DNA from: Acidobacterium sp.
GTDB taxonomy: Bacteria; Acidobacteriota; Terriglobia; Terriglobales; Acidobacteriaceae
Assembly (NCBI GenBank): GCA_027315385.1
Contig: DAHUYD010000037.1
Span: 1 to 33,722 of the forward strand
Direction of reading: 5' to 3'
Length of the DNA stretch: 33,722 nt
Positions 1 to 33,722 of the stretch are shown here, in pieces (position 1 is the first letter of the stretch; every line of letters begins with the position of its first letter). Under the pieces are notes generated by a model. That model was not told the DNA's origin and did not search any database. It was given only the letters and a program-made list of their open reading frames with translations. The position numbers were made by a program, and so were the translations under genes.

Positions 1-348
1 ATGACACTGACGGAGAACCTCTTTGAAAACCTGCGGCTGGAGCTGCGTCGGGGCTGCCTCACGCTGGCTGTCCTGCTGCAACTCAGAGGGGAGCACTACG
101 GGTACACGCTGCGAAAGGCGCTGGCAGCACGCGGCATGGAGATTGACGAGAACACGCTGTATCCGCTGCTGCGGAGGCTTGAATCGCAGGGATTGCTGAC
201 GAGCGAATGGCGGGAAGAGGACAAGCGCAACAAGCGCTTTTACCGGCTTTCGGCGGAGGGCGCGCCAGTACTGGAGCTGCTGATCGCCGAGTGGCAGAGC
301 CTGAATGCGGCGATTGAAACGATCCGCCGCCAAGGCAAGGGGGAGTGA
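1..348 (+). CDS. PadR family transcriptional regulator
   Basis: 115 residues, the normal size for a short PadR protein. The winged-helix core is recognisable at residues 17-85: a tract with LTLAVLLQL, then HYGYTLRKAL, the family's NTLYPLLRRLESQGLL recognition-helix region, and a wing ending RFYRLSAEG. A short C-terminal helix would serve dimerisation. PadR proteins usually repress a neighbouring gene until a ligand or stress is sensed. Its stop overlaps the next start by one base (TGATG at 346-350), so it is translationally coupled to the membrane protein that follows, and that gene is its probable partner. The ATG is the first base of the window, so an upstream in-frame start cannot be excluded, but the protein looks complete. 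Confidence 0.9.
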   Translation: MTLTENLFENLRLELRRGCLTLAVLLQLRGEHYGYTLRKALAARGMEIDENTLYPLLRRLESQGLLTSEWREEDKRNKRFYRLSAEGAPVLELLIAEWQSLNAAIETIRRQGKGE

Positions 349-1376
349 TGGAAGCACTGGAGCGGTATCTGGAAGCGGTGGGACGGCATCTGCGCGTCGC
401 GCGGCGTGAGGACATTGTGGCCGAGTTGCGGGCGAACCTGGAAGCGCAGCTCGACGACAAGCAAGCGGAACTGGGGCGCCTCCTGACGGCAAAGGAGATG
501 GAGGACTGGCTGAAGCAATTGGGAGCACCGCTGCAGATGGCGGCGCGCTACCAGGCGCAGCGGTATCTCATCGGGCCCGAGATGTTTCCCATCTACTGGC
601 TGGTGATGGAGCGCGCGCTGGGCTGGGCGGCGATGATCTACGCGATTGTGAGCCTGGTGCTGCTCGCGACTGGGACGCCGAATGCACAGGCTGTAGTGGA
701 TGCGCTGGTGCGGCTGCCCGGAGTACTGCTGTGGGTGGCGGCGTGGGTGACGCTGATCTTTGCGCTGATCGAGTATGGCTCGGCGCGGGATCCACAGAAG
801 TGGCAGGGTCTGGCAGAACACGCGGCGAGTCTGCCAAAGATCGACCTTGCGCAACGAGAACGGGCCAGACAGCGTGGCAAGCGCAAGCGGACGTTTGCGC
901 ACGCGGTGGCGGAGGCGGTCTTTGGATTCCTGTTTCTGGTGTGGCTGCTGCTGATTCCGCAGAACCCCTGGCTGATGATGGGGCCGGGTGCGGCGCTGTG
1001 GCAGGCTTCACCCTATGCATTGGCGCCGGTGTGGGTAACGTTCTACTGGTGGGTGGTTGCGGCGCACGCGGTGCAACTTGCGTGGCTTTGCGTCGAGCTT
1101 GCGCGGGGAACGTGGCAGAAGAAACACGGGCTGCGGCATGCGGCGGTGAAGGCAATCGAGCTGATTCCCTTGAATGTATTGCTGTATGCGCCGGGCCGTG
1201 CGCTGCTGGTGCTGCGGAATCCGCTGCGAGATGGGGCACAACTGGGCGCGACGCTGAGTGGATGGAACGAGGGGATGCACAAAGCGATTCTGGTGATCGC
1301 AGTTCTGGTCGCGGCGCAGATTGTGTGGACACTGGTGGATCAGGTGTGGAGGCGCGGGAGGGATGGGGCGCGGTAG
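348..1376 (+). CDS. HAAS-like multi-pass membrane protein coupled to PadR
   Basis: 342 residues from ATG 348, which overlaps the PadR stop. The purine-rich tract AAGGGGGAG lies just upstream, and a GTG one codon earlier is the only rival start. The first ~75 residues are soluble and helical (ALERYLEAVGRHL, then DIVAELRANLEAQLDDK, then MEDWLKQLGAP). This resembles the N-terminal HAAS/DUF1700-type region of membrane proteins that pair with PadR regulators. About five hydrophobic segments follow, near residues 88-108, 124-148, 185-205, 225-250 and 308-330, separated by a basic loop near 165-185. The family's biochemical role is unknown to me. The gene pair suggests a membrane sensor or effector repressed by its PadR partner. 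Confidence 0.75.
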   Translation: MEALERYLEAVGRHLRVARREDIVAELRANLEAQLDDKQAELGRLLTAKEMEDWLKQLGAPLQMAARYQAQRYLIGPEMFPIYWLVMERALGWAAMIYAIVSLVLLATGTPNAQAVVDALVRLPGVLLWVAAWVTLIFALIEYGSARDPQKWQGLAEHAASLPKIDLAQRERARQRGKRKRTFAHAVAEAVFGFLFLVWLLLIPQNPWLMMGPGAALWQASPYALAPVWVTFYWWVVAAHAVQLAWLCVELARGTWQKKHGLRHAAVKAIELIPLNVLLYAPGRALLVLRNPLRDGAQLGATLSGWNEGMHKAILVIAVLVAAQIVWTLVDQVWRRGRDGAR

Positions 1377-1384
1377 CGCGCCCC
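1365..1384. terminator. Perfect hairpin between convergent genes
   Basis: GGGGCGCG (1365-1372), loop GTAG (1373-1376) and CGCGCCCC (1377-1384) form a perfect 8-bp GC-only stem. The loop contains the stop codon of the membrane protein. It lies 4 bases before the frr stop on the other strand. There is no T-tract on either side, so it is an atypical intrinsic terminator at best. A bidirectional transcription block or mRNA-end stabiliser is the likely role. Confidence 0.45.
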
Positions 1385-1388
1385 TGCG

Positions 1389-1976
1389 TCAGACCTGCAT
1401 GACTTCGGCTTCTTTTCTGCGGCTGAGTTCTTCCATGCGGCGAATCTCTTCGTCGGTCATCTTCTGGACTTCTTCGAGGGCGCGCTTTTCTTCGTCCTCG
1501 CTGATTTTTTTATCCTTCGCCATTTTCTTGAGGGCGTCGTTGCCGTCGCGGCGGACGTTGCGGACGGCGGTGCGATGCTCTTCAAGCACCTTGTTGATGT
1601 GCTTGCAGACGTCGCGGCGTCGCTCTTCGGTCATGGGCGGGATGGGGACGCGGATGACTTTGCCGTCGGACTGGGGGTTGAAGCCGAGGTCGGAGGTGCG
1701 AAGGGCCTTGTCGATTTCAGTGACGATGCTGGGGTCCCAGGGCTGGATGAGGATGAGTTGGGCCTCGGGTGCGGAGACCTGCGCGAGCTGGCTGATGGGC
1801 GTCGGGGTGCCGTAGTAGTCGACCTTGACCTGATCGAGCATGTGTACGCTGGCGCGGCCGGTGCGTGTGGAGGCCAGGTTGGCCTGGAAGCCGGCGACGG
1901 CCTGGTCCATGCGGCGCTTGAGGTCGCCCGAGAGTTCTTTGAGAGCCGGAATACCGGCCATTGCAGAGACTGCCAT
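1389..1976 (-). CDS. frr: Ribosome recycling factor
   Basis: Ribosome recycling factor, which with EF-G splits the post-termination ribosome in the cytoplasm. About 195 residues from ATG 1976, which has GAGGA eight bases upstream. An in-frame TTG at 2000 lacks a ribosome binding site, and an ATG at 1961 also lacks one. Family hallmarks are clear: a helix with LASTRTGRASVHMLDQVKVDYYGTP, then PISQLAQVSAPEAQLILIQPWD, then GKVIRVPIPPMTEERRRD and the closing helix with KKISEDEEKRALEEVQKMTDE. The usual length is 185, so a few extra N-terminal residues are present. The gene normally sits beside pyrH. Here it stands alone, downstream of a protease gene and separated from it by a hairpin. Confidence 0.96.
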   Translation of the reverse strand: MAVSAMAGIPALKELSGDLKRRMDQAVAGFQANLASTRTGRASVHMLDQVKVDYYGTPTPISQLAQVSAPEAQLILIQPWDPSIVTEIDKALRTSDLGFNPQSDGKVIRVPIPPMTEERRRDVCKHINKVLEEHRTAVRNVRRDGNDALKKMAKDKKISEDEEKRALEEVQKMTDEEIRRMEELSRRKEAEVMQV

Positions 1977-2100
1977 AGAGTTCGTCCTCGCTTGTGCCAA
2001 GTTGCCAACGGCTATTTTACAGAATTTACCGCGGATCGACTGTGCGCGAGCGCTGGGGCGGGAAACGGCTGTCGAGGAGAGACGCGCGGGGAGGAACAGA

Positions 2101-2124
2101 GGCTCTTCCCTTGCGGGAAGAGCC
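2101..2124 (-). terminator. Intrinsic-terminator-like hairpin after the subtilase
   Basis: GGCTCTTCCC (2101-2110), four-base loop, GGGAAGAGCC (2115-2124): a perfect 10-bp stem. On the minus strand the loop reads GCAA, a stable GNRA tetraloop. It starts 17 bases after the subtilase stop and is followed on that strand by the pyrimidine-rich TCTGTTCCTCCCC rather than a pure T-run. It probably ends transcription of the protease gene before frr. Confidence 0.65.
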
Positions 2125-2141
2125 AGGCCGGTGAACAGGCC

Positions 2142-3491
2142 CTAGTTGTCGCTGCTGCTTGCGGCGGCAGCGGCCTGGAGGGCCTGGTTGATGTCGAGGC
2201 GGCCATTGCCAATGAGGTCGGAGACGGAGACGGCGTGGGAGAGATTGTCCTTCATGTTTCCGAAGTCAGTCTGCGCCAGGAGCTGGTAAAGGAGCGCGGT
2301 GGCGCCGGTGACGAAGGGAGTGCTGAAAGAGGTACCGGAGACCTGGGCGTAGTTATTGCCGGGATAGGTGGTGATGATGTTCTCACCGGGCGCGCCGAGG
2401 AAGACGCCGTCGCCGTAGTTGGTGAATTTGCTGACCGTGTCCTGGAGCGAAGTGGAGGCGATGCCCATGACCTTGTCGAGGTTGGCGGGATTGGGCACCT
2501 GCGCGGCACCGGAGTTGCCGGCGGCGGCGATGCAGATGGAACCGGCGTTGTGGGCGTACTGGACGGCGTCGTTGAGTTCCTCAGAGGGCTGGAGAAGCGT
2601 GAAGCTCATGTTGATGATTTGCGCGCCGTGGTCCGCGGCGTAGTAGATGGCGCGGAGGATGTCAGAGAGCTGGGCGGTGCCGGCGGCGGTGAAGGCCTTG
2701 AGGGGCATGATTTTTGCGGTGGGGGCGACGAGGTGAATGACGCCGGCGACCATGGTGCCGTGGCCGAACTCGGCGGGGATCTGTCCGTCGAGGATGACTC
2801 CTGTGGACTGATCGAGAATCACGCCGGTGGATTGATCAAGGATGACGCCGGTGGACTGATTGAGGAGCGCGATGTCGGATTTGGATGCGGGGCTGGGATT
2901 GGAGGCCTGGAGAGCGCTCTGCGCGTTGGGGCCGAGTTCGCTCCAGTCGCTGGCCATGCCGGGGGTGTTGTGGATGAAGTCATAGCCGGAGACGAGGGAA
3001 GGCGCGAGGACGGTGCTGGTGGGGTCGACGCCGGTGTCAATGACGGCGACGGTGCCTGCGCCGGTGACTTGAAAGGCAGTCTGGGCGGTCCAGAGGTTGA
3101 CGATCTGTGCAGCAGGCTGCGTGAGGTAGCTGGCGAGCACGCTGGTGCCGGCGTAGGTGGTGGCGGTGGGGGGCGGAAGCTGATCGAGGATGACGCCGGT
3201 GGATTGTGTGAGTTCGGGCACGGCGGTGGGCTGGTCGGGCTCGATGTCGGTGACGTCGGTGTCAGAGCTGACGTCGGACTCGACCTGCGCAACGGGCACA
3301 CTGGCGGAGCCGGTGACGAGGTAGACAGAATCGGCGGTGTCAAGGGGCCGGACGACGGCGAGGTTGTGCCGCGCGGCAATGGTGGTGACGCTTGCAGTGG
3401 CAGCGGGGCGGAGGATGAAGGCTGTCTGCGCCTTTGCGGCAGAACCGAGTGCGAGTGCGATGAGGACGGCGGATAGCGTGGAAGACTTCAT
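2142..3491 (-). CDS. Secreted subtilisin-family (S8) protease with QSTGVILD repeats
   Basis: 449 residues from ATG 3491, with GAGGAG seven bases upstream; an in-frame ATG at 3533 has no such site. Residues 1-21 are a signal peptide (hydrophobic SAVLIALALG, then AKA before Gln). A prodomain-like region follows, then the S8 catalytic domain: Asp152 in VIDTGVD, His244 in FGHGTMVAG, oxyanion Asn326 in AAAGNSG, Ser388 in SGTSFSTPF. The catalytic set is complete, so it should be active in the periplasm or outside the cell. The octapeptide QSTGVILD occurs once in the prodomain region (96-103) and three times in tandem (212-235) between the catalytic Asp and His, an unusual place for an insertion. 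The C-terminus is Ala/Ser-rich with no evident anchor. It lies 93 bases after the anti-sigma-like gene, same strand. Confidence 0.93.
   Translation of the reverse strand: MKSSTLSAVLIALALGSAAKAQTAFILRPAATASVTTIAARHNLAVVRPLDTADSVYLVTGSASVPVAQVESDVSSDTDVTDIEPDQPTAVPELTQSTGVILDQLPPPTATTYAGTSVLASYLTQPAAQIVNLWTAQTAFQVTGAGTVAVIDTGVDPTSTVLAPSLVSGYDFIHNTPGMASDWSELGPNAQSALQASNPSPASKSDIALLNQSTGVILDQSTGVILDQSTGVILDGQIPAEFGHGTMVAGVIHLVAPTAKIMPLKAFTAAGTAQLSDILRAIYYAADHGAQIINMSFTLLQPSEELNDAVQYAHNAGSICIAAAGNSGAAQVPNPANLDKVMGIASTSLQDTVSKFTNYGDGVFLGAPGENIITTYPGNNYAQVSGTSFSTPFVTGATALLYQLLAQTDFGNMKDNLSHAVSVSDLIGNGRLDINQALQAAAAASSSDN
2787..2858 (-). repeat. Three tandem 24-nt units encoding QSTGVILD
   Basis: Units at 2835-2858, 2811-2834 and 2787-2810 each encode QSTGVILD (protein residues 212-235). 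Seven of the eight codons vary at the third base among the units and the distant fourth copy (CAG/CAA, ACC/ACA, GGC/GGA, GTC/GTG, ATC/ATT, CTT/CTC, GAT/GAC); the Ser codon is TCC in all. No difference changes an amino acid. The copies are therefore old relative to their divergence and look selected as peptide. Confidence 0.95.
3183..3206 (-). repeat. Fourth, isolated QSTGVILD copy
   Basis: A single 24-nt unit encodes QSTGVILD at residues 96-103, near the end of the presumed prodomain and about 50 residues before the catalytic Asp. It is followed by Gln, as are the first two tandem units. It differs from the tandem copies only by synonymous third bases. Confidence 0.93.
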
Positions 3492-3584
3492 GAGAAACTC
3501 CTCAGAATGAAGGGCTGCGAAGGCTGGGGACAAGCCATTTGCAGCGCAGGGAACAAGTAGAGGCCCTGTTTTGCGGCGGCAGCT

Positions 3585-4184
3585 CTATGGCTGCGTTTCA
3601 CCGTTGGGGTTGACACCAAGTTGCAGGCAGAGGGAGCTCTGCGGGAGGTACTTGAGGGTGAACTCTCCGAACTGGTTGGAGACAGTGCTGGCGATGATCT
3701 GATCGTTGGACACGAGGGTGACGGGCATGTGAGCGACCTGCCGGTCAGAGTCGGACGCGTGGTGGATCTGGCCGATCATGGAGACGGCGGGGGTGGTGCG
3801 CTCGTGTTCGAGGCGAAGGTCGATGGCGAATCCGTCGGCGTCGTAGAGGAGGTGACGCACGTCGAGGCGCTGCTCAGAGCGGACGCCCTGGAGTGCGGGC
3901 TGATGGAAGCTGTCAAAGACGAGCCGGGCGAGGATGCCGCGATGGACCTGAATCTGATCGAGGCCGCGCAGGGCAAAGATGGCGCGGGCGTTGTGAACGA
4001 CCTGGGCGGGAACATCGGATGTGCGCTCAAGAGCGGCTGCGGCGAGGGTTTTGGTGAGCCAGGCAGCGGTGGCGTTGCAGGTCGCGCACTGCTGGCGATG
4101 CGATTCCAAGGCAATGTTGCGGTCTCGATCGGCAAATCCGCGAAGATGATCGAGCCACTCGGTGATGTCGTAGTGTCTTTGCAC
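3585..4184 (-). CDS. Soluble zinc-binding anti-sigma-like protein with a beta-sandwich C-terminus
   Basis: 199 residues from GTG 4184, with AGAGG eight bases upstream. Residues 1-45 resemble the zf-HC2/ZAS anti-sigma domain: a helix ending LDHLRG, then H-x3-C-x2-C (HRQQCATC), then a hydrophobic helix NATAAWLTKTLAAAAL. I see no transmembrane segment, unlike most such anti-sigmas. Residues ~145-195 (GQIHHAS, MPVTLVSNDQIIASTVSNQFGEFTL, then LQLGV) look like a carboxypeptidase-regulatory-like beta-sandwich. It lies on the same strand as the ECF sigma factor but with the TPR-CHAT gene between them, so pairing with that sigma factor is inferred. A full-consensus ZAS would have an additional upstream His, which I cannot place with certainty. 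Confidence 0.7.
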   Translation of the reverse strand: MQRHYDITEWLDHLRGFADRDRNIALESHRQQCATCNATAAWLTKTLAAAALERTSDVPAQVVHNARAIFALRGLDQIQVHRGILARLVFDSFHQPALQGVRSEQRLDVRHLLYDADGFAIDLRLEHERTTPAVSMIGQIHHASDSDRQVAHMPVTLVSNDQIIASTVSNQFGEFTLKYLPQSSLCLQLGVNPNGETQP

Positions 4185-4220
4185 TTTCTACACCTCTTGG
4201 CAAGGATAGGTCCGTTGGAA

Positions 4221-4251
4221 CCGTTCTCCTCCATATAGAGCTAGGGAACGG
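4221..4251. promoter_or_regulatory. Imperfect dyad in the leader of the anti-sigma-like gene
   Basis: CCGTTC (4221-4226) and GAACGG (4246-4251) are exact inverted arms 19 bases apart, with extra partial pairing inside. The dyad lies just downstream of the predicted transcription start (about 4256, minus strand). It could be an operator or a leader stem. No family of DNA-binding protein can be assigned. Confidence 0.25.
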
Positions 4252-4263
4252 CGGCGGGGAATA

Positions 4264-4292
4264 AATATAGGGATCCTGAAAAAAACTGTCAG
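4264..4292 (-). promoter_or_regulatory. Sigma70-type promoter for the anti-sigma-like gene
   Basis: On the minus strand CTGACA (4292-4287), a 17-base spacer and TATATT (4269-4264) match the -35/-10 consensus at 5 of 6 positions each. The -35 box overlaps the TPR-CHAT stop codon. The predicted start near 4256 gives a leader of about 70 bases. It would let the anti-sigma-like gene, and perhaps the subtilase, be made independently of the upstream sigma-CHAT operon. Confidence 0.55.
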
Positions 4293-7243
4293 AATTTCGC
4301 TTTCTGGTCGCTTTCCGGCGTGGCGGCCAGGGGCATGACGGGGCTTTCCGCATCTCCGATGAGGACGAACGGCGCCCAGAAGGCGGGGTCAGGGTGCGCG
4401 GCGCGGATGGAGAGCATGGTGTTGCGCAGGGCGGCGGAGATGGACGGAGCCAGCATGAGCTCGCGGTAGAAGGATTTCATGAAGAGGGCGGTGACGGCGT
4501 CATTGACGTCCCAGAGGGAGACGAGGACGGCCTGGGCGCCGGCGTAGAGGAGTCCGCGGACGAGGCCGAGGATTTCATCGCCGCCGACGATGGCGTTGAG
4601 GCCGGTGCCGCAACCGCTGAGGGCGACGAGACGGGCGGAGAGACGGAGGCTGTAGAAATCGACGGGGTGGAGGTCGGTGTCGCCGAGCCGGATGGAGGAG
4701 AACATGGGGTTGTCGCGGCGGAAGAGGCCGTGGGTGGCGATGTGAATAAAGCGGCTCTGAGGGCCGGTCTGCCATAGGATGTCGCGGGTGGCGGTGCTGC
4801 CGAGGAAGAGGCGCGCGTCGGGGAGCGACTCGGCGACGGCGGCTGCCTCTTCGCGGATGGAGGGCGCGACGGCATCGGGGATGCCGAGGACGAGGGCGCG
4901 GCTGGAGTTGGCGGGCTGGGTCTTTCGGCACCAGGTGTAGACGCTGGCGCTGGGGGCGTAGGAGATGGTGAAGCGGTCAATGAGCGCGACGGGGGCATCG
5001 GGGGCGGAGCGATCGAGCAGGGCGTGGAAGGGCAGGGCGTGGAGACATGCGTGGGGAATGAGGATGAGGTGGTCGACGGTGGGAGGCAGATCGAGGGGCG
5101 CGATGAGGGCGGCATGGAGATCGGCGAGGTGCTGCGCGGTGGCGGCCTGCATGGCGCGCTGGAAGCGGCGCAGGTGGAGGGAGCCGAGCTCGTAGCGCGA
5201 GAGCTGGAACTGGAGGAGGCTGAGCGAGGGGCTGACCTTTTCGAGCGGGCAGAGGGGAACGACGCGCATCTTTCCGCGATGGAGCAGGGCGGCGTGGAGG
5301 AGGTCATTGCATTCGAAGTACTCGACGATGGCGGCGTTGGGGGCAAGGCTATCGAGGACCTGAGAGAGGGAAAGTGCGCCGGCGCTGAGCAGTGGCGAGA
5401 GGCGGCTGTGCTGGACAGGGGGCAGGCCGCGGGCGAGGGCAAGCTGGCGCTCATATTCGCCTGACTGCTCGCGATATTGGCGGATGCGGTCGACGGAGTC
5501 GCGTTCCGCGCGGAAGTCTGCGCGGACAGCCTGGCGATAGGTCATGGTCATGCGCAGGCGGAGGTCCTCGATGCGAAGGTCTTCAGGGAGGGTTTCAGCG
5601 CCCTGGGTGCGGAGGACCTGGGTGCCGAGGCTGATGAGATCGGCGAGGGAGCGGGATTTGGCGCGTTCGATGAAGGAGAAGACGGTCTCGTAGCGGGTCT
5701 CGGGCGGCTCGAATTGGAGGGCGAGCGCGGTGAGGCGGCGATAGATGGAGAGCTTGTCTTTGAGGAAGCCGATGCGGAAGGCTTCGCCGAGGATCTGGCT
5801 GCGGAGGTCTTCAAGGATGAGATTGGCGCGCTGGAGGCTGGCATAGGCGAGGGCGGTGAGGCCGAGGGTCTCCTGCCCGGCGCTGAGGACAGCGACGGCG
5901 TGGAACTCGATGGCGGGAGCGGGCGCGGTCTTGAGGCGCTGGAGTGCGCGCTGGCAGTAGAGGACAGCACGGGCGGGCCGGTTCTGTTCGAGGGCGATGC
6001 GTGCGAGGAGGATTTTGGCGAGGGCGGCCTTGGTCTGCAGGTTTGTGGGGATGAAGTTGCGGAGCGCGAGGCGCGCCAGGCGCGCGGCCTGATCGAGCCG
6101 GCCTTCTTCATGGAGGACGAGGGAGCGGTAAAAGTCGATGAGTCCGGGCCAGACATGATTGGATTCGGCGACGAAGATGGAGCGGGCCTGGGCGAAGAGG
6201 CTGAGGGCTTTGCGATGGTCGCCGATCTGGCTGGCGGCGATGGCGGAAAAGGCGATGGCCTTGGCCTTCTCGTAATTCATGGAGATGGCGTCAAAGCCCT
6301 TGTAGGCAGCCTCGGCGAGCTGCGCGCCTTCCTGCGACATGTTGAGCTCGAGATAGAGCTCGGCGAGGTCGAGATCGCAGAGGGCGAGATGGTAGCGATT
6401 GTTGAGGCGAGCGCAGAGCTGGCGGGCGGTCTGATAGAGCGCGATAGCTCGGGTGTATTCGCCGCGGAGGAAATGGAGATAGGCAACGTTGTAATCGGCC
6501 TCGGCGACGAGCAGCGGGAAGCCGTTGGCCTCGCAGGTTTCGCGGGCCTGGCGGTAGGTTTCCGCGGCGAGGTCGAAGTTGTTCATGGTGGTGTGGCAGA
6601 CGGCCATGTTGCGCAGCAGGACGGCGAGATCCTGCACGTCAGAAGAGGCTTCAATCTGCGGACGCGCGGACTGATAGAGGGTGAGCGCCTCACTGAGGCG
6701 GTCCTGGCGGTAGTAGGCATTGGCGAGATTGACGTCGAGCCGGGCGACGCGCAGCAGGTCATGGTGCGCGAGGAAGACGGCGCGCGCGGCGTGGGCCTGG
6801 GCGTAGGCTTCGTCGTAATGGCCGAGGTAGGCGAGGGGCTGAATCTGGTTCATGCGGGCACGGGCGGCCTGGATTTCGTCGCCAAGAGCTTCAAAGAGGG
6901 CGACGGCACTGCGATGGTGATGGAGCGCGGTGGGATGGTCGCCGGTAAGGAAGGCGACATGGCCCTGGGCGCGATGGGCGACGGCGCGGGATGGCTGGTG
7001 GTGGAGCGCGTCCGCGACGTGCGCGGCGGCGTGGGCGAGGCGGCCGGCGGCGCGGAGGTCGATGCGGGCGAAGGTGACGACGCCCTGGTAGAGCGCGTCG
7101 ACGAGCTCGACAGAGAAATCGGCGTGCTGCGCGGCGAGGGTGGCGATGCGGCGGGCTTCATCCTGCTCCTCAGCGAGTGCGGCAAGCCAGGGAAATCTAG
7201 ATGCGGCATCGGCGAGCGGCGCGGGCGAGGCTGGAGCGCTCAT
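4289..7243 (-). CDS. TPR-CHAT domain protein (caspase-like)
   Basis: 984 residues. The start ATG overlaps the ECF sigma stop (ATGA, 7243-7240). Residues ~60-480 are helical tetratricopeptide-like repeats (for example ALTLYQSARPQIEASSD, NFDLAAETYRQARETCEANG, EYTRAIALYQTARQLC). A charged helical linker spans ~490-620. Residues ~640-965 form a CHAT domain, a clan CD (caspase/separase-like) peptidase fold. The catalytic dyad is intact: His838 in HIATHGLF and Cys878 in LSGCGTG, followed by GDEILGLVRGLLYAGAQAVLVSLWDV, typical of the family. No signal peptide or membrane segment is seen, so it should be cytoplasmic. TPR-CHAT proteins are usually proteases switched on through their TPR partner-binding region. 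Coupling to a sigma factor suggests a role in controlling it, or being induced by it; this is inference. Confidence 0.92.
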   Translation of the reverse strand: MSAPASPAPLADAASRFPWLAALAEEQDEARRIATLAAQHADFSVELVDALYQGVVTFARIDLRAAGRLAHAAAHVADALHHQPSRAVAHRAQGHVAFLTGDHPTALHHHRSAVALFEALGDEIQAARARMNQIQPLAYLGHYDEAYAQAHAARAVFLAHHDLLRVARLDVNLANAYYRQDRLSEALTLYQSARPQIEASSDVQDLAVLLRNMAVCHTTMNNFDLAAETYRQARETCEANGFPLLVAEADYNVAYLHFLRGEYTRAIALYQTARQLCARLNNRYHLALCDLDLAELYLELNMSQEGAQLAEAAYKGFDAISMNYEKAKAIAFSAIAASQIGDHRKALSLFAQARSIFVAESNHVWPGLIDFYRSLVLHEEGRLDQAARLARLALRNFIPTNLQTKAALAKILLARIALEQNRPARAVLYCQRALQRLKTAPAPAIEFHAVAVLSAGQETLGLTALAYASLQRANLILEDLRSQILGEAFRIGFLKDKLSIYRRLTALALQFEPPETRYETVFSFIERAKSRSLADLISLGTQVLRTQGAETLPEDLRIEDLRLRMTMTYRQAVRADFRAERDSVDRIRQYREQSGEYERQLALARGLPPVQHSRLSPLLSAGALSLSQVLDSLAPNAAIVEYFECNDLLHAALLHRGKMRVVPLCPLEKVSPSLSLLQFQLSRYELGSLHLRRFQRAMQAATAQHLADLHAALIAPLDLPPTVDHLILIPHACLHALPFHALLDRSAPDAPVALIDRFTISYAPSASVYTWCRKTQPANSSRALVLGIPDAVAPSIREEAAAVAESLPDARLFLGSTATRDILWQTGPQSRFIHIATHGLFRRDNPMFSSIRLGDTDLHPVDFYSLRLSARLVALSGCGTGLNAIVGGDEILGLVRGLLYAGAQAVLVSLWDVNDAVTALFMKSFYRELMLAPSISAALRNTMLSIRAAHPDPAFWAPFVLIGDAESPVMPLAATPESDQKAKF

Positions 7244-7884
7244 TGAAAGCCTGTCTCGGCAAGCAGCCTGCGCAGGCGTTCGAGACAGCGTCCGCGGATG
7301 AAGCCGATGGAGCCGGTGGCGAGCCCGAGGCGGCGTGCGACATCCGCGTAGGGCAGTGCCTCATCCCCGTAGAAGAGCATGCGAATGAGCGTGGCACAGC
7401 GGCCGGAGAGCCTGTCGACGGATTCCCGGAGGGCCTGCTGGAGCTCGATCTGCACGAGCTGCTCGGAGGCGAGCGGCGCGGCGTCCATGACTTCAATGGG
7501 CGGCTGCCCGTCGTCCTGCGAGTCGAGAGGCAGATCGTTGCGGATGCGCATCTGCTTCCAGCGGAGCGACTGGTGGGAGGCAACAGTGAGCAGCCAGGAG
7601 CGGAGAGACTCGACTTTGCGCAGATCAGCGAGCTTGGAAAAGAGCTCGACGCAGACCTGCTGAAAGATGTCGGCAGCGTCCTGCGGCTGCGCGCCGTAGC
7701 GCATGGGCACGCTGTAGATCATGCGCTGGTACTTGGCGATCAGGGCGGTCCATGCATCGGCGTCGCCGTCGAGACAGGCGCGCACCAGGCGGGTATCGTC
7801 CCATGAGGGCGAGGGCGCAGTGAGCCGTGTATGGACGCGGCGGGCAGCGGCGGGCAGCTTCGGGTTGGCGGTTTCCTCGGTCAA
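7240..7884 (-). CDS. ECF-type RNA polymerase sigma factor
   Basis: 214 residues. Region 2 spans about 28-112 (TRLVRACLDGDADAWTALIAKYQRMIY, then DAADIFQQVCVELFSKL, then LRSWLLTVASHQSLRWKQ). Region 4 spans about 158-210 (LSGRCATLIRMLFYGDEALPYADVARRLGLATGSIGFIRGRCLERLRRLL). Such factors redirect RNA polymerase to a small regulon. The start is a TTG at 7884, overlapping the stop of the peptide-binding protein (TTGA), so translation is probably coupled. AAGGGA lies only two bases before it, closer than ideal, and no better in-frame start precedes region 2. It is sandwiched between an ABC importer and TPR-CHAT, both overlapping. I found no convincing ECF-type AAC/GTC promoter motif in front of the operon. 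Confidence 0.9.
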   Translation of the reverse strand: MTEETANPKLPAAARRVHTRLTAPSPSWDDTRLVRACLDGDADAWTALIAKYQRMIYSVPMRYGAQPQDAADIFQQVCVELFSKLADLRKVESLRSWLLTVASHQSLRWKQMRIRNDLPLDSQDDGQPPIEVMDAAPLASEQLVQIELQQALRESVDRLSGRCATLIRMLFYGDEALPYADVARRLGLATGSIGFIRGRCLERLRRLLAETGFQ

Positions 7885-9638
7885 GGTCCCTTGCGCCAGT
7901 AGAAAGAAGCAATGTTATCAAGCATTCCCGGGTCCAGGGGCCCCGGAGCGGCGCCTGCCAGCGGAGCGCGCACGGCGGCGAGCATGTTGGGCGAGACGAG
8001 CGAGAGGAACGGGAGCTGCGCGGCGTAGATTGACTGGATGCGGAAGTAGGCCGCGCGTCTTTGACGGAAATCGGTGAGGGTCATCTGCTGCCGCATGAGG
8101 CTGTCGATCTCGGCTTCCCATGGTGTGGCGGGCTGGGCTTCGCCCTGATTCCAGAGGTGGAGGTTGCCGCTGGAGAGCCAGAGGCTCATGTTGCCGTTGG
8201 GGTCAGTGTCTCCGGCGCTGAGAGCCATGACGGCCAGGTCATAGTCGTGGGACTGGGTGATGCGCTGGAGGAAGCTGCGGAATTCGAGGGGGACGACCGA
8301 GGCATCGATGCCGAGCGCGGCGAAGTTGTGTGCGAGCAGGGTGGCGATGCCGGACTGGGCGCGGTTGCTGGAGGTTGCGATGATGGTGAAGCGGACGGGA
8401 TTGCCGTCGCGATCATAGAGCGCCGCGCCGCGCCAGCGGAATCCGGCGTCGGCGAGCAACCGGCGGGCGCTAGGCAGGTCGAGCGCGGTGGGGCGCAGGG
8501 CGGGATTGGCCCACTGACCGCTGGCCGGCGTGACGGGCGAGGCGAGCGGGACGGCGTGATCCTGAAAGACGAGATGGACGAGAGCTGCACGATCGACGGC
8601 GAGAGAGAGCGCCTGACGAAAGGGCTGCTGGAGGAACCAGGTCTGCGTGTGAGCGGCCTGCGGAAGATGGGCGGCGAGATCGGCGTTGAGGTTGAAGAGG
8701 AGCAGATCGAATTCGAGTCCGGGCCCCCCGTCAAGCTCACGGATGAGATTGGAGCTGGAGAGCTTTTGCAGGGAGGAGTAGGTGTCCGCGGTGAGGCGCG
8801 AGATGAGGTCGAGCTGGCCGGCGGTGAAGCGAATGGCTTCAGCGTCCTGATTGGATGCGAAGGAAAAATCGACCTCATCGAGATACGGGAGTGGGCGACT
8901 GCCGGCGTCCTGCTTCCAGTAATACGGATTGCGCTCCAGGACGAGGGACTGTCCGGGGCGGTAGCTGCGGAGGCGGAACGGACCGAGGCCGACGAGCTGC
9001 GCGGGGGGAGTGACGAGGGTCCAGGCATTGGCGAGGGTGCCGGCCTGCAGGAGCGGCTGCAGCAGATGACTGGGCAGGATGGCGATGCCGTCAAAGAGTC
9101 GTGCGGCGGCGGCGTAGGGACGGGGCAGGTCGAAGCGGACGAGATCGGGGCCAAGCCTGGTGACGCGGATCGGCCGACCGTCGATGATGAGCAGATCGCG
9201 CTGAGGCGCGTTCAGTTTGGGATCGAGATAGACACGAAAGGAAAACAGCACGTCGTCGGCGGTGAAGGGCGAGCCGTCAGAGAATCGTACGCCGTGGCGC
9301 AGATGAAGCAGGTAGGACTGCCCGTCGCGGCCGACCTGCCAGGAGCTGGCGAGCGCGGGCTCGACGGCATCGGTGGCGCGATTGATGTGGAGCAGATCGG
9401 CGTTGAGGATGGAGGTGACCGTGCGCGAGGCGCTGTCAGTGGCGAAGACGGGATTGAGGGTGCGGGGTTCAGCACGGAGCGATGCGCTGAGATGGCCGCC
9501 GGGAGCGCCGCGGAGCGAGGAGATGCGCAACGCCTGAGGGCACGCGGGCAGCGCGAGCGCAGCACTGAAAGCGAATGCAGCGAGAAACAGAGCGACGCGC
9601 GCGGAGGGGAGAGATGGGAAAACGAACGCGGCTTTCAC
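7881..9638 (-). CDS. Periplasmic peptide-binding protein of an ABC importer
   Basis: 585 residues, SBP family 5 (OppA/DppA/YejA-like), from GTG 9638 with AAGGA five bases upstream. The signal sequence lies in residues 1-36 (basic start, then VALFLAAFAFSAALALPAC). The Cys could be lipidated, but Pro two residues before it makes a weak lipobox. Family features: RTLNPVFATDSASRTV, then LRHGVRFSDGSPFTADDVLFSF, GLGPFRLRSYRPGQSLVLERNPYYWK, and the late PFRQALSLAVDRAALV. It should bind oligopeptides in the periplasm and deliver them to the two permeases encoded just upstream (10-base gap). Its 3' end overlaps the sigma-factor start, which is unusual for a nutrient importer. Confidence 0.93.
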   Translation of the reverse strand: MKAAFVFPSLPSARVALFLAAFAFSAALALPACPQALRISSLRGAPGGHLSASLRAEPRTLNPVFATDSASRTVTSILNADLLHINRATDAVEPALASSWQVGRDGQSYLLHLRHGVRFSDGSPFTADDVLFSFRVYLDPKLNAPQRDLLIIDGRPIRVTRLGPDLVRFDLPRPYAAAARLFDGIAILPSHLLQPLLQAGTLANAWTLVTPPAQLVGLGPFRLRSYRPGQSLVLERNPYYWKQDAGSRPLPYLDEVDFSFASNQDAEAIRFTAGQLDLISRLTADTYSSLQKLSSSNLIRELDGGPGLEFDLLLFNLNADLAAHLPQAAHTQTWFLQQPFRQALSLAVDRAALVHLVFQDHAVPLASPVTPASGQWANPALRPTALDLPSARRLLADAGFRWRGAALYDRDGNPVRFTIIATSSNRAQSGIATLLAHNFAALGIDASVVPLEFRSFLQRITQSHDYDLAVMALSAGDTDPNGNMSLWLSSGNLHLWNQGEAQPATPWEAEIDSLMRQQMTLTDFRQRRAAYFRIQSIYAAQLPFLSLVSPNMLAAVRAPLAGAAPGPLDPGMLDNIASFYWRKGP

Positions 9639-9648
9639 GGTGGTCCTT

Positions 9649-10704
9649 CTAACGAGGCAACTTATACCAGTGACGCGAAAGGGAAGGCAACGTAAGCGGG
9701 CGAAGGGAACCGGCGCGATCGGCGAGGACGTGTACAGAGAAGAAAAAGGGAATCATTGTCCAGATGGGAGAGATGAGCCATGGATATTCAACGAATGTTG
9801 ACAAATGCTGCGCGGCGGTGAGCATGACGCCCCAACTGACGAGAGGTTCAGTGACGCCGAGGCCGAGATAGGAGAGCGCAACCTCACTGGCGATGAACTG
9901 GGGCAGCAGGACGGTGAACTGGGTGATGGCCTGCGGTGCGAGGTCGGGGAGAGTGTGCCAGCGCGCGATCTGCCAGGGTGAGGCACCCGTGGCCCGCGCC
10001 ATGGTGACGTAGGCGCGCTGGTGCGCGGCGATGGTGACGCCGCGGAGGATTCTGGCGGGACGCGCCCAGCCGATGGCGGCCATGAGGGCGGTGCTGGCGG
10101 CCACAGCGACCCAGGGCGAGACGCGCAGAGGCAGCAAGGCGCGCACGGCGAGTAGCAGATAGAACCATGGGACGGAGATCATGGTCTCCACGAGGCGCAT
10201 GAGGAGAGTGTCAAGCCAGGGCGCGGCGGACCCGGCGATGAGACCGACGGCAAGAGCGAGGAGCGAGGCCGCGAGCGATGCGGTGAGGCCGATGGCGAGG
10301 GTGGTGCGTCCGCCGTAGAGGAGGCGGGACCAGACGTCGCGGCCGAACTCGTCTGTGCCAAGGAAGTGAGGCGCGCCGCCGCTGATGCCGCAGAGATGGA
10401 GGCTGCCTGGGGATGCGTCGACGGTGGTGTCTGCAGAGGCCGTGGTGACGAAGAACTTCAGCGGTATGAATGCCGCGCCCCGCCGGGTGTAGACGGCGAA
10501 CTGGCCGGGGACGGGCTGCGGCCGCACGAGATAGGGACGCAGATGGAATTGTCCGGCGGGCGATGTGAAGCGAATGCCTTCAGGCGGCAGATACGGGAGC
10601 GAGGCGTCGATGGCCGCCGGGTCCGCAGTGGCGAAGAAGCCCGCGAAGGCGAAGAGCGCGGAGTAGAGGACTAGGAAGATGAGGGCGGCGCGGGGGAGCG
10701 TCAT
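9649..10704 (-). CDS. Peptide ABC transporter permease (DppC/YejE-like)
   Basis: 351 residues from ATG 10704, which overlaps the preceding permease stop (ATGA). Longer in-frame N-termini are Arg/Pro-rich translations of that gene and are not real. A first membrane segment (residues ~5-25) is followed by a periplasmic stretch of ~90 residues (to HFLGTDEFGRDVWSRLLYGG, the conserved motif of this subunit). Four or five further membrane segments carry the EAA-type loop near ARATGASPWQIARWHTLPD. The long periplasmic stretch resembles YejE rather than DppC. It pairs with the other permease to form the channel. Confidence 0.9.
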   Translation of the reverse strand: MTLPRAALIFLVLYSALFAFAGFFATADPAAIDASLPYLPPEGIRFTSPAGQFHLRPYLVRPQPVPGQFAVYTRRGAAFIPLKFFVTTASADTTVDASPGSLHLCGISGGAPHFLGTDEFGRDVWSRLLYGGRTTLAIGLTASLAASLLALAVGLIAGSAAPWLDTLLMRLVETMISVPWFYLLLAVRALLPLRVSPWVAVAASTALMAAIGWARPARILRGVTIAAHQRAYVTMARATGASPWQIARWHTLPDLAPQAITQFTVLLPQFIASEVALSYLGLGVTEPLVSWGVMLTAAQHLSTFVEYPWLISPIWTMIPFFFSVHVLADRAGSLRPLTLPSLSRHWYKLPR

Positions 10705-11651
10705 GATGCGGCCTCGCGCAGGCGGGGATCGTGAAGCCAGAGAAGCAGGTCCGCGAGGAGGTTGCCGAGGATGAGCAGGAGCGCGGAGCAGAAGACGCCG
10801 GCGACGACGACATTGGTATCGCGCATGAGGATGGCGTTGAGCAGAAGCTGACCGAGGCCGGGCCATCCGAAGAGAACTTCAACAAACAACGATGCGCTGA
10901 GCAGCGAGCCGATGCCGAGACCGAAGAGCGAGATGAGGGGATTGGCGGCCTCAGGCAGGATGTAACGGAAGAGTACGATGCGCGGCGGCAGGCCATGCAT
11001 GTGCGCGGCTTCAACAGCGGGCGCGTGCTGCGCCGCATCAAAGCCGCCCTGCAGATGGCGCAGCACGAGGGGCAAATAACCAAGCGCCATGGCCAAGGCG
11101 GGGAGCGCGAGCTGGCGGACGAAATTGCTCCACTGCGTCCATGAGGCGGTTGGGCTGGTTGTGCCGATGGGCAGAGGCGCGAGGGCGTGCAGGCGCAGCG
11201 CGGTCCAGAGCAGGAGAAAGGCGAGGACGGGATCGGGGATGGACCAGAGAAGTGAAGCGAAGAGGCGCACGAGCGCGGCGGGCCGACCGCGCAGTGTGCT
11301 GAGAAGAAGACCGAGAAGCCATGCGCCGCACAGCCCCGCGCCGCTGAGCAGCAGCGTGTTTGCGATGCGCTCTGCGAGTAAGGCACGGACGGGCATGTGA
11401 TAGGCGAGGGACTGGCCGAAGTCGCCGTGAAGCGCGGATGCGCACCAGAGCGCGTAACGACGGACGATGGGAGAGCGGGGATCGGCCTGCTGCTGGATGG
11501 ACCGCAGGGTTTGCGGCGAAAGGCCGGGCTCAAGGCGCAGGGTGGTGAAGTAGTCGCCGGGCGCGGCACGCAGGAGCGCGAAGCAGAGCAGCGAGACAGC
11601 CAGGAGCGAGCCGAGCGAGTGAGCGAGACGTGTTGCCAGAGAGGAGATCAT
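10701..11651 (-). CDS. Peptide ABC transporter permease (DppB/YejB-like)
   Basis: 316 residues from ATG 11651, overlapping the ATPase stop (ATGA). It has the family start (RLAHSLGSLLAVSLLCFALLRAAPGDYF), a periplasmic part with HGDFGQSLAYHMPV, and five further membrane segments. The coupling loop lies near AHMHGLPPRIVLFRYILPEA, followed by EVLFGWPGLGQLLLNAI, a hallmark of BPD_transp_1 peptide permeases. With the next gene it forms the heterodimeric channel of a peptide importer. Confidence 0.9.
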   Translation of the reverse strand: MISSLATRLAHSLGSLLAVSLLCFALLRAAPGDYFTTLRLEPGLSPQTLRSIQQQADPRSPIVRRYALWCASALHGDFGQSLAYHMPVRALLAERIANTLLLSGAGLCGAWLLGLLLSTLRGRPAALVRLFASLLWSIPDPVLAFLLLWTALRLHALAPLPIGTTSPTASWTQWSNFVRQLALPALAMALGYLPLVLRHLQGGFDAAQHAPAVEAAHMHGLPPRIVLFRYILPEAANPLISLFGLGIGSLLSASLFVEVLFGWPGLGQLLLNAILMRDTNVVVAGVFCSALLLILGNLLADLLLWLHDPRLREAAS

Positions 11652-13186
11652 GGCCCTCCGGGTTCCGGCAGGATGGCATGAAGAAGCTGCAAGGCGGCGG
11701 GGTGCTCTGCGAGGCGCGCGAAATCCGCGGCGGGATGGCACTCGACGATATGGCCCTGGTGCAGGAGAGCGATGCGATCAGCGGAGCGGAGGAAGCGGCC
11801 GAGGTCATGGGTGAAGTGGATGCAGGCGACATGCATCTGCGCGCGGAGCCGGTCAAGCAGCTCGAGGATGGAGTCCTGCAGTGCGCGATCGAGGCCGGCG
11901 AGTGCTTCATCGAGCAAGAGCAGCGAAGGCTGCAGCATGAGGGCGCGGGCTATGGCGACACGCTGGCGCTCACCACCGCTGAGCTGCGGCGGGCGGCGCG
12001 TGAGACAGGTGGCGGGGAGCGTGACGGCCGCGAACATCTGCCGGATGCGCTCTGCGACATTGCGCGGCGTGCCGCGGTTGCGGGCGTGGATACGGAGCGG
12101 TTCAGCAAGGATCTCTGCGATGGTGAGGCGCGGGTTGAGGGCGCCGACTGTGTCCTGCAGGACGAGCTGTATCTGCGCGCGGGACGCGAGGGAGCGAGGC
12201 GGATCGAGAGACGCGCCGGCGAAGAGGATCTCACCGGAATAGCGGGATTCAATTCCCGCAAGACAGCGCGCGAGTGTGGACTTGCCGGAGCCGGATGCGC
12301 CGACGATGGCAAGAGACTCGCCGGGCGCGAGACTGAGGCTCACCTGGCGCAGGATGGGCGTGGTGCGCACGGTGTGCGGCCAGAGGCGATGGGTGGCGTG
12401 TGCGAACCGCAGATGGCGCACCTGCAGCAGTGGTGCAGCCTGGCTGTGACCGGCGAGCGCCGGCGGCGCGGGACGCGATGCGTGCGAAGGCACGTAGTCC
12501 GCGAGGGCGCCGGCTTGGAGGCTGAGGATGCGGTCGGCGATGGCAGCGAGCAGGGCTGGATCGTGACTGACGATGAGCATGGCGGTGCGGCGCAGCGCGC
12601 GCATACGGAGCAGCAGATCGAGGATGTGGCGCTGGGTGACGGTATCGAGCGCGGAAGAGGGCTCGTCTGCGAGGAGCAGCGATGGTTGCACAGCGAGTGC
12701 CTGCGCGATGGCGACACGCTGGGCCTCTCCCCCACTTAACTGATGCGGGTAAGCCGCGGCAGTGCATTCGGGATCGCTGAAGCCCGCGCCGGCGAGAGCA
12801 TGAAGCAGATCGGCGCGTGTCGTGGCGCGGGGCAACATATCTCGCAACTGCGAGCGCACGCGGCGAAAGGGGCTGAGCCTGCCGGCCGGATCCTGAAAGA
12901 TGAAGCCCATGCGGCGAAAGCGAAGCGTGCGCCTCTCTGACATCGACATGGCGAGGAGATCGCGGTCTTCAAAGCGAAGCGCGGCGCAGCGGATGCGAGC
13001 AGCGGGCGCAGGCACGCCGAGGATGCAGCGCAGGAGAGAGGTTTTGCCGCAGCCGCTGGGGCCAAGGAGGCCGACGATCTCGCCCGGCTCCATCGACAGG
13101 CTTGCGCTTTGCAGAACAGGGACAGTGCCTTCGCGGGTTGGACCGTAATCGAGGGACAGATCCTGAACGGAAAGCAAGGGCGTCAT
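11648..13186 (-). CDS. Fused two-domain peptide ABC ATPase (DppDF/YejF-like)
   Basis: 512 residues from ATG 13186. Two complete nucleotide-binding domains are fused. NBD1 has Walker A GPSGCGKT, signature LSGGE and Walker B LLLADEPSSALD. NBD2 has Walker A GASGSGKST, signature LSGGE and Walker B LLLLDEALAGLD followed by an H-loop His in HFTHD. It powers the importer encoded by the next three genes, an arrangement like yejABEF, whose product imports peptides. There is no Shine-Dalgarno sequence before ATG 13186, but a TACAAT box lies seven bases upstream, so the message may be leaderless. In-frame ATGs at 13219 and 13249 would add short Arg/Cys-rich tails and are less likely. It is the first gene of the long minus-strand set. 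Confidence 0.92.
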   Translation of the reverse strand: MTPLLSVQDLSLDYGPTREGTVPVLQSASLSMEPGEIVGLLGPSGCGKTSLLRCILGVPAPAARIRCAALRFEDRDLLAMSMSERRTLRFRRMGFIFQDPAGRLSPFRRVRSQLRDMLPRATTRADLLHALAGAGFSDPECTAAAYPHQLSGGEAQRVAIAQALAVQPSLLLADEPSSALDTVTQRHILDLLLRMRALRRTAMLIVSHDPALLAAIADRILSLQAGALADYVPSHASRPAPPALAGHSQAAPLLQVRHLRFAHATHRLWPHTVRTTPILRQVSLSLAPGESLAIVGASGSGKSTLARCLAGIESRYSGEILFAGASLDPPRSLASRAQIQLVLQDTVGALNPRLTIAEILAEPLRIHARNRGTPRNVAERIRQMFAAVTLPATCLTRRPPQLSGGERQRVAIARALMLQPSLLLLDEALAGLDRALQDSILELLDRLRAQMHVACIHFTHDLGRFLRSADRIALLHQGHIVECHPAADFARLAEHPAALQLLHAILPEPGGP

Positions 13187-13193
13187 CGCGCAG

Positions 13194-13199
13194 ATTGTA
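13194..13199 (-). promoter_or_regulatory. Possible -10 box for a leaderless ABC operon transcript
   Basis: TACAAT on the minus strand (5 of 6 to TATAAT) ends seven bases before the ATPase ATG, so transcription could begin at the A of the start codon. I see no good -35 box 16-18 bases further up. The absence of a ribosome binding site fits a leaderless message. Confidence 0.35.
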
Positions 13200-13255
13200 T
13201 CACCGGCCAAAGTGCGCATCCGGCGCTGTGCGCATCGCGCGGAATTCACGGTGCG

Positions 13256-13284
13256 TTTACGGAAAAGAGTGCCCTGCCTATATT
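13256..13284 (+). promoter_or_regulatory. Sigma70-type promoter of the glycan cluster
   Basis: TTTACG (13256-13261), a 17-base spacer and TATATT (13279-13284) match consensus at 4 and 5 of 6 positions. The expected start, about 13291, gives a leader of ~35 bases ending in AAGGAG (13315-13320), five bases before the ATG at 13326. Confidence 0.5.
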
Positions 13285-13325
13285 TTCCGCGCCGCAGTGC
13301 GCCCTATAGCCAGTAAGGAGACGAT

Positions 13326-14633
13326 ATGCGAGCGCGAGCGATGTTGTATTGCCAGCATCTGGCAGGAATCGGGCACTTGATTCGCAGCACGGAACTGGCG
13401 CGCGCATTGGGCACGGATGGATGGGATGTGCTGCTGGTAGTTGGCGGCGATGTGCCGCGCGACTTCATGTTTCCGTCGGCGGTGAAGGTGGAGCAGCTTG
13501 AAGCGCTGCGATCCGATCCGGAGTACAAGACGCTGTCAACGTGCGGGGATGAGCACAGTCTGAATGAAACCAAGGTACGCCGCACGGTGCGACTGCTGGC
13601 GTTGTTCGATGCCTTTGCGCCAGATGCGCTGATTACGGAGATGTATCCGTTTGGCCGCAAGAAGTTTGGATTTGAATTGCTGCCGCTGCTGGAACGCGCA
13701 CGGAATGCAGAGCACCGGCCGCTGATCGCAGCAAGCGTGCGAGACATTCTGGTGCGCAAGCGGGACCAGGAAGCGCACGAGCGGCGCGTGCTTAAGATCG
13801 TGAATCACTTTTACGATGTGGTGCTTGTGCACTCCGATGAATTGATGCAGCCGTTGCAGGCTACGTTCGGTCTAGCGGCGGAGCTTCGTCCGGCGGTGAT
13901 GCACACGGGCTATGTAGTTGCGGATGAGCGCGGCGGGCAGGCGGAGTCGCTGGATGCCGCGGCGCGGATGTTTGTGGAGCGGGAGCTGGGCGGCGAGGAG
14001 TTCATCGTGGTGAGCTGCGGCAGCGGAAGGCTCCATGCGGGCCAGCAACTGACCTTTGCGGCGCTTGAAGCGGCGCCGGCAGTGTGCGGGCGCTTCCCGC
14101 ACCGGATTCTGATCTGCGCGGGTCCGCTGGCGCCGGCGGATGTATATGCGCGATACGAAGGCATGGCCGCGGGGATGGACCGCGTGCGCCTGGTGCACGA
14201 TCTCCCCTTTTTGCGCAAGCTGCTGGAGCGGGCTGTGCTTTCAGTGAGCCTGGGGGGATACAACACGGTGATGGAACTGCAGGCGGCGCGGACGCAGGCG
14301 CTGGTCCATGCGGCGGAGCCGAACGGCGACACCGAACAGAGGATGCGCGTGGAAAGCCTTGCGGGGAAGGGGCAAATCCGCGCGCTCGATACCTGGGATC
14401 TGCTGAATGGGCGTCTTGCAGGGCGCATTGAAGAGGCGCTGGGCGATCCGCTGCCGGTGGCGGCGCCGCAGATGGACGGCGCGAAGACAAGCGCGCAGAT
14501 TCTGAAGCTGCTGCACCGGAAGCGCCGCGCGGCGGCGGTGCTGGCGGGCACGATGCCTCGCGAGAGGAGAGCGGTGACGGCGCGGAACGAGGCACCGTCG
14601 CGCCGCGCGGAGGGCCGGACGTTATGCGCCTGA
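13326..14633 (+). CDS. MurG-like (COG4671-type) glycosyltransferase, first paralog
   Basis: 435 residues from ATG 13326, with AAGGAG five bases upstream. GT-B fold. The N-terminal half opens with MLYCQHLAGIGHLIRSTELARAL, the glycine-loop entry of MurG-like enzymes. The C-terminal half has FIVVSCGSGRLHAGQQL and SLGGYNTVMELQAARTQALV, the usual sugar-nucleotide-binding region (GGYNT then E). No membrane segment or signal is visible; it should act at the cytoplasmic face of the inner membrane. The last ~40 residues are Arg/Ala-rich and probably disordered. It is similar in layout to the next gene, which overlaps it by 10 bases, so the two may act in sequence or as a complex. The donor and acceptor are unknown. 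Confidence 0.82.
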   Translation: MRARAMLYCQHLAGIGHLIRSTELARALGTDGWDVLLVVGGDVPRDFMFPSAVKVEQLEALRSDPEYKTLSTCGDEHSLNETKVRRTVRLLALFDAFAPDALITEMYPFGRKKFGFELLPLLERARNAEHRPLIAASVRDILVRKRDQEAHERRVLKIVNHFYDVVLVHSDELMQPLQATFGLAAELRPAVMHTGYVVADERGGQAESLDAAARMFVERELGGEEFIVVSCGSGRLHAGQQLTFAALEAAPAVCGRFPHRILICAGPLAPADVYARYEGMAAGMDRVRLVHDLPFLRKLLERAVLSVSLGGYNTVMELQAARTQALVHAAEPNGDTEQRMRVESLAGKGQIRALDTWDLLNGRLAGRIEEALGDPLPVAAPQMDGAKTSAQILKLLHRKRRAAAVLAGTMPRERRAVTARNEAPSRRAEGRTLCA

Positions 14634-15889
14634 TGGTTTACTCGCACGATACGTTTGGGCTGGGCAATATTCGGCGCATGCTGGCGATCTGCCACCACTT
14701 GCATGCGACGGTCGAAGATTTGTCGATCCTGATTGTGTCCGGGTCGCCGATGCTGCAGAGCTTTCGCGTGGCCGAGGGAATCGACTACATCAAGCTGCCG
14801 TGCCTGAAGCGGTCAGATACGGGTGAGCTGGGCGTTAAGTTTCTGCCGATGGAGGCCGATGAGGTGATTCGGCTGCGGCGGGAGCTGCTGCTCTCGACCG
14901 TCCTCTCGTTTCGCCCAGACGTGATTCTGGTGGACAAGAAGCCGGATGGACTGGCGGGCGAACTGGAGCCGGCGCTGCGGCACGTGCGCTGTGCGCTGCC
15001 GGAGACGCACGTGAGCCTGGTGCTGCGCGACATTCTGGATGCGCCGGCGAAGACGACGGAAGAGTGGACGAAGCGCGGCTACAACAACGTGCTGCACTGG
15101 TACTACGACAGCATCCTGGTGCTTGGCTCGCAAGGCGTTTTCGATGTGTGCGCGGAGTACCGGATTCCGCCTGCGATCTGCAGGAAGGTGATGTACTGCG
15201 GCTACGTGGCGCGCCATGAGGCGCTTGAAGACAGCGCGAAGCTGCGCGCGGAGCTGGGCGTGAGAAGCGGAGCCGCCCTGGTGCTGGCGACGGCGGGCGG
15301 CGGCGAGGATGGGTTTGCGCTGATGCTGCGGAGCATGGAAGCCGCGCGCAGACTGCACACTGAGCGCGGCGCGCACATGGTGGTGGTGGCGGGACCGGAG
15401 CTGCCGTCCGCGCAACGCAAGCGCCTGAGCACAGCGGCCGCGAATGCGCCGTACACGCGCGTGCTCGAGTTTGTGCCGGACATGATGAGCTACATGCATG
15501 CGGCGGACGTGGTGATCTCGATGGGCGGATACAACACCGTGTGCGAGCTGGCGACGCTGAACAAGCGCGCGGTGATGGTGCCGCGCACGGCGCCGGTGAT
15601 GGAGCAACTGATTCGCATGGAGCGCATGGCTGAATATGGGCCGTATGTTGCGCTCTCTCCGCATGGGCTGCGAGCCGACGCGGTGGCGGACGCGGTGCTG
15701 ACGCAACTGGACGATGCGCACCGGCATGGCCGCAGCGAATGGCGACTGGACATGGGCGCATTGCCGCGGATCGCGCGCCTTATTCGCCAGATCGGCGGAC
15801 GGATATCCGCACAAGAGATGCAAATGCCACAGGCGAGGCTGCCGGAGTGGGAAGTCGGCGAACCGTTTGTGGACGCAGCTGCTTCATAG
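14624..15889 (+). CDS. MurG-like (COG4671-type) glycosyltransferase, second paralog
   Basis: 421 residues from ATG 14624, inside the previous gene's end. It opens with MRLMVYSHDTFGLGNIRRMLAI, a variant of the glycine-loop entry, followed by SILIVSGSPMLQSF and RPDVILVDKKPDG. The C-terminal half holds LVLATAGGGEDGFAL, MVVVAGPELP and DVVISMGGYNTVCELATLNKRAVMVPR, the same GGYNT...E donor-binding motif as its neighbour. The two are therefore paralogs that have diverged. No membrane segment is seen. Role: probably addition of one sugar to a lipid-linked or surface glycan exported by the ABC protein two genes on. Confidence 0.82.
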   Translation: MRLMVYSHDTFGLGNIRRMLAICHHLHATVEDLSILIVSGSPMLQSFRVAEGIDYIKLPCLKRSDTGELGVKFLPMEADEVIRLRRELLLSTVLSFRPDVILVDKKPDGLAGELEPALRHVRCALPETHVSLVLRDILDAPAKTTEEWTKRGYNNVLHWYYDSILVLGSQGVFDVCAEYRIPPAICRKVMYCGYVARHEALEDSAKLRAELGVRSGAALVLATAGGGEDGFALMLRSMEAARRLHTERGAHMVVVAGPELPSAQRKRLSTAAANAPYTRVLEFVPDMMSYMHAADVVISMGGYNTVCELATLNKRAVMVPRTAPVMEQLIRMERMAEYGPYVALSPHGLRADAVADAVLTQLDDAHRHGRSEWRLDMGALPRIARLIRQIGGRISAQEMQMPQARLPEWEVGEPFVDAAAS

Positions 15890-15913
15890 CGCTTTCATCC
15901 GGGCGCGCAACAA

Positions 15914-15946
15914 CCGGACTTCAAAACTACCCGGCTTCAAATCAAC
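15914..15946 (+). repeat. Short imperfect direct repeat between glycosyltransferase genes
   Basis: CCGGACTTCAAAACTAC (15914-15930) is followed at once by CCGGCTTCAAATCAAC (15931-15946), alike apart from one inserted base and two substitutions. A third fragment, AGGCTTCGTGAC, follows at 15947-15958. It occupies most of the 84-base gap, the longest within this cluster. It may be a leader element for the downstream genes or leftover slippage. Confidence 0.3.
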
Positions 15947-15973
15947 AGGCTTCGTGACTGAGGAAGAGCTTCT

Positions 15974-17281
15974 ATGACGAGGGTTGCCGTACGTGTCGGT
16001 TTTCTGGTGAAGACCTTTCCGCGCTTGTCGGAGACCTTCATTCTGAACGAGATTCTGGGGCTCGAAGAGATGGGCTGGGAACTGCGCATCTACGCGCTGA
16101 AGCAGCCGGCGAAGGAGCCGGTGCATCCGGGCGTGGCACGTGTGAAGGCGCCGGTGTATTACGTGCCGGGGCTGCAACTGGAGGCCTCTCTGCTGGAGCC
16201 CTTGAAGAATCTGGCGGCGAATCTTGGAATGTTGACGAAGCGGCCGGTGCGGTATGCACAGGCGCTGGCACGGTATTTTACGAGCGCGACGGAGCCGCGC
16301 AGGAAGCATTTCTTTCAAGCCGCGTGCCTGGCATGGGAGCTGGAGAAGCAGGGAATCACGCATCTGCACGCGCACTTTGCGAACCTGCCCACGGCGCTTG
16401 CCGAGATTGTGCACTGGCTGACGGGGATTCCATTCAGCTTTACGGCACATGCGAAGGACATCTACACCAGCGACGCGCGGGATCTGGAGCGGAGGATTCG
16501 CGCGGCGACCGCGGTGATGACGTGCACGGCCTTCAACGAGGGGCATCTGCGGGCGATTGCCGGGCCGGGTGCGGCAATTCATCTTGCATATCACGGGATC
16601 GATACGGCGCGGTTTGCGGTGAAAGGCCGCGGCGAGGCGGCGCGGGAGCCCGAAGCGATTTCAACGGTGCTGACGGTGGGACGGTTCTCACCGAAGAAGG
16701 GTCTGGAGGATCTGATCCGTGCGTGCGCGATCCTTCGCGACAGAAATTGCAGGATGCGCTGCGTGATCGTGGGCTACGGCGAACAGGAAGCGGCGCTGAA
16801 GCAACTGCGCAGGGAGCTTGGGCTCGAAGCCGTGATCGAGATGCCGGGCAGGCTGGCGCAGCCGGAGGTGGTGGAGCAGTACCGGCGCGCCGCGGTGTTT
16901 GCCCTGCCGTGCGTGGTGCTGGAGAACGGCGATCGCGACGGGATTCCCAATGTGCTGTTCGAGGCGATGGCAGCGGGTGTTCCCGTTGTGACCACGAATA
17001 TCAGCGGAATTACCGAGCTGGTGCGGCACGAGGAGACGGGATGGATTGTCGATCCGCACAAGCCGGAGGCTCTGGCGGCATCGATCGAATATGTGCTGAC
17101 GCATCGCGAGCGGGCGGCGGAGGTTGTGAAACGGGCGCGGCAACGCGTAGAAGCCGACTTCACCCTAAAGGCAAGCGCGCGGCGTGCGCACGAAAAGCTG
17201 CTGGCGGCGGTAATGACCGGCATGAATGAGCCGAGGCAGAAGCAACGGGGACGCGCGGTCTGCGGGGAGGCAAGCGCATGA
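15974..17281 (+). CDS. GT4-family glycosyltransferase
   Basis: 435 residues from ATG 15974, with GGAAGAG just upstream. GT-B enzyme of the GT4 type. The N-terminal domain starts VGFLVKTFPRLSETFILNEI, typical of colanic-acid/exopolysaccharide transferases, and includes THLHAHFANLPTALAEI and FSFTAHAKDIYT. The C-terminal domain has VLTVGRFSPKKGLEDLI, then CVIVGYGEQEAALKQL and the donor-binding ENGDRDGIPNVLFEAMAAGVPVVTTNISG. It is a retaining enzyme using a nucleotide sugar and probably extends an exported glycan. Its stop overlaps the ABC exporter start (ATGA at 17278), a strong sign that both serve one product. Confidence 0.9.
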   Translation: MTRVAVRVGFLVKTFPRLSETFILNEILGLEEMGWELRIYALKQPAKEPVHPGVARVKAPVYYVPGLQLEASLLEPLKNLAANLGMLTKRPVRYAQALARYFTSATEPRRKHFFQAACLAWELEKQGITHLHAHFANLPTALAEIVHWLTGIPFSFTAHAKDIYTSDARDLERRIRAATAVMTCTAFNEGHLRAIAGPGAAIHLAYHGIDTARFAVKGRGEAAREPEAISTVLTVGRFSPKKGLEDLIRACAILRDRNCRMRCVIVGYGEQEAALKQLRRELGLEAVIEMPGRLAQPEVVEQYRRAAVFALPCVVLENGDRDGIPNVLFEAMAAGVPVVTTNISGITELVRHEETGWIVDPHKPEALAASIEYVLTHRERAAEVVKRARQRVEADFTLKASARRAHEKLLAAVMTGMNEPRQKQRGRAVCGEASA

Positions 17282-19146
17282 AGGCCGCGAGCCAGCAGAC
17301 GCCGGCGCGGGCGGAGACATGGCGCATTGGAAGCGGCCTGATGCGGCTGTGCGGACGCGATGCAGCGGCGGAGCGCAATCTTCTGGCTTCATCGGCGGTT
17401 GCCGTGCTGCTGACGGTGGCCTTTCGTCTGCTTGAGCCATGGCCTCTGAAGTTTATCTATGACGCGATCTTCCGGCACGGGCACGGGCGCGCCAAAGAGG
17501 TCTATTTGCTTGGCATCTCGATCACCGCATGGGAGGCGGGGCATCGGATGGCGCTCATCGTGCTGGCCGCGGGCAGCATGGTTGTCTTCAGCGCGCTGGG
17601 CGGACTGTTCGACTATCTGAGCAGCGTGGCGCTTGGCATAGCGGCGTCAAAGGTCCTGACGAAGTTGCGGCTGCGGCTGTTCCGTCATCTTGAATCGCTG
17701 GACATGAGTTTCCATCGTCGGCACAAGACGGGCGACCTGATTGCGTCCGTGACGGCAGACATCGACCGGCTGCGCGATGTGACGGTGTCGGCGCTGCTTC
17801 CTTTCCTGACGCGGAGCCTGGTGCTGCTGGCGATGGTGGCGGTGATGCTGGGGATGAACTGGCGGCTTGGCGTGCTGGTGCTGCCTGTGTTTCCGGCGTT
17901 CTACATCGTGGTGACGCGGACGACGAAGCGGATCCAGCGGGTGGCGCGGGAACAGCGCAAGCGGGATGGAGGCATTGCAGCGATTACAGCGGAGGCGATG
18001 GGCGCAATCCAGACGATCCAGGCGTATGGGCTGGAGGAGGAATTTGTTCATCGCATCAGCGGCGACAACCAGGGCAGCCTGATGGAAGGCAACCGGGCGC
18101 AGCAGCTTTCATCGCGGCTGGCAGGCGTGGTGGATCTGTTTGCCGCGCTGGCGACGGCGGGTGTGCTGCTGCTGGGGGCTAAGAGCGTTCTGGACGGCAA
18201 GCTGACGGCGGGCGACCTGATTGTGTTTATCAGCTATCTGCGGAACTCGTTCAAGCCGATCCGGCAGACGGCGAAGTATCTCGCGCGGATTGCCAAGGCG
18301 CTGGCGTCCGGCGGCCGCGTGCTTGCGCTGTTTGCCGAGACACCCACGATCGCGAACACGATCGGCTCAATCACCGCGCCGCGGCTGAGAGGCGAGATTC
18401 GGTTTGAGGGTGTGAGCTTTGCGTATCGCCCTGGGCACCCTGTGCTGAAGGACGTTTCGTTTACGCTGCGGGCCGGGGAGCGGGGAGTGATTGTGGGGCC
18501 CTCGGGCAGCGGGAAGTCGACGCTGGCGGCGCTGCTGATGCGCTTCCACGATCCGCAGGCGGGGGTGATCCGCGTGGATGGAGAGGATATCCGCAATCTC
18601 ACCCTGGAAAGCCTGCGCGCGCAGATTGCGGTGGTGATGCAGGAGACGGTGCTGTTCACGGGCAGCATTGCGGAGAATATCCGGCTGGGCTCATTGCGCG
18701 CGAGCGAGGAGCAGATACGCCGCGCGGCGGTGAAGGCACGCGCGGCGGAGTTCATCCACCGGATGTCAAGCGACTATGCGACGCAGGTGGGCGAGCGCGG
18801 CGCGACGCTGTCCGGCGGTCAGCGGCAGCGGATGGCGATTGCGCGGGCGTATCTGCGGGACTCCTCGATTCTGCTGCTGGATGAGGCGACGACCGGGCTG
18901 GACAGCAAGAACCGGGACCTTGTGTTGAGCGCGTTGCGCGAGCTGAGCGCGAGCCGGACCACGTTGACGATTACGCACGAGATTGGCGAGGCGCAGGATG
19001 CGGACCGGATTCTCTACCTGTGCGATGGGCGGCTGGAGGAGCAGGGGACGCATGAGCAACTGATGCGCCGCGGCGGGGGCTACCGGGCTCTGTACATGCA
19101 ACGCGCACCTATGGGTATGCAACAGGAGGTTGTACATGCAGGGTGA
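17278..19146 (+). CDS. Fused ABC exporter (membrane domain plus ATPase)
   Basis: 622 residues, MsbA/lipid-type half-transporter, working as a dimer in the inner membrane. The membrane domain spans ~30-340, with segments near 38-56, 97-118, 168-190 and 193-212 and the coupling-helix text DMSFHRRHKTGDLIASVTADIDRLRD. ATPase domain ~375-605: Walker A GPSGSGKST (407-415), signature LSGGQ (511-515), Walker B ILLLDEAT (531-538), H-loop His in TITHE. All catalytic residues are present, so it is an active exporter or flippase. Neighbouring glycosyltransferases suggest a glycolipid or glycan intermediate as cargo. It overlaps the gene before by 4 bases and the one after by 11. Confidence 0.93.
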   Translation: MKAASQQTPARAETWRIGSGLMRLCGRDAAAERNLLASSAVAVLLTVAFRLLEPWPLKFIYDAIFRHGHGRAKEVYLLGISITAWEAGHRMALIVLAAGSMVVFSALGGLFDYLSSVALGIAASKVLTKLRLRLFRHLESLDMSFHRRHKTGDLIASVTADIDRLRDVTVSALLPFLTRSLVLLAMVAVMLGMNWRLGVLVLPVFPAFYIVVTRTTKRIQRVAREQRKRDGGIAAITAEAMGAIQTIQAYGLEEEFVHRISGDNQGSLMEGNRAQQLSSRLAGVVDLFAALATAGVLLLGAKSVLDGKLTAGDLIVFISYLRNSFKPIRQTAKYLARIAKALASGGRVLALFAETPTIANTIGSITAPRLRGEIRFEGVSFAYRPGHPVLKDVSFTLRAGERGVIVGPSGSGKSTLAALLMRFHDPQAGVIRVDGEDIRNLTLESLRAQIAVVMQETVLFTGSIAENIRLGSLRASEEQIRRAAVKARAAEFIHRMSSDYATQVGERGATLSGGQRQRMAIARAYLRDSSILLLDEATTGLDSKNRDLVLSALRELSASRTTLTITHEIGEAQDADRILYLCDGRLEEQGTHEQLMRRGGGYRALYMQRAPMGMQQEVVHAG

Positions 19147-20284
19147 GCGGGCGGTGCAGCCAACTCGGCTTTGGATTCTGCGCCACGGGCGGAGCACGCT
19201 GAATGACGCGCAGACGTTTCAAGGCTGCGGGGCGGAGAGCGAACTGACGGCGGAGGGCATTCACAGCGCCGAGTGCGCGGGCGCGCGGCTGGCGTGCGAA
19301 GGGCTTGACGCGGTATACACAAGCCCGCTGCGCCGCGCGGTGCAGACGGCGGAGCTGGTGCGAGGCGCGCTGCAGCAGGGGGAGCGCGTGCCGGCGCCGG
19401 AAGTGGCCGAGGCGCTGCGCGAGACGGAGCTGCCCGGCTGGGAGGGACTGACGTATGCGAAAGTGCGGGAGCGCTATCCGGAGCAGCTACGGCGGTTTCA
19501 CGAGAGTCCCGGGAATTTTTCGTTGCGGGATGCAGAGGGCAAGGAGCGGTGGCCGGTGCTGGAGATGGAGCAGCGCGTGCATCGCTTCCTGTCAAGACTG
19601 CTGAGCACGCAGGCGGGCGAGAGCATTCTGCTGGTGACGCACGGCGGGCCGGCGCGGATCATGCTGCTGGCGGCATTGCGACTGAGTATTCGCAGCTTCA
19701 ACACGCTGCAGATTTCGCATGGTGGGTTGAGCTGTGTGACGGCGCATAGCTGGCCCGATCGGCTGCATCTTGACGTACTGAACGAGATGAGCCACATCGA
19801 AGCGAAGCTGCCCAAGCTGAAGGACGGCAAGGATGGCCTGCGGCTGCTGCTGGTGGCGAGCGCCGACGAGCGGGTGCGTGTCGAAGAGGAAGAGACGCTG
19901 GCGCAGATGATTGAGCGGCTGCCGATCCACCGTGCGCTGGCGGCGGGGCAGGAGGGCGTGACGGCGGCGATGCGGCTGCTGCGGTACCGGCGGCGGTCCA
20001 CGATCGAGACGTGCACAGAGGCGGGGCTGCGGGGAGCGATTGAGCGGCAACTGAGCCGGCAGCGGCCAAATGAGGTTGTAAACCTGCTGATCACGGGACG
20101 CGGCGAGGCGCTGCGCGAGGTTGTGCAGCGGTCGATGCGATGGGACGACCTGGAGACGCCGCCGAGCCTTGGGCCATGCCAAGGGCTGAGCGTGGTGCAC
20201 TTGCCGCGCACGGCCGAGCACCCGGTGCTGCAGGCAGTGAATACATTCCAGGCGACGGGATGCCCGGCAGGAGAAGCGGTATGA
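19136..20284 (+). CDS. Tandem histidine phosphatase, second domain degenerate
   Basis: 382 residues from ATG 19136, with AGGAGG six bases upstream inside the exporter gene. An in-frame TTG at 19130 is rejected. Domain 1 (~10-205) is a phosphoglycerate-mutase-like phosphatase: nucleophile His17 in LRHGRSTLN, SPLRRAVQTAEL, acid Glu in LRETELPGWEGL, second His in LLVTHGGPARI. Domain 2 (~225-375) keeps the pattern (RLLLVASADE at its start, NLLITGRGEALREVV where the second-His strand falls, then GLSVVHL) but lacks both catalytic His. It looks like a duplicated, dead copy. The likely substrate is a sugar phosphate or phospho-glycan precursor of the cluster. It overlaps the epimerase start by 4 bases. 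Confidence 0.8.
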   Translation: MQGERAVQPTRLWILRHGRSTLNDAQTFQGCGAESELTAEGIHSAECAGARLACEGLDAVYTSPLRRAVQTAELVRGALQQGERVPAPEVAEALRETELPGWEGLTYAKVRERYPEQLRRFHESPGNFSLRDAEGKERWPVLEMEQRVHRFLSRLLSTQAGESILLVTHGGPARIMLLAALRLSIRSFNTLQISHGGLSCVTAHSWPDRLHLDVLNEMSHIEAKLPKLKDGKDGLRLLLVASADERVRVEEEETLAQMIERLPIHRALAAGQEGVTAAMRLLRYRRRSTIETCTEAGLRGAIERQLSRQRPNEVVNLLITGRGEALREVVQRSMRWDDLETPPSLGPCQGLSVVHLPRTAEHPVLQAVNTFQATGCPAGEAV

Positions 20285-21303
20285 GAGTTCTGGTGACGGG
20301 AGCGGCGGGTTTTGTGGGGTATCACACGGCGCAGCGGCTGCTGAAGGATGGCCATGTGGTGTTTGGCCTGGACAATTTGAATGACTACTACGCGGTGGAG
20401 CTGAAGCGAGCGCGGCTGGCGCAACTGGAGCAGCATAGCCGCTTCCTGTTTGAGCGCACGGAACTGGCCGATGGGGGCGCGGTGCGACAACTGGTGGAAC
20501 GCGCCAGGCCGGAGTGCGTGGTGCATCTGGCGGCACAGGCGGGGGTGCGCTACTCGATGGAGAATCCCGGCGCGTATGTGGAGAGCAACCTTGCGGGATT
20601 TGTAAACCTGCTGGAAGCGTGCGCGCATGGCGCCGATGTGCGGCATTTTCTTTATGCGTCGTCGAGCTCAGTGTACGGGGCCAATACGGCGATTCCCTTC
20701 CGGACAGCGGATGCGGTGGATTGTCCGATCTCCCTTTATGCGGCGACGAAGCGCGCCAATGAGCTGATGGCGCACACGTACAGCCATCTATATGGGCTGC
20801 CGGTTACGGGGATGCGGTTCTTTACGGTGTATGGGCCGTGGGGCCGGCCGGACATGGCGTACTACAAGTTTGCCGATGCGATTCTTGCGGGGCGGCCGAT
20901 CAAGGTCTACAACCACGGGGCGATGCGGCGCGACTTTACGTATGTGGACGACGTGGTGGAAGCGATCGTGAGGCTGCTGCCGCTGGCGCCTGAGACGCCG
21001 CTGTTCGAGTCGAGCGGCGGGACGCTGTTGAGCAACGCGCGGAGCCGCGTGATCAACATCGGGAACAACCGGCCGGAAGAACTGCTGCATTTCATTGAAG
21101 TGCTGGAGGCGAGCCTTGGGAAGCGCGCGCTGCGGGAATACCTGCCGATGCAGGCGGGGGATGTGCCGGAGACGTATGCGTGCATGGATGAGCTGATGGA
21201 GCTGACAGGCTACCGGCCATCGATTTGCCTGAAAGAAGGCATTGAACGATTCGCGTGGTGGTATCTGGACTATCACCGGGCGCCGGCAGAGCGAATTGCA
21301 TGA
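20281..21303 (+). CDS. NAD-dependent epimerase, UDP-glucuronate 4-epimerase-like
   Basis: 340 residues from ATG 20281 (ATGA overlap with the phosphatase stop). An earlier in-frame ATG at 20140 lies within the phosphatase gene and is not the start. Extended SDR: NAD-binding TGAAGFVG at residues 7-14, GLDNLNDYYAVELKRARL, VHLAAQAGVRYSMENP, catalytic Ser in ASSSSVYG and Tyr-x3-Lys in YAATK, then RFFTVYGPWGRPDMAYYKF and RRDFTYVDDVVEAI. These are hallmarks of UDP-glucuronate/galacturonate 4-epimerases (CapI type). It would supply UDP-galacturonate to the glycosyltransferases upstream. UDP-glucose 4-epimerase activity is the main alternative. Confidence 0.88.
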   Translation: MRVLVTGAAGFVGYHTAQRLLKDGHVVFGLDNLNDYYAVELKRARLAQLEQHSRFLFERTELADGGAVRQLVERARPECVVHLAAQAGVRYSMENPGAYVESNLAGFVNLLEACAHGADVRHFLYASSSSVYGANTAIPFRTADAVDCPISLYAATKRANELMAHTYSHLYGLPVTGMRFFTVYGPWGRPDMAYYKFADAILAGRPIKVYNHGAMRRDFTYVDDVVEAIVRLLPLAPETPLFESSGGTLLSNARSRVINIGNNRPEELLHFIEVLEASLGKRALREYLPMQAGDVPETYACMDELMELTGYRPSICLKEGIERFAWWYLDYHRAPAERIA

Positions 21304-24149
21304 AGAGACGACTGGAACGACGCTTGCGGATGGCGGCGGTGCTGCTGACGGCGACGAGTGGGTGGGCACAGGCGGGGCCGACGATGGCGCTGCGCGGTGC
21401 GGTGCGGGACGAGAATGGCGGCGCGATAGCGGGCGCGCGCGTGGCGGCGCTGTGCGGCCACCGGCCGGCGCAGACCACAACCGGGAGCGATGGCAGCTAT
21501 GTGCTGCAACTGCCTGTGGGAACGAAGTGCACGATTCATGCGGCAGCGGAGAACTTTGCCGCGAGCGACGCGGAGCAGCGCGTGATGGACGCGGCAAGCA
21601 CGGCGGACTTTGCGCTGAAGGTGGCGGCGACGACCGCGGACGTGGTGGTCCATGCGGACGACGAGCCGCTGATCAGCGCCGATCCGGAGGCGAATGCGGG
21701 CGCCATTGTGCTGGGGGAGCAGGATCTGGAGTCGCTGCCGGACGATCCGGATGATCTGATGGAGGATCTTCTGGCGATGGTGGGACCTTCGCCTTCGGGC
21801 GGCGTGCAGCTGTACACGGATGGCTTCAAGGGGCAGAAACTGCCGCCCAAGGCCGCGATCCGGCAGATCAAGATCAACCAGAACCCCTACTCCGCGCAGT
21901 TCGATCACGTGGGTCTGGGCCGGATTGAGGTATTGACGAAGCCGGGCACGAACCCTGTGCACGGGGAGTTTGCGTACCGGATCAGCGATGTGGCGTTGGA
22001 CTCGCGCAATCCGTTTGCAACAACGCAGGCGCCGTACCGGGCGCAACTGATTACGGGCAGCGTGGGCGGGCCGCTGACGCAGAAGCTCTCGTACTTTCTG
22101 GATTTTCAGGATCGGATTGCGACGAACAACGCGGTGGTGAATGCGCAGGTGCTGAGCGGGGCGCTGCAACCGCTGGCGCTGAGCCAGACACTGCTGATTC
22201 CAGCGCAAAATCTTTCAACGGGCGGGAGGGTGGATTTTCAGGCGACGGAGAACACGACGCTGACGACGCGGTTTGAGTACACGCGCGACACGGCGGCGGG
22301 CACCGGGCCGGGCGGATTTGTGCTGGGGACGGGCGCGTACGGCTCGAACCTGCAGACCGAGGACATGCAGGTTTCCGCGACGACCGCGCTGAATCGCGCG
22401 ACGGTGAACGAGTTGCGCATTCAGTATCTGCGGATGGGCGCGACCGACAGCCCGGCAAGCACGGCTCCCACGATTGCGGTGCTGAATTCATTTACCGGCG
22501 GCGGCGCGGCGGCGGGCGCGTTTGCGCAGAACCAGTCGTTGTACGAGATCCAGGATTATGTGTCGCACGTGCATGGGGCGCATACGATTGAGCTGGGCGA
22601 GCAGGCGCGGTTTCTGGCGTTCCAGAACGATGCGCCGACGAAGTTCAACGGCGACTATGTATTTTCCGGGGGCGTTGCGCCGGTGCTGGGCACGACCGGG
22701 CAACCGGTGCTGGGGCCGACGGGCGCGCCGGCGATGGCGAGTATTTCATCGCTTGAGCGCTACCGGCGGACGCTGGTGCTCGAGGGGATGGGTCTTTCTC
22801 CGGCGCAGATTCGCGCGCTGGGCGGCGGTGCGTCGCAGTACACGGTAGCGACGGGCGCGCCGGGGGCGAGCGTGATGCAGTTTGATTTTGGCGCCTTTGC
22901 GCAGGACGACTGGCGGGTGAGCAAGCGGCTGACGCTGAGTGCGGGGCTGCGCTGGGAGGGCCAGAACACGATTCACCGGTGGACGGATGTGGGACCGCGG
23001 CTGGCGGTGGCATGGATGCCGGGCGGGCCGCACAGCGGCACGGTGATTCGCGCCGGCAGCGGCATGTTCTTCGAGCGGTTCTTACCGGAGCTCTATGTAA
23101 ATACGCTGCGCTACAACGGCGTGACGCAGCAGCAGTTTGTCGTGGCGGATCCGGATTTCTATCCGACGGCGCCGCCGGTGAGCGCGTTTGCGGGGCAGGG
23201 ATTGGCGCAGACGATCGAGACGCTTTCGCCTGCGCTGCGCGCGCCTTACCTGATGCAGTCCTCGCTCTCAGTGGAGCAGAGGCTGCCGGGCGCGGCGGTG
23301 GGCGGGATCACGGTGGCGAACACGCAAGGGAGGCATCTGCTCTACTCCGCGAATGTGGCGGCGAACGCGGCGGCGGGAAACAACTACCAGTACAAATCCG
23401 AGGGGAGCCTGAACGAGACGCAGGTGACGGTGTCAGTGCGCAGGAAGTATCGCAACGGGTTTGCGCTGTTTGGGAATTACACATGGACCCATGCTCTCGA
23501 CAACACGGATGGGGCGTCGATGTTTCCTGTGAACCAAAACAACCTGGCGGCGGAGTATGGGCGCGCGGCGACGGACATCCACCACTATGCGGTGGTGAAC
23601 GGAACGCTGCCGGGGCCGCTGGGCATGACGATGAGCCCTTACTTCATCGTGCGTTCGGGTGCGCCTTTCAACATCACGACGGGACACGACAACAACGGCG
23701 ACTCGATTTACAACGACCGGCCGGGGATTGCGACGGATGCGACGCGGCCGGGTGTGGTGAAGACGCCGTATGGGCTGCTCGATCCGTCCCCGGCAGCGGG
23801 CGAAGCGATTCTGCCGCGGAACTTTGGGCAGGGCCCGGCCTTCATGGAGATGAATCTGCGGGTGAGCCGCGCGTTTGCCTTTCACCGCGCGGAACCTGGC
23901 GGGGTGACGCCGGCGGCGCAGATGCGTCCGGGATGGTTTTATCTTCCGCACACGCCGACGGGACCGCACCTGACAGCGAGCGTGACGGCACGGAACCTGC
24001 TGAACCATGACAATCGCGGATTGCCGACGGGGAACCTGAGCTCGCCGCTGTTTAACCAGTCGAATACGCTTTCGTCGGCAACGGATCCGATGCTGCCCTC
24101 GTACGGCAACAACCGGCGGGTTCAGTTTGAGCTGCGGTTCAACTTCTGA
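21300..24149 (+). CDS. TonB-dependent receptor (Oar-like) with carboxypeptidase-regulatory-like domain
   Basis: 949 residues from ATG 21300, overlapping the epimerase stop (ATGA). Signal peptide 1-25 (RRLERRLRMAAVLLTATSGWAQA). Residues ~30-105 are a carboxypeptidase-regulatory-like sandwich (RGAVRDENGGAIAGARVAAL ... SDGSYVLQLPVG). A plug follows (LESLPDDPDDLMEDLLAM ... GFKGQKLPPKAAIRQIKINQNPYSAQFD ... GLGRIEVLTKPG), then an outer-membrane barrel ending in NNRRVQFELRFNF, whose terminal Phe is the assembly signal. This layout is common in large acidobacterial receptors. It imports or handles an unknown substrate at the outer membrane. Overlap with a biosynthetic gene suggests its ligand or partner is the cluster's glycan. 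No obvious TonB box was located. Confidence 0.92.
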   Translation: MKRRLERRLRMAAVLLTATSGWAQAGPTMALRGAVRDENGGAIAGARVAALCGHRPAQTTTGSDGSYVLQLPVGTKCTIHAAAENFAASDAEQRVMDAASTADFALKVAATTADVVVHADDEPLISADPEANAGAIVLGEQDLESLPDDPDDLMEDLLAMVGPSPSGGVQLYTDGFKGQKLPPKAAIRQIKINQNPYSAQFDHVGLGRIEVLTKPGTNPVHGEFAYRISDVALDSRNPFATTQAPYRAQLITGSVGGPLTQKLSYFLDFQDRIATNNAVVNAQVLSGALQPLALSQTLLIPAQNLSTGGRVDFQATENTTLTTRFEYTRDTAAGTGPGGFVLGTGAYGSNLQTEDMQVSATTALNRATVNELRIQYLRMGATDSPASTAPTIAVLNSFTGGGAAAGAFAQNQSLYEIQDYVSHVHGAHTIELGEQARFLAFQNDAPTKFNGDYVFSGGVAPVLGTTGQPVLGPTGAPAMASISSLERYRRTLVLEGMGLSPAQIRALGGGASQYTVATGAPGASVMQFDFGAFAQDDWRVSKRLTLSAGLRWEGQNTIHRWTDVGPRLAVAWMPGGPHSGTVIRAGSGMFFERFLPELYVNTLRYNGVTQQQFVVADPDFYPTAPPVSAFAGQGLAQTIETLSPALRAPYLMQSSLSVEQRLPGAAVGGITVANTQGRHLLYSANVAANAAAGNNYQYKSEGSLNETQVTVSVRRKYRNGFALFGNYTWTHALDNTDGASMFPVNQNNLAAEYGRAATDIHHYAVVNGTLPGPLGMTMSPYFIVRSGAPFNITTGHDNNGDSIYNDRPGIATDATRPGVVKTPYGLLDPSPAAGEAILPRNFGQGPAFMEMNLRVSRAFAFHRAEPGGVTPAAQMRPGWFYLPHTPTGPHLTASVTARNLLNHDNRGLPTGNLSSPLFNQSNTLSSATDPMLPSYGNNRRVQFELRFNF

Positions 24150-24179
24150 TTGCGGGCAGGTCTGCGAAATGTCGCGCTG

Positions 24180-25430
<1,251 letters not shown>

Positions 25431-25570
25431 TCAAGAGGACGATCCTCAGGCATTTACCGTCAAAAGGCACTTCCTGAGTTTTGCAGAATCCATGCTACCT
25501 CAGCGCCTCAGTCGTGTGAACAGGGCTTCACGAAACTCAGCCGATCCCGATGATCAAACCGGAAATGCTG

Positions 25571-26338
25571 CTAGTCGGCCGAGGTTTTGGCGCGGAGGGG
25601 GCCATCTTTTGGCGCGGGGGCCGAGGTTTTTTTGTCCGCGGGCCGTTCCATGCCTTGGGCGGTCTGGGCCATGCGGAGGTGCTGCTCCATGAGGCGGCGC
25701 GCATCGGCGGGCCTGCGGGAGCGGACCGCGCGGTAGATTTCGCGGTGCATCTCGGCGGATTCGCGAAGGTCGATGGCGCGCTCGACGGTTTTGCGGCGCT
25801 TGTCGTACATGGAGGAGGTGATGGTTTCCATGATGGCGGCGAGGATGGGATTGCCGGAGGCCTGGGCGATGATGCGATGGAAGAGCACATCGTGGATGAG
25901 GTACTCGGAGGGATTCTCAAGGGCGGCAAACATCTCGGCGACTTCCTCAGAGAGCAGCGCGTGATGCTCTTCTCTTCCGCGCTCGGCGGCCAGGGCTGCG
26001 AGACTGCTCTCAAGCAGGATGCGGGCCTCGAACATCTGCCAGGACTGAAAGCCGTGGAGCGCGCCCATGAAGCTGAGCGAGGCTTTGCCGATGTCGGGCG
26101 GTCCATCGGCTACGAAGGTGCCGACGCCGTGGCGAATCTTCATGACGCCCATGGCGGCGAGATAGCCGATGCCGGTGCGGAGGCTGGCGCGGCTGATCTT
26201 GAGGTCGCGGGAGAGCTCGCGCTCGGGCGGGAGTTTGTCGCCGGGCTGGAGCGTGCCACTTTCAATCAGGGAGCGAACGTGGTTGACCACTTGCATGGTT
26301 CGGTGAGATTCGGGCACTTCCGGTTTAACCCGCGGCAT
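25571..26338 (-). CDS. FadR-family GntR regulator of hexuronate genes
   Basis: 255 residues from ATG 26338, with AAGAAGG upstream; an ATG at 26395 would add a Cys/His-rich tail without support. The winged helix spans ~15-80 (VVNHVRSLIESGTLQPGDKLPPERELSRDLKISRASLRTGIGYLAAMGVMKIRHGVGTFV). The C-terminal FCD helical ligand domain spans ~90-225 (EARILLESSLAALAAERG, DVLFHRIIAQASGNPILAAIM, EMHREIYRAVRSRRPADARRLMEQHL), with the D...H...H metal-site residues visible. A Lys/Pro tail follows. It is divergent from uxaC with a 196-base gap holding an inverted repeat, so it likely represses that operon and is relieved by a uronate. This is typical of UxuR/ExuR relatives. Confidence 0.88.
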   Translation of the reverse strand: MPRVKPEVPESHRTMQVVNHVRSLIESGTLQPGDKLPPERELSRDLKISRASLRTGIGYLAAMGVMKIRHGVGTFVADGPPDIGKASLSFMGALHGFQSWQMFEARILLESSLAALAAERGREEHHALLSEEVAEMFAALENPSEYLIHDVLFHRIIAQASGNPILAAIMETITSSMYDKRRKTVERAIDLRESAEMHREIYRAVRSRRPADARRLMEQHLRMAQTAQGMERPADKKTSAPAPKDGPLRAKTSAD

Positions 26339-26462
26339 AGGATGCACCTTCTTGCAGATTGAATGCGGAAAATATGGACAAAATGAGCTTACCACCGGAA
26401 GCGCGGTCGCGGCTTTCGAAAAAAGAGGGAAAGTTGAGCGAGACAGTTATGCCGCCGCTGTG

Positions 26463-26468
26463 TATACT
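26463..26468 (+). promoter_or_regulatory. Possible -10 box for the uxaC operon
   Basis: TATACT matches TATAAT at 5 of 6 positions. The -35 region is weak (nothing convincing 16-18 bases upstream), so an activator or an extended context may be needed. The predicted start, about 26475, lies within the inverted repeat that follows, consistent with repression at the start site. Confidence 0.4.
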
Positions 26469-26469
26469 T

Positions 26470-26499
26470 GTGGTCTGACCTCTGCACGGGTCAGATCAC
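26470..26499. promoter_or_regulatory. Inverted repeat, candidate GntR operator upstream of uxaC
   Basis: GTGGTCTGACC (26470-26480) and GGTCAGATCAC (26489-26499) are inverted arms with one mismatch in 11, separated by 8 bases. The left arm reads TGGT-CTG-ACC, close to the TGGTnnnACCA sites of FadR/UxuR-type regulators, and the right arm read backwards is TGAT-CTG-ACC. It lies just after the predicted -10 box. It could also fold as an mRNA hairpin. Confidence 0.5.
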
Positions 26500-26534
26500 G
26501 GCTCTGAAAAGGGCCAGAAAAGCTGCTCATTGCC

Positions 26535-27926
26535 ATGTTGATCGATGATGACCGCCTGTTTCCTGCTGAGCCCAGGGTGCGCTCGATTGCCCGCTCTCTT
26601 TACAAACCGATTCGCCATTTGCCGATTGTGAGCCCGCATGGGCACACGCAGGCGTCGTGGTTTGCGAAGAACGAGCCGTTTCCGGATCCGGCGAAGCTGT
26701 TTGTGCAGCCGGACCACTATGTGTATCGAATGCTCTACAGCCAGGGCGTCTCGCTGGACGATCTGGAGATAGGGCAGGCGGTGATGAAGGAGCCGCGGAA
26801 GGTTTGGCGGATTTTTGCCAGCAACTATCATCTTTTCCGCGGCACGCCGACGCGGATGTGGCTGGACTTTGCGTTCCAGGAGCTTTTTGGCCTGACGGAG
26901 CGGCTGAGCGTGAAGACGGCGGATCACTATTTCGACACGATTGCGGAAAAGCTGACCACCGCGGAGTTCCTGCCGCGGGCCTTGTATGAGCGCTTTAACC
27001 TGGAAGTGCTGGCGACGACGGATTCTCCGCTGGACACGCTGGAGGATCACGCAGCGATTCGCGCTTCAGGCTGGACGGGCAGGATTCTACCGACGTTCCG
27101 GCCGGACCCGGTGGTGGACCCGGAGTTTGCAGGGTTTGCGGAGCGGATTGCGGAGCTGGGCACGAAGACGGGCGAGGACACGGCGACGTGGGGCGGGTAT
27201 CTGCAGGCGTTGCGCAAGGCGCGGGCGCGCTTCAGTTCGCTGGGTTGCACGGCCACGGACCACGGACACCCGACGGCGCAGACGGCGGACCTGGCGGGGA
27301 CCGAAGCGGCACGGCTGTTTGACAAGGTGCGCGCGGGCAAGGCGAGTGCCGCGGAGCAGGAACTGTTCCGCGCGCAGATGCTGACCGAGATGGCGCAGAT
27401 GAGCCTGGAGGACGGGCTGGTGATGCAGATTCATCCGGGCAGCGTGCGCAACCATAACCGCAAGGTGTACGAGCGGTACGGGCGGGACACGGGGGCGGAT
27501 ATCCCGCGGGCGACCAACTATGTGGATGCGCTGCGGCCGCTGCTGGACCGATTTGGCAATGAGAGCAAGCTGACGATTATTCTTTTCACGCTGGACGAGA
27601 CGACCTTCAGTCGCGAGCTTGCGCCGCTGGCGGGGCACTATCCGTGCCTGCGGCTGGGACCTCCGTGGTGGTTTCTCGACAGCCCCGAGGGGATGATGCG
27701 TTTTCGTGAGCTGGCGACGGAGACGGCGGGCTTCTACAACACAGTGGGCTTCAATGACGATACGCGCGCATTTCTTTCGATTCCGGCGCGGCACGATGTG
27801 GCGCGGCGGGTTGACTGCGCATTTCTGGCGCGGCTGGTGGCCGAGCACCGGCTGGAAGAAGACGAGGCGCACGATGTGGCGCACGCACTGACGGTTGGGC
27901 TTGTGAAGCGGGCGTACAGGCTGTAA
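26535..27926 (+). CDS. uxaC: Uronate isomerase
   Basis: 463 residues from ATG 26535; the ribosome binding site is weak. Amidohydrolase-fold enzyme that interconverts D-galacturonate with D-tagaturonate and D-glucuronate with D-fructuronate in the cytoplasm. Visible features: N-terminal HLPIVSPHGHT, with the metal-binding H-x-H, then PDHYVYRMLYSQGV and MWLDFAFQELFGL, GLVMQIHPGSVRNHN and ETAGFYNTVGFNDDTRAF. It belongs to the divergent SPHGH subgroup rather than the E. coli DYHCHL type. First gene of the operon, 11 bases before the transporter, which supports it as the entry enzyme. Confidence 0.93.
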   Translation: MLIDDDRLFPAEPRVRSIARSLYKPIRHLPIVSPHGHTQASWFAKNEPFPDPAKLFVQPDHYVYRMLYSQGVSLDDLEIGQAVMKEPRKVWRIFASNYHLFRGTPTRMWLDFAFQELFGLTERLSVKTADHYFDTIAEKLTTAEFLPRALYERFNLEVLATTDSPLDTLEDHAAIRASGWTGRILPTFRPDPVVDPEFAGFAERIAELGTKTGEDTATWGGYLQALRKARARFSSLGCTATDHGHPTAQTADLAGTEAARLFDKVRAGKASAAEQELFRAQMLTEMAQMSLEDGLVMQIHPGSVRNHNRKVYERYGRDTGADIPRATNYVDALRPLLDRFGNESKLTIILFTLDETTFSRELAPLAGHYPCLRLGPPWWFLDSPEGMMRFRELATETAGFYNTVGFNDDTRAFLSIPARHDVARRVDCAFLARLVAEHRLEEDEAHDVAHALTVGLVKRAYRL

Positions 27927-27937
27927 GGAGAAGGCGC

Positions 27938-29245
27938 ATGGCTGGCGGATTCACTTCCAGCGGACAGGTCGAAGAAGAGCTTCCGCCGATTGCGCGGATG
28001 GGCCGCGTGCGGTGGACCATCTGCGCGATGCTGTTTGCGGCCACGTCGATCAACTACATGGACCGGCAGGTCATCTCGATTCTGAAGCCCACGCTGGAGC
28101 ACAGCATCGGCATGACGGAAGTGGGCTACGGCTACATTGTGGATGCCTTTCAGATTGCCTATGCGCTGGGACTGCTGGCTGCCGGGCGGTTTGTGGACAA
28201 GGTGGGCACGCGGATCGGCTACATGGTGATTATGGCGGTGTGGAGTCTCTCTGCCATGGGCCACGCGCTGGCCAACACGGTGCTGGAGTTTGGCATTGCG
28301 CGGTTCACGCTGGGGCTTGGCGAGTCAGGCAACTTTCCCGCGGCGATCAAGACGGTGGCGGAGTGGTTTCCGCAGAATGAGCGCTCGCTGGCGACGGGAA
28401 TTTTCAACTCCGGCGCGAATCTGGGTGCGGTTCTTGCGCCTCTGCTGGTGCCGTGGGTGACGCTGCGCTACGGGTGGCATGCGGCGTTTCTGCTGACGGG
28501 CGGCTTCAGCGCGGTGTGGATTGTGTGGTGGTATCGCAACTATCGCAAGCCCGCGGATCATCCCACCCTGACGGGAACGGAGCTGCGCTACATATACCAG
28601 GAAGCGGCGGCGCAGATGGGGCCTTCGGTTCCGTGGCGGAGTCTGCTCGCTCATCGCCAGACGTGGGGCTACTCGATTGCAAAGTTTCTGACGGATCCGA
28701 TCTGGTGGTTCTATCTCTTTTGGCTGCCGTCGTACTTCAGCGCGCGGTTCCATCTGGATCTGGCGCACCTGGGGCTGCCGCTGATTGTGGTGTACAACGC
28801 CTCGGCGGTGGGCAGCATTGGCGGCGGCTGGCTGCCGTCGCCGTTCAGAAGGCTGGGACTGAGCGCCGTGCAGGCGCGGCTGGCGGCGATGCTGTTCTGC
28901 GCATGCATGGTTTTGCCGATTTTTGTGATTACGCACACGAAGTCTGAGTGGCTGGCGGTGGCGGTGCTGAGCCTGGCGGCGGCGGCGCACCAGGGCTGGT
29001 CAGCGAACCTGTTTACCACGGCGTCGGATATGTTTCCGCGCAGCGCGGTGGGCTCAATGACGGGCATTGGCGGGATGGCTGGCTCGGCGGGCGGCGCGCT
29101 TCTGGCGTTTTACGCAGGACACATTCTGCAACTGACGCACAGCTACTCCAGCCTGTTTGCGATTGCGGGCAGCGCCTATGTGACGGCGCTGGCGATTCTG
29201 TATTTGCTGGCGCCGGGACTGAAGCGCGTGGAACTTGCCGCCTAG
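27938..29245 (+). CDS. MFS hexuronate transporter (ExuT-like)
   Basis: 435 residues from ATG 27938, with AAGGAG seven bases upstream. Major facilitator superfamily, anion:cation symporter type, in the inner membrane with about 12 hydrophobic segments (for example VRWTICAMLFAATSINYMDRQ, GYIVDAFQIAYALGLLAAGRF, HAAFLLTGGFSAVWIVWWY). The signature INYMDRQVISILKPTLEHSIGMTEVGYGYIVDAFQIAYAL and GRFVDKVGTRIGY match ExuT/GudP-type symporters. Its place between the isomerase and the epimerase makes galacturonate or glucuronate the likely cargo. The exact uronate is inferred. Confidence 0.9.
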   Translation: MAGGFTSSGQVEEELPPIARMGRVRWTICAMLFAATSINYMDRQVISILKPTLEHSIGMTEVGYGYIVDAFQIAYALGLLAAGRFVDKVGTRIGYMVIMAVWSLSAMGHALANTVLEFGIARFTLGLGESGNFPAAIKTVAEWFPQNERSLATGIFNSGANLGAVLAPLLVPWVTLRYGWHAAFLLTGGFSAVWIVWWYRNYRKPADHPTLTGTELRYIYQEAAAQMGPSVPWRSLLAHRQTWGYSIAKFLTDPIWWFYLFWLPSYFSARFHLDLAHLGLPLIVVYNASAVGSIGGGWLPSPFRRLGLSAVQARLAAMLFCACMVLPIFVITHTKSEWLAVAVLSLAAAAHQGWSANLFTTASDMFPRSAVGSMTGIGGMAGSAGGALLAFYAGHILQLTHSYSSLFAIAGSAYVTALAILYLLAPGLKRVELAA

Positions 29246-29290
29246 CGGCTGGAAGACTTTGCAGGAGCATTCTTGAAAATGGGAGAAGGT

Positions 29291-30562
29291 ATGAAGACGC
29301 GGGGATTGACACTGAGCAAGTATTCCATTGGCACGGGGGACCGCTTTGCGCACCAGGCCAAGGCTCAACTGAAGTCATGCGTGCAGGCGCAGGAGCACGG
29401 CGTGGAAGTAGCGCCGGTGTGGAACAAGTCGAATCGCGAACATCTGATTATCGGCTCGGAGCCGACGAGCGTGCGGGCGGCGGCAGATGCCGCGGTGAAG
29501 GCGCTGGGATGGACGGGGCCTTACTTCTGCGACGCGGACCACATCACGCAGCAGACGGTGGGACGCTTTCTGCCAGCGTGCGATTTCTACACGCTGGACG
29601 TGGCCGACTTTATCGGCAAGCCCGCGGCAGAAGCAGAGATCAGCGCATTTCTGAAGCAGCGTGCGGGATTGCTGGGGCGCATTGAATTGAAGGGCGTGAA
29701 CGAGGCCTTTCAAATTACTGCGGAACTGGTGGAGAAGACGGCGCGCAAATACCTGGGCGCGGTGAAGACGGCGGGCGAAGTGTACCGGACGATTCTGAAC
29801 GCAAAGGGCGAGGGCAACTTCATTCCCGAAGTGTCCATGGACGAGACGGACACTGCGCAAAGCCCGGTGGAGCTGCTGATTATCCTGGCGGCGATTGCGG
29901 ATGAGGGGATTCCGGTGCAGACGATTGCGCCGAAGTTCAGCGGGCGGTTCAACAAGGGCGTGGACTACGTGGGCGACGTGGCGCAGTTCGAGCGCGAGTT
30001 TGCGCTGGACGTGGCGGCGATTGCGTACGCGGTGGCGCACTTTGGGCTGCCTGCGAATTTGAAGCTCAGCGTGCATTCGGGCTCAGACAAGTTCTCGATC
30101 TATGCGGCGCTTCATCGCACGATGAAGCGGTTTGACGCGGGCGTGCATTTGAAGACGGCGGGCACTACGTGGCTGGAAGAGCTGATTGGACTGGCGGAAG
30201 CGGGCGGCGACGGACTGGCGTTGGCGAAGGAGATCTATGCCGAGGCGTTTGCGCATCGCGAAGAGTTGTGCGCGCCGTATGCGACGGTGATTGATATTGA
30301 CGTAGCGAAGCTGCCGGCGCCGACGGAGGTGGCGAAGTGGAGCTCGGAGCAGTACACCGCTGCGTTGCGCCACGTGCAGGCGAATGCGGCGTATAACAGC
30401 AGCCTGCGGCAACTGCTGCATGTTGGCTTCAAGGTGGCGGCGAAGATGGGACCGCGCTACCTGAGCCTGCTGGAAGCGCACGAAGACGTGATTGCGCGCA
30501 ACGTGACGGAGAACCTCTACGACCGGCACATTGCGCCGGTGTTTCTGGGCCGCAAGGGATAA
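29291..30562 (+). CDS. uxaE: Tagaturonate epimerase
   Basis: 423 residues from ATG 29291, with GGGAGAAGG immediately upstream. An in-frame TTG at 29273 and ATG at 29279 are poorer starts. The N-terminus LTLSKYSIGTGDRFAHQAKAQL and the region with NKSNREHLIIGSEPTS, PYFCDADHITQQTVG and CDFYTLDVADFIG are characteristic of UxaE. It inverts D-tagaturonate to D-fructuronate, letting a cell with UxaC use galacturonate without the usual tagaturonate reductase. Metal ligands are probably among the conserved Asp and His residues (CDADH; SVHSGSDKFSIY). It lies 45 bases after the transporter. Confidence 0.88.
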   Translation: MKTRGLTLSKYSIGTGDRFAHQAKAQLKSCVQAQEHGVEVAPVWNKSNREHLIIGSEPTSVRAAADAAVKALGWTGPYFCDADHITQQTVGRFLPACDFYTLDVADFIGKPAAEAEISAFLKQRAGLLGRIELKGVNEAFQITAELVEKTARKYLGAVKTAGEVYRTILNAKGEGNFIPEVSMDETDTAQSPVELLIILAAIADEGIPVQTIAPKFSGRFNKGVDYVGDVAQFEREFALDVAAIAYAVAHFGLPANLKLSVHSGSDKFSIYAALHRTMKRFDAGVHLKTAGTTWLEELIGLAEAGGDGLALAKEIYAEAFAHREELCAPYATVIDIDVAKLPAPTEVAKWSSEQYTAALRHVQANAAYNSSLRQLLHVGFKVAAKMGPRYLSLLEAHEDVIARNVTENLYDRHIAPVFLGRKG

Positions 30563-30599
30563 CCGCACCCGGCGATGGTGCAAACGAAATGGAGATGGC

Positions 30600-31376
30600 A
30601 TGAGTGCGAAAATCTTGAGCCTTGAGGGCAAGGTGGCGGTGGTGACGGGCGGCACGTCGGGGATTGGGCGCGCGATGAGCCTTGGCCTTGCGGAAGCAGG
30701 CGCGGATGTGGTGGCTACGGGGCGCCGGACGCAACAGGTAGACGAGACGGCTGCGGCGATTGAAAAGCTTGGGCGCAAGACGCTGCGCGTGGCATCGGAC
30801 GTGTGCGACCGGAAGTCACTGGAGACGCTGCTGGCGGCCACGCTCAAGAGCCTGGGCAAGGTGGATATCCTGATCAACTGCGCAGGGCGCATCAAGCGGA
30901 CGCCGACGATCAGCGTGAGTGAAGAGGAGTGGAACGGGATTCTCGACACGAACCTGACGGGAACGCTGCGCGCCTGCCAGGTGTTTGGCGCGCACATGCT
31001 GGAGCGCGGCTACGGGCGCATCATCAACATCGCATCGCTGAACAGCTTTGTGGCGCTCAACGAAGTGGCTGCGTATGCGGCGAGCAAGGCCGGCGTGATG
31101 TCGCTGACGCGGTCGCTGGCGGTGGAGTGGTCAAAGAAGGGGATCACGGTGAATGCGATTGCGCCGGGGGTTTTCCGCACGGAGCTGAATGCCGCGCTGC
31201 TGGACAGCACGCCGCGCGGGCAGGAACTTCTGCTGCGCACGCCGATGGGCCGCTTTGGCAAGACGGAAGAGCTGATTGGCGCGGCAATTTATCTGGCGTC
31301 GGACGCGGCATCGTTTGTGACGGGACAGACGCTGGTGGTGGATGGCGGATTTCTGGCGAGCGGCGTGAACCAGTAA
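30600..31376 (+). CDS. SDR oxidoreductase, candidate fructuronate reductase or KduD-like
   Basis: 258 residues from ATG 30600, with GGAG five bases upstream; longer in-frame starts lie inside uxaE. Classical SDR: TGGTSGIG (residues ~17-24), INCAGRIKRTPT, catalytic Ser in IASLNSF, Tyr-x3-Lys in YAASK, and VTGQTLVVDGGF at the end. Sequence features fit 2-keto-3-deoxygluconate/gluconate 5-dehydrogenase (KduD)-like proteins. As last gene of uxaC-transporter-uxaE it could reduce D-fructuronate to D-mannonate (the UxuB step) by a non-orthologous enzyme, or act on the unsaturated uronate branch. Gene order favours the former but does not settle it. It ends three bases before the convergent amidohydrolase stop. 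Confidence 0.8.
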   Translation: MSAKILSLEGKVAVVTGGTSGIGRAMSLGLAEAGADVVATGRRTQQVDETAAAIEKLGRKTLRVASDVCDRKSLETLLAATLKSLGKVDILINCAGRIKRTPTISVSEEEWNGILDTNLTGTLRACQVFGAHMLERGYGRIINIASLNSFVALNEVAAYAASKAGVMSLTRSLAVEWSKKGITVNAIAPGVFRTELNAALLDSTPRGQELLLRTPMGRFGKTEELIGAAIYLASDAASFVTGQTLVVDGGFLASGVNQ

Positions 31377-31379
31377 CGG

Positions 31380-32474
31380 TTACGCGCTGGGGCCGATGGT
31401 CCGCGTGATCTTGAGAATGCGCTTTGCGTTGCCGGAGGCGACCTGTGTGCGTTCGGCCTCTGTGAGGCGCGCATTCTCGATGAATTCCGCAGCGGCCGCG
31501 GTTTTCTCAAAGGGATAATCGACGGAGAACATGACGTTGTTTGCGCCCATGCTGTCGAGCGCGCAGCGGAGCGAGATGTCCGAACAGACGCCGGACGTGG
31601 TGATGGCGATGTTTCGCCGGATGTAGAACGAGGGTTGCTGCGGCAGCGTCATGGAGCCGCGGTGGGAGATAGGCCAGCGGCTGTCAAATCGCCACAGGTT
31701 GAGCGGCAGGGTTTCTCCCATGTGGCCGAGGATGACGCGCGCGCCGGGATAGCGCTCGAAGACGCCCGCGAACACAAGACGCAGGGCGTGGGTGCCGGTT
31801 TCAAAGGCCCAGCTGCAGACGGGGCCCCACAGCTCTGGATGGCCCGCATACATGGCTGGATGATCGACGGGGTTGCCGGGGTGGATGTAGATGGGAGCCT
31901 GGAGCGCAGCGGCGCGCTCCCAGAAGACGGAGAACTTGTCGAGGTCGAGATACTCGCCGTTGGTCTGGCCGTTGATCATCGCGCCTTGAAAGCCAAGGTC
32001 GTGGATGCAGCGCTCGAGCTCGCTGGCGGCTTCGGCGGAGTTCTGCATGGCCAGATGCGCGAGGCCGCCGTAGCGCGTGGGGCGCTTCTGGATTTCCTTT
32101 GCGAGATAATCATTGATCCACCTGGCGCGCTGCACGGCGACCGCAGTGTCCTTCTCGATCTGCACGCCGGGGCCGGCAAGCGACAGCACCGAAAAGTCGA
32201 CGCCATTCTGGTCCATGACGGCGATGCGCTCATCGCCGAGGTTCAGCAGGGCGGCGAGACCGAGTTTGGCTATTTCCGGGCTGATGTTGGGGTAGGTCTC
32301 CTCAAAGTAAGGGACGAACTCGGGCACCATGAAGTGCTCTTCGAGAGCGATCTTACCCAGGCGCGTCGTGTCGGCGGCCTGTGCGGCGAGGGGTTCAGCC
32401 GCGACGGCCGCGGAGCCGAGCGCCTGCGTGGCGACGGCAAGGGTTGCGGTTTTCAGAAGATCTCTGCGCCGCAC
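31380..32474 (-). CDS. Tat-exported amidohydrolase (decarboxylase-like)
   Basis: 364 residues from GTG 32474, which has GGAGG seven bases upstream. ATG 32510 is an in-frame alternative adding 12 residues but has no binding site. A twin-arginine signal (RRRDLLKTATLAVATQAL) at the start suggests export of a folded metalloenzyme, ending near AVAA. The rest is an amidohydrolase_2 TIM barrel: EEHF in place of the usual H-x-H, ligand His in YIHPGNP and ILGHMGE, and SVDYPFE near the end. This EEH variant is typical of resorcylate/dihydroxybenzoate-type decarboxylases. The natural substrate is unknown. It sits between the uronate operon and the polygalacturonase gene, so a plant aromatic acid is a reasonable guess. 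Confidence 0.82.
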   Translation of the reverse strand: MRRRDLLKTATLAVATQALGSAAVAAEPLAAQAADTTRLGKIALEEHFMVPEFVPYFEETYPNISPEIAKLGLAALLNLGDERIAVMDQNGVDFSVLSLAGPGVQIEKDTAVAVQRARWINDYLAKEIQKRPTRYGGLAHLAMQNSAEAASELERCIHDLGFQGAMINGQTNGEYLDLDKFSVFWERAAALQAPIYIHPGNPVDHPAMYAGHPELWGPVCSWAFETGTHALRLVFAGVFERYPGARVILGHMGETLPLNLWRFDSRWPISHRGSMTLPQQPSFYIRRNIAITTSGVCSDISLRCALDSMGANNVMFSVDYPFEKTAAAAEFIENARLTEAERTQVASGNAKRILKITRTIGPSA

Positions 32475-32645
32475 GTCTGTGCCCTCCGGGGAAGTTGATG
32501 GGACAAACATAGATTGCGCGGGCCAGAAAAAACGCCGGCCGCCATTGAGGATCTGAGGTGTTCTGTCCCGCGCCCTTTGTATCGCAATGGTGCGGGAGAA
32601 GCAACTCTCAAATTTGTGTCGGCCAGTGCGGCTCTTCAAGAGCGA

Positions 32646-33722
32646 TTACTGTAGCGAGACCTCTGCGCCCTCGAGCTGGGTGATGGGCCTGCCATCTTCG
32701 GCCTGCACGAGGACCTTGGTCCCGGTGACATGCGCGTAGCCGATGCTGAGGCCTTTCCGGGCACTGATCCGGACATTCTTGAGCACGACGTTGCCAACGG
32801 GAACTTCGGGCAGTCCGACAATGGCGCCGGCGTTCTGGATGTTGGAGGCGGTGAGGTTTTCGATGGTGATGTCGTGGAAGTAGGGCGTGAGGCGGCCGAT
32901 GGGCTGCGCGGAGACGCCGGCCTCGGGCATGATCTTCGGGTAGTATTCGCTGATGATGAGCGCGTTTTTGACGTTCTTCATCTGCATATCGCGAAAGACG
33001 ATGTTGCCGACGTCGTTGCCGCGGTCCCGGTTGGCCTTGACGCGGATGCCGTTGTCGGTGCCGTCGAAGGTGACGCGCTCGGCGCGGATGTTCTGCGCGC
33101 CGCCGGCAAGCTCACTGCCAACGGAGAGACCGTGGCCGTGCAGGAATGTGCAGTCGGTGATGGTGATGTTGCGGCTGGGCGCATCGGGGCCGGGCGAGTT
33201 GATGGCGCCGGACTTGATGGCGATGTCGTCGTCGCCTACGTCGGAGTAGAGGTGATCGATGATGACGTTCGACGAGGAAAAGGGATCGACGGCGTCGGTG
33301 TTGGGTGCATGCTGCGGCGCGAGAATGCGGACGTTCTTGATGACCACGTCATCGGAGTAGTAAGGAACGACCTGCCACATCGGCGAGTTCTGAATGGTGA
33401 CGCCCTCAATGCGGATGTGTTTGCAGTGGTCGAAGACGACGAGGCGCGGACGGCTGTAGCTGGAGCCGAGAATGCCGTGGTCATGAATCGAGCGGGCCTC
33501 TTGCCACCAGCTTTCGCCGTTGCCGTCGATGGTGCCTTCGCCGGTGATGGAGAGGTTTTCCGCATTCGTCGCGCTGACGAGAGACTGATAGCCGGGCGCG
33601 CGGAACTCGGTCTTGGCGGGGTAGTCGGCGTGGTCAGGCGAACCAAGCAGCGTGGCGCCCTTGTCGAGGTGGAGGGTGATGTTGCTCTTGAGGACGATGG
33701 GCGCGCTGAGGTATGTGCCTGC
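32646..33722 (-). CDS. GH28 polygalacturonase, partial (N-terminus beyond window)
   Basis: The reading frame stays open to the window edge, giving 358 C-terminal residues. The first visible codons encode a parallel beta-helix (GTYLSAPIVLKSNITLHLDKGATLLGS). The four GH28 active-site motifs are present in order: NTDAVD (about 141-146 of the fragment, normally NTDG), DDD in GDDDIAIKSG (164-166), GHG (196-198) and RVK (about 227-229, normally RIK). Catalysis should therefore be intact. It hydrolyses pectic polygalacturonate in the periplasm or outside the cell, feeding the uronate genes. An internal Met at 33380 is not the start. It is on the same strand as, and 171 bases upstream of, the amidohydrolase. 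Confidence 0.93.
   Translation of the reverse strand, partial: AGTYLSAPIVLKSNITLHLDKGATLLGSPDHADYPAKTEFRAPGYQSLVSATNAENLSITGEGTIDGNGESWWQEARSIHDHGILGSSYSRPRLVVFDHCKHIRIEGVTIQNSPMWQVVPYYSDDVVIKNVRILAPQHAPNTDAVDPFSSSNVIIDHLYSDVGDDDIAIKSGAINSPGPDAPSRNITITDCTFLHGHGLSVGSELAGGAQNIRAERVTFDGTDNGIRVKANRDRGNDVGNIVFRDMQMKNVKNALIISEYYPKIMPEAGVSAQPIGRLTPYFHDITIENLTASNIQNAGAIVGLPEVPVGNVVLKNVRISARKGLSIGYAHVTGTKVLVQAEDGRPITQLEGAEVSLQ

Follow-up and report, generated by a model that had tools for sequence, protein, structure and literature searches.

The window analysed here, a 33,722-nucleotide stretch of an Acidobacterium sp. contig (DAHUYD010000037.1), contains eight consecutive genes on the minus strand that run from an importer ATPase (ATG at 13186) to a peptidase S8 (stop at 2142), just as the original prediction had described. 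The ATPase (11648–13186) carries two ABC domains and is followed by two ABC permeases identified with Pfam, one at 10701–11651 and an OppC/NikC-like one at 9649–10704; with ATG 11651 and ATG 10704 chosen as their starts, the ATPase/permease and permease/permease pairs each overlap by 4 bases. Next come an SBP family 5 binding protein (SBP5; 7881–9638; PF00496, 1.3e-75), an ECF-type sigma factor (7240–7884; Sigma70_r2, 3.7e-10; only its size and position point to region 4) and a TPR-CHAT protein (4289–7243). The SBP/ECF and ECF/CHAT pairs also overlap by 4 bases, and the predicted joining of ATPase-permease-permease and of SBP-sigma-CHAT was therefore borne out at all four junctions.

The last two genes encode a ZAS-like putative anti-sigma factor (3585–4184), which has a C-terminal beta-type domain and no transmembrane stretch, and a secreted subtilase (2142–3491; Pfam S8, 1.9e-35), whose ATG at 3491 was preferred over the first TTG of the open reading frame (3533) because a signal-peptide-like stretch begins there. 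A conserved promoter-like motif, CTATATTT-N16-CCCTA, lies on the minus strand at 4242–4270, in the gap between the CHAT and ZAS genes, so ZAS-subtilase and the genes upstream are probably two transcription units. The motif occurs a second time on the plus strand (13278–13306), before a divergent plus-strand operon (13326–21303) that is a candidate output of the system. The first-named protein of this operon (435 aa, no family match) looks by eye like a GT28-type glycosyltransferase, and the operon also encodes a GT28 C-terminal-domain glycosyltransferase, a GT4 glycosyltransferase, an MsbA-like ABC exporter, a histidine phosphatase and an NAD epimerase.

The subtilase is a 449-residue protein with a signal-peptide-like start, a prodomain and flexible loops that bear four copies of the octapeptide QSTGVILD. 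The first copy (3183–3206) is in the linker between the prodomain and the catalytic domain; the other three (2835–2858, 2811–2834 and 2787–2810) directly follow one another in the loop between the catalytic Asp and His. These octapeptides, the most telling feature of the cluster, were absent from the original prediction. In an AF2 model with a mean pLDDT of 88.9, the copies (residues 96–103 and 212–235) have pLDDT values of about 53–75. Foldseek matched the protein to pro-subtilisins. Its Asp/His/Ser triad (D152/H244/S388) is invariant in 50 sequences. A degenerate pattern of the QSTGVILD type had four matches in the organism's own genome (91% completeness), all of them in the subtilase.

At least two octapeptide copies are present in 161 of the 184 unique subtilases from the loci, and in 135 of those 161 all copies are identical. 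Some of the other 23 carry a single copy, and those on deep branches carry none. The octapeptide differs among lineages: we list 68 octamers, two of which were put in register by hand and a few of which may still be mis-registered. Four spurious repeat calls (AAAGGTVN, RAAEAKLE, SIIINDLS and TLTSLTVN) were left out of later counts; TLTSLTVN (locus L227) is still included in the tally of repeats in 54 of 60 CHAT-centred loci, of which 53 are sound. Where copies share the same degenerate residue, codon identity is 0.49, compared with a random expectation of 0.41, and 111 of 1,875 Ser pairs between copies set TCN against AGY codons. Near-random codons under identical residues indicate selection on the peptide and not recent DNA copying, and chance repeats or a recent DNA duplication were ruled out on these grounds.

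All 12 tandem pairs of subtilase paralogues, in which both members bear repeats, are 47–67% identical and lie beside one CHAT gene, share their octamer, though some of these pairs come from related loci. Between loci L060/L063 and locus L064 the identical two-residue octamer difference appears in both paralogues. Two genomes of one genus (G459 and G452) have two adjoining CHAT genes, each with its own subtilase octamer. A crude hydropathy test found hydrophobic N-termini in 78 of 94 S8 proteins and 37 of 43 SBP5 proteins, but in 0 of 62 CHAT, 0 of 51 ECF and 3 of 68 ZAS proteins.

The proposed recognition of the octapeptide by TPR-CHAT has strong support from covariation between the two sequences. 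In a site-wise analysis of 72 loci, 14.4% of the columns in TPR helix A covaried with the peptide above r 0.2, compared with 0.4–2.8% in the rest of CHAT, S8, SBP5, ECF, ZAS and a permease. The covarying TPR-CHAT residues are 98, 135, 205, 207, 211, 245, 249 and 285, and the predicted groove has a ladder of N172, N212, N252 and D292. Among 53 further loci (74 candidates before a 90% identity filter, and still relatives of the first set), 15 of the 20 top columns were in TPR helix A. The helix A covariation persisted at redundancy cuts of 55–80% and when one locus was kept per peptide. The "concave" residue set, placed by helix offset rather than by inspection of coordinates, was fixed after the first ranking and used unchanged in the replication. 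In the first set, the ten best scores, judged by their height alone, were only weakly above the nulls (p 0.016–0.073). SBP5, at 1.9% of columns, is at background, but its ten best columns rank next after helix A, and its whole-protein distances correlate with the peptide. A whole-protein partial Mantel test on the 35 loci with all proteins gave similar results for TPR, SBP5 and ECF and was superseded by the site-wise test.

The His/Cys dyad of the CHAT domain (H838/C878) is kept in at least 90% of 44 sequences. Csx29 is a top fold match of the TPR-CHAT protein. Its TPRs resemble Rap and NprR, among others, in both sequence and fold searches, although designed TPRs, LGN and kinesin light chain are better matches than Rap.

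The PDB matches of SBP5, the proposed importer of the octapeptide, include AppA (1xoc, 7.9e-30) and also NikA (2.3e-26); the window ATPase scores 349.3 bits against NCBIfam NikE, above the cut-off of 332.55, so another cargo such as nickel is possible; and the importer ATPase of a relative (L207) has the oligo_HPY C-terminal domain (oligopeptide/dipeptide). The ZAS-like protein had been predicted to be a zinc-binding, anti-sigma-like protein. It does contain an H-x3-C-x2-C zinc motif (HRQQCATC), but the window protein matched none of the zinc-finger families in Pfam. The motif residues H29, C33 and C36 are nearly invariant in 30 relatives, some of which have H-x4-C spacing, and the cysteines are missing from the ZAS of L094 and L125. 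At E-values up to 0.1, zf-HC2 is found in 10 and CarboxypepD_reg in 9 of the 30 relatives, and CarboxypepD_reg alone in the window protein (0.095). None of 68 ZAS-like proteins has a transmembrane-like stretch. We regard this protein as a putative anti-sigma factor of the cluster ECF.

Pattern searches lend support to the promoter-like motif and to both of its sites in the genome. The pattern matched the 3.75 Mb genome of the organism twice, once before ZAS-subtilase and once before the divergent glycosyltransferase/ABC-export operon, and a reversed control did not match. A regular expression for the motif matched 57 of 98 ZAS upstream regions, and a PWM site lies upstream of the importer operon in several loci; a k-mer test revealed no motif shared by the regions in front of S8 alone or of the ATPase genes. 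The strict pattern had no match in three carriers of the system (G002, G312 and G670) and one in G003, where no system CHAT was found, while the reversed control matched once in G131 and twice in G670. Three PWM matches scoring 16–21 appeared in 20 shuffled loci, so weaker sites count little. Other sites, with scores of 20–29 among them, precede inositol monophosphatase, XdhC, histidine kinase and ferredoxin-type genes; these sites before unrelated genes are unexplained or due to chance. The motif is a candidate target of the cluster ECF.

To examine gene order across acidobacterial genomes, as the original prediction had proposed, we used 60 loci centred on CHAT, picked without regard to S8, each with a minimum flank of 6.8 kb on the upstream and 3 kb on the downstream side. 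ECF genes are present in 56, ZAS-like genes in 58, S8 subtilases in 57, SBP5 in 47 and SBP5 with a permease in 45 of the 60, and SBP5 is absent nearby in 13. In 41 loci ECF, ZAS, S8, SBP5 and ATPase genes all lie on one strand. The importer, CHAT and subtilase genes are thus not freely separated, and because many loci, with records from several classes, show this gene order again, the cluster is beyond chance. Its distribution is patchy: a system CHAT occurs in 95 of 399 genomes of the class, and the subtilase in 1 of 11 genomes of the same genus. Seven duplicate loci were dropped in other parts of the analysis, and the 95 CHAT stretches include some that overlap each other on a single contig (L175/L243 and L176/L242). 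Nine genomes hold an octapeptide-type subtilase with no adjoining CHAT, and seven of them have a system-type CHAT elsewhere, two as contig-end fragments. Six of these split CHAT loci were scanned; SBP5 was present in four, ECF in four and both in three. Plasmid copies were not found, as 80% coverage of the CHAT protein was reached by none of 151 matching records.

Three computational results, namely the conserved genes, the code of octapeptides and the way in which these covary with TPR helix A, lead us to a peptide-signalling circuit that we think is, on balance, the correct reading of the cluster. We infer its later steps, from peptide release to output, as follows. The secreted subtilase would be both a protease and the precursor of one lineage-specific octapeptide, and after export the copies would be excised by the subtilase itself or by another protease. 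Uptake would go through the SBP5-ABC importer encoded in the same operon. Once in the cytoplasm, the octapeptide may occupy the groove of the TPR superhelix, following its asparagine ladder. Binding would switch the caspase-like CHAT domain, on or off, and CHAT would cleave or otherwise disable the ZAS anti-sigma factor. The freed ECF sigma would transcribe ZAS-subtilase, as feedback, and here also the divergent glycosyltransferase/ABC-export operon. The single circuit of importer, ECF, TPR-CHAT, ZAS and subtilase that had been proposed thus has a conserved neighbourhood behind it, and control of the sigma factor by proteolysis is a conjectural part of it. There is about an even chance that many Gram-negative Acidobacteriota use a "pherotype" system, in which hypervariable octapeptides, present in several copies within a secreted subtilase, are taken back into the cell and read by a caspase-like TPR-CHAT whose groove co-evolves with them. 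An ECF regulon for glycoconjugates that are exported or placed on the surface would then respond to kin alone.

The TPR-CHAT protein might instead read the octapeptides in the cytoplasm on precursor that was never exported, with no release or import: a failure of secretion or of the envelope would cause precursor to pile up, switch CHAT and elicit the ECF response. This would account for the TPR covariation, the identical copies and a cytosolic receptor without import, and a single chain could offer several copies for reading. We nevertheless consider it rather unlikely, since the locus regularly includes the importer and SBP5 remains beside CHAT in most of the scanned split loci; abutting 8-mers would also probably leave scant room for several superhelices per chain.

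The position of the repeats suggests another possibility, that they serve the subtilase alone as maturation linkers or self-inhibitory substrate mimics, while TPR-CHAT/ECF senses protease activity or substrates. Of 571 copies, 370 could be mapped; 70 lie ahead of the catalytic Asp, a stretch that takes in the prodomain junction, 300 are between Asp and His, and none follow. However, S8 columns outside the repeats exceed r 0.2 in 1.9% of cases, against 14.4% in TPR helix A, and in the two-system loci each octamer goes with its CHAT gene, which makes this explanation quite improbable. Least of all do we expect that the importer is a common one for nutrients or nickel, that the stress ECF module next to it is unrelated, and that the neighbourhood is inherited without functional coupling. 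The NikE-like score and the loci lacking SBP5 nearby are in its favour; the SBP-ECF-CHAT overlaps, the recurrent gene order and the retention of SBP5, and in half of the scanned cases ECF too, with CHAT in split loci argue against it.

The proposed circuit would resemble RRNPPA systems of Bacillota (Rap, NprR, PlcR, PrgX, Rgg and AimR) in its short peptide, its putative TPR superhelix receptor and its putative oligopeptide-type importer, here a linked SBP5-ABC gene set. Some RRNPPA precursors hold several peptide copies (PMC11343458). There the output is HTH or phosphatase control and the effector an HTH or Rap-type N-terminal domain, whereas here the TPRs are N-terminal, CHAT follows, and the proposed output is through the CHAT protease and ECF; in place of a small gene for a secreted propeptide next to the receptor, the peptide is part of a 449-residue subtilase. 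The accessible portions of RRNPPA surveys deal with Firmicutes (PMC9765709, PMC10075063), and the hosts here are Acidobacteriota.

In Craspase (type III-E CASP: Csx29, Csx30 and CASP-sigma) a TPR-CHAT likewise lies beside an ECF, and the window protein shares the His/Cys dyad of that TPR-CHAT; according to PMC10028731, Csx29 cleaves Csx30, an ECF inhibitor. Craspase is activated by RNA through Cas7-11, which Pfam did not find among the eight cluster genes, and a peptide code and importer are present instead. The original statement that no described system has this combination of genes needs qualification: in the ECF54 context the sigma factor has subtilase, CHAT and carboxypeptidase domains among its neighbours, with a model member from Geodermatophilus (PMC8999054, accessible text), and both subtilase and CHAT are present at the window locus. 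In that text ECF54 is described as a neighbour list without an anti-sigma factor, peptide repeats, importer or receptor, whereas a ZAS-like putative anti-sigma protein, peptide repeats, importer genes and a proposed receptor are present here. The bare gene neighbourhood overlaps this known context, and the novelty rests on the computed octapeptide code in the subtilase, matched to the TPRs of the CHAT protein.

Yeast pheromone precursors are likewise secreted proteins that each give rise to several short peptides by cleavage. Fungal KEX2-processed repeat proteins do so as well (PMC9769878); the system described here differs from both in being bacterial and in having a precursor that is itself a protease.

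Acidobacteriota are a major soil phylum, and the literature we searched contained no description of peptide signalling in it. If the proposed circuit is correct, its import step would make it work like RRNPPA, and RRNPP-like peptide signalling would extend to these Gram-negative bacteria. It would be the first peptide code for quorum sensing or kin recognition in which precursor and receptor are both proteases, with receptor specificity residues already predicted and 68 candidate octamers available from sequence, and it would give non-CRISPR TPR-CHAT proteases a physiological role.

The eight minus-strand genes of the original prediction, running from 13186 to 2142 on this single contig of a 3.75 Mb acidobacterial genome, were borne out by open reading frames and profile matches. 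They encode, in order, a double ABC ATPase, two permeases, an SBP family 5 binding protein (SBP5), an ECF-type sigma factor, a TPR-CHAT protein (TPR repeats with a caspase-like CHAT domain), a zinc-motif anti-sigma-like protein (ZAS) and a secreted subtilase (S8). The coupling overlaps claimed for them are also present, each of four bases, at the ATPase/permease, permease/permease, SBP/ECF and ECF/CHAT junctions. Catalytic residues of the subtilase (D152, H244, S388) and the CHAT domain (H838, C878) are conserved among relatives. A Foldseek search with the TPR-CHAT model m6769cbde2e46 matched, among others, the transmembrane anti-sigma factor DdvA. A PadR regulator, a weakly HAAS-like protein and ribosome recycling factor lie just downstream of the subtilase (window 1-2000), and a probable hexuronate catabolism cluster (esterase, GntR/FCD regulator, UxaC glucuronate isomerase, MFS transporter, UxaE tagaturonate epimerase) occupies 24180-30562.

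The window subtilase carries four copies of the octapeptide QSTGVILD, one in the post-prodomain linker and a tandem array of three between the catalytic Asp and His; a degenerate pattern search of the source genome found no further QSTGVILD-like copy outside the subtilase. An AlphaFold model (mean pLDDT 88.9) puts the copies in stretches of about 53-75, the fold being otherwise confident. At these two positions relatives carry other octamers (QSTGAILD, QRTVAVLD, QSTVAFLD, QSTTSILD, QHTAAMLD, PYTTAILD and others), and the 68 octamers collected may include a few that are mis-registered. At least two copies occur in 161 of the 184 unique S8 proteins from all loci examined; some of the others carry just one, and none occurs in deep branches. 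The 370 mappable copies of 571 lie before the Asp (70) or between Asp and His (300), and none follows the His. Residue identity between copies averages 98%, with every copy identical in 135 of the 161 proteins. Where copies share a degenerate residue, its codon is the same at a rate of 0.493, compared with 0.414 predicted from the codon usage of the protein concerned, and in 111 of 1875 serine pairs one copy uses a TCN codon and the other an AGY codon. Most copies are therefore not recent DNA duplicates, and the peptide is kept constant by selection. The subtilase at L042:9331-10797 has another peptide type in the octapeptide slot, a quite different nonapeptide repeat (GGETILPLD) found only before the catalytic Asp. 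A subtilase frame adjoining ECF-ZAS-CHAT at L126:5862-7667 combines coiled-coil-like repeats with a QKTVIFID pair at the prodomain junction.

The identity of the peptide follows the CHAT gene. Tandem subtilase paralogues that share one CHAT gene and both carry repeats have the same octamer in 12 of 12 pairs, some from related loci, at 47-67% identity, whereas subtilases from separate loci at 50-70% identity have a common octamer in 37 of 169 comparisons. The paralogues of loci L060 and L063 all carry QSTTSILD and both of those in L064 carry QSTAGILD, with varied codons. In two genomes of one genus (G459 and G452), two CHAT genes are adjacent; behind each lies a separate subtilase with a distinct octamer, QSTVSLLN or QSTVALLN for one and QSTVAFLD for the other.

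Comparison of gene order across genomes upheld the predicted neighbourhood: of 80 named loci found from the subtilase, many show under profile annotation all or part of the order ATPase-ATPase-permease-permease-SBP5-ECF-CHAT-ZAS-S8, with record titles of Acidobacteriaceae, Bryobacterales, Vicinamibacteria and Thermoanaerobaculia. To avoid selection by subtilase, a second sample was chosen by CHAT, which was found at E 1e-200 or better in 95 of 399 genomes of the class. Stretches around 95 listed CHAT places were taken (the remaining places were fragments or loci already in the set), and 60 loci with at least 6.8 kb upstream and at least 3 kb downstream of CHAT were counted. ECF is present in 56 of the 60, ZAS in 58, S8 in 57, SBP5 in 47, SBP5 with a permease in 45, and S8 with at least two octamers in 54 (53 once the spurious repeat call in L227 is removed); ECF, ZAS, S8, SBP5 and ATPase all lie on the same strand in 41. 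The distribution is patchy, with the subtilase in one of 11 same-genus genomes. Nine genomes have an octapeptide-type subtilase without an adjoining CHAT; in seven of them a system-type CHAT is encoded elsewhere, two of these being fragments at contig ends. In six such separate CHAT loci that were scanned, SBP5 lies beside CHAT in four, ECF in four and both in three. One genus (L044-L050; G042, G046, G048, G049) has subtilases with up to 19 copies of QSTASVLN-type repeats, on more than one contig in two genomes; all four genomes also have a system-type CHAT at another place.

The CHAT-ZAS gap holds a conserved bipartite motif, CCTATATTTTT-N-CCCTTA, with regular-expression matches in 57 of 98 ZAS upstream regions; the best k-mer pair occurs in 46 loci versus 4 in one shuffle. 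The pattern CTATATTT-N13..16-CCCTW has two matches in the source genome, ahead of ZAS-S8 (4242-4270) and ahead of the divergent plus-strand operon that begins at 13326 (13278-13306), and the reversed control has none. Matches occur in 7 of 12 genomes searched, including one in G003, where the CHAT search found no system CHAT; the pattern is absent from G002, G312 and G670 although the system is present, and the reversed control matches once in G131 and twice in G670. Shuffled loci reach a motif score of 21, so only stronger sites mean much. Non-standard S8 loci scanned at scores of at least 16 have a site before ZAS in 2 of 11 (L039, 17.8; L050, 23.0), and in five loci (L207, L213, L215, L216, L221) a small gene and the importer operon itself are preceded by a second, strong site (24-36).

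The first protein of the divergent operon (435 aa, no family match) is GT28-type glycosyltransferase-like by eye, and the others are a GT28 C-terminal-domain protein, a GT4 glycosyltransferase, an MsbA-like exporter, a histidine phosphatase and an epimerase. Two relatives also have this operon next to the cluster, with motif scores of 19.6 (L281) and 23.7 (L279). In L086, L129, L166 and L168 the cluster is flanked by more distant GT28-GT4-ABC sets, and motif scores at three of these four loci are weak (13-15). In L086, L166 and L168 the subtilase open frame that precedes the GT28-GT4-ABC exporter genes spans about 1000-1270 residues. Directly after the operon of the window, the plus strand encodes a large outer membrane protein (OMP_b-brl_4; 21255-24149) whose N-terminus carries a CarboxypepD_reg domain; L279 and L281 have a homologue in the corresponding place.

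By a crude hydropathy test, N-termini are hydrophobic in 78 of 94 S8 and 37 of 43 SBP5 proteins, versus none of 62 CHAT, none of 51 ECF and 3 of 68 ZAS; TM-length stretches occur in no ZAS (0/68) or ECF (0/51) and in 4 of 62 CHAT. On this pattern the precursor would leave the cell, and receptor, anti-sigma and sigma would stay inside. Importer genes are encoded between these components of the locus. SBP5 resembles oligopeptide binders such as AppA and also NikA, a relative's importer ATPase has an oligo_HPY domain, and the window ATPase scores past the NCBIfam NikE cut-off; the cargo may be an oligopeptide or something else, such as nickel.

Searches found no literature uniting 'CHAT domain', 'ECF sigma factor' and 'subtilase', and no published description of this peptide code, subscription papers and preprints being outside their coverage. 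A review (PMC8999054) places carboxypeptidase, subtilase and CHAT domains near ECF54 members, for which proteolytic control without an anti-sigma factor is proposed. Other papers provide precedents: Craspase, where a TPR-CHAT protease targets a sigma inhibitor (PMC10028731), and the RRNPPA systems of Bacillota (PMC9765709, PMC10075063), in which TPRs read imported peptides and some precursors carry tandem peptides (PMC11343458). It is very probable that the TPRs recognise the octapeptide, and a complete peptide pheromone circuit is, with rather less assurance, the best single account; its main rival is export sensing, with TPR-CHAT reading subtilase precursor that has not left the cell. In the pheromone circuit octapeptides would be released from the subtilase, imported by SBP5-ABC and bound in the TPR groove; CHAT would then act on ZAS, and ECF would drive ZAS-S8 and the glyco-export operon.
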